Shown in pieces: positions 1 to 50,607 of a DNA stretch of 50,607 nucleotides (positions are counted from its first letter, which is position 1; each line of letters starts with the position of its first letter). The DNA is taken from the NCBI GenBank assembly GCA_038874435.1, contig JAVZCK010000013.1:1-50607 (forward strand), read 5' to 3'. The notes beneath the pieces were generated by a model. It saw only the letters and a program-made list of their open reading frames with translations, was not told the DNA's origin and did no database searches. Source of the stretch: Thermoplasmata archaeon. Its GTDB lineage: Archaea > Thermoplasmatota > Thermoplasmata > Lutacidiplasmatales > SKW197. Position numbers and translations under genes: made by a program.

Positions 1-19
1 AGATTGCCATGCATCCCAT
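1..19 (-). CDS. Start of a gene leaving the left edge (paralogue of the right-edge gene)
   Basis: Only six codons are visible, starting at ATG 19 or the in-frame ATG at 10 (MGCMAI). The matching gene at the right edge begins MGCMTISMEEIG. The one substitution in this part changes Ala to Thr and the frame stays open in both copies, so both are probably real copies of one gene. An AAGGAGG site lies directly upstream. It may be a transposase, judging only from its duplicated promoter and its place at both sequence ends; no family motif is visible. Confidence 0.35.
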
Positions 20-125
20 CCTCCTTCGTTTTTATTCAGGGAATTCTTAGAAATAAATTAAGGTTTAGGAGTTGTGAATAGAACCATGCTGCTTTATATA
101 CTAGCACCCCAAATCTTTATGACCC
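1..125. repeat. Left copy of inverted ~125-bp repeat (promoter plus gene start)
   Basis: Read on the minus strand, this segment matches 50426-50549 along its whole length, with a single-base indel and one substitution. It contains a TATA-like element (TATATAAAG on the minus strand), a purine-rich ribosome binding site (AAGGAGG) and the first codons of a gene that runs off the left edge. Similarity stops abruptly at GGGTCAT, so that is probably the end of a repeated unit. An insertion sequence present in several copies would explain this and would also explain why the sequence ends here. The far end of the unit is not visible, so its class cannot be named. Confidence 0.8.
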
Positions 126-161
126 ATCACCCAAAACTGAATATACTCCCTCCATTTTTGC

Positions 162-1325
162 ATGGTGATGCGAACCTACACTAATAGTTATCTGGTTTCG
201 GCCATGATGTTCAATCTTATAAATGGAGCTGCAATCGTGGTTTTTCCACTGTACATGCTCAAGTTGAGCAATGACTATTTGATGGCCACCTTAGTTACTG
301 GGCTGCCACTATCAGCACAAGTTGCAGGGAACTATTTTTGGGGCAGAATTTCTGACAAACTCAGAACTAGGAAACTGCCAGCGGTTATGGGTTGTGCTGT
401 GGGCAGCATGCTTTTTCTTTCCCTCCCTTTTCTTTTACCCCTCCTTTTCATTGTTACTCGCACACTCCAGAACATGCTATTAAGTTCTCAGATTTTGCTC
501 CAGAACCTTGCTTCAGATACTAAATCTGAAAAGGGGAGTTCATTAGGAATCCTGAACATCTATTCCAACATTGGTGTGGTAGTAGGTGCCCTGGGTTTCG
601 TATTTATACTGCCCTCTGAAACTCTGTCTTACAACTTCATTGTGGTATTCTCCATATCATTGACAATTGTGGGTATTCTAGGTACTTTGTTCCTCTGGCT
701 TTCTGGCGATGTTTTCTTCAAGTCCCAAACAAAGAGAACAAAGGCAAGAACTATCTACCTCCTTTGCTTTCTCACTGCCATCGTTATGTGGGGTAACTAT
801 ACAGTTTTCTCAATTTTCCCAGTTTACATCTCTGATTTTTCTGTCTCAATCAACGGGTTTACATTCACGGGCGTAAAGCTCACAGGGATTTTTATTGCAA
901 GTTCTAGTCTCACGGGAATCCCTGCGAGTTACATTGCGGGTAAATTTACAGATAGGTATAGAAAAGAAAAAATTGCTGCAGCAAGCATTCTTGTCTATTC
1001 ACTCATCTGGTTCATACTTTCAATCACAAACTCTCTTCCAATCATTTACCTAATCTGGATTCTTCCTGTTTGGCTCTTCTTTGTTCTTCCAGTAACCGCA
1101 GCAAGTTCAGAGAGTGTTAAGCTTGAAGAACGGGGTTGGGCAATTGGAATGATAAATGCAGGGATTGGTTTGGGTGCATTGCTTGGGAGTTACACGGGTG
1201 GTTATCTTTCAGACCACTATGGGTTCCAGGCCGCATTTGTGATGGCAGGTTTGATTGTGCTCCTTGGGCTTTTACCTCTTGCGTTCTGGAAAATTTCGTT
1301 TAAAAAAATGTACTGTTGCACATAG
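162..1325 (+). CDS. Major facilitator superfamily transporter
   Basis: The protein has 387 residues and about 12 hydrophobic segments, normal for a proton-coupled MFS carrier in the cytoplasmic membrane. The signature loop between segments 2 and 3 reads GRISDKLRTRK, and its weaker counterpart in the second half reads GKFTDRYRKEK, as expected from the internal duplication of the fold. The substrate cannot be told from sequence; drug or sugar efflux subfamilies are possible. The start at 162 is followed by another ATG at 168 and either could be used. The last helix-coding region overlaps the 3' end of the convergent glycosylase gene by 109 bp. The gene lies directly beside the left-edge repeat, which ends about 37 bp upstream, so its promoter may lie partly in or near that element. 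Confidence 0.88.
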   Translation: MVMRTYTNSYLVSAMMFNLINGAAIVVFPLYMLKLSNDYLMATLVTGLPLSAQVAGNYFWGRISDKLRTRKLPAVMGCAVGSMLFLSLPFLLPLLFIVTRTLQNMLLSSQILLQNLASDTKSEKGSSLGILNIYSNIGVVVGALGFVFILPSETLSYNFIVVFSISLTIVGILGTLFLWLSGDVFFKSQTKRTKARTIYLLCFLTAIVMWGNYTVFSIFPVYISDFSVSINGFTFTGVKLTGIFIASSSLTGIPASYIAGKFTDRYRKEKIAAASILVYSLIWFILSITNSLPIIYLIWILPVWLFFVLPVTAASSESVKLEERGWAIGMINAGIGLGALLGSYTGGYLSDHYGFQAAFVMAGLIVLLGLLPLAFWKISFKKMYCCT

Positions 1326-2143
1326 CCCGCAAATATTCCAAACCGTTTTCTGGCAAAATCTGAAAGAATTCTGTAAATTTTGTCAGACATTTTCTTTTGA
1401 TTTAGCGCTGCATTCACACTCTCAAGTTCCATATAGTTCTGCTTTCTGAACCATGAACTTATATGGACATCTATTGGAAACGCCATGTAATGTTTCAAGC
1501 TGAAAAGGCAGACGCAATCAGCCACTTTGGGACCAACGCCCTTAATCTCCAACAGTGCATTTCTTGCGCTGGTATAATCCAATGTCGCAATTCTCTCAAG
1601 ATTTATTTTCCCATCCACAATTTTTTCTGCCAATTCTAGAATTCTGGAATCTCTGAAACCCAAGCTGCAATTCTTTATTTTTTCAGAACATTGCAAAAAT
1701 TTCTCTGGTGTAGGAAAACCAAAATAAATCCTTCCAGCTACTTCAATTTTCTCTCCGTAAGTGAGGCAGATTTTTTCCACCATTGCTTTAATCCGCTTTA
1801 TGTTTGTGTTTGTGGCAAGTAGGAAAGAAAAGAGGCATTCATAGAGTTCCTGATTTAGAATTCTAAGACCTTTATAAGCAGTTGGAAGATGAGAGACCTC
1901 CGGAGCCCCAAAACTTGTTTCGACAACTTCTTTCATTTTAAGGTTGAGTCCGAAATACTCAAGAAATTCTTCCATTGTAAAGCCAGTAAAAGTTATCATC
2001 CTCCCTTCCTGTCTCAATTTGCACACTTTCTGTCGCACAATGCCCTCCCATATCTCTCCTTCCTTCCTCCAGCGGAATGCCTGTCCGCTATCTAAAGTGA
2101 AATCAAGATTGATTGGATTATCTGGCTCAACAAAGTATCTCAT
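1217..2143 (-). CDS. ogg: OGG1-type 8-oxoguanine DNA glycosylase/AP lyase
   Basis: This base-excision repair enzyme would remove 8-oxoguanine from DNA and nick the abasic site. The N-terminal part has the OGG1-type domain (DFTLDSGQAFRW). The helix-hairpin-helix and catalytic region reads EIKGVGPKVADC followed by PIDVHIS: the Lys in GPKVADC is the expected Schiff-base nucleophile and the Asp in PIDVH the activating acid. The family normally ends soon after a motif like AGYVQQYIF; here about 27 further residues are read antisense to the MFS gene and probably are not conserved. The ATG at 2143 overlaps the stop of the upstream amidotransferase gene by 4 bp (ATGA), so the two should be co-transcribed and translationally coupled. 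Confidence 0.9.
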   Translation of the reverse strand: MRYFVEPDNPINLDFTLDSGQAFRWRKEGEIWEGIVRQKVCKLRQEGRMITFTGFTMEEFLEYFGLNLKMKEVVETSFGAPEVSHLPTAYKGLRILNQELYECLFSFLLATNTNIKRIKAMVEKICLTYGEKIEVAGRIYFGFPTPEKFLQCSEKIKNCSLGFRDSRILELAEKIVDGKINLERIATLDYTSARNALLEIKGVGPKVADCVCLFSLKHYMAFPIDVHISSWFRKQNYMELESVNAALNQKKMSDKIYRILSDFARKRFGIFAGYVQQYIFLNEIFQNARGKSPRSTIKPAITNAAWNP

Positions 2144-2856
2144 AACAGCACTTCAATACCTTTTTCCGTGATTCTGATAAGCGAGGGATTCTTCATCTTC
2201 TTCCATTTCATTTTCCCATGTTTCAATCGTTCCGAGCAGACCACATGACACCCATCCTTGCTGGCATAGTATAGAGAATAGTAATCTGCGCACTTTTTTG
2301 CATCTCTGTAGGCATAGATTTCTCCTTCTGATAGAAGCAGGAAATTGAGTGAAGAATAGTTAAGCATCTCTCTGAGTTTTCGCACTGCAGAAATCAGCCC
2401 TTTATCAATGTAATTTAAAAGTGTTTGGAAAATGTATTCGCTATCAATCATTCCACCATGGGCAATTGCCTTGTAGTTCTCAAGGCCGCCATTGTGGGCA
2501 AAATAGTACTTTCTTCGTCCATGCTCTGCGGAAAAAGGATGGCTGTGTTCTGCAGAAATTGTGTTTTTCTCGGATGCACGTCTTAAGTGCATAATTAGAT
2601 TTACCTTTTCAAGTTTAGAAACCCTGCTTAGCAGCTCATTGATTTTCTGGCTTTCAGTTGCAGCATTGGCTTCTTTATAAAAAATCTCTTCTCCTCCAAG
2701 CACTGCAATTCCCCACCCATCCTTATGTCCCCTTGTTTTATCACCGCTACAGCCAAAGTCAGCACCAATCTTTCCGTTTTCGGCCAGGAAAACGAACTCT
2801 TGAAGAAGTTCTTTAGGCACGTTCAAGCTAGCCATCACCCCAAATAATCTGCACAT
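2140..2856 (-). CDS. Class II glutamine amidotransferase domain protein (YafJ-like)
   Basis: An N-terminal-nucleophile glutamine amidotransferase of 238 residues from the chosen start. I chose ATG 2856 because it makes the protein begin MCRLFGVMAS, exposing the catalytic Cys2 after Met removal; an upstream in-frame ATG at 2916 would bury it. Other family features are DGWGIAV, LIMHLRRAS and the HNGGLEN glutamine-binding loop. Stand-alone proteins of this type probably hydrolyse glutamine or a glutamyl compound; the acceptor is unknown. A TATA-like stretch (TTAATATATTC on the minus strand) lies about 20-30 nt upstream, fitting a leaderless mRNA. It is the first gene of a two-gene operon with the glycosylase. 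Confidence 0.88.
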   Translation of the reverse strand: MCRLFGVMASLNVPKELLQEFVFLAENGKIGADFGCSGDKTRGHKDGWGIAVLGGEEIFYKEANAATESQKINELLSRVSKLEKVNLIMHLRRASEKNTISAEHSHPFSAEHGRRKYYFAHNGGLENYKAIAHGGMIDSEYIFQTLLNYIDKGLISAVRKLREMLNYSSLNFLLLSEGEIYAYRDAKKCADYYSLYYASKDGCHVVCSERLKHGKMKWKKMKNPSLIRITEKGIEVLL

Positions 2857-2900
2857 GAAGATATGTATGTAGTATGAATATATTAATGTTAGTGTCTCAT

Positions 2901-3402
2901 CAGTATCTCCGAACAAGTTGGAAAAGCCAGATACTCATTACTACCCTAAAAGCCATTAGAAAGGGAATTGATGTGGACATACTACCGGGAAACCTACTGA
3001 TTTTTTCCCGGCCTACACCCCTATGGCTCCTGTGCCATAGAAGTGGCCATCAACCCTTTCCCAGTGTATTTTCATTTCACTCTCTTACTTCATAGAGAGC
3101 GAGAAGAAATTCCTTGAATCTCACCTCCTTCTCTATATAGATCTGCCCACTTGGCGCTGGTGCCGAAAGGCGTCACCTTACGAATATAGAATCCCCGTAT
3201 GTTCCTGATAGTCAGTTCAGTTGCGGGTGTTATAGGTATTCGTTTCATGAGATATCTATAAGATATCTTAAATATTTAACACTTTCTATGCCTCGGTGGA
3301 ATTTTGAAAGACCCGTTTGAAAATTTATAAGAAAGATGTATCAGGAGCTTTGCATACTGGCATCAATTTTTGAATTTTAGCCAGTATCTTTCGGAGATAC
3401 TG
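2901..3402. mobile_element. 502-bp transposon relic (MITE-like) with 13-bp TIRs and 5-bp target duplication
   Basis: The ends are perfect 13-bp inverted repeats: CAGTATCTCCGAA at 2901-2913 and its complement at 3390-3402. The element is flanked directly by the 5-bp repeat CTCAT (2896-2900 and 3403-3407), a target-site duplication. Each end also carries subterminal AGATACTG/CAGTATCT symmetry. Inside, on the minus strand, is a small gene resembling transposon-associated DUF2080 proteins. No transposase gene fits in the remaining sequence, so this is a deleted or non-autonomous copy. It fills most of the 570-bp gap between the amidotransferase gene and the amidohydrolase gene and may have altered their promoters. 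Confidence 0.82.
3090..3248 (-). pseudogene. DUF2080-like transposon-encoded small protein, probably frameshifted
   Basis: ATG 3248 opens a 52-codon frame whose N-terminal half (RGFYIRKVTPFGTSAK) resembles the DUF2080 family of small proteins found beside archaeal transposases. After residue ~38 the frame loses family character. Moving one frame at the TCTATATAG run gives IYIEKEVRFK, which fits the expected continuation better and ends at 3077. I infer a single-base frameshift. A TTAAATATTTAA promoter-like stretch lies upstream. DUF2080 proteins are short and of unknown function, possibly DNA binding. Confidence 0.55.
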
Positions 3403-3445
3403 CTCATTAGTTTCAGCGTCAAAATAAGGGATATGGCAACAGAGG

Positions 3446-3454
3446 TATTATATA
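3446..3454 (+). promoter_or_regulatory. TATA box of the amidohydrolase gene
   Basis: TATTATATA ends 33 nt before the ATG at 3488, so the transcript would have only a few nucleotides of leader. It lies outside the transposon relic. Confidence 0.5.
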
Positions 3455-3487
3455 CCCCAAATACCATATGTACTATCTGGGTTTACC

Positions 3488-5833
3488 ATGCTGCAGAATG
3501 TAGGAAGAAAGGTTTTATGTGCCGGGGTGCTGGTAATAATCATGCTCTCTCTGGGTTTCAATTTGTCTGGAGAAAAGAGCGTTTCTGTTGGCAGTGCTTC
3601 GAGAGGTGATTTGGCAATTGGGCTCATTCTCCATGGAACTGTGGTGACGATGGATAACAGTTCTACAGTGATTGACGATGGAATTGTAATAGTAAATGCC
3701 TCAAAGATTGTTTATGTGGGTGCGAATAACACAGTGCCACCTGAGTACGCGGGTGCACTTGAAATTTACACGAATGGCTACATCTTTCCAGCCCTCATGA
3801 ATGTGCATGACCACCTCTCCTACAATTTTATGCCACTCTGGACTGTGCCTGCAAAATTCACAAACAGGTATCAGTGGCAGAACCATCCGTTGTATAGAGT
3901 GAACATCACAAATCCAAAGAACCTGCTCACTGGTACTACCTACCTTAACATGGTGACTGAGGTTTCTAAATGGGCAGAAATCAAGCACATTGCAGGTGGT
4001 GCAGCAAGCGTGGAAGGGAGTGACAATCTGAACTCAATCACAAAGATTCTAGCGAGAAATGTGGAGCACTACAACTTCGGACAGGATAGGGTGAGGACAA
4101 GGGTGACAAGTGTTACTTCAATGACACAGAGTGAGATTGACTCGCTGAGGAGTGCGATGGAAAATGGCACGATTGATGCCTGGATTGTGCATCTTGCAGA
4201 AGGTGTGGATGCATCCTCGCTAAACGAGTTTGATTTCATAAAGTCAATTGGTTTGCTTTCTAATACTACAAGAATTGTGCATGGTGTGGCGCTCACACAA
4301 CAAAACTTTACAGAGATGGCTGCAGTTGGTGCGTGGATTTACCACTCTCCAGTTTCAAATCTGTTGCTCTATGGAGCTACGACCAATGTTTCGCTAGCGA
4401 AGCAGTGCGGTGTAAATCTGGTGCTTACAACGGACTGGTCACCAAGCGGGGGCAAAAATCTCCTGCTTGAGATGAAGTATCTTTATGAGTATGCGGATGA
4501 ATACTGGCCAGGGACTTTCACACCACAGGACATTGTGAAGATGGTGACAAGAAATCCTGCAATCTCAATTGGCTGGGATAATTATGTAGGACATTTAGCA
4601 ACAGGGCTTTATGCAGACATTGCAGTGTTTGCCAAACTTGAAACAGACCCATATCTCTCGCTCTTGAACAGCACAGAAAAGGATGTGAAATTGGTTTTGA
4701 TTAATGGCGAGGCAATTTATGGTGACATAGAATACATGCAGATTTTGAAGCCAGGCGACTATGAGATAGTTGCTGCCCCCTGCGGTTTGCAGAAGGCAAT
4801 AGATGTGACAAACGCAAGTGTCACGCTTGGCAACGAAACCTTTGCCCAGCTTTCATACTGGCTCACGGAAGCCGCAAAACTCAACAAAAGCTTTTTGAAA
4901 GAGCACATGAACAATGCAACCGTGCAGAACATGACAGATACAGAATTCGACCTTTGGCTTGCTTCCAAATTCCCGGAGGGAATCACACCCTATGTGCTCG
5001 ACCCCGTGTTCACCTGCGACGACAGATTGTTCTTTGACATAATGCGAAATTCCACAAACGCAAACCTTACATTTGATGTGGAACAAATTTACTATACCTT
5101 CCATCACCAACCCTACATGCCAGACCTTGCAATCTCCCAGGCAGATGTTTCGATTACGCCAGCGTTTCCACCTGCTGGAAAGAATTCCACAATCAATGTG
5201 AGTGTGAGGAATGCAGGTAATTATTGGGCTTCAAAGGTGAGAGTTGAGGTTTACGCAGATGATGTGCTTGTAGGTAAAACCTTTGTGAACTTCTTGAATG
5301 CAAGTGAGAGCAAGACGGTGAGTTTCAGCACTTATTTCCAAGCAAGTCCGAACAAAATAAAGGTTGTTCTGGATGGAAAAAATAAGGTGCCTGAGAGTGT
5401 TGAAACCAACAATGTGGTGGAGATAAACCTTGCCTACCCTGACCTTGTGATAGAGAATGCCAGTGCATCGCCTTCTTCACCAATAGAAGGGGACAATGTA
5501 ACTATTACTGCTCAACTCAAGAACTCGGGAAATGCTGCAGTGTCTGATGTTGTGGTGTATCTCATCGTTGATGGTATCAAGGTGAGCGAGGTCAAGGAGT
5601 CCTTAGCCATCGGGGAGACCAAGACAGTGACTTTCTACTGGATTGCTGTGTATGGCACTCATAACATCAGCGTTTACGCAGACCCAGGCAACACAGTGGG
5701 AGAATTGAACGAGGCAAACAATGGAGCTGAGTTTCAGATAACTGTGACGCAGCCAGTGAGTGAAACCTCGCTGCTGACTTTGGTTGTGCTTGGCATTGCA
5801 GTGTGTGTTCTGCGAAAGCCAAAGGATAAATAA
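3488..5833 (+). CDS. Exported amidohydrolase with two CARDB domains and a C-terminal membrane anchor
   Basis: The 781-residue protein starts with a signal-like segment (KVLCAGVLVIIMLSLGF). Residues ~45-430 form a metal-dependent amidohydrolase related to imidazolonepropionase-like enzymes: metal ligands HDH near residue 107, then IVHGVAL and the TDWSPSGGKN loop. Residues ~540-645 and ~650-755 are two CARDB-like beta-sandwich domains, each opening with PDL, typical of archaeal surface proteins. The C-terminus is one hydrophobic helix followed by RKPKDK, a membrane anchor. The enzyme should therefore work outside the cell, facing the pseudoperiplasm or medium. The substrate is not evident. It lies 21 bp ahead of an ABC exporter, which could share its mRNA. 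Confidence 0.82.
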   Translation: MLQNVGRKVLCAGVLVIIMLSLGFNLSGEKSVSVGSASRGDLAIGLILHGTVVTMDNSSTVIDDGIVIVNASKIVYVGANNTVPPEYAGALEIYTNGYIFPALMNVHDHLSYNFMPLWTVPAKFTNRYQWQNHPLYRVNITNPKNLLTGTTYLNMVTEVSKWAEIKHIAGGAASVEGSDNLNSITKILARNVEHYNFGQDRVRTRVTSVTSMTQSEIDSLRSAMENGTIDAWIVHLAEGVDASSLNEFDFIKSIGLLSNTTRIVHGVALTQQNFTEMAAVGAWIYHSPVSNLLLYGATTNVSLAKQCGVNLVLTTDWSPSGGKNLLLEMKYLYEYADEYWPGTFTPQDIVKMVTRNPAISIGWDNYVGHLATGLYADIAVFAKLETDPYLSLLNSTEKDVKLVLINGEAIYGDIEYMQILKPGDYEIVAAPCGLQKAIDVTNASVTLGNETFAQLSYWLTEAAKLNKSFLKEHMNNATVQNMTDTEFDLWLASKFPEGITPYVLDPVFTCDDRLFFDIMRNSTNANLTFDVEQIYYTFHHQPYMPDLAISQADVSITPAFPPAGKNSTINVSVRNAGNYWASKVRVEVYADDVLVGKTFVNFLNASESKTVSFSTYFQASPNKIKVVLDGKNKVPESVETNNVVEINLAYPDLVIENASASPSSPIEGDNVTITAQLKNSGNAAVSDVVVYLIVDGIKVSEVKESLAIGETKTVTFYWIAVYGTHNISVYADPGNTVGELNEANNGAEFQITVTQPVSETSLLTLVVLGIAVCVLRKPKDK

Positions 5834-5854
5834 CCCCATTTCATTGGGGCGGTA

Positions 5855-8575
5855 ATGAAGGCCTATCCTTTCCTCAAATATTCTTTTCTTTCCATGGGAC
5901 GAAATTTGAGACGGACTTTCTTTTCAATTATTGGGATTCTCGTGGCAATCTCGCTGATTGCAGGTGAAGGAATTTCCATTGATTCTTCAGTCAGTTACAT
6001 GATTGAGAAGCAACTTGCAGCTCTCCCTTACGAATTTTCTGGCTATGGAGAAAAAATGAATTTAAGTCAGATACAGGATGTGCAGGCACTTGTGAACAAC
6101 CAGACGAATGTGCAGGAAAGCAGTTTTATGCTCTACTCAAAGGTGATTGCAGGAAACCAGACAATGCTGAACACTAGCATTAACCAGACCGAAATTCTAT
6201 TTACTGGGGTTTATGGTGTTGATGCTATCTTCATAAAAAATCATGAAAAGCTTGGTGTTGAAGGAAGGATTTCTGTGGGGCAGGGGAATGCCACACTCAC
6301 ACGAATCCTTGCCCAGACACTTGGGCTTTCTCCCGGTGATGCCGTTTTCCTGTTTCAGAATACTACCGTGAAACAATTTAATGTGTCAAGCATTGTTGAG
6401 GATGGAAGCATTGCATATGGTGGCAGAACAGAAACACCGTCCCAAGGAATTTATGAAACAGGAGCGATTTACATAGACATTGCAGAGGCGTCTGCATTGT
6501 TTGCAGATTACCCTGCTGCAACTGTGGTTTACATCTGGGCAGAGAAATCAAAGGTTGTGAGTCCTGCTGACCCTGAGGCAACAGTGTTCAACCTCAAAAG
6601 AATGGAACGAAACCTCAACAATGTTCTGGCAGAGTATGGCATCACAGTGAGCTACAATCAGGAAATTGTTGTTGCAATCAACAGTGTCCAGTTCACACTT
6701 CTTGGCATCAGATTTTTGCTGGGTGGGCTTTCATTACCAGTCATTATTCTTGGTGTTTATCTTGGCACTCTGGGAAGCGAGTTGAATTATGCGGAGCGAA
6801 GGAGGGAAATTGGGATTTTGAAGGCAAGGGGTGCATCTGAATTAACAATTTTCACAATTCTGATGGGTGAGGCAATATTCTATGGTGTGGTAGCTGGCAT
6901 TCTTGGATTGCTGCTGGGCATACTGATTTCAAGGGTGTTCCTTGCCACCTCGTTCAGCATTTTTGATGTGCAGCCGTCAGTTATGGGCTTCAGTGTCTCA
7001 GCGCTTACAATTGGAATTTGTGTGATTCTGGCCATTATTCTCAGTTTAATAGCAAGTTACAGGGCTGCAAAGAATGTGAGCAAGATTACGGTGCGAGAGG
7101 CACTGCATGCTTATACCACGGAGGAAGCAAAAATTCCCTACAAGCCAAAGAGGGATGTAATAATGGTGGCACTTGCGTTGATTACCTATGGGGCAATGAT
7201 AACAATTTCTGAGGTTGCAAAACATCCAGAGTATTATGGATTCCAGGTGGCTATCAGTTTGCTCTGTCTTTCAGCAATTTTCATGGTGCTTGTGCCATTT
7301 TCACCGTTCTTCCTCATCATCGGGCTCTCCCGTCTTGTAACCAGAATTTCACCGAAAATCTACGATGTGTTTTCAAATACAGCCAAGCCATTCCTGAAAG
7401 GGTTGCATCCTCTTCTCCAAAAAAATCTGAAGCGAAATCCAAGAAGGGCATCTACAGTGTGCATGTTGATTTCGCTTGCGCTTGCCTTCGGGCTGTTTGT
7501 GGCTGTTACTTACGATTCCCAGGTTGCTTACGATGCGAAGCTTGTGAAGGCGGAGGTCGGAGCGGACATAAAGGTAACTGGATACACTTACAGAACAGTT
7601 GGAGGTGCCCATAATCTTCAGGGCTATCCAGCAATTCATGGCAATATCTCACAGTTGCCTGGTGTTAAGAGGTATGCAGAATGTCTGGTGTTTTCAGCGA
7701 ATGCAGGAAGTGCGGGTGTGAGTGTGAGTACATTTAATGCGAGTGCCTATGCTTCTGTGGTGCCTGTGGAGAGCAGCATCTTTGTGGCAGGGAGTGTGGA
7801 GGCACTTAGTAAGCTGGATACTCAGAGTGCAATAATCACTGAGAGTTTTTCAAAGAGGGAAGGATATGCAATGGGGGATACGCTCAGGATAACTGCTGGG
7901 AATTTTTCAGCGGTTTTCAAAATAACAGGGATTGTCAAATACATGCCTGGTTTTGGAAGTGTGCCTGCAGCCGACATCTACATAACGAAGGAGAGTGTAA
8001 ATCTGGAATTTTCGCAGTATCTTCTGTTTCTGGATGTGGAGGAAGGCAGGGATGTGGAGTGCGGAGAATACATTCGGGAAAACTATGGTGGCGAGGTTGC
8101 AGTGATGGTTTACAGTGAGGAGGTGGCGAAGCTGAAAGAGAATCCGCTCGTGGGTTCTGTTTATAATTTCCTCACAATTGAATTTGTTTTTGCGATAATA
8201 ATTACTGCAGTTGGTATCGGAATGATAATGTTTATTGCTGTGCTGGAGCGGAAGCAGGAGATTGCAAACATGGTTGTCAGAGGTGGAAGTTTCGGACAGA
8301 TTGCAAAGTTGATCTGGGGCGAGGGTCTCACTGTGTCAATTGTGGGTATTATTCTGGGTTTTGGCACAGGTGCCTTGACTGCGTTTGTGTTCAACAAACT
8401 TTTTGACCTTGTGATGACTGGTGGGAGTGTGATAGTGAGAGATGTGGTGTTTGGGCTAACGAGTTTGCAGATTGTTGTTGTGGCATTGAGTGTGCTTGTG
8501 GTTACAACATTTATAGTTGTGCTGCCGATGAAACGGCTGAAGTTGAATGAGATTTTGCGATGGAGAGGTGGTTAG
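5855..8575 (+). CDS. FtsX/MacB-type ABC transporter permease, duplicated form
   Basis: The 906-residue membrane protein has an N-terminal helix (FFSIIGILVAISLIAGE), an extracellular MacB periplasmic-core-like domain (~45-270), a three-helix FtsX block (~280-410), then a second unit starting at LLQKNLKRNPRRASTV (~525) with its own ectodomain and a final three-helix FtsX block. The loop sequence RRREIGILKARGA is the usual coupling segment contacting the ATPase, and ERKQEIANMVVRGG is its partner in the second half. Such transporters move lipoproteins, peptides or mechanical signals across the membrane. The ATPase gene follows immediately. Confidence 0.9.
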   Translation: MKAYPFLKYSFLSMGRNLRRTFFSIIGILVAISLIAGEGISIDSSVSYMIEKQLAALPYEFSGYGEKMNLSQIQDVQALVNNQTNVQESSFMLYSKVIAGNQTMLNTSINQTEILFTGVYGVDAIFIKNHEKLGVEGRISVGQGNATLTRILAQTLGLSPGDAVFLFQNTTVKQFNVSSIVEDGSIAYGGRTETPSQGIYETGAIYIDIAEASALFADYPAATVVYIWAEKSKVVSPADPEATVFNLKRMERNLNNVLAEYGITVSYNQEIVVAINSVQFTLLGIRFLLGGLSLPVIILGVYLGTLGSELNYAERRREIGILKARGASELTIFTILMGEAIFYGVVAGILGLLLGILISRVFLATSFSIFDVQPSVMGFSVSALTIGICVILAIILSLIASYRAAKNVSKITVREALHAYTTEEAKIPYKPKRDVIMVALALITYGAMITISEVAKHPEYYGFQVAISLLCLSAIFMVLVPFSPFFLIIGLSRLVTRISPKIYDVFSNTAKPFLKGLHPLLQKNLKRNPRRASTVCMLISLALAFGLFVAVTYDSQVAYDAKLVKAEVGADIKVTGYTYRTVGGAHNLQGYPAIHGNISQLPGVKRYAECLVFSANAGSAGVSVSTFNASAYASVVPVESSIFVAGSVEALSKLDTQSAIITESFSKREGYAMGDTLRITAGNFSAVFKITGIVKYMPGFGSVPAADIYITKESVNLEFSQYLLFLDVEEGRDVECGEYIRENYGGEVAVMVYSEEVAKLKENPLVGSVYNFLTIEFVFAIIITAVGIGMIMFIAVLERKQEIANMVVRGGSFGQIAKLIWGEGLTVSIVGIILGFGTGALTAFVFNKLFDLVMTGGSVIVRDVVFGLTSLQIVVVALSVLVVTTFIVVLPMKRLKLNEILRWRGG

Positions 8576-8576
8576 A

Positions 8577-9251
8577 TTGATAGTGATAAAGGACCTGATG
8601 AAAGTTTATAAGATGGGCAGAACTGAGGTGTTTGCGCTGCGTGGTGTGAATGCGGAGATTAAAGAAGGCGAGTTTGTGGCTGTGGTCGGACCTTCTGGAT
8701 GCGGAAAGACAACGCTTCTCAATTTGATTGGTGGAATTGATTTGCCCACTGCTGGCTCAATCATTGTGAAGGGCACGAACATCTGCAATTACAGTGAGAA
8801 GGAACTTGTGGATTACAGGAGGAGGTATGTGGGAATGGTGTTCCAGTTCTTCAATCTTGTGCCAACACTGACTGCTTATGAGAATGTGGAATTGCCTGCA
8901 TTGCTTGCTGGTATCGAGAAGAAGGCAAGGGAGAAGCGGGTGATGGAGTTGCTGAAGAGTGTGGGAATGGTGGAGAGAGCAGGGCATCTGCCTGATGAGA
9001 TGAGTGGTGGGGAGCAGCAACGGATTGCAATCGCGACTGCACTTGTGAACAATCCCGCAATAATTCTGGCTGATGAGCCGACTGGAGAGCTTGATAAAAA
9101 GACAGGACTGGAGATTCTGGAGCTTTTCAAAGCGTTGCAGAAAAATGAGAAGAAGACACTCATTGTGGCAACGCATGACCCGAGGATAGCTGAGTTTGCA
9201 GATAGAATTTTGCACATGGAAGACGGAAAGATTACTGGGAAGAAAGAATAG
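8577..9251 (+). CDS. ABC transporter ATP-binding protein, MacB/LolD type
   Basis: A 224-residue ATPase with Walker A GPSGCGKTT, Q-loop MVFQFFNLVP, signature MSGGEQQR, Walker B IILADEPTGELD and switch His in ATHD. It would energise the permease encoded just upstream. I prefer the TTG at 8577 as start because GAGAGGTGG ends 6 nt upstream and the protein then begins MIVIKDLMKVY, the usual family N-terminus; an ATG at 8547 would overlap the permease end by 29 bp without a ribosome binding site. The last ~75 bp of this gene recur in decayed form at 10159-10236. Confidence 0.92.
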   Translation: MIVIKDLMKVYKMGRTEVFALRGVNAEIKEGEFVAVVGPSGCGKTTLLNLIGGIDLPTAGSIIVKGTNICNYSEKELVDYRRRYVGMVFQFFNLVPTLTAYENVELPALLAGIEKKAREKRVMELLKSVGMVERAGHLPDEMSGGEQQRIAIATALVNNPAIILADEPTGELDKKTGLEILELFKALQKNEKKTLIVATHDPRIAEFADRILHMEDGKITGKKE

Positions 9252-9309
9252 GGTTTTGTAATTGTTTTAGAGATTAATTATTGCATAATGGCATGAAACG
9301 AAGGAGTGC

Positions 9310-9720
9310 TTACTTTCCTGCAGCGACATTCTCCAGCATTATGTTTAGCTTTTTTTCAATGAATTCTTTTACTCTTTGTGCAATCATATAACACTCTTCA
9401 GCTTCTTCAAGTGTGGGAACATAAAATTCATCTGGATAGCGGATATTCACGGCATAGAATGTGGGGTTTCCTACATCTATGTTTTCAAAATCACTGTCCT
9501 GTGCCTTACAAAGTTCCAGGAGGTACTCAAGATTATGGGTTTTCCCGAAATCCACGCCTTTCAAAACTAGATAAGATTTCAGCAGTTTTTCAACAAATTG
9601 CTGGCAATGAAAACAAACAGCACCTTTGGGAATTTCCTCAGAGGGTAAACACCTCTCATGGATAACAACTTTCCAGTCCTCCATTGCCCTTAACATCCAT
9701 TTTTTCACATCTTCATTCAT
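9310..9720 (-). CDS. HEPN domain protein
   Basis: A 136-residue helical protein of the HEPN family (PF05168-like), seen in VCFHCQQFVEKLLKSYLV and GKTHNLEYLLELC. HEPN proteins paired with minimal nucleotidyltransferases act as toxin-antitoxin-type modules; many HEPN members are RNases. The classical R-x4-6-H active site is not clear: a Lys stands where Arg is often found before the His of KTHNL, so nuclease activity is uncertain. Its ATG overlaps the stop of the nucleotidyltransferase gene by 4 bp, giving an operon. Confidence 0.85.
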   Translation of the reverse strand: MNEDVKKWMLRAMEDWKVVIHERCLPSEEIPKGAVCFHCQQFVEKLLKSYLVLKGVDFGKTHNLEYLLELCKAQDSDFENIDVGNPTFYAVNIRYPDEFYVPTLEEAEECYMIAQRVKEFIEKKLNIMLENVAAGK

Positions 9721-10058
9721 ATTGAGATTCCTTCCTTCATGGCCTCTCTCACCAGAGAGCCAAACATTTTCTTACCGCCCTCAAATTCCTGTTCCGATTT
9801 TATTATCACATCACAATCTATTTTGACTTTGGCTAGAGATTCTCTAATCGTTTTTGAATAGAGCATTTTTTCTTTAACAGAGAGCCGTTCCTTCACCACT
9901 ACAAGCACATCCCAGTCACTCTGAATTTTAAAATCGCCTCTTGCTCTGGAACCGAAGAGAATTATTTGCAAAACCTCAATTGAATTTGCTTTCATCACGC
10001 TGTTTATTTTTTCCTTCAAAACCGAGATTGCTGCTTCTCTGGTGTCTATTTCTCTCAT
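9717..10058 (-). CDS. Minimal nucleotidyltransferase (MNT), partner of HEPN protein
   Basis: A 113-residue MNT-fold protein with LFGSRARGDFKIQSDWDVLVV, containing the GS-x-A-R-G motif and the two metal-binding Asp residues (SDWDV), and a possible third acidic residue in VKIDCDVII. Such proteins may modify (AMPylate) or neutralise their HEPN partner. The gene is first in its two-gene operon. The pair lies between the ABC ATPase gene and a decayed copy of that gene's end, so it may have arrived by insertion or been trapped by a local rearrangement. Confidence 0.87.
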   Translation of the reverse strand: MREIDTREAAISVLKEKINSVMKANSIEVLQIILFGSRARGDFKIQSDWDVLVVVKERLSVKEKMLYSKTIRESLAKVKIDCDVIIKSEQEFEGGKKMFGSLVREAMKEGISI

Positions 10059-10121
10059 TTCACACCATTTTAATCAATGCGTTTGAAGTATTTATTAATT
10101 TTCTCTTCAAGAATTTGGAAG

Positions 10122-10240
10122 GGAGTTGCTGAAAAGCGTGGGAGTGGTGGGGAGCAGCAACGCATGACACAAGGATAGCTGAGTTCGCAGATAGAATTTT
10201 GCACATGGAAGACGGGAGGGTTGGGGAAAAGAAAGTGAGA
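10122..10240 (+). pseudogene. Decayed, internally deleted copy of the ABC ATPase 3' end
   Basis: Three pieces match the gene at 8577-9251 in order. GGAGTTGCTGAAAAGCGTG matches ~8945. Positions 10142-10162 match 9002-9022 exactly. Positions 10159-10236 match ~9169-9245 closely, including TTTTGCACATGGAAGACGG. The second junction falls in the short repeat GCAACG, present at both donor sites (9017 and 9168), as expected from deletion between short direct repeats. No open frame remains. This suggests that a second ABC transporter once lay here, or that a duplication spanned the HEPN/MNT pair. Confidence 0.8.
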
Positions 10241-10269
10241 TGAAATTGGCGAAATCATCTAACAAAAGG

Positions 10270-10277
10270 TTATATAT
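10270..10277 (+). promoter_or_regulatory. TATA box of the cas operon
   Basis: TTATATAT lies 20-28 nt upstream of the GTG start of cas10, preceded by a purine-rich stretch (AAAAGG) resembling a BRE. The spacing predicts a leaderless cas10 mRNA. No similar element is seen before the downstream cas genes, which are packed tightly, so one operon is likely. Confidence 0.6.
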
Positions 10278-10297
10278 TTGTTTCTTATCTCCTTTTT

Positions 10298-12694
10298 GTG
10301 AGCACAAAGGAAGAGGATAAAGTAGCAGAAACAATTAGGATGGCTGCCTTACTCCACGATATTGGAAAGTTTGTCCAGAGGGCTGGAGAGCTGGCGTGGC
10401 ACGAAGATATTAGTGCGAAACTCCTAAGACCTTTTGTTCCTGCGAACCTATTGGATGAAAAGGTTGTAAAAGCGATCCAGTTCCATCATCATGAAAGGAG
10501 GGGATTGAGGATTGATGGGTTGGATGACGATGATAAGGAGATTCTGAAGATTGTACAACTTGCAGATAGATGGGATTCTAGACAGAGAGATGACCTGGAT
10601 GACCCTGATGCTGAAAAGGGCTCACCTACTACAACACCATTGAGCTCGTTTTTTTCGAAGGAAATGCACTACCCAGTGGTAAGGTTTTACCTGCCTTACC
10701 ACTATTGCAAACCGTCGCGGAATCCCCCGTTAGATTACAAAACATGTAAAGCTGGGTTTGAAGAGGGGCTGGCCCAGATTTTGACAAATAAAAATGTTTC
10801 TGCAAAAACAAGGATAGGAGGTCTTCTTGAGTTGCTGAAAGAATACACATACTTTGTTCCGAGTTATACACAAACTACATGCCAGATTTCCCTTTACCAT
10901 CATTTAAAAAGTACATGTGCCATGGCACATGCAATCTATCTCTGGAAAGAAGAAAAAGGGATTGAGGTAATAGAAAAGCCTGACGGGGAACTTGAGAAGG
11001 AAGAAATCTTTTTGTTGGTTTGTGGTGATTTTGTAGGAATCCAGAATTTCATTTATACTATAAAAAGGGGAGCAGAGGAGAAGGAGGCGGGAAAGGGGTT
11101 TGGAAAAAGGTTGAGGGGCAGGTCTCTGCTTGTCCAAATGGTTCAATACTTTGTTGTGAATTATTTGCTTGAGAAACTTGGGTTAGGACAGGAATCTATT
11201 GTGTATTGTTCTGGTGGAAATTTTGCAATTCTTGCGCCTAACATCAAGAGCATAAAGGAAAAGTTAGATGAGGCAGAAAGAGAAATTACACAGTGGTGCA
11301 GGGAAAATTTGGAACCATTGGGAGTGGTAATAGCTACTATTCCATTTAGTGCAAATAACATTCCGAAAAAAGAAGATGAGACATGGGAAATTTGGACTAG
11401 TATTGGACAGAAGCTAGGAGAGAAAAAGCTGAGAAGAGACCGCAACCAGATTGAAAACTTATTTGAGCTTGAAAAAAAGGTAGAAGCTACTTGTTCATAT
11501 TGTGGTGCCCCGAGAGAGAAGAATGCTGAAAAATGTGGTTTGTGTGAAGTATCTGAAATCCTTGGTGAAATTTACAATAAACCAGAAAATCTTGTTATGG
11601 TGTATGGCCCAGGGCGGGGTGGTAGCGGAATTAAGTTCAATGATGTAGGTGTGGAAATTGTTGGAGAAAAAATGTACAAACCAAAAGAAGGAGATGTCTG
11701 CAAATTGCTAGCTAACCAGGAGAAAGAAGAGGCCAAAGGCAAAGATTGGTGGGAGCTTGTAAGCATAGAGTGGCTTTTGGAGAATATAAAGGCAGATGCA
11801 GTACCTAGTAGAGATTATAGGCCTATCTGGCTCGGTAAATCATTTGATGCACTTACAAGCGTAGAGGAATCTGATAAACCAGAGAATGAAGGAGAAGAAG
11901 CAAAGAGTTTTCTCGGTTATCTCCTTATGGATGTAGATAGTCTTGGTGAAAAGCTTAAGAAAGAGATTAAAGTGCTTTCTCACCTTTCTGCTTTTTCTGG
12001 TGAACTTGATTTGTTCTTTACACGCGGGTTGGACTATATAATTGGAAAAGAACTCGGGAGAAAAAATGTATATGTTGTATACTCCGGTGGAGACGACCTT
12101 TTTGCAGTTGCGAGATGGGATAAGGCGATTGCTCTTGCCGAGAAAGTCCAGAAAGAATTTTCCGAATTTTTTGGAAACCAACTTACGATTTCTGCAGGTA
12201 TTTCACTTGCCAGGCCGAGGTACCCAATCTATGGTGCGGCGAGAATGGTGAAGGAGCAAGAAAAAATTGGAAAAGGAAGAAAGGATAGTGAAGGCAAGCC
12301 TGTGAAGAATGCTGTAGGTATCTTTGATGGACCATTGGATTGGGATGGACTGCGAGAAGCATTAGAATTTGGGAACAAGATAGGAAATTGTGAGGAGATT
12401 TCCTCTTCATTTCTCTATCAACTCCTCTTCTTGTTTACAGATAAGGAATTACCTATCACAAAAAGAAATGCAAGAATTGCTTATCAGGTTGCAAGACATT
12501 TTGTCGAAAGAAAGCCAGAGGTTAATAAGTTACTTGAGGACCTGAAAGATAAGTTGTGCCAGATACCTCCTGGAGATAAAGCGGATAAAGAGGAATACCA
12601 TAAAATGGTAGTTGCACTTTCTTATGCATTACTGAAAAGAAGGTTGAAAGAAAAAGAAGAAAGAGAGGTGAATAAAAATGTATCAACAACATGA
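10298..12694 (+). CDS. cas10: Cas10/Csm1, type III-A large subunit with HD and GGDD motifs
   Basis: The 798-residue signature subunit of a type III-A effector. The N-terminal HD domain has ALLHDIGK (~residue 20), the active site for ssDNA cleavage. The first palm region has LLVCGDFVGIQNF, a zinc ribbon lies near residue 400 (CSYCGAP then CGLC), and the second palm carries YSGGDDLFAV near residue 595, the cyclic-oligoadenylate synthase motif. Both activities therefore appear intact. The GTG start fits a TATA box ~27 nt upstream. The 3' end overlaps csm2 by 17 bp. This is the first gene of the operon and should respond to target RNA by making cOA for the CARF proteins encoded downstream. Confidence 0.96.
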   Translation: MSTKEEDKVAETIRMAALLHDIGKFVQRAGELAWHEDISAKLLRPFVPANLLDEKVVKAIQFHHHERRGLRIDGLDDDDKEILKIVQLADRWDSRQRDDLDDPDAEKGSPTTTPLSSFFSKEMHYPVVRFYLPYHYCKPSRNPPLDYKTCKAGFEEGLAQILTNKNVSAKTRIGGLLELLKEYTYFVPSYTQTTCQISLYHHLKSTCAMAHAIYLWKEEKGIEVIEKPDGELEKEEIFLLVCGDFVGIQNFIYTIKRGAEEKEAGKGFGKRLRGRSLLVQMVQYFVVNYLLEKLGLGQESIVYCSGGNFAILAPNIKSIKEKLDEAEREITQWCRENLEPLGVVIATIPFSANNIPKKEDETWEIWTSIGQKLGEKKLRRDRNQIENLFELEKKVEATCSYCGAPREKNAEKCGLCEVSEILGEIYNKPENLVMVYGPGRGGSGIKFNDVGVEIVGEKMYKPKEGDVCKLLANQEKEEAKGKDWWELVSIEWLLENIKADAVPSRDYRPIWLGKSFDALTSVEESDKPENEGEEAKSFLGYLLMDVDSLGEKLKKEIKVLSHLSAFSGELDLFFTRGLDYIIGKELGRKNVYVVYSGGDDLFAVARWDKAIALAEKVQKEFSEFFGNQLTISAGISLARPRYPIYGAARMVKEQEKIGKGRKDSEGKPVKNAVGIFDGPLDWDGLREALEFGNKIGNCEEISSSFLYQLLFLFTDKELPITKRNARIAYQVARHFVERKPEVNKLLEDLKDKLCQIPPGDKADKEEYHKMVVALSYALLKRRLKEKEEREVNKNVSTT

Positions 12695-13109
12695 ACGGAG
12701 AGATTATCGTGGCCATGGTCCACAGAAACAGGAAGAAAAAGTAAACATTGATTTGAAGGGCATGAATTATGAGCAGATCGACCAAAAAGCCGCAGAAATT
12801 GCGGGAGAACTATCTAGAAAAGTGACGCCTAATCAGATGCGGAATGCTTTTGAGCTAATCGCAGGTGCGTTGAAAAAACTGGACCGTGGAAATATAGAAA
12901 CTGTGAAGATGGATTTACTTCTAACCAAGCCGAAAATTGCATACATGGTCAAAGAAGAAAAAAGTATTCCAATGGTAAATTGGTTGCTTGCAGCGATTGA
13001 AAGTGCAATCAAGGCCAACGATGTGGAGACATACAAGAAACTTCAGGCGTTTAATGAGGCATTGTTGGGCTATTTCAAGTATGAGTGCGAAAAAAATAAG
13101 CAGAGGTGA
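12678..13109 (+). CDS. csm2: Csm2, small subunit of the type III-A complex
   Basis: A 143-residue, mostly helical protein with a polar N-terminal tail (~40 residues) followed by a helical bundle including VTPNQMRNAFELI and MVNWLLAAIESAI, a Csm2-type pattern. Csm2 forms the inner filament that contacts target RNA next to Csm3. GAGGTGA lies 5 nt before the ATG. Its size and its place between cas10 and csm3 support the call. Confidence 0.88.
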   Translation: MYQQHERRDYRGHGPQKQEEKVNIDLKGMNYEQIDQKAAEIAGELSRKVTPNQMRNAFELIAGALKKLDRGNIETVKMDLLLTKPKIAYMVKEEKSIPMVNWLLAAIESAIKANDVETYKKLQAFNEALLGYFKYECEKNKQR

Positions 13110-13115
13110 GAAAAA

Positions 13116-13847
13116 ATGAAGTTGAAAGGGAGAATAAAGGTGAATGCTGTGCTTACTGTGGAGACAGGACTGCACATAGGTGGAATGAAAGAGACATACA
13201 GTATTGGGGACCTAGATAACCCTGTGATAAAGATAAAATGGAAGCGAAACAACGAGATGAAAGATTTGCCATACATACCAGGAAGTTCGTTGAAAGGCAA
13301 GATTAGAAGTTTGGTTGAGGAGAAGGAAAAGAATGGCAAGTTTTGCACATGTGCTACTGATTCCTGCACAATCTGTAAACTTTTTGGACCAGGTCCCACT
13401 GGGGAAGCTAAAGGTGGGAAGCCAAGGTTGAAGGTGCGAGATGGATTTTTGTGCAAGGACCAGGAAGCCATGTTGGAAAGTGTTGATTTCGTAGAGATAA
13501 AAATGGAAAATACAATAGATAGGGCAAGAGGAACTGCAAAGAACCCGAGGCAGACAGAGCGAGTTCTACCAGGTACTAAGTTTGATGTGGAATTTGTGAT
13601 TTCATTGTATGAGGGTGATCAACCGAAGGAATTTCTAGAACTTTTGTTTGGAGGGTTGTATATGCTAGAGGATGACTATCTTGGAGGTTCTGGTAGTAGG
13701 GGCTATGGGAAAATCTCTTTCAGCAGCATAAACATATATTATACTGCGGCTGAGGATTATAAGGCAGAGAAGGCCGCCAAAAAGGTTGGAGAGGGAAAAA
13801 CTCTGAAAGAGGTAAATATAAGTGAGATATGCTCCCAAATTAAGTAG
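13116..13847 (+). CDS. csm3: Csm3, backbone RAMP and target-RNA endonuclease
   Basis: A 243-residue RAMP protein. The N-terminus has VETGLHIGG and then SIGDLDNPVIK, where Asp34 aligns with the catalytic aspartate used by Csm3 to cut target RNA every 6 nt. IPGSSLKGKIRSL is the conserved RAMP motif, CATDSCTICKLFG contains zinc-binding-type cysteines, and GGSGSRGYGKI is the glycine-rich C-terminal loop. A GAGGTGA site precedes the ATG. Several copies would bind the crRNA guide. Confidence 0.95.
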   Translation: MKLKGRIKVNAVLTVETGLHIGGMKETYSIGDLDNPVIKIKWKRNNEMKDLPYIPGSSLKGKIRSLVEEKEKNGKFCTCATDSCTICKLFGPGPTGEAKGGKPRLKVRDGFLCKDQEAMLESVDFVEIKMENTIDRARGTAKNPRQTERVLPGTKFDVEFVISLYEGDQPKEFLELLFGGLYMLEDDYLGGSGSRGYGKISFSSINIYYTAAEDYKAEKAAKKVGEGKTLKEVNISEICSQIK

Positions 13848-13864
13848 TGAGGTGTAACCGCCAT

Positions 13865-14770
13865 ATGAAATTGAATGTTGTGAGATTCTATAACTTCTAT
13901 CCAAAATCAGAGTTTCCAGTGCTGCACTCAGATACGGTCTTTGGTGCAGTTTGTAATGCAATTGCCGAGTTGGAAGGTGATGCAGAGCTGGTTAAGATAC
14001 TTGAAAGGATGGAAAAGAACACTGCAGATGGTTTTTGTGTGAGTTCTGGTTTTCCATTTGTGGAAAGTGGAGGACAACTAAGACATCTTATGCCTTTTGA
14101 AGTTTTAAGTTTATCTGAGAAAAAGGAGATGAAAGGGAAATTTGTGGATGTTGAATTTTTTAAGGAAACTAGTAAAGAGATTGATGATTTTATTTATTCG
14201 CCTCCAAAAGGGGTTTACAGAGTAAGAAATCGTGTGGGTAGGGAAATGGAAACGCCTACCACTTTGTTCTCTGTGCCTTATATCATAGACCCGGAAAGGG
14301 ATGTATGGGGTTTCTGGTTTGCATACGCTGGTGATACAAAATTGTGTGAAGAAGCATTTAGATTTTTGAGGGATGAAGGGATTGGTGGCGACAGAAATGT
14401 GGGGAGCAAGTGCGAGAAAATAGAGTTTGCTACACTGGAAGTTTTGGATTCTGGTAACTACTTCACAAATCTTTCTCTTTATGTGCCCGCAGAAGATGAA
14501 TTAAATGGGATAGTTGAAAAGGATTGCTGGTATAAGCTTATCTGTCGTCACGGATGGCGTGAGGTTGATGGTGTGGGCAAAGAATCAAAACCCGCGAGAT
14601 ACTATTTCACAGAAGGAAGTGTATTTTCTACAATTGGGAAGAAGACAGTTTATGGAAAATGTAGCCAGTTTGAGCATCTTAGGGGAGTGTGGTGGTCAGG
14701 GTTAACAATTCCGCTCTATTTCAACAATGTAGAGGGGGTGATTAAATCACTGCAATCAAAGGAAAATTAA
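13865..14770 (+). CDS. csm4: Csm4, crRNA 5'-tag binding RAMP
   Basis: A Csm4-type RAMP of 301 residues starting at ATG 13865, which follows a GAGGTG site by about 10 nt. A GTG in frame at 13847 overlaps the csm3 stop but would add an unlikely MRCNRH tail. The N-terminus reads VRFYNFYPKSEFPVLHSDTV and the glycine-rich loop lies at GIGGDRNVGSKC. Csm4 caps the 5' end of the crRNA and contacts Cas10. The last codons run into the csm5 coding region, where the AGGGGGTGAT sequence appears to serve as ribosome binding site for csm5. Confidence 0.92.
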   Translation: MKLNVVRFYNFYPKSEFPVLHSDTVFGAVCNAIAELEGDAELVKILERMEKNTADGFCVSSGFPFVESGGQLRHLMPFEVLSLSEKKEMKGKFVDVEFFKETSKEIDDFIYSPPKGVYRVRNRVGREMETPTTLFSVPYIIDPERDVWGFWFAYAGDTKLCEEAFRFLRDEGIGGDRNVGSKCEKIEFATLEVLDSGNYFTNLSLYVPAEDELNGIVEKDCWYKLICRHGWREVDGVGKESKPARYYFTEGSVFSTIGKKTVYGKCSQFEHLRGVWWSGLTIPLYFNNVEGVIKSLQSKEN

Positions 14771-15810
14771 CTGCGCTCTCGCCCCTTCTTATCGGTTCTG
14801 AGGAAAAAGGGAAGCTCGGGTATGATTTTGTTGTGAAAGAAGGAATGGCATATCGTGTTGATATACACAAAGTGGTTGGAAAGATTGGAAATCAAGAAAG
14901 AGTGGTGAACGAGTTAGTATCCAAAATGATGGATAGAATGAATCCATTTGATATGGCGTCTTTCCTGAATGATTACAAAGTTCCACCAGACTCTGTTTCA
15001 ATGTACGGAATTGATTCTCAGATTACATCAGCAAAGAGCACATACACTGTCCACTTTTTCATAAAGGATTCTGTGAACAGGGTTTATATCCCTGGCTCTT
15101 CAATTAAGGGTGCAATCAGAACTTACACAGCAGCGAGTAAATTATTGCAGAACAAAAAAGGGAAGCGGGTTGAGGATGTTGGGGAGGAAATTTTTGATTT
15201 GAAAAAGTCCTTTGAACAACCATGGCTTGAACTGTTTCAGCAAAACCTGAAAAGAAGAGACCCTCTCATCAGGGATGCAAAGCCAACGAAAAGCATTTCG
15301 GATGTGCTAACGCTTAGCACAATTGAGATTCATACGGAAAGAGGAGGAACTTTCAGAAGGCAGCAGGGAAAGATATACGGGGAGTTTGTAAAGCCAGGTG
15401 TAGAGTTTGATATTGAGTTTGGAAGGATTGAGAGAAATAAACTGCATGGTATCCTCACTAATGTTGATGCCTATTGCAAGAAAATTGGAGAAATGGAAGA
15501 GGCGTTTTACAGCGAGTATGGAAAAGAAGAGAACTACCAGCACATTGCAGATTTTTATAAGTCTTCTATCAGGAGTTCTGGAGATAAAGAGTATATTTTC
15601 AGGATAGGCATGGGCTCTTCTTTTCTCTGCACTTCTCTTCTACCAGTGCTGAAAGTTCTAGGGTATAAGAATGCAGAAGAGATTTTCAAAAAAGTTCTGC
15701 GGGGAAGGAGGTCTCCATTGGCTATTACAGTGCCCGACTCAAGAAAATTAACTAGCATCGGAGGTAGTTTGTATCCGATTGGCTGGGTTAAATTGACGCT
15801 TCAGGACTGA
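14746..15810 (+). CDS. csm5: Csm5, 3'-end RAMP, with an apparent non-canonical start
   Basis: A Csm5-type RAMP. The conserved first strand, IKGKLTALSPLLIGS, is encoded upstream of every ATG, GTG or TTG in this frame. The frame opens after a TAA at 14743-14745; the first canonical codon is GTG 14833, inside the first domain and too late. A strong AGGGGGTGAT site at 14733-14742 is followed at 14746 by ATC, giving a 355-residue protein beginning (I/M)TAIKGKL. I therefore place the start at the ATC. Other motifs are IPGSSIKGAIRTY (~125) and IGMGSSFL (~285). Alternatives are a sequencing error or a -1 frameshift from csm4 at TTAAAT. Csm5 binds the crRNA 3' region and recruits trimming nucleases. 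Confidence 0.85.
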   Translation: MTAIKGKLTALSPLLIGSEEKGKLGYDFVVKEGMAYRVDIHKVVGKIGNQERVVNELVSKMMDRMNPFDMASFLNDYKVPPDSVSMYGIDSQITSAKSTYTVHFFIKDSVNRVYIPGSSIKGAIRTYTAASKLLQNKKGKRVEDVGEEIFDLKKSFEQPWLELFQQNLKRRDPLIRDAKPTKSISDVLTLSTIEIHTERGGTFRRQQGKIYGEFVKPGVEFDIEFGRIERNKLHGILTNVDAYCKKIGEMEEAFYSEYGKEENYQHIADFYKSSIRSSGDKEYIFRIGMGSSFLCTSLLPVLKVLGYKNAEEIFKKVLRGRRSPLAITVPDSRKLTSIGGSLYPIGWVKLTLQD

Positions 15811-15814
15811 GAAT

Positions 15815-16747
15815 ATGAGTGTGTATCATTTAACCGGCTTGGGACTTAGCCCAGGGGCAGTTACTATGCCACTTTCTTGCGTTTACTATCTTGAAATGGC
15901 CTCACAGGCAGGGTACACCAGCGCCCAAAGGTTCTTTGAGTGGAGTGGAGAGGTGAAGAATGAGGTAGAGAAATACAAAGGGAAGCCAGAAGCGTTGATA
16001 ATGTTTACAACGGAAGATGTGATTAAATGCATGGAAAAGGGTAGGTGTAGAGAGTATAGGGACGAGTGGTTTAACTCATCCAGTGATAAAAAGGACATTG
16101 GCGAAATTATAGATAGATATCTAGAGAAGCTCGAAGAGAACACAATTAGGAGTTTAAAGTATGTGTGCATGGTAAAGGTTGACATCAATGATTTTTCGCA
16201 GACAGTGGAGGTAGTTGGAACCACAATTTCAGCACTGCGAGATAAAGAGATGTGGTTCAATATGGTAGGAGGTGCTAACACAATAAATGCTGCACTACTT
16301 ATTGCGGGTTTGTTATCAGGAGCAAGTACCAGATATTACTATGTGTTCTGTTCTCAAGAGGAGATAAAATACCTGCATCCTAGATGGATTAACTCACCGA
16401 AAGCGTTGGATGCCCAGATGGTAAATAATACAGTAAGGAAGTGGGTGGAATTGCCATTATTTTTCATGGGAATTGAGAGGTTGGAAACTCTTTATGAAAT
16501 ACTAAAAACTCGTGGGGGAAAAATTAATCGTAATGAAGCGACTGGTATTCTCGGAGAAATTCCTATTGAGAAACTCCGTGGAAGAATTCTCATGATTGAA
16601 GATACCACAGTTTCTGCAGGTGTGCTCTTGGAGCGTATAATGGAAATATATGGAAAGATTAAATCTAGGAATGTGCAGAATCTTACCGACTGGAAGAAGT
16701 GGGCTGAACAGCAAGGTATATTGAAGGTGTTGAGGTGGGAAAAATGA
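15815..16747 (+). CDS. CARF-type CRISPR accessory protein without visible HEPN motif
   Basis: A 310-residue protein starting VYHLTGLGLSPGAVTMPL, a Rossmann-like first strand as in CARF proteins, with MVGGANTINAALLIAGLLSG (~150) as the second CARF core motif and YYYVFCS on the following strand. This domain would bind cyclic oligoadenylate. The C-terminal third has a helix-rich stretch, ETLYEILKTRGGKINRNEA, that could be a winged helix. No R-x4-6-H HEPN nuclease motif is present, so it is not an ordinary Csm6/Csx1 RNase. It might be a ring nuclease, a cOA-responsive regulator, or a new effector. It is 4 bp after csm5. Confidence 0.72.
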   Translation: MSVYHLTGLGLSPGAVTMPLSCVYYLEMASQAGYTSAQRFFEWSGEVKNEVEKYKGKPEALIMFTTEDVIKCMEKGRCREYRDEWFNSSSDKKDIGEIIDRYLEKLEENTIRSLKYVCMVKVDINDFSQTVEVVGTTISALRDKEMWFNMVGGANTINAALLIAGLLSGASTRYYYVFCSQEEIKYLHPRWINSPKALDAQMVNNTVRKWVELPLFFMGIERLETLYEILKTRGGKINRNEATGILGEIPIEKLRGRILMIEDTTVSAGVLLERIMEIYGKIKSRNVQNLTDWKKWAEQQGILKVLRWEK

Positions 16748-17502
16748 AGACATGTGTGATTGCGCCGATGGGCACAAGCCCTCCTGTTGTGAGCGAATAC
16801 ATTGACTGGCTTTATAGACACAACCAGTATGTGAACGATGTTGTGATTATTGATACGCAGGAAAAGAGGGTGAGGGCATCTACAGAGATAGTGCGTATTG
16901 CATTTCTGGAGAAATTTCCCGACTTGAGGGTGCATGTGCATACCCTAGAGTATCCAGATATAGATTCAACTGAAAGGAACATAGAGTTCATGCGTGTATG
17001 TGCAGAAATAATAAAGGAAGAGCGCGAGAAACATAATGTGGAGCGTGTCATTTTAAATGTTGGAGGTGGAAGAAAGAACATGTGCATCACGCTTACTTTA
17101 GTTGGGCAGTTGCTAGGAGTTAACGGTGCCTTCCATGTGGTAAACAAGAATGTGCAGGATGTGAATCTTACGCTGGAAAAAATGCGGAAAGATATCGAAG
17201 ATATTTATGAACTGACGAGCGATGAGGAAAAGCTTGATAGGTTCAGGGCAAAAAAAGAAGATTTTGAGCATTTGCTATTCCCAGATGAAAGCCAGTATGA
17301 GATAATTCAGTTACCTGTGATACCATTGCCTCCAGAAGTTTTGGGGATAATAAAGACATTGTTGTGTGAGGAAAGCGATGTTGAGCTTCATGCAGAGATG
17401 CGGAGGTACAAGGAGTTACTCGCAAATGCAGGCCTGGGTTACTGGGAGCGAGGAAGGTTCAGAACCGAGAAATTTGGTGAAGAAATAGGGAAGTTGTTGT
17501 AG
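16744..17502 (+). CDS. CARF-domain protein, NE0113-like
   Basis: A 252-residue protein from ATG 16744, which overlaps the previous stop (ATGA) and follows GAGGTGGG. The N-terminus, CVIAPMGTSPPVVSEYI, resembles the GxSPxVVTE motif of the Cas_NE0113 family, and VILNVGGGRKNMCITL is the second CARF-type loop. The C-terminal ~90 residues (PPEVLGIIKTLLCEESDV onward) look helical, perhaps a winged helix; no R-x4-6-H motif is found. It could bind or degrade cyclic oligoadenylate. It is probably a distant paralogue of the preceding gene, since both begin with a similar G-x-SP motif. Confidence 0.75.
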   Translation: MKTCVIAPMGTSPPVVSEYIDWLYRHNQYVNDVVIIDTQEKRVRASTEIVRIAFLEKFPDLRVHVHTLEYPDIDSTERNIEFMRVCAEIIKEEREKHNVERVILNVGGGRKNMCITLTLVGQLLGVNGAFHVVNKNVQDVNLTLEKMRKDIEDIYELTSDEEKLDRFRAKKEDFEHLLFPDESQYEIIQLPVIPLPPEVLGIIKTLLCEESDVELHAEMRRYKELLANAGLGYWERGRFRTEKFGEEIGKLL

Positions 17503-18465
17503 ATGCTGGAAATAGGAAATTTTGTGGTTGGGATTAAGTTTGAGGAACCTGCAAGTTTACCAGAATGGAAGGGAAATTTTATAAGGGGAGTATTGGCCAA
17601 GCATGTGCGGGATATTTCCTGTTCTAGGAAGAGACAGGATTGTAAGTTGTGTAGAATGCGGTCTAACTGTGTTTACTATGCTCTGTTTGAGGCATCTGCG
17701 CCAGCAAATGCAAGGTATTTGAGCAAGCTTGAGGGAATTCCGAGGCCCATTGTGATTAGCGAAACTGGCATGGACAAAAGTGCGTATGAATGCGGAGAGA
17801 CTGCGAGTTTTGGGATTGTTTTAGTAGGGAGTGGTTTGAAAGGATTGCCAGTGATTGTGGGTGCTTTGCAAAATCTTGGAGAATGTGGAATGAGCATTGG
17901 AGGGCACAGAGGAAAGTTTGTGTTGGAGCGAGTTCAAGCAAGAGGGTTAGACGAAAATAATTTGAATGTGTTTGAAGATGGGAAATTGAATTTAGATTTT
18001 CCAAGGTTGCGATTTGAGGATTTCCTTGTAAAGGTGGAGAACTATAGTGGTAAGCTGTGTTTGAATTTTCTGACGCCAACACAGATAAAAGCAGAAGGCA
18101 CAGTAGAAACACCTCCAAAGTTTAGAAATCTTCTTGCAAGGTTAGCATTTAGAGTGAATGCACTTGCGAATTATTACACTGGTAAATTGGAAATCGCAGA
18201 GGGGAAAATAAAGCAGATGTTGAGAGCAAGTGAGAATGTGAGAATAGGTAGCACTGAAATTAAGATTCTCCCTGAATTTTTAAGGGTTTCGCACAACAAA
18301 GTGACGAGGCATCATATGTTCTTCATGGGTAAGATATGGTATGAGGGCGAATTTTCGAGAGATGTAATGGCGCTTTTGCGTTTCGGTTCCCTCCTCCATG
18401 TGGGCAAATATGCTGGTTTTGGATGTGGAGAATATCTGCTTGAGCAAGAACCAGTGCAGTTATGA
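17503..18465 (+). CDS. cas6: Cas6 crRNA-processing endoribonuclease
   Basis: A 320-residue Cas6-type RAMP. The N-terminal region carries a cysteine cluster (CSRKRQDCKLCRMRSNC), seen in a subset of archaeal Cas6 proteins, and the C-terminus has the glycine-rich FGSLLHVGKYAGFGCGEY loop. It would cleave the long array transcript within each repeat to give crRNAs with an 8-nt 5' tag. The gene starts directly after the preceding stop and is the last cas gene; the CRISPR leader begins after it. No cas1, cas2 or cas4 is present, so new spacers would need proteins encoded elsewhere. Confidence 0.9.
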   Translation: MLEIGNFVVGIKFEEPASLPEWKGNFIRGVLAKHVRDISCSRKRQDCKLCRMRSNCVYYALFEASAPANARYLSKLEGIPRPIVISETGMDKSAYECGETASFGIVLVGSGLKGLPVIVGALQNLGECGMSIGGHRGKFVLERVQARGLDENNLNVFEDGKLNLDFPRLRFEDFLVKVENYSGKLCLNFLTPTQIKAEGTVETPPKFRNLLARLAFRVNALANYYTGKLEIAEGKIKQMLRASENVRIGSTEIKILPEFLRVSHNKVTRHHMFFMGKIWYEGEFSRDVMALLRFGSLLHVGKYAGFGCGEYLLEQEPVQL

Positions 18466-18528
18466 GCGTGAGTTAATTTTTACCCGTTAATCTGCTTGGT
18501 TTGTGGTGTGCCTATGATAGACATGTGG

Positions 18529-18669
18529 GTATACTTAGGTATGCGTTAATAATAGCCAGAAATGAGGGATGTAGGAATACCTAAAGGGTGTACCTGATGC
18601 ATATATCGAGAAGGTATACTTAGGTATGCGTTGATAATAGCCAGAAATGAGTGGTGTATGAATACCTAA
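18529..18669. repeat. Two 56-bp direct repeats bounded by inverted octamers
   Basis: Copies lie at 18529-18584 and 18614-18669, identical at 52 of 56 positions. Within each, TTAGGTAT (18535-18542; 18620-18627) and ATACCTAA (18577-18584; 18662-18669) are perfect inverted octamers exactly 50 bp apart outer to outer, with the centre ATAATAGCCAGAAATGAG shared. A third, degenerate copy may start at ~18694 (CTAGGTAT). They may be binding sites for a dimeric regulator, a recombination structure, or hairpins in a leader RNA. Confidence 0.85.
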
Positions 18670-18703
18670 GGTGGATGTAAGGATTGTAAAAACTAGGTAT
18701 AAA

Positions 18704-18799
18704 GAAGGTATACATTGAGAATAGCATTTGTAGAGATGGCTCCAAAGAGAGAGGTGCTCGGTTTGTTTAGCACCAAGAGGTATCCATGTGTATACCTTC
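18704..18799. repeat. 11-bp inverted repeat in the leader
   Basis: GAAGGTATACA at 18704-18714 and its complement TGTATACCTTC at 18789-18799 enclose 74 bp. GAAGGTATAC also occurs directly before the second 56-bp repeat (18610-18619). The motif GGTATAC is thus present at four places in the leader. Confidence 0.75.
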
Positions 18800-18870
18800 T
18801 GGGAGACGCATTTGTCGGGCATCCCTGCGTGAGAGATACATTATTATACATCCCCGACAATTTATAGAAC

Positions 18871-18896
18871 GATTTTGCGTTTAAACCCGCAAAATC
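18871..18896 (+). promoter_or_regulatory. Hairpin just before the first repeat
   Basis: GATTTTGCG (18871-18879) pairs perfectly with CGCAAAATC (18888-18896) around an 8-nt loop, 16 bp before the first CRISPR repeat. It would be in the 5' part of the pre-crRNA or could mark an integration host site. Confidence 0.6.
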
Positions 18897-18912
18897 TCAA
18901 AAAATCGCCCGT

Positions 18913-21900
18913 GTCAAAACCCGATGAAAAGGGGACTGGAACGGGTGAATGCTTTACTATCTGACATCATAGAAGGTAAGTCAAAACCCGATGAAAAGGG
19001 GACTGGAACCAATCCTCACCTGTTGCAGAAGCCCTTGGAAATTTCAGTCAAAACCCGATGAAAAGGGGACTGGAACTTATAATACCTCTCTATTTCCTCA
19101 TAGATTGTCCTGGTCAAAACCCGATGAAAAGGGGACTGGAACACCGTATATTTTTGTCCATTTTTTTCCACGATTTTAGTCAAAACCCGATGAAAAGGGG
19201 ACTGGAACGTTTGAACTGGAGTCCTGAACCGTTACGCACGCTACGTCAAAACCCGATGAAAAGGGGACTGGAACGGGGGTTATCTCCTTCGTGTCTGCCC
19301 CGCCAGACACCTGTCAAAACCCGATGAAAAGGGGACTGGAACTTGTTTTTCACTACATACGAGCCAGACGGGTTGTTTGTCAAAACCCGATGAAAAGGGG
19401 ACTGGAACGGCAAATAGAATACTTGCAAACACCCGTCATTACAAGGTCAAAACCCGATGAAAAGGGGACTGGAACCACCAAGAGGTGGCAGGAAATCCAC
19501 TTGGATGGATTGTCAAAACCCGATGAAAAGGGGACTGGAACACTACAACATCACCAAGACCCGTTGCATCTATATAGTCAAAACCCGATGAAAAGGGGAC
19601 TGGAACGCGGATACTCGTGTAGGTTACCATCCGAATGTTAAGGTCAAAACCCGATGAAAAGGGGACTGGAACGCGAACCAGCTCGTATATTTGCTTCGCC
19701 AAAAACTTCCGTCAAAACCCGATGAAAAGGGGACTGGAACGTAAAACTTCCTCCACCCTCCTTTTATCTTTGTTAAAGTCAAAACCCGATGAAAAGGGGA
19801 CTGGAACGATTGCCGAAATAATCGGTTGAAATTACTTTTTCATTCGTCAAAACCCGATGAAAAGGGGACTGGAACTTTTTAGAACTACCTTGCCATTCAA
19901 CAACACCGCTGCGTCAAAACCCGATGAAAAGGGGACTGGAACTAACGAGGAGCAGGAAGTTTTTGGCGAAGCAAATATAGTCAAAACCCGATGAAAAGGG
20001 GACTGGAACGGGATACCCCCACATGATAACCACCACACTTAACGCATTGTCAAAACCCGATGAAAAGGGGACTGGAACGGAAAGTCCTCTGGGGACTTAA
20101 TCGGGCGGGTCTGCAGTCAAAACCCGATGAAAAGGGGACTGGAACTTGTGAACCCCCTGCATGTTTTGAAATGAGGATTTGGTCAAAACCCGATGAAAAG
20201 GGGACTGGAACATATACTCCAAAGCGTATATGGGGATGGTGATACCAGTCAAAACCCGATGAAAAGGGGACTGGAACAATACTAATTCCTCATCCGCTGC
20301 AATTTTCTTATCCGTCAAAACCCGATGAAAAGGGGACTGGAACCCCGTGATAATGTTTTCTCTCGTCCAAACACCCTTCCGTCAAAACCCGATGAAAAGG
20401 GGACTGGAACTGGAAATGCTGGCTATTGTAGGTCTCAAACATCCAGGTCAAAACCCGATGAAAAGGGGACTGGAACGATGCACTTGGGAATTTTGCAAGT
20501 GCTGGCTCTTCAGTCAAAACCCGATGAAAAGGGGACTGGAACATTACCATGTAATATCTATCAGCATGTAAGCCGCTAGTCAAAACCCGATGAAAAGGGG
20601 ACTGGAACGGAGTTTAGCGTTGTTTATACTGCTTCAGCATCGGAAGTCAAAACCCGATGAAAAGGGGACTGGAACCAGTAAATTATAACATACTTCATTT
20701 TATCACCATCCGTCAAAACCCGATGAAAAGGGGACTGGAACTGTTAGATAGAGCAATACTTGACATACAGAACGATTTGTCAAAACCCGATGAAAAGGGG
20801 ACTGGAACCTTTTTGTGTGATAGTCAACTGTTTCAGATGTGACACGTCAAAACCCGATGAAAAGGGGACTGGAACAATCAATGCCTCCAAACTTCTCAAT
20901 CACATCCTTACGGTCAAAACCCGATGAAAAGGGGACTGGAACATAATCTGGAGATGTTTGCATGCAAGACACTTTGCAAGTCAAAACCCGATGAAAAGGG
21001 GACTGGAACAAAAAGATATGATATTAACCAAAATAAAAGAATTGGGTCAAAACCCGATGAAAAGGGGACTGGAACTTCTTGGTTGCATTCCGTCATCATC
21101 GGGTATTGCTTGTCAAAACCCGATGAAAAGGGGACTGGAACGTAGTCTTTGCACAGTTCAAACTCTGTATCTCCAACTGTCAAAACCCGATGAAAAGGGG
21201 ACTGGAACCGAATTGATGACAGTGTAAAAGAAGCAAAGCAAAAGGTCAAAACCCGATGAAAAGGGGACTGGAACATAAAAATCAGGATTGCTTTTTTACT
21301 CCGAGATGCTGGTCAAAACCCGATGAAAAGGGGACTGGAACTTGCCGTTGGCTGCTGGTAACATGGTTAGGGAGTTTAGTCAAAACCCGATGAAAAGGGG
21401 ACTGGAACTTCATACTCGCTCTTGCTCAATACGACACGGTCGTCGTCAAAACCCGATGAAAAGGGGACTGGAACTCTTCTTCTAAATCTACTAATCGGTT
21501 CTCTGCTAATAGTCAAAACCCGATGAAAAGGGGACTGGAACGAACTTTCCAAATGTCCTGTTCGCAGACATCCAAAACGTCAAAACCCGATGAAAAGGGG
21601 ACTGGAACCCCCGTTCTTCTTTTGGGTCTTCATTCTATCACCCGTGTCAAAACCCGATGAAAAGGGGACTGGAACTGTCTCTTCGGGTAGATTACCATGT
21701 CGCTTCTCATAGTCAAAACCCGATGAAAAGGGGACTGGAACTATGGGCGTTTGCCGCTTTGACGCACTACTGCCATCCGTCAAAACCCGATGAAAAGGGG
21801 ACTGGAACTATGGTTTTAGTATGTCTTGAACTATGAAGTTGCGTGTCAAAACCCGATGAAAAGGGGACTGGAACATAGCACAGACAACACTCAGAAGCGA

Positions 21901-22007
21901 TTTTTTAGTGGTCAAAACCCGATGAAAAGGGGACTGGAACACATTTGTTCCTAATAAACCTAATATTCCCATGATTTGTCAAAACCCAATGAAAAGGGGA
22001 CTGGGAT
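18913..22007 (+). CRISPR. Main CRISPR array: 47 repeats, 46 spacers
   Basis: The 30-bp repeat starts GTCAAAACCC, continues GATGAAAAGG and ends GGACTGGAAC. Forty-six copies appear identical; the 47th (21978-22007) has CCAATG for CCGATG and ends CTGGGA, the expected decayed distal repeat. Spacers are 35-39 bp, mostly 36-37, with a period of 65-69 bp. The leader and cas genes are upstream, so the newest spacers should be near 18943. Spacers at 19673-19710 and 19943-19979 are reverse complements over 25 nt. Translating the repeat gives recurring peptides such as SKPDEKGTGT, which are not genes. Confidence 0.99.
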
Positions 22008-22135
22008 GTTTATGTTGAAGGATTACCTAGTGGCATCTGGAACATTTCTGCATAGCATCTTGAAAGTTATAATGGCGGACATTCTAGATAATCCAGCGAT
22101 AGGTTTAAAAACAACAAAGTGCATAAAGGAATATC
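22008..22135 (+). promoter_or_regulatory. Spacer-array junction and promoter of the MNT/hepT pair
   Basis: This 128-bp stretch after the decayed repeat shows no array structure. GTTTAAAAAC at ~22103-22112 lies about 25 nt before the MNT start, a TATA position fitting a leaderless mRNA. The module therefore seems to bring its own promoter. Confidence 0.45.
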
Positions 22136-22420
22136 ATGAACAAAGCAGAACTCTTTGAAAAGATAACCCAGTTTCTGAAAGAGCGGGGAGTGAAAAAGGT
22201 AGCCATTTTTGGGTCATATGTTCGTGGAGAGGAGAGGCCAGATAGCGATATAGATATCGTCGTGGAGTTTTCAGAAAGGAAAAGTTTACTTGACATTATA
22301 GAGCTTGAGCAAGAACTCTCTGAGTTACTAGGAGTAAAGGTGGAATTACTCACAGAAAAATCGATAAGCCCTTACATGATTGAAAGAATAAGAAATGAGA
22401 TGAAGGTGTTATATGGATGA
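22136..22420 (+). CDS. mntA: MNT-type nucleotidyltransferase, partner of HepT
   Basis: A 94-residue minimal nucleotidyltransferase with KVAIFGSYVRGEERPDSDID: the GS motif and two metal-binding Asp residues are intact, followed by VEFSERKSLLDIIELE and KVELLTEKSI. In characterised MntA-HepT pairs this enzyme AMPylates a tyrosine of the HepT toxin and neutralises it. Its stop overlaps the original hepT start at 22417 (ATGA). The pair lies between the two array parts. It is not a close copy of the MNT at 9717-10058. Confidence 0.88.
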   Translation: MNKAELFEKITQFLKERGVKKVAIFGSYVRGEERPDSDIDIVVEFSERKSLLDIIELEQELSELLGVKVELLTEKSISPYMIERIRNEMKVLYG

Positions 22421-22828
22421 GTAAAGACGATACAGTTTACCTGAAACATATTCTGGATGCACTACTTTGTTACACCCACTGCATATCTTACCTCTGGTGC
22501 GGTTTACCTGAAACATATTCTGGATGCACTACAAAGAATTGAGGAATATACGCAAGGAGTAAGCTATGAGTGCTTCCAGAAGAGTAACTTAATTCAAGCT
22601 GGTGTAATAAGGGAACTTGAGATAGTGGGCGAAGCAACTAAAAGATTAAGTGAGAATACCAGAATGAGATATCCGCACATACCTTGGAATAAAATGGCAA
22701 GGATGAGAGATAAGTTGATACACGGTTATTTCGGTGTAGATTTAGACGCTGTATGGGATACTGTTAAAAAAGATGTCCCATTGTTGAAAACCATGTTAGT
22801 AGAAATTCTTGAAAAAGAGAATAAATGA
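22417..22828 (+). pseudogene. hepT: HepT (HEPN, DUF86) toxin gene interrupted by a 67-bp insertion
   Basis: The original start is ATG 22417, overlapping the mntA stop. The reading frame begins MSKDDTVYLKHILDALQ and would continue directly into RIEEYTQGVSYE; a 67-bp insertion (22435-22532 region) shifts it so that the original start now yields a ~41-residue peptide. An ATG created within the duplicated segment (22457) reopens the correct frame and could make a 123-residue protein with a new N-terminus MHYFVTPTAYL. The active-site motif RDKLIHGYF (R-x4-H-x-Y) is intact, so a toxin might still be produced. Without the insertion the protein has the usual DUF86 length. Confidence 0.85.
22435..22532. 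repeat. 31-bp duplication around a 36-bp insert: candidate off-target spacer integration
   Basis: GTTTACCTGAAACATATTCT and the next 11 bases occur at 22435-22465 and again, exactly, at 22502-22532. Between them is 36 bp of unrelated sequence (22466-22501). Repeat plus insert is 67 bp, the same period as the flanking CRISPR arrays (30 bp plus 36-37 bp). Both the duplicated block and the CRISPR repeat start with GT and end with AC. Removing one copy plus the insert restores the DUF86 reading frame, which shows the direction of change. Confidence 0.85.
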
Positions 22829-22838
22829 GCAGTAGTGC

Positions 22839-23136
22839 GTCAAAACCCAATGAAAAGGGGACTGGAACAAAGAGAGTTAAAAAGAGTTTAGAGTATTTCC
22901 TTGTTGTCAAAACCCAATGAAAAGGGGACTGGAACGGGTTTACGAATGGAGTCGCACATATCGCTAACCCGTGTCAAAACCCGATGAAAAGGGGACTGGA
23001 ACGATTTTAACTTTCTCTTTTTTGTTTTTTCTCCTACCAGTCAAAACCCAATGAAAAGGGGACTGGAACGAATCTGCGAGCAACACAAATCTTTCAAACC
23101 CTTTCTGTCAAAACCCAATGAAAAGGGGACTGGGAG
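22839..23136 (+). CRISPR. Second CRISPR array: 5 repeats, 4 spacers of 37 bp
   Basis: Repeats start at 22839, 22906, 22973, 23040 and 23107. Four have the variant CCAATG; the third (22973) has the main-array form CCGATG. The last repeat ends CTGGGA, the same decay as the last repeat of the main array. The first repeat begins 10 bp after the hepT stop, with no leader. This is best read as the old distal end of a single array, cut off by the MNT/hepT segment, or as a duplicated array end. Transcription might come from hepT. Confidence 0.97.
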
Positions 23137-23271
23137 AATTCATTGGAGATGCACCTTTTCCTAAAAAAGGTCTGTCAAATTCTTGTTCTGATATTCTGAG
23201 CATTGAGATTGCATCTGCGGCAATTCGCAACATTTTTATCTCTTAACATCTTTCTACATCTCGGTGTTTGA

Positions 23272-26200
23272 GTGGGTCTGAACATTCTAAAAGGCAAGGA
23301 AAAACATACACCACCACCTGACCGCAGAGAAGAGGACTTACTTCACCGCATTGCTGCCACAGATGTCTGGAAACTGAATCCAGATGCAACTGCCAAATTC
23401 GTGAATGACCTTATCTCGCTACTTCTTACTGTACCTTTTTCCAGAGAACTGCACATGCGAGCACCACCAGAGCCGCCGGAAAGAGTGAAAGCCATCCTTG
23501 AAACTGTTTCAATGAAAACAACTGAGCTTGAGGTGAAATTCAACTCTCTCATTCCTAGCACAGAACTCTACTACCATCTTGGCTGTGCCCACTACAACCT
23601 CGCAAAATTCTCAGAAGCAGAAAACTTCTTTGATAAAGTCACCAAAGTGGACAAAAACCACTTCAAGGGCATGCTCGCACTCGGGCTTACAAAGATGGAG
23701 CTGGACAAGGACATCGAAGCCCTTGAAACAATGAAAAAACTGATAGAAATTGAGCCGAACAACGAAACTGGCTGGTATTCCCTTGGCTTAATACTCTACA
23801 AACTCAAGAAACATGAAGATGAGATTGAATGCTATGAGCGGGCAATTGCAATCAACAGAAGATATGAGCCGGCATGGAACAATCGTGGGCTTACGCTCTA
23901 CGAACTTGGCAGGTATGGCGAGGCCGCAGAAAATTTCGCAGAAGCATTGAAAATCAACCCGAGAAATGAAAAATTCTGGCATGGGATGGGCCTTGTCCAC
24001 ATGAAACTCAACAATTTAGACACAGCCCTCAAGGACTTTGAGACCGCTGCTCAGGTTAACCCGCATTATCCAGAAGCATGGTACAGCAAGGCAGCAGTGC
24101 TTCTGCAGCTCAACAAACCCTCTGAGGCCTTGGGAGCAGTAGAGCAAGCTCTTTCACTCAGAAAAACCTTCAGGGATGCACTGCTTCTCAAGGGCAAAAT
24201 CCTAGAAAAACTTGGAAAGATTGGAGATGCAATCTCAATTTTTGACGCCCTGATAACTGAAGCACCAGATAACCCTGAACCCTATCTTGCAAAGGCAGAG
24301 GTGATGGAAAAATCAGGAAACACAAAGGAAGCCCTCGCTGCCCTTGACAGAGTAATTTCTCTTTCAGGAAGTCAGGCGGCATATCTTCTCAAAGCCAGAA
24401 TTTTGAGAAAGCATGGAAGTGTGGAAGATGCTCTCAGGGTTTACCTCCAGATTCTTGACAGGGATAGAGCAAACTACAATGTGATGAAACTTGCTGGTGA
24501 GTGTCTCTACGAGCTTGGCAAATATGACGACGCTTCCCAAATGTTCAAGAAGGTGCTGAGCGTCCAGGTAAACTCACATGAGGCATGGTTTTGGAAAGGA
24601 AAGTGCGACATAAAGCGAAATGCAATCAAGGATGGCATCCACGCAATGGAAATGGCTGTTTCACTCTCGCCAAAGAATGTGAAATACATAAGGGAGCTGA
24701 TTCGGGTTGCAAAGGAACTTGGAAAAAGAGAGCTTTATCTCAAGTACGAGGAGATGCTCACTTCGCTGGAACAGGATAATCCAGAGGTTTGGTATGAGAA
24801 AGCAAATGCCTACTTTGAGATAGGAAAATTGGACGAGGCGGAAAAAGCAGTGGAAAAAGCAATTTCACTGAATAAGGACTGGCCAGATGCCCTCTTTCTG
24901 CTTGCCAGAATAATGCATCTGAAGGAGAATTACAACACTGCAGTTGAAATCATGGAAAACCTGCTAGAAAAAGACAATACTAATGCCTCTGCCTGGCTTT
25001 TCCTGGCAACCCTGAAAAATGAAATGGGAGAACCAGGAGATGCAATTATCTGTGCGGAACGCACCCTTGAACTCAAGCAGAGTGCAGAGGGCTATTACCA
25101 GTATGGACTCGCACTTAAAGAAATTGGCAAACTTGCAGAGGCAGGCAATGCATTTACAAAAGCGTTTGAGCTGGACAACAGCTATGTCCGTGCCTTAGTG
25201 GCAAGAGCAGAGGTGCTGGAAGCTTTGAAATCCTATGAGAGTGCATTTGAGAGCTATGCTTCTGCCTACCAGAAAAACCCATCTCCCAGGGTGCTTACAA
25301 AATTGATAGAGATGGGAGAGAAGATAGGAAGAATTGAGGACACAATAAAATACCTTGAGGAAGGAATTAAAAGGGACGAGCAGAATCCAGAACTCTGGCT
25401 TGTGTATGGCAGAATGCTTGCAAAAAAAGGAGAAGATTTGGAATCCATACGGGCATTCGAAAAGGGCTTGATGTTTGCACCAGAACATCTGGCACTTCTT
25501 AAAGCCCTGTTTGAAGGTTATGCAAAAGCAGAAAGATACGAGGAAGCAGTGAAAACTGGCTTGAAAATTGTGGAAACTGAAGAAACACCAGAGCTCTGGT
25601 ATTCCATCGGAAATCTTCTCCTCAAACTGGGGCGGATTGAGCGAGCCCTTGAATGCTATCAGCAGGCAGTTTACCTCAACCCTGAGCTTGTGGAGGCCTA
25701 TGTCGCCAGGGGCAAGGTATTTGCTGAAAAAGGAGAGTTTGAAAAAGCTGCAGGGGAATACCGCAGAGCGGTTGAAATCAGGCCAGATGCCTACGAACCC
25801 AGATTTGCACTTGCTACGCTGCTCACCAAACAAAAGCAGTATCAGGAGGCACTGGAACACATTGAGAAAGCAATTGCAACAAAGAGGAGTGCAGAAGCCC
25901 TGCTGGAAAAGGCAAGAATTCTTAACTCACTTGGGAAATTGGAGGAGAGCGTAACTGCCTACGAGCAGGCATTCCAAGTTTCACAGCAAATACCAGAAAT
26001 TCTCTATGAAAAGGCACTCGTGCTAGAAAAACTTGGTTTGATTGAACCAGCAATTGAAACTCTTGAAAAGAATCTCCAGTTGCACAAACATGAAAAGAGT
26101 GCATCAGCCCTTGTTGAGATGCTTGAAGGTGTAGGGAAGCTGGAACAGGCCCTTGAGGTTTGCGAACGCGCTTTCAATGACTATAAAACTGAGCTCTTTC

Positions 26201-29200
26201 TGATTGCAAGGGAACGACTGTTCCAGAAACTTGGAAGGATTGAAGAATTGGTGGCCCATTACGACTTTCTCCTTGAAAAAGCTAGAACACCAGAGTTTCT
26301 GTACAAAAAAGCAGAACTTCTTTTGCAGCTCAAAAGGTATGATGAGGCAAGGGAGAGCATTGAGGAAGCATTGAGCATCGAGAAAAAACCAGAGTATTTT
26401 CTTGTCTATGCAAGGATCACCGCTGCAGCTGGCTCAATTGACGGCGCTCTTTCTGTGCTTGCGAAAGGACTTCGTTCCTTCAAAAACCACATCGGACTTA
26501 CTGCAGAGCGAGCAAAGCTGCTGATTGCTGCTGGACGAGGTGAGGAAGCTGAGAAAATTGTGCAGGAGTTGATTGAAGAGGAACCAGAAAACCTGGAATA
26601 TCTGCATCTCCTTGCAAAGCTGAAGTTGAGCACTGGCGATTATTCAGGTGCAATCACAATTCTGGAAAAAATTATTGAGCTTAGCCCGGAATCACCAGAT
26701 GCTCTGAGCAATCTGGGGGATGCTTGTTTCCACACCCACAGATACGATGAAGCGTTAAAATGGTACAATAAAGCCCTGGCAGTTTTAGAATCTGCAGAAG
26801 TGAGGGAGAAGGCAGCAAGGACTGCACTTTTGCTCAGCAGATATGAGGAGGCACTGAAGCACATTGATATGCTTGTAAAAACCAATCCAGAGAATCCTGA
26901 ATATTTGGTGCTACAGGGCAAGGCACTTGTGGGCTTGAATCGCTTTATCTATGCCCTTGAAACTTACAACAGAGTCCTGAAAATTCAGCCAGAAAATTTG
27001 AGTGCCTGGTATGGCAGGGCTTTGGCCCTTGCAAAAATAGGGGATGTGAGCGAAGCTCTGGCAAGCATTGAAAAGGCAATTTCTTTCGGTAGAAGCATGG
27101 AGGCATTGAAGTTAAGGGCAAAACTGCTCAGTGAATTAGGAAAATTTGAGGATGCATTGAATGCTTATGAGGAATTGCTCGTTTCAGAGCCAGACAACCA
27201 GGAACTGCTTCTTGAGAAGGGCATCACACTTGTCAGGATGGGTAGAGAAGAGGAGGCAGAGCAGATTTTCCTGAAATTGGTTGCAGCCCAGCCAGAAAAT
27301 GCAACAGCCCATTACTATCTGGGAAAAATTTATGCCACCAGAGGTGCGCTTGAGGAAGCGAAGAGCCATTTAGAGACAGCAATCGAATCTGCGCCGGAGA
27401 ATGCAGAGGCAAGAATGCTTCTTGCAGAAATTTACTTACGCACAGGGACACAAGATGGTATGGTGAAAGCTGGAGAGCAGTACACAGCAATACTTAGCTA
27501 TCAGCCGAAGAACATGGCAATTATCTACAAACTCGCAGAAATCCACATGAAACTTGAGAATTTTGAAAAGGCCATCGACTTTATAAACGGATTTTTAGCA
27601 GAGGAACCAAATCACACAGGGGCACTCTACCTAAAAGGAAATATTTTTGTTAAACAGAAAAAATTGAGAGAGGCAGCAAGAACATTTGAGAAGCTTTTGA
27701 AGCTTCAGGAGATGCCAGAGGCACATCTGGACTATGCTTTCTGTCTCATGGGTCTTGAAAAATTTGAGGAGGCAAGAAGGCACATTGAACGCTACATTGA
27801 GTTGAAAGGAAAGGATGTGAAGGCATTGCTGGCTCTAGCGAGATGCAGTGAACTGTGGCAAAATTACGAGGAAGCAATTGAGAATTATACGGAAGTACTG
27901 GCATTTGAGTTTTGCGAAGAAGGAATAGAAGGCAAAATCAGGGTGCTGAAGAAAACAGGTAAATATAGGGAATTGTTTGACTTCTATAAGGAAGTGATTG
28001 CGAAAAAGGATAGTGAGAATTTAAGAGTTGAGGCCTTGGAAGCCCTATGCAAGTTTGGCACCGTAGAAGAGATTAAAAACTTCATAGAGACTTCCATTTC
28101 CAAGTTTCCAGATTCAGTTGCGCTCCTCGTGAAGAAAGGGGAACTTGAGGAGGCATGGGCGGAAAAAGAGAATGCAGTTAACACCTACATGAAGGCACTC
28201 AGCTTGCAGCGAACAGAACCAGAACTTTGGTATAAATGCGCTAAACTCTACCGCGAGCTTGGAAAGCTAGCAACTGCTGCAGAATGTTTAGATAAGGCAA
28301 TCGAGCTTAAGCCAGAAAATCCTGTATATCTTGAAGAAAAAGGGAATTTAGCGTACGCAATGCTAGAAGTGGATGTAGCTGTTAGGAATTTGGATGCGGC
28401 TCTTGAACATGACGAGGCGAGACCTCAGACCTGGATTTCTCTTGGCAAAATTATGGATGAGATAGGTAGATACGCAGAAGCGTTGAGATGTTTTGAGAGA
28501 GCGATAGATATAGAAGAAAACGCAGAAGTCATGGCTCTGAAAGGAAGAACATTAGTTAAGATGGGAAAGGTTGACGAAGGTGTTTCCTGCTTCCAGAGAG
28601 CTCTTTCTCTGGACAAGAACCACGGAATGGCAAGATATTTCATCGGTGCTGTTCTTGCGAGAAAAGGAGACCCAAATAGCGAGAAAATATTAGAGAGTGT
28701 TGATGTCTGGCCTGCAGATGTGCGAATTCATCTTGGCAATCTGCTTTTCAAAAAAGGAAAGTTTGAAGAAGCGGCATGGAAGTATGATGAAGCCACGAGA
28801 ATTGAAAGGAAGAAGATAGAGGGCTGGAACAACCTGGGTGTTGCCCTTGCAACGAACAGAATGTACGAGGAGGCAATAGATGCATTTGATGAGGCAATTG
28901 ACATTGAAAAGGAGTATGGCACTGCTTGGTACAATAAGGGAATTGCATTACTGAAAATTGAGAGCTGGAAGGAGGCACTGGATGCATTAACGCTCAGCGG
29001 AAACTATGAGGGCTTTAAGCCCGAGATTCAAACAGCCATTGCCATCGCACTTCTGCAACTCCGGCGGTATGAGAATGCGATAAAATTGCTTGATGAGGTT
29101 GTTGCAAAGACAGAGTACGGAAAAGGAATTTACAATCTTGCACTTGCTTACCTTATCATAGATATACCTGAAAAAGCACTTGAATATGCAAAGATTGCTT

Positions 29201-30570
29201 ACAAGAAAGAAAAAAGTGATGCAGCGAAATACTTGCTGCTCTATACCCTTAATCAGATAGATGAAAAAGAGTGTCTTGAATTTCTCAAAGTATGTGAAAA
29301 TCCTGCTTTTGGATTCTGGCAATTTTATTTGCTTAAGGGCTACATTGAAATAAAGCAGGGTGAATTTCAAAATGCAATCAGGAGCTTAGACAAGGCAGTG
29401 CGTTCTCCAAAATCTGGGGATGTGTGGTTACTTAGGGCTTATGCCTATCTGATGGATGGAAAATACAGCGATGCAAGACGAAGTGCAGAAGCTGCGATTG
29501 CCCAGAAGCTCAAAAATTACTATGTGTTCACATTGAGAGGTGTGGCTGAGTATTTGCTCGGGAATTATGAGATTGCCAGAAAATGGCTTGAAATGGCTCT
29601 TGCAACTGAAAACAATTTACAAACCAACTATAATCTGGCTGCACTTTACTTCAAAATGGGCAAATTGGAAGAGGCTCTGAGGAGGCTTAAAGATGGATTG
29701 AAGTTTGAGCCAGAGAATGAGAAGCTAAAATTTTACAGGTTGCTAGTTCTTAGTGAGATTGAGAAAAAGAATGCGAAAAGTGCAGAAGAGGTAACTGGTG
29801 AATATCTAATCTCCGAAACTAGGGATTCCATTCTAGATACCCATGACCTTTCAATCACACTAGTTGTTAGCCAAGATAAAGGTGTAGAGTTAACTGTAAA
29901 GAATGAGATGTTCCAAACAGTCGAACCCTTTACGCTTAGTGTCGCTGGGATGCTTGCCTCTGGTGAACTAGCAATTCCACAGTTGTCTTCAAAAGAGGAG
30001 AAAAAGTTTAATCTCACCTACCAATTCAATGAGGAAGACGAGTTTCATGTAATTCCTGGCATTGATGTCTCCATTGAAGCAAAACTTTACTCAAGACATG
30101 GGAAGGTGCATTGTGAGTTATCACTGAAGAATTTGAAAGCGTATCCATTGAAACAAGTAAAGGTGCGGGCAGTAGAGGGCCTCGGTTATGTTGCCCTTGC
30201 TGAGGAAAAGGTTATTGAGGTGCTTGAGCCAATGGAAGAGAAGAAGCTCGCATTTACAATGGTGCCTCTCGCTTTCAAACAACAACTTGAAAAATGGAAG
30301 GAAAAGTTTGGAATTGAGATGAATCCAGAAATTCCATTGCCTTATGTGGAAATTGCTCTGCCTCCCATTCAGATCCCTGATTTTAAGCTAGAAGATGCCT
30401 ACGAATACACAAGATTCGCTGAAACACGACTCAAGAGGATTTTGAAGACGATGGAGATAAAATCGAAGGCGATAGAGGATATGCTGAAGGCGCCTGTGCT
30501 TCAGGAAACCACTGCTACTGGGACGGCCTTAATCGACGAGCTAGAACTGATGGAGATAAGGAGAAGATAG
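23272..30570 (+). CDS. Giant TPR-repeat protein
   Basis: A 2432-residue protein starting at GTG 23272; the codon before it is a stop, so this is the first possible start. After ~90 residues of unassigned sequence it consists of roughly sixty tetratricopeptide repeats in an almost unbroken solenoid to ~2170, with the recurrent pattern W/Y..G..L..LG...EA...Y.KA....P. No signal peptide or membrane helix is seen, so it should be cytoplasmic. Residues ~2185-2340 are two beta-rich, Ig-like segments (LSITLVVSQDKGVELTVK; DVSIEAKLYSRHGKVHCEL), followed by a helical tail. It is probably a scaffold for a large assembly; partners are unknown. Two winged-helix genes follow. Confidence 0.93.
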   Translation: MGLNILKGKEKHTPPPDRREEDLLHRIAATDVWKLNPDATAKFVNDLISLLLTVPFSRELHMRAPPEPPERVKAILETVSMKTTELEVKFNSLIPSTELYYHLGCAHYNLAKFSEAENFFDKVTKVDKNHFKGMLALGLTKMELDKDIEALETMKKLIEIEPNNETGWYSLGLILYKLKKHEDEIECYERAIAINRRYEPAWNNRGLTLYELGRYGEAAENFAEALKINPRNEKFWHGMGLVHMKLNNLDTALKDFETAAQVNPHYPEAWYSKAAVLLQLNKPSEALGAVEQALSLRKTFRDALLLKGKILEKLGKIGDAISIFDALITEAPDNPEPYLAKAEVMEKSGNTKEALAALDRVISLSGSQAAYLLKARILRKHGSVEDALRVYLQILDRDRANYNVMKLAGECLYELGKYDDASQMFKKVLSVQVNSHEAWFWKGKCDIKRNAIKDGIHAMEMAVSLSPKNVKYIRELIRVAKELGKRELYLKYEEMLTSLEQDNPEVWYEKANAYFEIGKLDEAEKAVEKAISLNKDWPDALFLLARIMHLKENYNTAVEIMENLLEKDNTNASAWLFLATLKNEMGEPGDAIICAERTLELKQSAEGYYQYGLALKEIGKLAEAGNAFTKAFELDNSYVRALVARAEVLEALKSYESAFESYASAYQKNPSPRVLTKLIEMGEKIGRIEDTIKYLEEGIKRDEQNPELWLVYGRMLAKKGEDLESIRAFEKGLMFAPEHLALLKALFEGYAKAERYEEAVKTGLKIVETEETPELWYSIGNLLLKLGRIERALECYQQAVYLNPELVEAYVARGKVFAEKGEFEKAAGEYRRAVEIRPDAYEPRFALATLLTKQKQYQEALEHIEKAIATKRSAEALLEKARILNSLGKLEESVTAYEQAFQVSQQIPEILYEKALVLEKLGLIEPAIETLEKNLQLHKHEKSASALVEMLEGVGKLEQALEVCERAFNDYKTELFLIARERLFQKLGRIEELVAHYDFLLEKARTPEFLYKKAELLLQLKRYDEARESIEEALSIEKKPEYFLVYARITAAAGSIDGALSVLAKGLRSFKNHIGLTAERAKLLIAAGRGEEAEKIVQELIEEEPENLEYLHLLAKLKLSTGDYSGAITILEKIIELSPESPDALSNLGDACFHTHRYDEALKWYNKALAVLESAEVREKAARTALLLSRYEEALKHIDMLVKTNPENPEYLVLQGKALVGLNRFIYALETYNRVLKIQPENLSAWYGRALALAKIGDVSEALASIEKAISFGRSMEALKLRAKLLSELGKFEDALNAYEELLVSEPDNQELLLEKGITLVRMGREEEAEQIFLKLVAAQPENATAHYYLGKIYATRGALEEAKSHLETAIESAPENAEARMLLAEIYLRTGTQDGMVKAGEQYTAILSYQPKNMAIIYKLAEIHMKLENFEKAIDFINGFLAEEPNHTGALYLKGNIFVKQKKLREAARTFEKLLKLQEMPEAHLDYAFCLMGLEKFEEARRHIERYIELKGKDVKALLALARCSELWQNYEEAIENYTEVLAFEFCEEGIEGKIRVLKKTGKYRELFDFYKEVIAKKDSENLRVEALEALCKFGTVEEIKNFIETSISKFPDSVALLVKKGELEEAWAEKENAVNTYMKALSLQRTEPELWYKCAKLYRELGKLATAAECLDKAIELKPENPVYLEEKGNLAYAMLEVDVAVRNLDAALEHDEARPQTWISLGKIMDEIGRYAEALRCFERAIDIEENAEVMALKGRTLVKMGKVDEGVSCFQRALSLDKNHGMARYFIGAVLARKGDPNSEKILESVDVWPADVRIHLGNLLFKKGKFEEAAWKYDEATRIERKKIEGWNNLGVALATNRMYEEAIDAFDEAIDIEKEYGTAWYNKGIALLKIESWKEALDALTLSGNYEGFKPEIQTAIAIALLQLRRYENAIKLLDEVVAKTEYGKGIYNLALAYLIIDIPEKALEYAKIAYKKEKSDAAKYLLLYTLNQIDEKECLEFLKVCENPAFGFWQFYLLKGYIEIKQGEFQNAIRSLDKAVRSPKSGDVWLLRAYAYLMDGKYSDARRSAEAAIAQKLKNYYVFTLRGVAEYLLGNYEIARKWLEMALATENNLQTNYNLAALYFKMGKLEEALRRLKDGLKFEPENEKLKFYRLLVLSEIEKKNAKSAEEVTGEYLISETRDSILDTHDLSITLVVSQDKGVELTVKNEMFQTVEPFTLSVAGMLASGELAIPQLSSKEEKKFNLTYQFNEEDEFHVIPGIDVSIEAKLYSRHGKVHCELSLKNLKAYPLKQVKVRAVEGLGYVALAEEKVIEVLEPMEEKKLAFTMVPLAFKQQLEKWKEKFGIEMNPEIPLPYVEIALPPIQIPDFKLEDAYEYTRFAETRLKRILKTMEIKSKAIEDMLKAPVLQETTATGTALIDELELMEIRRR

Positions 30571-30626
30571 GAAGAATTTAGAACATTTTCGCAAACTCTT
30601 AATACCTTTTCTTATTAGTGAAAATC

Positions 30627-31067
30627 ATGACATTTGAGATTACTCTGAAAGGAGAACCACCACTGTTTGATAAAGACCTGGATACTGCTCTGCTCAATTT
30701 CCTGATAATGATAGGTTACCTTTCCAAAGAACATGACAAGCGCACGAAGGCAGTGAGTGTAAAGGAGAGTGTGGGCTACAAACTAATCAGAAACTGTTTC
30801 ATTGAAAACATGGTGAGGGCCTGGAAGGTGAACGAACTCTGTACGGTGCTTTCTACAACCCCACCAACTGTATGGCGATACCTTAACCGTCTGAAGGACC
30901 TGGACCTTCTGGAAGAAGTGCCAACAGAAGATGGCTCGAAGGGCTACAGGATTCGTTATGGGAACTTTGCAATGGCCTGGAACTTTGTTGAAGCAAACAC
31001 AATGAATGTGCTGGAAAATTACAAGAAGATGGTGAATCACATCCAGAAACTTATTGAATCAAGGTGA
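30627..31067 (+). CDS. Winged-helix DNA-binding protein
   Basis: A protein of ~146 residues. Its centre, WKVNELCTVLSTTPPTVWRYLNRLKDLDLLEEV, is a winged helix-turn-helix with a clear recognition helix. The N-terminal ~60 residues (DTALLNFLIMIGYLSKEHDKR) are helical and may dimerise. ATG 30627 is preferred to GTG 30618 because CTTAATACC lies 21-29 nt upstream, fitting a leaderless transcript. It lies 56 bp after the TPR gene and 4 bp before a second wHTH gene. It is likely a transcription regulator; targets are unknown. Confidence 0.75.
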   Translation: MTFEITLKGEPPLFDKDLDTALLNFLIMIGYLSKEHDKRTKAVSVKESVGYKLIRNCFIENMVRAWKVNELCTVLSTTPPTVWRYLNRLKDLDLLEEVPTEDGSKGYRIRYGNFAMAWNFVEANTMNVLENYKKMVNHIQKLIESR

Positions 31068-31071
31068 GAGC

Positions 31072-31329
31072 ATGGCTTCGGAGAAGGATAGCAGCACAAT
31101 AGAATACAGAATTTTAGAATATTTGCGAAAAAATTACCCAGTCAAAATTGAGGACTTAAGGAAATACCTGAAGATTTCAAAACCACGACTTGAGAAAGTT
31201 TTGAAGAAACTTGAGGCAAGGAAAATCATCACCATTGACCATGTCTCAGAGAACACAATCTATGTCCACCTAGTACGTTTCTCGAAAAAAGAGTACAAGC
31301 CAGGTAAATGGGACTCTATGTACCGTTAG
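31072..31329 (+). CDS. Small winged-helix protein
   Basis: An 85-residue protein made almost entirely of one winged helix: EYRILEYLRKNYPVKIEDL, then KISKPRLEKVLKKLEARKII and a two-strand wing (TIDHVSENTIYVHL). ATG 31072 follows AAGGTGAG by 3 nt and overlaps the end of the preceding gene region, so the two are translated together. An upstream TTG at 31054 is less likely. Its end overlaps the next, convergent gene by 14 bp. It may form a heteromeric regulator with its neighbour. Confidence 0.72.
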   Translation: MASEKDSSTIEYRILEYLRKNYPVKIEDLRKYLKISKPRLEKVLKKLEARKIITIDHVSENTIYVHLVRFSKKEYKPGKWDSMYR

Positions 31330-31897
31330 GTTTGTTGTTCCCCTCTACCACAATCGGTTTTGAAAATTTTCGGTCACAGAAATTTATCACCACGCCCTGA
31401 TCGTTTCTGATGTGTGCCTCGTACCATGACTTTATAAGTGGCTCAATTGTCTTCCAGAGACGGCTCATGCTCATTCTCTTGATGTTGGCATTGTAAATCT
31501 CGTATTCCTTCGGCACATCGCCATGTTCATCGCTACCATGAACCACAAAGACCACTCTCAGCCGAGTTTGGTTGTTTGCTGCATAAAAGTAGGCGATCAT
31601 TGCCTGACTGTGCTCAAATTTTTTGTCGGTGAGACGGAGTTCGCTCAACTTTGAGAAATCAAAACCTGACTTCATACGCCAGTGCTTTTGACCCTCATAA
31701 ACAGCAAACTCCCACTGCCATGGGGTGAGTTCCATCTCTATACCAAAATCAATGTTAAACCGAAGCCAAATATTGAAGAAAATCTCTGCAAGTTCCTTTG
31801 CCACAGGTGCTTGCTCGTCCGGAATGTATTTCCCCTCTATCTCGTACGAAAGGGCGTCAAGTTCGCGTTCCAGTTTTTGAAACCAATCCTCTGCCAT
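31316..31897 (-). CDS. Unrecognised soluble protein
   Basis: 193 residues with no signal peptide or membrane segment. Family not recognised. The mixed composition includes several strands around LRVVFVVHGSDEHGDVPKEY and many aromatic residues (LTPWQWEFAVYEGQKHWRM). The start ATG 31897 has AATTTATAAC about 36 nt upstream. It is convergent with the small winged-helix gene and overlaps it by 14 bp. Confidence 0.7.
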   Translation of the reverse strand: MAEDWFQKLERELDALSYEIEGKYIPDEQAPVAKELAEIFFNIWLRFNIDFGIEMELTPWQWEFAVYEGQKHWRMKSGFDFSKLSELRLTDKKFEHSQAMIAYFYAANNQTRLRVVFVVHGSDEHGDVPKEYEIYNANIKRMSMSRLWKTIEPLIKSWYEAHIRNDQGVVINFCDRKFSKPIVVEGNNKPNGT

Positions 31898-32039
31898 TGT
31901 GATTCAATAGGATGATATGTTTTTGAGTTATAAATTTTTTGGGAGTTCTCAGAGAACTGTCCCCTTCACAATGGTTAGAATTGAAAGCAGAACAAATTGT
32001 CTGAAAAATGTTATATCTTCGGTTGACTTCGGAAAATAG

Positions 32040-32972
32040 ATGAGCGTGAGAAGAATTGAATTGGGAAGAGACGAAAAGTTGAAGAACTTTATCATGAGAT
32101 TAGCGATTGTCGATATTCCTTTTTACCCATTTGCCTTTTACATTATCCTCGGGCTCGATGAATCCTGGGAAATAATCTGTTGTGTCATGTTGATAATTTC
32201 TTCACTGCTCTCCTGGTTGTTGTTATACCACTCCCTTAGCAAACGCTTGCCAAATGAAATAGATGTGGACTGCAGTAATGGTTTTGTGGAATGGCCTGCC
32301 CCCACCTCTCCTTTTGCTCGTTCTTTTTATGAGGAGTACATGGTAAATAACATAATCCATATTCCTTTTTCTGATTTTGAGAATGCCAGGAAAACTGCAT
32401 TAGGTAATATTTCTGTTAAATTAAGAAATGGCAAAGCTCTCTACTTTTATTCAAAGGCCTCAGCTGCTGAGGAATTTATTGAATGCTATGAATTGTGGAA
32501 AAATAAAGGTTTGAGAATTGTTGAAATTCCGACGCATAAGCTCAGAATCGAAATAGGTATACTGGGTTTTTCGTTCTTTTTTAGTGCACTGTTTTCCTAT
32601 CTTCTATACATCTATGGAATTGGTAGTTTACTAATCCTAATAATTCCATTAGTTTTCTTCGGCTTACCATATCTGCTACATGTTATCTCCCGTGCGCCAG
32701 AAAAAGTGGTGATTGATTTCCAAAGTAATATTCTCAGGTGGGAAATAAAACCCCATGGTTTTCCAGATGAAACATTGTTAGAAAAGAAGTTTATTCATAA
32801 AAATGAGATGCAAATCCCACTCAACGAGATTGAAAGCATAGAATACTCTTTGGGCGGTATCAAATTAATCCTACGAAGAGATTATTTCTTTTGGCTTTCA
32901 CCTACAAGTAAACATACTTACAATAAGTTAGTTGAGTACCTACCTCTTATGAAAAGAGGAGGTAACGCATAG
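32040..32972 (+). CDS. Membrane protein with duplicated helix-pair plus PH-like domain
   Basis: The 310-residue protein has two similar halves. Each has a pair of transmembrane helices (~25-65 and ~172-215) followed by a beta-rich segment resembling a bacterial/archaeal PH-like domain. The first half has IDVDCSNGFVEW ... IPFSDFENARK ... VKLRNGKALYFYSK; the second has VVIDFQSNILRWE ... IPLNEIESIEYS ... IKLILRRDYFFWLS. The match in strand order suggests an internal duplication. Function unknown. The beta domains are probably cytoplasmic. Confidence 0.72.
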   Translation: MSVRRIELGRDEKLKNFIMRLAIVDIPFYPFAFYIILGLDESWEIICCVMLIISSLLSWLLLYHSLSKRLPNEIDVDCSNGFVEWPAPTSPFARSFYEEYMVNNIIHIPFSDFENARKTALGNISVKLRNGKALYFYSKASAAEEFIECYELWKNKGLRIVEIPTHKLRIEIGILGFSFFFSALFSYLLYIYGIGSLLILIIPLVFFGLPYLLHVISRAPEKVVIDFQSNILRWEIKPHGFPDETLLEKKFIHKNEMQIPLNEIESIEYSLGGIKLILRRDYFFWLSPTSKHTYNKLVEYLPLMKRGGNA

Positions 32973-32992
32973 TTTTCATTCCACTGGTGTTC

Positions 32993-34351
32993 TCAGAACT
33001 CTGTCACACCTGTGAAATTGAATTTTTCCAGATGAGCATATGGGCAGACAGTAACTCCAAAGTCGCCTCCAATTATCTTCCGCTCTTTACTGAGTCCTTT
33101 CACAGATGAAAATGCCTCCACTACATTCTGAGTAAATCTCAGATTTTTCACAGGATGGAGAATCTTTCCGTTTTCAATGTAGAATGTGCCATCCCTTGTC
33201 ATTCCTGTAAAGATTGTCTTCACTGGATGGATGATATTTACATAATGGAACTTTGTCACGAGCAAACCTTTCTTGCAATTTGCAATCATGTCCTCTACTT
33301 TCATCGTGCCCTCTTTCATGAACAGATTAATTGGGAGTGGTCCCACTTCGAACGCACCCATACCTGGTGGTAAAGCATGTCCTGTGCTCTGCTTTCCTTC
33401 TCTGCCAGCAGTGTAGGAATCATAAACATAGCCCTTTGCCACACCATTTTCAATTATGTCCACACGCTGCCTTGGCACTCCCTCAAAATCAAAGGGCATC
33501 GGAATTCCTGAGGTGTTGTTGCCATCGTCCCAGATACTTACCTTCTCATCCATTATTTTCTTTCCGATGTTGCCACAGAGGAAGCTCCGCATTTCCTGGA
33601 CAGCAAGTGCACCCATGCCCGCATAACTCAGATACCCGAGCAACTCAGAAACTGCAAGGGGCTCAAGAATAACCTCGTATTCGCCTGGCTCAATCTTCTT
33701 TGTGTGCAAACTTCCCACTGCCTTCTCTGCAGCGGTTTTCGCAACAGCTTCCACATCTATCTTATTCACATCCATATGTGCCATCTCGCTCCAGCCATAG
33801 CCCTTTTCCTCATTCTCATCAGCAATCATACAAATGCCCACTTTTGCCACAGTTTGTTTTCCGTAAACAGAAACACCGAGTGTGTTGGCAACGCAGATTT
33901 CATTAGTTGTTGTAGAAAAAGCGCCATAAGCAAGTGGTGCTGGCTTGTAGTTTTTGGCAGTCTCAAAAATCTTCTTCACTGCCTCTGCCTTTTCCTCAAC
34001 AGTGTGGCTGGCAGTAGCCCTCACAAATGTTTTCGGTTTTTTCAGCTCCCTGATTTTTCCAGGTAACGAAACAAAGTCATTTCTGTCCTTCTGCAATTTT
34101 GCAATTTTTACTGCGGTCTCCACCATTTTTCTCAAGTGCTCATCATCAAGTGAATTTGCTTTTGCTGTCCCTATCTTCTTTCCAATCACCACACGCACAT
34201 CTGCAGTGTAATTCTCCTCATACATGTTCTGGTGAATCTGAGAGTTCGCAAACCTTGTCAGATGACTCTTTTCACCCATGATACGCACATCTGCCTGGTC
34301 GCACTGCACCATCTTCAGAATTTTTTCCGCAATCTCAACTATATCTACCAT
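32993..34351 (-). CDS. pmbA: PmbA/TldE, non-catalytic partner of TldD
   Basis: A 452-residue member of the TldD/PmbA family lacking the HExxxH metal site, so the TldE-type subunit. Recognisable parts are RFANSQIHQNMYEENYTADVRV near the N-terminus and the C-terminal GMTRDGTFYIENGKI. With TldD it forms a heterodimeric metalloprotease that trims unfolded or ribosomally made peptides inside a closed cavity. The start overlaps the tldD stop by 7 bp, so the two are one operon. Confidence 0.93.
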   Translation of the reverse strand: MVDIVEIAEKILKMVQCDQADVRIMGEKSHLTRFANSQIHQNMYEENYTADVRVVIGKKIGTAKANSLDDEHLRKMVETAVKIAKLQKDRNDFVSLPGKIRELKKPKTFVRATASHTVEEKAEAVKKIFETAKNYKPAPLAYGAFSTTTNEICVANTLGVSVYGKQTVAKVGICMIADENEEKGYGWSEMAHMDVNKIDVEAVAKTAAEKAVGSLHTKKIEPGEYEVILEPLAVSELLGYLSYAGMGALAVQEMRSFLCGNIGKKIMDEKVSIWDDGNNTSGIPMPFDFEGVPRQRVDIIENGVAKGYVYDSYTAGREGKQSTGHALPPGMGAFEVGPLPINLFMKEGTMKVEDMIANCKKGLLVTKFHYVNIIHPVKTIFTGMTRDGTFYIENGKILHPVKNLRFTQNVVEAFSSVKGLSKERKIIGGDFGVTVCPYAHLEKFNFTGVTEF

Positions 34352-35796
34352 TTGCCCACCCCCACACGAACATTGTTAAATCTAGTAGGTGAGGTTCCAT
34401 GTCCTACACGCATTACCTGTCCTGGCTCGCCTTTCCCACAGTTCCTCAAGCCCCAGAGATGCCAGTATTCCTCAGAGCAAATTGCATCGCAGCTCCGCCA
34501 AAATTCATAAGTTATTCCTGTGTAAACACAGTTTTTCAGCATTTCTTTCATTTCTCCATTTTCTATTCTATAACCTATTTCCGTGCCAAACTGGAAGTTT
34601 AATCGCCTGTCATCAATGCTCCAGCTCTTGTTTGTTTCCACATAAATACCCTTCTTCGTGTCCTTAATCAACTCTTCAAATTTCCAGTTGCCAGGCAACA
34701 GATTTATGTTCGTCATCCTTATAATCGGCATTCGGTTGTAGTTGTCTGCCCTCATCGCACCAGTGCTTCTCTGTCCAAGCTTCGCAGCGGTCTCTCTCGA
34801 AGAAAGATAACCAGAAATTATTCCGTTTTTGATTATGTGGAACTGCTGGGCTTTCACTCCTTCATCATCGTAGCCAAAGGTTCCGAGCCCACCAGGTGCA
34901 GTGGCATCACCAACAATGTTCACAAGGTCAGAACCATACCTGAATTTGTTCAGTTTTTCAGGGGTCATAAAGCTTGTGCCAGCATAACTGGCTTCGTAGC
35001 CAAAGACCCTGTCCAGTTCAGAGGGGTGTCCACATGACTCATGCACCTGCAGTACCATCTGGTCCGAGCTTATTATAATGGTTGTCACTTCTGAGGGACA
35101 CTGCGACGCATGGAGCAGCTGCTCTGCTTCTTTGCCCACTCTCTCTGCATTTTCCAGCAATTTCAAGCCCTCAAAAAACTCATGGCCCCCTTGTCTGTAG
35201 TCCCCACCAAACGATGTGGGATAACTTCTTGTCTGCATCTCGCCTGTCTCAATTGCAATTGCAGCAATGCCTCCACCTGTCTCCACAAATCTCTGGCTTA
35301 TCCTTGCCCCTTCCGTGCTTCCAAACAGCTTGTTCTCTTCCCAGACCTCGCTATGGCCCATCGTGAGCTTGATTCTGTCTGAAATTCGCATGCGTTTTTC
35401 ACAGTCAATCAGGTAATTTACCCGTTCTTCTGTAGACACATTCCAGGGGTCTTTTTTCACTGTTGACTCATATTTGTCAATTGCTGGCTCTTCAGGACTA
35501 AGCACCACTTTTTCCTTTGTTGTGAGTGCGGATGCCTTTGCAGTTCTCACAGCCAGTTCTGCAATTCGCTTTATTCCTTTCTTTGAGGTATCATTTGTAG
35601 ATGCAAAACCCCAGGCACCATTCACAAGGACTCGAATTCCAACACCAATGCTGTCCGATATGCTGATTGCTGGCACTCCATTCTTTGTGCTTATTCGCTC
35701 TGATTTTCTTCCCACAAACCTCACATCTCCATATTCAACCTTTGCCTTTTCCAGAATTTTCAGAGCATAGTCCATCTCAACATCATGTTGCAACAT
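34345..35796 (-). CDS. tldD: TldD, catalytic metallopeptidase subunit
   Basis: The catalytic subunit has the zinc motif VHESCGHPSE (HExxxH) and GTFGYDDEG further on. I chose ATG 35796 (MLQHDVEMDYAL, 484 residues) because TATTTAAGG lies ~27 nt upstream on the minus strand, giving a leaderless mRNA; the frame is open to 35901, but the extra residues look unlike the family, and ATG 35775 is another option. It forms the operon tldD-pmbA. Confidence 0.92.
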   Translation of the reverse strand: MLQHDVEMDYALKILEKAKVEYGDVRFVGRKSERISTKNGVPAISISDSIGVGIRVLVNGAWGFASTNDTSKKGIKRIAELAVRTAKASALTTKEKVVLSPEEPAIDKYESTVKKDPWNVSTEERVNYLIDCEKRMRISDRIKLTMGHSEVWEENKLFGSTEGARISQRFVETGGGIAAIAIETGEMQTRSYPTSFGGDYRQGGHEFFEGLKLLENAERVGKEAEQLLHASQCPSEVTTIIISSDQMVLQVHESCGHPSELDRVFGYEASYAGTSFMTPEKLNKFRYGSDLVNIVGDATAPGGLGTFGYDDEGVKAQQFHIIKNGIISGYLSSRETAAKLGQRSTGAMRADNYNRMPIIRMTNINLLPGNWKFEELIKDTKKGIYVETNKSWSIDDRRLNFQFGTEIGYRIENGEMKEMLKNCVYTGITYEFWRSCDAICSEEYWHLWGLRNCGKGEPGQVMRVGHGTSPTRFNNVRVGVGKW

Positions 35797-35924
35797 GTGC
35801 ACCACCATGGAATGCCTTAAATAGGAGTAAGTATTTCTACTTTTGCATAGGGACGCAAGTGGTTGACGCTGGCAAATGTGTTGATGGAAGAAGGTTGTCA
35901 AAAATGATTACAATAAAACAAAGG

Positions 35925-35932
35925 TTTATATA
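35925..35932 (+). promoter_or_regulatory. Strong orphan promoter
   Basis: AAAGG followed by TTTATATA is a good archaeal BRE/TATA pair on the plus strand in the gap between tldD (leaving leftward) and the end of rfcS. No plus-strand gene follows. Confidence 0.45.
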
Positions 35933-35954
35933 CTACCAATGTATTACTATTATT

Positions 35955-36030
35955 GTAGGCAAAATGTATGCATGCTGTGAATAATCACAACTCACGATGA
36001 CTCACTCTCCCTCCTTTTTTTATTTTTTTG
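35955..36030 (+). ncRNA. Candidate small RNA of about 75 nt
   Basis: Expected start ~25 nt after the orphan TATA box; a T-rich run at 36014-36030 could terminate it. The longest reading frame from this start is only a few codons (MYACCE). The segment holds GTGAATAA and CGATGA, weakly like C/D-box elements, but no clear D box, so no class is assigned. Confidence 0.3.
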
Positions 36031-36107
36031 TTGTTAAAAAGCAAGCGAAGAACATCGTTTTCTTGAGTGATTGCACAGTCAAAGCGAAAAGAATTAAAAT
36101 AAATGCC

Positions 36108-37061
36108 CTATTTTTTCGAACAGAGCAAAATAAGTTGGGCAAGGAGTGCCTCTATCTGGATCCGTTCATTACTTCCTTCAGAGACCCTAAAATCTGCCTC
36201 ACCAATTTTCTCCGCAATTTTTACCTTCAATTCTTCATCAATGTTAGCATCTAAAATATACCTATGGAGGTCTTCCAGAAACTCCTGTGCACTCATTCCC
36301 TGCTCGATCAAAAATCTATCAGCAATATTTTTTGCTCCATTGAAATCCTTTTTCATTATACAGTCCATAATCTCCTTCAACTCATCCCCTTTCAACCTAC
36401 CAGTAACATGGTAAACTATATCTATCGTTATCTTTTCTTCAGTGGCACTGCAGGTCTGGAGAATGTTGATTGCCTTCCTCACATCTCCTGCAGCAAGATA
36501 TGCGATAGATTCCAGCGCATCCTCGTCCACTTCAATGTTTTCCTTTGCTGCAATTTCTTTTAATCTGCTCAAAAGCAATGCCTTGCTCACAGGTACGAAC
36601 CTGAAAACTGCACATCTCGATTGAATCGGTTCGATGATCTTGGAAGAATAATTGCATGAAAGTATGAATCTACACACTCTTGAATACATCTCCATTGTTC
36701 TTCGCAATGCGTTCTGTGCCTCCGGTGTCAAAGCATCTGCTTCATCAAGGAAAATTACCTTAAAACCCACATCACCAACAGCAGTGACTCGTGCAAATTC
36801 CTTTATTTTGCCTCTGACTACTGGAATTCCACGCTCATCCGAGGCATTCAATTCTATGAAATTGCTCTGCCAGTTCTCACCGAACAATTCCTTTACAAAT
36901 GCCAGTGCACAAGTGGTTTTTCCAGTGCCTGGTGGCCCAGAAAAGAGAAGGTGTGGCATTGATTTGGCAGCTACATAACCCTTTAATCTACTGACAACCT
37001 TTTCCTGTCCTATGACTTCATCTAGCTTGGCTGGTCTGTATTTTTCAACCCAAATTTCCAT
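36108..37061 (-). CDS. rfcS: Replication factor C small subunit
   Basis: A 317-residue clamp-loader AAA+ ATPase. Walker A is SGPPGTGKTT, Walker B is VIFLDEADAL, sensor 1 is LSCNYSSKI and the SRC arginine finger is PIQSRCAVF. RfcS subunits with RfcL load the PCNA sliding clamp on DNA. The start gives MEIWVEKYRP, the standard N-terminus; one ATG lies just before it. A 13-bp palindrome sits 10 bp upstream. Confidence 0.96.
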   Translation of the reverse strand: MEIWVEKYRPAKLDEVIGQEKVVSRLKGYVAAKSMPHLLFSGPPGTGKTTCALAFVKELFGENWQSNFIELNASDERGIPVVRGKIKEFARVTAVGDVGFKVIFLDEADALTPEAQNALRRTMEMYSRVCRFILSCNYSSKIIEPIQSRCAVFRFVPVSKALLLSRLKEIAAKENIEVDEDALESIAYLAAGDVRKAINILQTCSATEEKITIDIVYHVTGRLKGDELKEIMDCIMKKDFNGAKNIADRFLIEQGMSAQEFLEDLHRYILDANIDEELKVKIAEKIGEADFRVSEGSNERIQIEALLAQLILLCSKK

Positions 37062-37070
37062 CATCTCTCA

Positions 37071-37083
37071 GGAGATTATCTCC
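37071..37083. promoter_or_regulatory. 13-bp palindrome upstream of rfcS
   Basis: GGAGATTATCTCC is a perfect inverted repeat with a single central base. A TATA-like CTTATAATT (minus strand) lies ~25 nt further upstream, so the palindrome falls at the transcription start. It could be an operator or, since it holds GGAG, control access to a ribosome binding site. Confidence 0.45.
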
Positions 37084-37172
37084 ACAGTAAAATACTTTTC
37101 TACAATTATAAGATAAAATTAAAAGATAAGAAAAATTAAGGGCCACTGCACTGCAGATGCGTTCTAGGCAAT

Positions 37173-38147
37173 CTATTCAGATTTTTTTATCTCCAGCTTC
37201 TCTTCATGTGTTATTTCTTTTTCAGGCTTTGGCCTCTGCGGCATCTGTGGTTGGTCAGGTGCAGCTTTTTGGGTTGCAGATTTCTCCATGTTTTTAATGA
37301 GTTTTTCTGTAATCTTTATTTCTTCAGCAAGCTTTTGTGTTGCATTGTCCGTCTTATTCCTGTTAGCAGAAACAACATCATTCTGATTATTTTCTGTTCT
37401 TTCGTTCACTTTCTCAACAATGATTTCCTCTACCACAATTGGGTTTGTCTCTGTTTCGCCATTGCTCGCAGATAGAATGATTTGCTGTGGTGTTGGTCTG
37501 TGCACCTGCGCTGTGATTTTCTTTGTCTCTTCTTCGATTTCCTTTAGTAGCTTCTCCACCATTGCGAACGGCACAGCTGGTAGCAGGTTGTCTAATAACG
37601 TCTGAAGTCGCCTAGCAGTGTATGATGGAGTATCTGACAGTTTCAGCTTCTTTGGAATGTGGTCATTGTCAATTTCTGTGACAAGATCTGCAACCTGTTT
37701 TAAGTTCGCCAGAATTTTTTCTGCTTGCTCTCTGCGTTCTCTTTCAAAACTGAAAGGTAGGATAGGCACAGCAATTACTAGACAACCCATTCTTCTTCCA
37801 ATTTCTGCGACGATCGGTGCAAGAATGCTGCTTGTGTGTCCTCCAAGGGCTGCAAGAATCACGATTATGTCCGACTTTGGAAGGTTAATGTTGTCAGCAA
37901 AACTGTTGATTGATTCATTAGTAATGGTATCTGGTATCAATATCCTTGTCTGAATATTTGTGAGTGTTTTGATGTTGTTAGAAGTGTCGATTATAACTGT
38001 GCGCACATTTTTGAGCTGTGTCTGAGCTGCAAATACATTCAGTACCTTGCTTGCCTGAGAACCAGTCGCAATTATCGTGATTTCTGGGGTTTCTGCCAGA
38101 GCCCTTATTTTGTTTATTTCATCTTTAAATTGCATCCCATCCATCAT
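37173..38147 (-). CDS. Divergent FtsZ/tubulin-superfamily protein
   Basis: A 324-residue protein. The first ~190 residues follow the FtsZ GTPase core: ITIIATGSQASKVLNVF (first strand and loop), ALGGHTSSILAPIVAEI, where FtsZ has the GGGTGTG nucleotide loop, and VPILPFSFERERREQAEKIL, very like the PFSFEG motif of FtsZ. The loop is altered (GGHTSS), so GTP binding may be changed. The C-terminal FtsZ domain seems short or missing, replaced by a polar tail rich in Lys, Glu and Gln (~220-324). It is translated with the RHH gene upstream, whose stop it overlaps by one base. It may act in cell division or shape, perhaps regulating a canonical FtsZ. Confidence 0.72.
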   Translation of the reverse strand: MMDGMQFKDEINKIRALAETPEITIIATGSQASKVLNVFAAQTQLKNVRTVIIDTSNNIKTLTNIQTRILIPDTITNESINSFADNINLPKSDIIVILAALGGHTSSILAPIVAEIGRRMGCLVIAVPILPFSFERERREQAEKILANLKQVADLVTEIDNDHIPKKLKLSDTPSYTARRLQTLLDNLLPAVPFAMVEKLLKEIEEETKKITAQVHRPTPQQIILSASNGETETNPIVVEEIIVEKVNERTENNQNDVVSANRNKTDNATQKLAEEIKITEKLIKNMEKSATQKAAPDQPQMPQRPKPEKEITHEEKLEIKKSE

Positions 38148-38554
38148 TATCTCACCACCTTCGATTTTTCAGAGTTTATTGCTTCTACTTCCTTTTCCCT
38201 TGTCTCCTTCAGGCCTTTTAGATGCGTGAGCATCACACGCTCTATTTCGTTTGAAAGAATAACATCTATGGGTCCATGGAAGAGTCCTCTGGACTGGAGA
38301 TCTGTCAATGCCACATAGATATCTTCTGAAATCTCTATGGTAATTTTTCTGCTGTTGCTATCTTTCGCGAGGTCGATTTTAGTTTCATCTATTTTGAGTG
38401 TTTCTTCTTTTTTTGTGTTCCTTTGAGTGATCAGGTCTATCAATGTTTTTCTGATAAACTCAGAGCGGTTGCTGTATCCCTCTGTTTTTATTATCTCGTC
38501 CAATTTTTGAATGATGTCTTCGGGTAGCCTTATTGTTATTCTTTCATTTATCAT
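38147..38554 (-). CDS. Ribbon-helix-helix regulator upstream of the FtsZ-like gene
   Basis: A 135-residue protein. Residues 1-45 are an RHH DNA-binding domain (ERITIRLPEDIIQKLDEII then NRSEFIRKTL). A second half contains KITIEISEDIYVALTDL, which looks like a second RHH-type or dimerisation unit. GAGGTGAT lies 6 nt before the ATG. The layout recalls haloarchaeal cdrS-ftsZ2, in which an RHH regulator controls division genes; homology to CdrS is an inference. Repeated GTCCTAC sites at its promoter suggest autoregulation. Confidence 0.82.
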   Translation of the reverse strand: MINERITIRLPEDIIQKLDEIIKTEGYSNRSEFIRKTLIDLITQRNTKKEETLKIDETKIDLAKDSNSRKITIEISEDIYVALTDLQSRGLFHGPIDVILSNEIERVMLTHLKGLKETREKEVEAINSEKSKVVR

Positions 38555-38568
38555 CCCATCACCTCTGG

Positions 38569-38590
38569 CCTATGTCCGACATCGTAGGAC
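38569..38590. promoter_or_regulatory. Candidate RHH operator 1
   Basis: CCTATGTCCGACATCGTAGG has nested symmetry (CCTA...TAGG and GTCC...GGAC). It shares ATCGTAGGAC with the second site at 38724-38740. It lies just downstream of the predicted start of RHH transcription and before the ribosome binding site. Confidence 0.6.
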
Positions 38591-38617
38591 GATGCCATTT
38601 TATAGATAGGACATTTC

Positions 38618-38632
38618 GATATATAAACCTTC
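38618..38632 (-). promoter_or_regulatory. Promoter of the RHH/FtsZ-like operon
   Basis: On the minus strand AAGGTTTATATATCG is a strong BRE/TATA. A further GTCCTA site follows it directly (near 38607-38612). The predicted start is near 38593, giving a leader of ~40 nt with a good ribosome binding site. Confidence 0.6.
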
Positions 38633-38723
38633 CGAGACCCTCTATAGGTTTGCAGTGGAACGATACCTTCCACAGGAGTTTTTCATTTATTTTTTTCTCA
38701 GTTTTTCAAATTATTTCTTACAT

Positions 38724-38736
38724 CCTATATCGTAGG
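38724..38736. promoter_or_regulatory. Candidate RHH operator 2
   Basis: CCTATATCGTAGG is an inverted repeat (CCTA/TAGG) sharing ATCGTAGGAC with operator 1. A TTTAAATATTTG element on the minus strand lies directly upstream of it, perhaps a second promoter. Confidence 0.5.
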
Positions 38737-38786
38737 ACAAATATTTAAAATCATTGTTACCAAAATTGGTAAACTATATCCTGGCA

Positions 38787-39584
38787 TTAAGCTAGAGAGT
38801 CAAGAATGGCTGGAAGTTTTTCAGATAGATAAGACATCTCTTTACTAACATACTCCTCAATCTTGCCTTTATCACATAACAAGGAAATATTTGGGTCTAT
38901 GGGAAGTTCTGAGAGCAGAGGAACACCAAACTTTATCTCTAAGTTTTCATAGCCAGGAAATCTCCCAAGAGGATATAGAATGCTGCCGCAGTGTGGACAT
39001 CTAAAAGAACTCATGTTCATTACAAGACCAGCAATCTTCGTGTTGGTTTGACGAAGCATATCTACTGCCTTCATAACAATCATTTCCACAAGTTCCTGGG
39101 GTGTAGAGACCAGAATTACTCCATTCAATCGCAGCGATTGTAAAACTGTAAGCTGTGCATCTGATGTTCCAGGTGGGAGATCTATGATGAGGAAGTCGAG
39201 GTCTCCCCAGTCAGTATCTGCGAGCAATTGTCTTATTACACCTCCAATCAATGGGCCTCTCCAGATAACTGCTTGCGATTCCTCCTCCAGTACCAAATTT
39301 ATAGAAACAACTTTAATGCCAAGGCGCGAAGTAACCGGCATGATCCCATTTTCTCCAGCACCCAATTTTTCAGTTAACCCAAAGATCTTTGGTATGCTCG
39401 AGCCAGTTATATCCCCATCAAGCAAACCAACCTTTTTTCCATTTTTTGCAAGTGCAGTTGAAAGCAAAGCACTCACAACACTTTTGCCGACGCCACCCTT
39501 TCCACTCATCACTGCTACCTTGTATTTTACTCTGTTCATTCTCTCTGAGATTTTCTTCGTCTGTTTCAGATACTCTTCGTTCAT
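38787..39584 (-). CDS. mrp: Mrp/NBP35-family P-loop ATPase (iron-sulfur carrier)
   Basis: A 265-residue ATPase with the deviant Walker A motif SGKGGVGKS, GLLDGDITGSS, LIIDLPPGTSD, and a C-terminal FRCPHCGS (CxxC) that bridges an Fe-S cluster between two subunits. It would carry or insert Fe-S clusters. ATG 39584 is preferred because TTATTTATTT lies ~28 nt upstream; a TTG at 39605 in the same frame lies inside that promoter. It is divergent from the GTPase gene. Confidence 0.93.
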   Translation of the reverse strand: MNEEYLKQTKKISERMNRVKYKVAVMSGKGGVGKSVVSALLSTALAKNGKKVGLLDGDITGSSIPKIFGLTEKLGAGENGIMPVTSRLGIKVVSINLVLEEESQAVIWRGPLIGGVIRQLLADTDWGDLDFLIIDLPPGTSDAQLTVLQSLRLNGVILVSTPQELVEMIVMKAVDMLRQTNTKIAGLVMNMSSFRCPHCGSILYPLGRFPGYENLEIKFGVPLLSELPIDPNISLLCDKGKIEEYVSKEMSYLSEKLPAILDSLA

Positions 39585-39665
39585 AGTGTCGCTTAACCTT
39601 CTCAAATAAATAAGGATTATGAAATAAAGGCGTAAAATTAATTATCAGAAGAGCATTCATGGGCT

Positions 39666-40499
39666 ATGCAAGCCTATGTGAAAAAAATTGCTCTGGCAGG
39701 AGATTGGGCTACTGGAAAAACAAGCTTGGTGAAGAGATTTGTTTACAGTCAATTTGATGATAAATATGTGCAAACAATTGGCACAAAGGTCTCAAAAAAG
39801 TCGGTAAAATTCGGAAGCAAGGAAGGAGAAGTGATTGTCAATCTGATAATCTGGGATGTGCTGGGGCAGAGGGATTATAAGATGATTCATGCAAATGCAT
39901 TTAAGGGATTGGATGGTGCAATTCTCGTGGTGGACATAACCAGAAAAGCCACACTTCAGAGCATTCATGACTACTGGTATCCTCAAATTGTGAAGGTGAG
40001 CGGGAGAATTCCATTCGTGATTTTCGGAAACAAATCAGACCTCAAGCAGAATGCAGAGGTAAAACTGGATGATATAAAAAACATTGCTGGGACTATCGGA
40101 GTATCCGAGGACCTCTGCATGCTTACCTCTGCAAAGACAGGAGAAAATGTGGAGAAGGCGTTTATAAGGATTGCCAGAGCTTGCGTTATGTCTCCTCCAC
40201 CCCTGAGGGTGGCACAGGAATCTGGTGGAATTTACAAAACTCCTGATGTGTACACCGCTCAAGCGGTTCTGGATGCCATAATAATTGATTTTGTGGAGAC
40301 CTATGGGAGCGAAACAGAGGCAATGGATGTTGTGGAGAAGTGTGCCAGGGCTGCCAATGTGAACATGCAGATGCCGGAGAAACAGGCACTGCAGGAATTT
40401 GTGGTAATGCTGAAAAAAGTGGAAGTGGAAAAAGGTTTCAACCAGGAATTCGTGGAGGAAAATTTTGCAAGACGGTTGATGATGATTGCCTACATTTAG
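39666..40499 (+). CDS. Ras-like small GTPase with C-terminal helical extension
   Basis: A 277-residue protein. Residues ~1-185 form a Ras/Rab-type G domain: G1 GDWATGKTS, G2 Thr in TIGTK, G3 WDVLGQ, G4 NKSD and G5 TSAKTG. All nucleotide-binding motifs are present. A ~90-residue helical extension follows, without a cysteine prenylation motif. Archaeal proteins of this type may act in surface polarity or trafficking-like processes. TTAATTA ~25 nt upstream supports a leaderless start. It is followed by a KaiC-like gene. Confidence 0.9.
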   Translation: MQAYVKKIALAGDWATGKTSLVKRFVYSQFDDKYVQTIGTKVSKKSVKFGSKEGEVIVNLIIWDVLGQRDYKMIHANAFKGLDGAILVVDITRKATLQSIHDYWYPQIVKVSGRIPFVIFGNKSDLKQNAEVKLDDIKNIAGTIGVSEDLCMLTSAKTGENVEKAFIRIARACVMSPPPLRVAQESGGIYKTPDVYTAQAVLDAIIIDFVETYGSETEAMDVVEKCARAANVNMQMPEKQALQEFVVMLKKVEVEKGFNQEFVEENFARRLMMIAYI

Positions 40500-40556
40500 A
40501 TGGAAGTGATGCCGAAAGTTTATTAAAATAGTATGATATTCAGGCCTCAGATTCAC

Positions 40557-41240
40557 ATGCCTCAAAGAGTAAAGACATATGTTGGAAATCTGGATGCTAT
40601 TATGGAAGGTGGGGTTCCAGAAGGAAATGTGGTAATAATTTTTGGAAAACCAGGCAGTATGAAGTCCTCTCTTGCTTATTCTATTCTTTACAACAACATG
40701 GAAAAAGAGGAAAAAAAGACCCTCTATGTCTGCTTGGAGCAGAGCAGTGCAAGTTTAGTCGGGAACATGGAAGGGCTTGGATTTAAGCCACCAATGGGGC
40801 ACTCAAATATGAACATTCTAGACATTGGAATCCTCAGAAAATATATGCCCCAGATAGGTTATTCTGCTTGGATTGAGCTGTTTCGTGTAGACATTCAAAA
40901 CCTTAAGAAGAACTTTGACTTCGAAGTACTGGCAATTGATTCTTTACCCGTATTAGAGATGCTGGCAAAATTCAAGGAACCAAGGGAAGAGCTCTTTTAT
41001 TTCTTTGAGTGGTTGAGAGAACTTAAATGCACAACATTTATTGTTCATGAGGAAACAGACAATCCGTTCGAGTATGGAGAAGATTATCTAGCAGATGGAG
41101 TAATTCATCTGGACTTAAGGAGAGATGAAAAGAGTGTAAATCTTTACCTAGGAATTGCAAAGATGCGAAAAACCCAGCATAGACGCGGATATTTCCCCCT
41201 TATCTTTGGGAATGGGAAATTTGAACTCGTAATTGATTGA
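40557..41240 (+). CDS. KaiC/RecA-like ATPase
   Basis: A 227-residue single-domain KaiC-type ATPase beginning MPQRVKTYVGNLDAIMEGG, the usual pattern for this family. Walker A is degenerate: FGKPGSMKSS. Walker B is LAIDSLP. I chose ATG 40557 over 40533 because TTATTAAAA is ~27-35 nt upstream of 40557 but adjacent to 40533. Such archaeal proteins are often signalling or regulatory partners; its position 57 bp after the GTPase gene suggests a link. Confidence 0.8.
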   Translation: MPQRVKTYVGNLDAIMEGGVPEGNVVIIFGKPGSMKSSLAYSILYNNMEKEEKKTLYVCLEQSSASLVGNMEGLGFKPPMGHSNMNILDIGILRKYMPQIGYSAWIELFRVDIQNLKKNFDFEVLAIDSLPVLEMLAKFKEPREELFYFFEWLRELKCTTFIVHEETDNPFEYGEDYLADGVIHLDLRRDEKSVNLYLGIAKMRKTQHRRGYFPLIFGNGKFELVID

Positions 41241-41245
41241 ATTTT

Positions 41246-42418
41246 ATGAAAAGAGCAAGAGGAAGAACCGTACAAATTCCAGAAGCACCGATTCAGAAAC
41301 TGCTTGCTATCGCGCAAATTCCAAAAAATGCAGTGTCACTCGGGCAGGGTGTTCCTTTTTTCCCACCTCCTGAAAAAGTTGTGGCCGCAGTAATTGAGAG
41401 TGCCAGTACAGGTGGTTTTCGGTACAGTGAAGATGCAGGATTGCCAAGTTTAAGAAATGCGATAAAGCAAAAGCTAAGGAAAGAGAATGGAATCAAATCT
41501 TCAACGAAAAACATAATGGTGACTGCTGGTGGAAACCAGGCTTTTGTAAACTCAATTCTGGCAATAACAGAGGTTGGTGATGAAGTCATTCTGGTTGCTC
41601 CCTATTATTTTAATCATCTAATGGCTATAGAGATGGCAGGATGTAGGGCTAAAGTTGTGGAAGTTGGCGAGGATTTCCTCCCAGATGTGAAAGCAATTGA
41701 AAAGAAGATTACGAAGAAAACGAGGGCAGTGGTGACAGTTTCACCAAACAACCCTGCAGGTGTGGTCTATCCTCACAAACTGCTCAGAGAAATAAATGAG
41801 ATGTGTGCCCAACATGGAATTTACCATATTTCTGATGAGGCCTACGAACATTTTGTTTTTGAGAAAGCAACGCATCTAAGTCCTGCCTCTCTAGATAAAT
41901 CGCTTCAACATACCATTTCCCTTTTCTCATTTTCCAAGTCGTTTGGGATGGGTGGCTACAGAGTGGGTTACATGGTATTTCCTTCCCCGCTTTTCCCAGA
42001 GGTGCTGAAGGTGCAGGACACAATTGGAATCTGCCCACCTGTACCTTCTCAGCATGGTGCAGAGGCAGCACTGAGGGTTGGAAAAAAGTATCCTGGTAAG
42101 TATTTATCGAAAATGGAGAATGTGAGAAAAATATTTATTGAGGAACTGGAAAAATTTGATTTGCATCTCTCTCCTGCAAACGGTGCCTTTTATCTTTATG
42201 TGAGAATTCCAGAAAAGAGTGGAAAAAGGATTGATGACTGGGAGCTCGCAATTCAGATGATTGAGAGATATGGTGTGATAGTTCTGCCTTCATCCATTTT
42301 TGGGGATAAACATCCTGGCTTTCGGTTATCTTTCGGAAATGTGGATGAAGAGACAGGACTTGAGGGAGTAAGACGTTTTCTCAAGGGCTTGGCATCGCTG
42401 TGTCCTTGGGTGCGTTAA
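41246..42418 (+). CDS. PLP-dependent class I aminotransferase
   Basis: A 390-residue fold-type I aminotransferase with SPNNPAGVVYP, ISDEAYEHFVF, the PLP lysine in SFSKSFGMGGYRVGYM, and the C-terminal arginine in PGFRLSFGN. It would move amino groups between an amino acid and a 2-oxo acid; aspartate or aromatic amino acids are likely. ATG 41246 is preferred to a TTG at 41237. It follows the KaiC-like gene by 5 bp. Confidence 0.93.
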   Translation: MKRARGRTVQIPEAPIQKLLAIAQIPKNAVSLGQGVPFFPPPEKVVAAVIESASTGGFRYSEDAGLPSLRNAIKQKLRKENGIKSSTKNIMVTAGGNQAFVNSILAITEVGDEVILVAPYYFNHLMAIEMAGCRAKVVEVGEDFLPDVKAIEKKITKKTRAVVTVSPNNPAGVVYPHKLLREINEMCAQHGIYHISDEAYEHFVFEKATHLSPASLDKSLQHTISLFSFSKSFGMGGYRVGYMVFPSPLFPEVLKVQDTIGICPPVPSQHGAEAALRVGKKYPGKYLSKMENVRKIFIEELEKFDLHLSPANGAFYLYVRIPEKSGKRIDDWELAIQMIERYGVIVLPSSIFGDKHPGFRLSFGNVDEETGLEGVRRFLKGLASLCPWVR

Positions 42419-42460
42419 GTTTATAACATTGGTTTACATGGGGTGTTAAAGAGGGGTAAA

Positions 42461-43114
42461 ATGCCGCAGGAAAGAGTAAATAGTGCTGATGCAGTTCGTG
42501 AGGTTTATGGCCCACTACTGGAAGATGTGGAAAGCATCGCAAATGGGCTTGCCCAGTCAGCAGCAATGTATCTAGAAGCACCTTCACTAACAAACATAAA
42601 AGGCAATTACATCTATCTGGCTGAATCCGAGGAGTTCAAGGCAGATGTTGAAAAAATGAATGCCTTGGTGATGAATTACAACAATCTTCTTTCCGCGCTT
42701 AACGCCAGGATTCGAAGTGTATGGAACGCGGTTATACGGAATCACAAGGACGAATTTGAGGTGAGAGGAGATATTGACGAGTCCTATTTCTCTGCATACC
42801 TTGTTGCAGATGCAGCGTTCGATGAAAGTTTCGTGCTTGACCTTGCCAAAAGCTTTGGAGAAGCGATCGTGCCAAAGTTCAACTTGCCACCAAAACTTCA
42901 GGTGAAATTCAAGGAGTTTTTGCTTGCAGAGGCAATAAGAGAACTGATCGGACAGATTGAGGGTTTGCGGGGAGGTCAGGAAGTCATTGCCCTCAGAAAT
43001 GCGTATGCTGCTCTCACATCGCATTGCAATTACATGAAAAATGGGCTGATGAAGAAGATAAAGAATCCGAGAACACCCTGGAAGTATGCAGGCAGTGCAG
43101 AGTTGATTCGGTAA
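42461..43114 (+). CDS. Unrecognised helical protein
   Basis: 217 residues from ATG 42461, with AGAGGGG ~4 nt upstream; the frame extends to GTG 42443. No membrane segment or known motif is seen. Predicted mostly alpha-helical, with a conserved-looking middle (RNHKDEFEVRGDIDESYFSAYL). Family not recognised. It ends ~38 bp from the convergent tRNA gene. Confidence 0.7.
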   Translation: MPQERVNSADAVREVYGPLLEDVESIANGLAQSAAMYLEAPSLTNIKGNYIYLAESEEFKADVEKMNALVMNYNNLLSALNARIRSVWNAVIRNHKDEFEVRGDIDESYFSAYLVADAAFDESFVLDLAKSFGEAIVPKFNLPPKLQVKFKEFLLAEAIRELIGQIEGLRGGQEVIALRNAYAALTSHCNYMKNGLMKKIKNPRTPWKYAGSAELIR

Positions 43115-43151
43115 ATATATCTGATTTAAGTTTAACACAAAAATCAATGTT

Positions 43152-43276
43152 TGGTGGGCTCAGCCGGATTTGAACCGGCGACCTTCACCGTTTTAAGACC
43201 TTCCTTTATTCTGGTACATGCCAGAGCAGACGAAAGGTCATGTCAAGGTGACGTCATACCGCTAGACCATGAGCCC
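43152..43276 (-). tRNA. tRNA-Val(GAC) with intron
   Basis: The minus strand reads GGGCTCA for the acceptor stem, GTC/GAC for the D stem, TCACC/GGTGA for the anticodon stem, GCCGG TTCAAAT CCGGC for the T arm, TGAGCCC for the acceptor 3' strand, then discriminator A and encoded CCA. The anticodon loop TTGACA gives anticodon GAC. A ~50-nt intron (about 43190-43240) follows position 37, with helix GACCTT/AAGGTC next to the splice sites and an inner TCTGG/CCAGA stem, consistent with archaeal bulge-helix-bulge splicing. Confidence 0.95.
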
Positions 43277-43318
43277 TTGGAGGGAGGATAATCTGAGAGG
43301 ATAAAAAAACTTTCTGTT

Positions 43319-43359
43319 TTGGTTTTCCATATTCCCAGCACATCACATCTGAAAACCAA
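43319..43359. repeat. 9-bp hairpin between tRNA-Val and the protease gene
   Basis: TTGGTTTTC (43319-43327) and GAAAACCAA (43351-43359) pair perfectly around 23 nt. It lies between the divergent tRNA and subtilase genes; no function is evident. Confidence 0.55.
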
Positions 43360-43398
43360 TGAATTACTCCGCTCTCCCCATTACACCAGTCCATTTAG

Positions 43399-43410
43399 TT
43401 AAATATAAAT
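43399..43410 (+). promoter_or_regulatory. TATA box of the subtilase gene
   Basis: TTAAATATAAAT ends 25 nt before the ATG at 43435, predicting a leaderless mRNA. Confidence 0.6.
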
Positions 43411-43434
43411 AGTCAGTGATACATACAGTATACC

Positions 43435-46400
43435 ATGTATGGGAATAATCTTAAAATTAGAACCATGCTGGGTGTGCTAGTGGTATGTGCAATGTTGGTG
43501 GTCGTGCCATCTCTCTTTCTGGCAGAGAAGATGAGTAAAAACCCTGTAAAAATTGGAATCCCGAAGTGGAGTGATAAGGAGCTAGTTCTTAATCTGGTTA
43601 TGGGAAGTTTTGCACCAGGAAAAGAACTAAACATTATTCCTCAGGAACTGCAGAAGACAGAGACGCAGGACTATGATTATTATATAATTCAATTCAAGGG
43701 ACCAATCCTAAGGGAATGGAAAGAAGCGGTGGAGAAAGAAGGAGCAATACTACAAAATTATCTACCAAATTATGCATTTATTGCAGGGATGAAGAGGGAC
43801 ATTGTTAATACGGTATTTTCAAAGGAATATGTGAACTACATAGGCATATACCAGCCATATTACAAAGTACTGGTTGATAAGTACTCTGGTTCCAAAGAAC
43901 TCAATATATGGGTGTTCTCAAAGGAGAAAATCCAAGATGTAGTTCAGAAATTGAGAAGTCAGGGATTTGCGGAAGTAAAAATTCATGACGAGAATGTTAT
44001 ACGGGCAAGAGGTGCATACTCACAAGTGATAATGGCTGCAAAACTCCCAGATGTGAAGTTTATAGAAGAGTACATCCCCCCGAAAATCCTAAACGACCAG
44101 AGTTCCCATTATGCAATCAGAGCTAGAGAGGCATGGAGTATCAATCGTTCAGGACTCCCTGCAAACATAAATGGAAGCGCAATATGTGCTGCAGTATTGG
44201 ATACTGGGTTAGGAAGCACGACAAGTAATGCAGATAGAAATGATCCATCAAAAGTGCACTATGATTTTTTCCAGACATATTCTGGTGGAGTGCCTACAGG
44301 AAATTCAAGAGTGATTGCAATCTTGGATACTGCGGGTGATGGAAACACTGGTGACCTGTATTCGGGTCACGGAACCCATACGGCAGGCAGTGTCCTGGGA
44401 AATGGTTTCAGAAGCGGAAGCAACCCCATGAACAACCTCTACGATAATTCATATGCGGGCATGGCACCTCAGGCAAAGCTCATCTTTCAGGCTGCAGGAG
44501 TAATAAATGATTCTCTGGAGAATCTAACTTTCTCAACAGCTCTTCAAAATGCCACTAATGCGGCAATTAGTAACGGATATTATTTGAATGTACATAGCAA
44601 TTCATGGGGTGCGGCATATTATGGAGAATACCAAGACGAGGCTGTTGTAGCAGATAATTTCATGTGGAATAATCGATATCTTCTTATAACTGCATCCGCA
44701 GGAAACGAAGGACCTGGTCTCCAGACACTTGGAATCCCTGCAACAGCAAAAAATATTCTCACAGTGGGTGCTAGCCAGAGTTTAAGGGAAGCAAAAGACA
44801 TAGAAGATGTAAGCACATTTGATAAGATAACAAGTTTTAGTTCTAGAGGCCCCACTGCAGATGTAAGAATAAAACCAGATGTTACTGCACCTGGTTCTTA
44901 TGTGATTTCAACGAAATCTCCAGTTGCTGCTTATGGGCTATATGGTGGTGTCGGTGAGTATTATGAGTACTGCTCAGGTACATCAATGAGCAATCCAATT
45001 GCAGCAGGTGCTGCAGTCTTAGTTTATGATTATTTTTACAAAGTTAAAGGAATTCCCACAAATCAAATTTCTGCATCACTTGTTAAAGCAATGTTGATAA
45101 ATGGAGCAAGAGACATGGGCTATGGAGTGCCAAGTTATATTCAGGGCTGGGGAATGATAGACATTGAAAACACACTCTTTCCGAAGCCCCCAAGAAGTTT
45201 CAGTTATGTTGACTATACATCTGGTTTGAGCACTGGGGGCTATGCTCAGTATCAATACTCAGTTGCCTCTTCAACTGAACCGCTCAAAATCACCTTGGTT
45301 TGGACAGACTCTGCAGGTGCCAATAACGCCAATCCTGCCTTAGTAAATGACTTGAACCTTGTGGTTACCGACCCCAACGGAAATACATATTATGGGAACT
45401 ATTTCAGTAACTCTTGGAGTGTCCCAAATCCTACAGGGACAAATAACTGGGATGCCGGAGTAGGAACACCTCAAGATGATGACAGAAACAATGTGGAATG
45501 TGTTTATGTGCAAAATCCAACACCTGGTACTTGGAATGTGCGTGTAAACGCAAGAAATGTGCCCACAGGGCCCCAGCCATTTTCGCTTGTGGTCTCTGGT
45601 GACCTCGGTCGAAGCGAATCCTACAAAGTTTGTCTCACAACCAAGGACATGTACAACAGGAACACTACGCAAGACCAAATGTTTTATGTACTCCCAGGAA
45701 TGAAATTTAATTTTACATTTAACATTACAAATTTTGGCACGAACTCAGACACATACACACTCTCTTACTATGCACCATCAGGCTACACTATAGGATTTAG
45801 TCAGAGTTCAGTTACACTTGCTGCAGGTGAAACAAAGGAAATAACTGCTACAATTACCATACCTTCTACTGAGGCAAAAACATTAAGGCAGTTGATGATA
45901 AATGCGAGTTCCTTAAATGCAAGGGACTCTCTTACACTTCGGCTGTTTGCTCACACAGATTGGATGCCTTCATTTAAAAAGGTCACGAACACACAGAATC
46001 AATCAGAAACCGATTTTGATGTTGCTGTGAATTCCAGCAATCCGAATGACATATGGGTCACCTATGTTATACCCGTGCCTACAACCACATTGAATCCGAA
46101 CAATACGGTTCATCAAGTGTTTGTAATCCGTTCTCTGGATGGAGGATATACATGGAGCCCTCCTACTCAGATTTCTACTAGCACAATGGAATATAAGTCC
46201 TCCCCCAGAATTTCCATTCAGAGTTCTACAGGCAAGGTATCGTTTGTGTGGTTAGAAACGCGATTGGCAGACGCTCAGAATGGTTTCTATCAGAACTCAG
46301 TAGTATTCAGGTTGTGGACAGGTAGTACATTTAACGCTCCTGTTACAATCCGGAGCCTTACGGACTATATGTCCCAAAATGGAAGAAACGTTTATGTCTA

Positions 46401-47820
46401 TTCGCTCGTAGGGCCAGCGATAATCATGGAAAGTTCTACAAACTATATCAAGGTATTTTACGAGTACCTGCAAGATACATATACCTATTCACAGAAAGAT
46501 GGTTGGCAATTAACAGCACGAGACCTTAATATCCATTGGCACTATTCCACAAACAATGGAGGAACTTGGAGTGCTGCAGCAACCCTTACTGGCAGTGTTA
46601 CAGATGATGCAGGTCACACAGACAGCAGGGGCTATTACCCTGAGGTAACTGAGTGGAACGGAAGAATTTATTTAGTATATTACAAACTTGACGGCACTAC
46701 AGGATATCGCGATATTTATTATATATATTCTTCTGTTGGCACTACCACATGGAGCAGTGAAATTTATCTTGAAACGAACGCAAACAATGGGGTAAACCAA
46801 GATATGTTCCCAATTGTTTTTGGCGATGGTAACAAACTCTGGATTGCTTGGAGTTCATGGAGAAACAAAGGTGGATGGAGTATCGTGCTGAAAAACACCA
46901 CTGCAAATCCTCCTACAGGTGCAGCATCCTGGAATTCTGCCATTGTTCTCCCAATACTTTCTGAGATGTCTGGTGGATATTATGATAAAGCGAGTAATAT
47001 GCAGTGGGGTGTAGGTAAGGTTAGTGTGATAAATACCACTGATGGCTTTTATTTGACATACCCAATAAATGAGACAATAAATCCTTGGAGGACTTCGCAC
47101 ATGAAGATGATATATAGTCCAGACGATTCATTCACGAACCTCAAATACTATGATTTGCCAACTTTCGCAGGCGGTGGACCATTCGCAAAGCTTGTGAAGA
47201 ATGCTAACCAAAAAAATGTGATTGCATTTTATACTATGACCGACAATAGCTATCAAACAGACATAGTGTATACAAAAGTTTCAAAACCCTATTCCATTAC
47301 CCTTCAACCCGGCTGGAACCTTGTATCTTCTCCACTGGAAAGCAACACTTTGTATGCATCACACATAGGCCAGCAGTTGAGCAGTGGTGAGAAGGTTAGA
47401 TGGTACAATCCGCTTACAAAGGGCTATGAATCTGAATATGTTGTCGGTACTGCCTCCAATAATACATTCCTTCCAGATGGTCTTGGATTTTGGGTTTATG
47501 TAAACGCTCAAAAAACTATCACTGTATATGGAAGTGTTCCTGATTCCTGGGTTAAAAGAAGTGTTTATTTGTATCAAGGTTACAACCAGATTGGCTGGAC
47601 TTCTCTGACAAATCTCACAACCACTGCCTGGGATTTGACAAATTCCACAAATTCTGCAGGGGAAATCAGGATTGTCTCAAGATGGAATGCAACTGCACAG
47701 ATGACAAACACAACAGATGTCTTCTACCTTGCGATGCAGAAATACAACTTCGTAATTGAGCCGGGTAGGGGCTACTGGGTATGGGTCAATGTGGCTACCA
47801 CCCTCCGCTACAACCCGTGA
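43435..47820 (+). CDS. Secreted subtilisin-like (S8) protease, multidomain
   Basis: A 1461-residue exoprotein. Residues ~1-32 hold a signal segment (MLGVLVVCAMLVVVPSLFLA), then a propeptide-like part. The S8 catalytic triad is Asp in AAVLDTGLG (~254), His in GHGTHTAG (~308) and Ser in GTSMSNPIAAG (~514), with the oxyanion Asn region NSWGAAYYG. A beta-sandwich follows (~590-720), a CARDB/NEW3-like domain (~755-835), a long sialidase/BNR-like propeller region with repeated W-S motifs (~840-1290), and a C-terminal domain with LQPGWNLVSSPL. No C-terminal anchor is seen. It degrades extracellular protein. It is 9 bp ahead of the next gene. Confidence 0.92.
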   Translation: MYGNNLKIRTMLGVLVVCAMLVVVPSLFLAEKMSKNPVKIGIPKWSDKELVLNLVMGSFAPGKELNIIPQELQKTETQDYDYYIIQFKGPILREWKEAVEKEGAILQNYLPNYAFIAGMKRDIVNTVFSKEYVNYIGIYQPYYKVLVDKYSGSKELNIWVFSKEKIQDVVQKLRSQGFAEVKIHDENVIRARGAYSQVIMAAKLPDVKFIEEYIPPKILNDQSSHYAIRAREAWSINRSGLPANINGSAICAAVLDTGLGSTTSNADRNDPSKVHYDFFQTYSGGVPTGNSRVIAILDTAGDGNTGDLYSGHGTHTAGSVLGNGFRSGSNPMNNLYDNSYAGMAPQAKLIFQAAGVINDSLENLTFSTALQNATNAAISNGYYLNVHSNSWGAAYYGEYQDEAVVADNFMWNNRYLLITASAGNEGPGLQTLGIPATAKNILTVGASQSLREAKDIEDVSTFDKITSFSSRGPTADVRIKPDVTAPGSYVISTKSPVAAYGLYGGVGEYYEYCSGTSMSNPIAAGAAVLVYDYFYKVKGIPTNQISASLVKAMLINGARDMGYGVPSYIQGWGMIDIENTLFPKPPRSFSYVDYTSGLSTGGYAQYQYSVASSTEPLKITLVWTDSAGANNANPALVNDLNLVVTDPNGNTYYGNYFSNSWSVPNPTGTNNWDAGVGTPQDDDRNNVECVYVQNPTPGTWNVRVNARNVPTGPQPFSLVVSGDLGRSESYKVCLTTKDMYNRNTTQDQMFYVLPGMKFNFTFNITNFGTNSDTYTLSYYAPSGYTIGFSQSSVTLAAGETKEITATITIPSTEAKTLRQLMINASSLNARDSLTLRLFAHTDWMPSFKKVTNTQNQSETDFDVAVNSSNPNDIWVTYVIPVPTTTLNPNNTVHQVFVIRSLDGGYTWSPPTQISTSTMEYKSSPRISIQSSTGKVSFVWLETRLADAQNGFYQNSVVFRLWTGSTFNAPVTIRSLTDYMSQNGRNVYVYSLVGPAIIMESSTNYIKVFYEYLQDTYTYSQKDGWQLTARDLNIHWHYSTNNGGTWSAAATLTGSVTDDAGHTDSRGYYPEVTEWNGRIYLVYYKLDGTTGYRDIYYIYSSVGTTTWSSEIYLETNANNGVNQDMFPIVFGDGNKLWIAWSSWRNKGGWSIVLKNTTANPPTGAASWNSAIVLPILSEMSGGYYDKASNMQWGVGKVSVINTTDGFYLTYPINETINPWRTSHMKMIYSPDDSFTNLKYYDLPTFAGGGPFAKLVKNANQKNVIAFYTMTDNSYQTDIVYTKVSKPYSITLQPGWNLVSSPLESNTLYASHIGQQLSSGEKVRWYNPLTKGYESEYVVGTASNNTFLPDGLGFWVYVNAQKTITVYGSVPDSWVKRSVYLYQGYNQIGWTSLTNLTTTAWDLTNSTNSAGEIRIVSRWNATAQMTNTTDVFYLAMQKYNFVIEPGRGYWVWVNVATTLRYNP

Positions 47821-47829
47821 GGTGAGAAA

Positions 47830-50379
47830 ATGGCAGAGAATGAAAGAACAGAAACAGAGGTAATTGCTGAGTTCACGAAAATCCCAGGGCTTGGACTTAC
47901 AAAGGCAAAGAAACTCTACGAGAGAGGATACAGAAGCATAGAGGATTTAAAAAAGGCATCATTTGAGGAGCTCGCAGGAATAGATGGAATTGGTGAGAGC
48001 AGAGCAACGCTCATTAAAAATTACTTTATAGAACTTGCTGAAAAAGAAACAAAAGAGCAACAAGAAAAGATAGAAAAAACAGAAAATGTGGGAGAAACCC
48101 CAGCTCCACCAGAGCCAGCTGCTGAAAAACCCGAGGTGGAATTTGTGCAAGAAGGAAACACTGAGAAACCAGAAAATGTAGAGGCAGAAATTCCAGCCGG
48201 ACCAGAGACCGCTGCTGAAAAACCTGATGAAAAGCATGTGCAAGAAGGGAATACTGAAAAACCAGAAGAGGCAGAGATTGCAACTATGGAATCACAGATT
48301 GAGGAGATGAAGGAATTTGTTGTAGGGTCAAAAGAGACAAAAGCAGAGACACAGATACCACCTGCATCTATTCGCAAAGAAAAGGGTTTCATAAATGGAG
48401 TGCCACCAGAATCTCCCATTAATAAAACTCAACCAATAAAAAGAAAGCAAAGCAATTTAATGAAATATGTGGCAGTGGGACTTATTTCAGTGCTGATACT
48501 TGCCTCAATCGTTACAATCTGGTACGCATTTCTCCCAGAAAGCCCCATTTCCATAGACGGAAGAATTGATGACTGGCGAGGAGTTGCTACTTACAAAGAG
48601 AATTCATATGGAAATGTTGCCACCATTGATGTGGTTGAGTACGGCATGCTATTTGAGGAAAAGCGCGTGAATTTCTTTGCTAGAACTCAAGGTGAGATCT
48701 TCGGCACAACCACTGGTGTAGATGTGCTTCGCATTTTCATTGATGCGGATAGTGCAGCAAACACTGGCTACCAGTACAAAGGCATAGGCGCTGAGTACAA
48801 AATTGAGGTCACTGGTTGGGAGGGAACAATCCACAGTGCCAACCTTCAGAGATTCAGCACAGATGCTAATACTATGAATTACAGTGCTTGGGAGAACACT
48901 GGTGAGGTAAGGGTTGAAAAGAGCTCAAATATTGTCGAGGGTTACATAAAAATAGCTGGTCTAACAAACTCAAGAGCTGTCTTTGTGATGAGCCACTATG
49001 AGGGACAGAACATTGCGGAGAAGGTCTGCGGAGCACCTGCAAGTTCAAAGCAGGCTTCGCTTGCGGTTTTCCAGAGGTATATCGGTGACGATGTCGTGAA
49101 TGCGGGCAATGAGGTGCTTGAAATAAAACTCACAGCAAGAGGTGGCGAAGTCCATCTTAACTCAATCAGTGTGGAAAATGCAGATGTCTCACTTCCAAAG
49201 AACACTATTAGCAAGGATGAAGAGATTGTGATAAGAGCTACAGCAAAAAGTTTGAGCGAAGGACAGGGCTACAATTTCAAAGTAACCCAGATTAGCACAG
49301 ATGTACCTTATCTGATTACAGGCAGTGGAGGCAGTGCCTATTTTGGAGCTCTACCTGCTGAAATTGTGATTGATGGCGCTTTTGGAGATTGGGCTGGAAA
49401 GAACAAGGGAATAGATGCTAAAGGAGACGCAAAGCCAGATACTGACCTTGTTGAATATGCAGCAGACCTTAGCAACAATGCCTACTTCTACATGGCTGTT
49501 GATGGCTCTATGCTTGCGGGCTGTGAAATACCAACTCTCACAACAAGACCCTCTCCACAACCAGGTCCAGTAGGTCCAATAGTCCTGAAGGAGAACCTTG
49601 GCTTGGACATAGCAAGGGTTTACATTGATTTGCTCAACTCCACAATCAACACCTTCAACCCAGCAATGATTTCACATGGTTATCTGATTGAGTTACAAGG
49701 GAGGAATGGGCAGGTAATCAGTGCAAAGGCATGGAACTGGGAGAATGGAATGAGGGCAGGAGAAGTGGCTAACGCCAACATTGTGTACGGAATAAACAAT
49801 GGCAAGATTGAGTTCAGTGCGGACATGGCTGTCCTTGTTGGAATCTCTCCCGACTCCAAGTTCTACTTTGAAATGACAAACTGGCTTGGAGAGAAGGATG
49901 TAAGTGAGTTTGCATACACGAGGGATAACTGTGTGAACAACATAGAACACAGGGATGTTGTGGTGACCTCAATCACAATGAAAAAGGTTTCTCCGCTCCA
50001 GACAAGACAGCCACTGTACATGTACGGCAACATTACACCCGCGGGCACATATTACATTAGAATTACGAACCAGAACACTGGTGAATCTGTAACCGCAATT
50101 TCAGATGGTACTGGTTATTTTGGTACTCTGCTAGAGCCAATTGGAGCCGAACCAGGGGACAACATCCTGATTGAGGTGTTCACAGATCCGGGCTACACAA
50201 ACCAACTCATAGTGAATCCTGCGATAAAAACTGTGACAGCTGATGACATTAACAACCAATTCATCGGTGGGCCAGCAAAAGACATGTCAACAACTGTGCC
50301 AGAGCTGTCGCTTGTGTTCTCAATTGTGCTAATTGGAGCGGTACTATTTGTCTCACGGACCAGAAGTCGAAGAAACTGA
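47830..50379 (+). CDS. Membrane protein with cytoplasmic HhH domain and large ectodomain
   Basis: 849 residues. Residues ~10-62 are tandem helix-hairpin-helix motifs (IPGLGLTKAKKLYERG; IDGIGESRATLIKNYF), as in DNA-binding proteins. A Glu/Pro-rich linker (~63-210) contains two similar units ending FVQEGNTEKP and HVQEGNTEKP. A membrane helix follows (~216-236), then an ectodomain with two DG-x-x-DW modules (IDGRIDDWRG ~242; IDGAFGDWAG ~514), and a second C-terminal helix before RTRSRRN. There is no N-terminal signal, so the HhH part stays inside. GAGGTGAG precedes the ATG. The arrangement may link nucleic acid or a cytoplasmic partner to the cell surface. Confidence 0.85.
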   Translation: MAENERTETEVIAEFTKIPGLGLTKAKKLYERGYRSIEDLKKASFEELAGIDGIGESRATLIKNYFIELAEKETKEQQEKIEKTENVGETPAPPEPAAEKPEVEFVQEGNTEKPENVEAEIPAGPETAAEKPDEKHVQEGNTEKPEEAEIATMESQIEEMKEFVVGSKETKAETQIPPASIRKEKGFINGVPPESPINKTQPIKRKQSNLMKYVAVGLISVLILASIVTIWYAFLPESPISIDGRIDDWRGVATYKENSYGNVATIDVVEYGMLFEEKRVNFFARTQGEIFGTTTGVDVLRIFIDADSAANTGYQYKGIGAEYKIEVTGWEGTIHSANLQRFSTDANTMNYSAWENTGEVRVEKSSNIVEGYIKIAGLTNSRAVFVMSHYEGQNIAEKVCGAPASSKQASLAVFQRYIGDDVVNAGNEVLEIKLTARGGEVHLNSISVENADVSLPKNTISKDEEIVIRATAKSLSEGQGYNFKVTQISTDVPYLITGSGGSAYFGALPAEIVIDGAFGDWAGKNKGIDAKGDAKPDTDLVEYAADLSNNAYFYMAVDGSMLAGCEIPTLTTRPSPQPGPVGPIVLKENLGLDIARVYIDLLNSTINTFNPAMISHGYLIELQGRNGQVISAKAWNWENGMRAGEVANANIVYGINNGKIEFSADMAVLVGISPDSKFYFEMTNWLGEKDVSEFAYTRDNCVNNIEHRDVVVTSITMKKVSPLQTRQPLYMYGNITPAGTYYIRITNQNTGESVTAISDGTGYFGTLLEPIGAEPGDNILIEVFTDPGYTNQLIVNPAIKTVTADDINNQFIGGPAKDMSTTVPELSLVFSIVLIGAVLFVSRTRSRRN

Positions 50380-50396
50380 ATTCTTTTTCCCTAAAC

Positions 50397-50404
50397 TTTT
50401 TTTT
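50397..50404 (+). terminator. T-run terminator
   Basis: A run of eight T (with TTCTTTTT just before, 50381-50388) lies after the last gene, a typical archaeal intrinsic termination signal. Confidence 0.55.
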
Positions 50405-50425
50405 ATTAACTGTGGTAAATTTTAA

Positions 50426-50549
50426 GGGTCATAAAGATTTGGGGTGCTAGTATATAAAGCAGCATGGTTCTATTCACAACCCTAAACCTTAATTTATTTC
50501 TAAGAATTCCCTGAATAAAAACGAAGGAGGATGGGATGCATGACAATCT
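50426..50549. repeat. Right copy of the inverted ~125-bp repeat
   Basis: This matches 1-125 in inverted orientation with one indel (CAACCC here, CAACTCC in the other copy) and one substitution near the gene start. Contains TATATAAAG at ~50451-50459, a ~75-nt leader, and AAGGAGG before the ATG. Confidence 0.8.
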
Positions 50550-50607
50550 CCATGGAAGAGATAGGGAAATGTGATGTGAATCCCATTATCCAGTTGATAA
50601 AAGAGCT
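50531..50607 (+). CDS. Start of a gene leaving the right edge
   Basis: The frame opens at ATG 50531 or, more likely, ATG 50540 (9 nt after GGAGG) and reads MTISMEEIGKCDVNPIIQLI to the edge. Only ~25 residues are visible. Its start and promoter are duplicated at the left edge. It might be a transposase because it is repeated and lies at both ends; the residues seen do not identify a family. Confidence 0.5.
   Translation, partial: MGCMTISMEEIGKCDVNPIIQLIKE

Follow-up and report, generated by a model that had tools for sequence, protein, structure and literature searches.

The locus and its intergenic region

The type III-A locus analysed here raises the question of what function, if any, is served by a set of repeats packed between its last cas gene and its CRISPR leader. 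The window, by which we mean the whole stretch of DNA analysed (50,607 nucleotides), is an entire contig (C13) of a 2.16-Mb genome. Its type III-A genes follow the order cas10-csm2-csm3-csm4-csm5, two CARF genes and cas6, and a 447-bp intergenic region separates cas6 from the CRISPR array (Table 1). The two CARF genes given for this locus in an earlier note on the same DNA were confirmed. A divergent HEPN/nucleotidyltransferase pair (9310-10058, minus strand) is located directly upstream of cas10.

Table 1. Positions in the window of the type III-A genes, the repeat region, the leader and the array.
Feature	Position	Strand	Remarks
Type III-A effector genes cas10/csm1, csm2, csm3, csm4, csm5	10298..15810	+	
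CARF protein P0001	15815..16747	+	CARF3 group
Csx14/Cas_NE0113 CARF protein	16735..17502	+	
cas6	17503..18465	+	final gene ahead of the repeats
Tandem block A (~82 bp)	18504..18585	+	57-bp core 18528-18584: GGTATAC, TTAGGTAT, core, ATACCTAA
Tandem block B (84 bp)	18586..18669	+	57-bp core 18613-18669
Block C, probable degenerate third block	~18670..18755	+	from B-C alignment
Perfect 12-bp inverted repeat	18703..18800	.	
10 GGTAT/ATACC boxes	18528..18796	+/-	+: 18528, 18538, 18613, 18623, 18696, 18707, 18779; -: 18577, 18662, 18792
Conserved CRISPR leader (~103 bp)	18810..18912	+	86% identical to the leader on contig C12
CRISPR array	18913..22007	+	repeat GTCAAAACCCGATGAAAAGGGGACTGGAAC

A tandem module with inverted repeats

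The intergenic region contains a direct repeat of 57 nt, the two copies of which are 93% identical (53 of 57 positions) and start 85 bp apart. Each copy is made up of GGTATAC, TTAGGTAT, a 34-bp core and ATACCTAA. The two 8-bp arms, TTAGGTAT (at 18535 and 18620) and ATACCTAA (at 18577 and 18662), are complementary and have an outer span of exactly 50 bp in both copies; the right arm forms the end of the unit and the left arm lies 7 bp inside it. All mismatches between the copies fall outside the arms. The two palindrome-bounded repeats described in the earlier note are thus real. An 8-bp inverted repeat arose within the unit in 1.5% of shuffles. Overlapping block C and extending past it is a second inverted repeat, AGAAGGTATACA/TGTATACCTTCT (18703-18714 and 18789-18800), with 74 nt between arms that match at 100%. 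The downstream pair noted earlier therefore exists and is perfect, with arms of 12 bp rather than 11; shuffling the 446-bp region produced one of this length in 0.8% of trials, and 202 other slices of the window contained none.

As judged from the alignments, the 57-bp copies are best described as the cores of a tandemly duplicated segment of ~83 bp, since the segment preceding copy 1 (GGTGTGCCT-ATG-ATA) partly resembles that preceding copy 2 (GGTGTACCTGATGCATA), a likeness with a p value of 0.07 when taken alone. Global alignment of blocks A and B, which lie head to tail with their linkers, gave a score of 109 against a shuffle mean of 27, with none of 2000 shuffles as high; the linkers alone are weakly alike. 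Block C is probably a degenerate third copy. Its global alignment with block B scored 38 against a shuffle mean of 24.7 (p = 0.016), and its left half retains GGTAT...GGTAT and TTGAGAATAGC, with AGGTAT, AGGTAT and AATAGC in register, while the right arm ATACCTAA is missing. Both the duplication and this probable third copy had escaped the earlier note, as had the start of the leader only at ~18810. Between the two clear copies just 7 of 28 linker positions are identical (ungapped), in contrast to the high identity of the core, which suggests constraint on the core. No convincing small open reading frame and no tRNA were found in the repeat region, the copies start 85 bp apart, a distance not divisible by three, which also speaks against coding, and the unit showed no similarity above shuffles to either the leader or the CRISPR repeat.

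Enrichment of GGTAT boxes

The pentamer GGTAT, or its complement ATACC, occurs 10 times in positions 18466-18911 (446 bp) where 1.6 occurrences are expected, the maximum in 2000 shuffles being 7. With copy 2 removed there are still 7 against 1.3 expected, a count equalled in 1 of 5000 shuffles; these figures are somewhat flattering because the pentamer was picked after the region had been viewed. Three direct pairs of GGTAT have start spacings of 10-11 bp, or about one helical turn. Two of them are duplicates of each other, and one, at 18696-18711, belongs to block C. Helical phasing of the boxes is partly a product of the duplication, and weak: the non-duplicate ones give p = 0.02 at a period of 10.5 bp and p = 0.12 when periods of 10-11 are considered. 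The stretch preceding cas10 showed no such cluster of GGTAT.

The conserved leader and a second array

The earlier note had placed this density of elements in the CRISPR leader. A dense motif cluster is indeed present beside the leader, but the repeat units end upstream of the conserved leader sequence. The latter contains GTCGGGCAT (18814-18822), a TATA-like ATTATTATA (18840-18848) and ATCCCCGAC (18850-18858), and by its sequence the leader promoter is predicted to lie at the TATA-like box. Within the conserved leader the TATA-like ATTATTATA stands between GTCGGGNAT and ATCCCCGAC. The matching leader on contig C12 occupies 45994-46096 (minus strand). An inverted repeat, GTCGGGCAT/ATCCCCGAC (18814-18858), encloses the TATA-like box of the window's leader, and in the C12 leader its arms are perfectly complementary.

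The C12 array has a different repeat (GTTCAAACTGGACTAAGGTAGGATTGAAAT) and is located near the type I-B genes cas1, cas4, cas3, cas5 and cas7; no Cas1 was found in the genome other than the one encoded here. Two spacers are common to both arrays in the same orientation: spacer 3 of the window (19077-19112) is spacer 2 of C12, and spacer 19 is spacer 24 of C12 except for one added base. The common leader, the single Cas1 and the two common spacers suggest a shared adaptation machinery. The sequence of window spacer 3 is also overlapped, in shifted register, by C12 spacer 54, and had no exact match in viral contigs.

A putative DNA control region

The reading that we favour, with a probability of about 0.5, is that positions 18504-18800 control the type III-A array in cis, as DNA. 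The region would have been built by tandem duplication of the ~83-bp segment, and GGTAT sites are clustered in it in both direct and inverted orientation. Several of them would probably be bound by a protein, which may bridge the inverted arms and would either raise or silence transcription from the leader promoter just downstream. Protein binding, the promoter under control and the direction of that control are all inferred here. This reading is favoured because the region lies upstream of the predicted promoter, is dense in one motif and has a core better conserved than its linkers. The motif is enriched about sixfold over shuffles, for a pentamer chosen after the fact, and remains enriched without the duplicate copy. 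The sites stand upstream of a TATA-like box in a leader conserved between two arrays, and the unit is confined to the type III-A array in the material searched. The GGTAT pairs spaced by about one helical turn, two of them duplicates of each other, and the Sulfolobus precedent described below also speak for it. Against it, a homologous region from another species was not found, so that phylogenetic conservation lends it no support. The lack of a recognised DNA-binding domain in either CARF protein counts against it too, as do the want of a GGTAT cluster ahead of cas10, the weak helical phasing and the dispute over the Sulfolobus precedent. Among the three roles that the earlier note had proposed, regulation of array transcription appears from the sequence to be the best remaining.

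The main rival, which we regard as unlikely though of real weight, is neutral tandem duplication, in which a functionless intergenic segment of ~83 bp, rich by chance in motifs and with a palindrome of its own, was copied through slippage or unequal exchange. Clear copies number just two and come from a single genome, with none in any relative searched, and the single 8-bp inverted repeat per unit is not an extreme event at its shuffle frequency. The C12 array, moreover, has built up a long spacer record without the unit. The greater divergence of the linkers than of the core argues against neutrality, as does the persistence of the GGTAT enrichment outside the duplicated copy. Neutral duplication retains its share of the probability, since gene conversion could account for the likeness of the cores and the comparison is limited to one species.

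Distribution of the unit

Searches for the TTAGGTAT/ATACCTAA pattern with a 50-bp span found two sites in the genome, both of them in the 57-bp copies, and allowing up to two mismatches in the arms added only matches at chance level. The unit was absent from 60 relatives searched by BLAST, from 389 other genomes of the phylum searched by pattern, from the only same-genus genome sampled, and from collections of viral contigs, phages and plasmids. The C12 leader, a related leader of the kind in which the earlier note had suggested looking for the unit, lacks it. Among 42 arrays of fetched type III loci, the window included, no unit of such form and length was found except beside the window's own array; short duplications of other kinds adjoin an array in two of these loci (L033 and L042).

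These results bear on the possibility that the units are what is left of a mobile element, either MITE-like or in the form of transposon ends, that had entered the interval from cas6 to the leader. The inverted repeats do lie at or near the unit ends, and that of block A can be partly extended (GGTATAC...GTGTACC). No further copy beyond the chance-level matches exists in the genome, however, and the plasmids, phages and viral contigs searched have none; the copies are in tandem rather than dispersed, and no transposase was identified alongside them. We therefore consider a mobile origin improbable. The scattered, MITE-type distribution against which the earlier note had set its own interpretation was not observed, so its link to the CRISPR locus survives on this point.

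RNA structure and spacer adaptation

A structured RNA, one of the roles proposed at the outset and taken here as hairpins in the 3' untranslated region of cas6 or in the leader RNA, is now very doubtful. The 12-bp inverted repeat does pair in the predicted fold of the region, but the fold energies (z = -1.37 for the region and -0.59 for the unit) are no better than those of shuffles, the unit would close a 34-nt loop, no Rfam match was obtained and the whole lies upstream of the predicted leader promoter. There is no covariation, because the two copies differ outside the arms only. Single-strand folding being thus unremarkable, an RNA element is unlikely.

Least credible is the proposal that the units mark the array for spacer adaptation by Cas1-Cas2, for although mutation of a leader-distal motif lowers adaptation in Sulfolobus islandicus (PMC9456107), the C12 array has the same leader, the sole Cas1 found adjacent to it and two common spacers but no units, so that they are probably not needed for adaptation, and all that the two leaders share is 18810-18912.

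Comparison with known leader elements

For S. islandicus it is reported that CRISPR transcription is activated by Csa3a, which binds a leader-distal motif (PMC9456107). S. solfataricus also has leader palindromes, at CRISPR loci C, D and E (PMC8699464), and the CAPPa palindrome, TCCCN8GGGA, occurs in Sulfolobales CRISPR leaders and the promoter of acquisition genes; in the same study the measured binding of Csa3a was non-specific, which disputes the Sulfolobus precedent (PMC8699464). The present element resembles these in being palindromic, leader-associated DNA in an archaeal genome with type III and CARF genes, and is comparable to the leader-distal motif in position only. Its units, TTAGGTAT-N34-ATACCTAA, do not follow the CAPPa pattern: the sequence is unrelated and the arms are 34 bp apart rather than 8. 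CAPPa is found in several leaders and an acquisition promoter, whereas the present unit occurs as tandem modules at one array, did not turn up at any acquisition promoter and is absent from the C12 leader. The CAPPa systems have Csa3, a CARF protein with a winged helix-turn-helix domain; none was detected here apart from one sub-threshold Csa3_N match.

Intergenic minisatellites (VNTRs) likewise have head-to-tail copies, here of ~83 bp with indels, in non-coding DNA. They differ from the present case in that its core is far better kept than the linkers, one motif is enriched and a leader with a predicted promoter is adjacent. With MITEs and other dispersed palindromic repeats the unit shares its short length and inverted repeats near the ends, as terminal inverted repeats would be, but it occurs at one place in the genome and in tandem. 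We therefore regard the element as a new example, in the broad sense, of repeat or regulatory DNA adjoining a CRISPR leader, and not as a CAPPa element.

CARF proteins as candidate regulators

If a protein does bind the putative control region, the CARF protein P0001 is a candidate for the regulator of the array. The best matches of both CARF proteins were CARF-only profiles, and in neither was a DNA-binding domain recognised. P0001 gave weak matches to Csa3_N and HFX_2341_N, below the cut-off, with no helix-turn-helix detected; no gene in this genome exceeded the cut-off for Csa3_N, and P0001 was the sole sub-threshold match. Its single-sequence structure model had a pLDDT of 35, too poor to judge a helix-turn-helix, and all Foldseek matches had E > 1. 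One relative, 31% identical, was found in the fetched type III loci, and none among 399 other genomes of the class. A more elaborate scheme, which we would call a long shot, has the region as an enhancer-like operator array bound by a CARF protein that senses cyclic oligoadenylate and switches the type III array only, the I-B array being constitutive, such that one Cas1 would fill two differently controlled arrays.

Should the region control the type III-A array, the genome would amount to a natural experiment. Its two arrays have the same kind of leader, a single cas1 and two spacers in common, and as the extra upstream module stands at only one of them, the requirements of a leader in adaptation could be told apart from the control of array transcription. 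If the duplication is neutral, it is an ordinary one.

Further features are found downstream of the main array. A nucleotidyltransferase and HepT-like pair (22136-22828) lies between it and a short second array (22839-23136), the repeats of which mostly have the variant CCCAATG. The start region of hepT contains a 31-bp exact direct repeat, and a 2432-codon open reading frame occupies positions 23272-30570.
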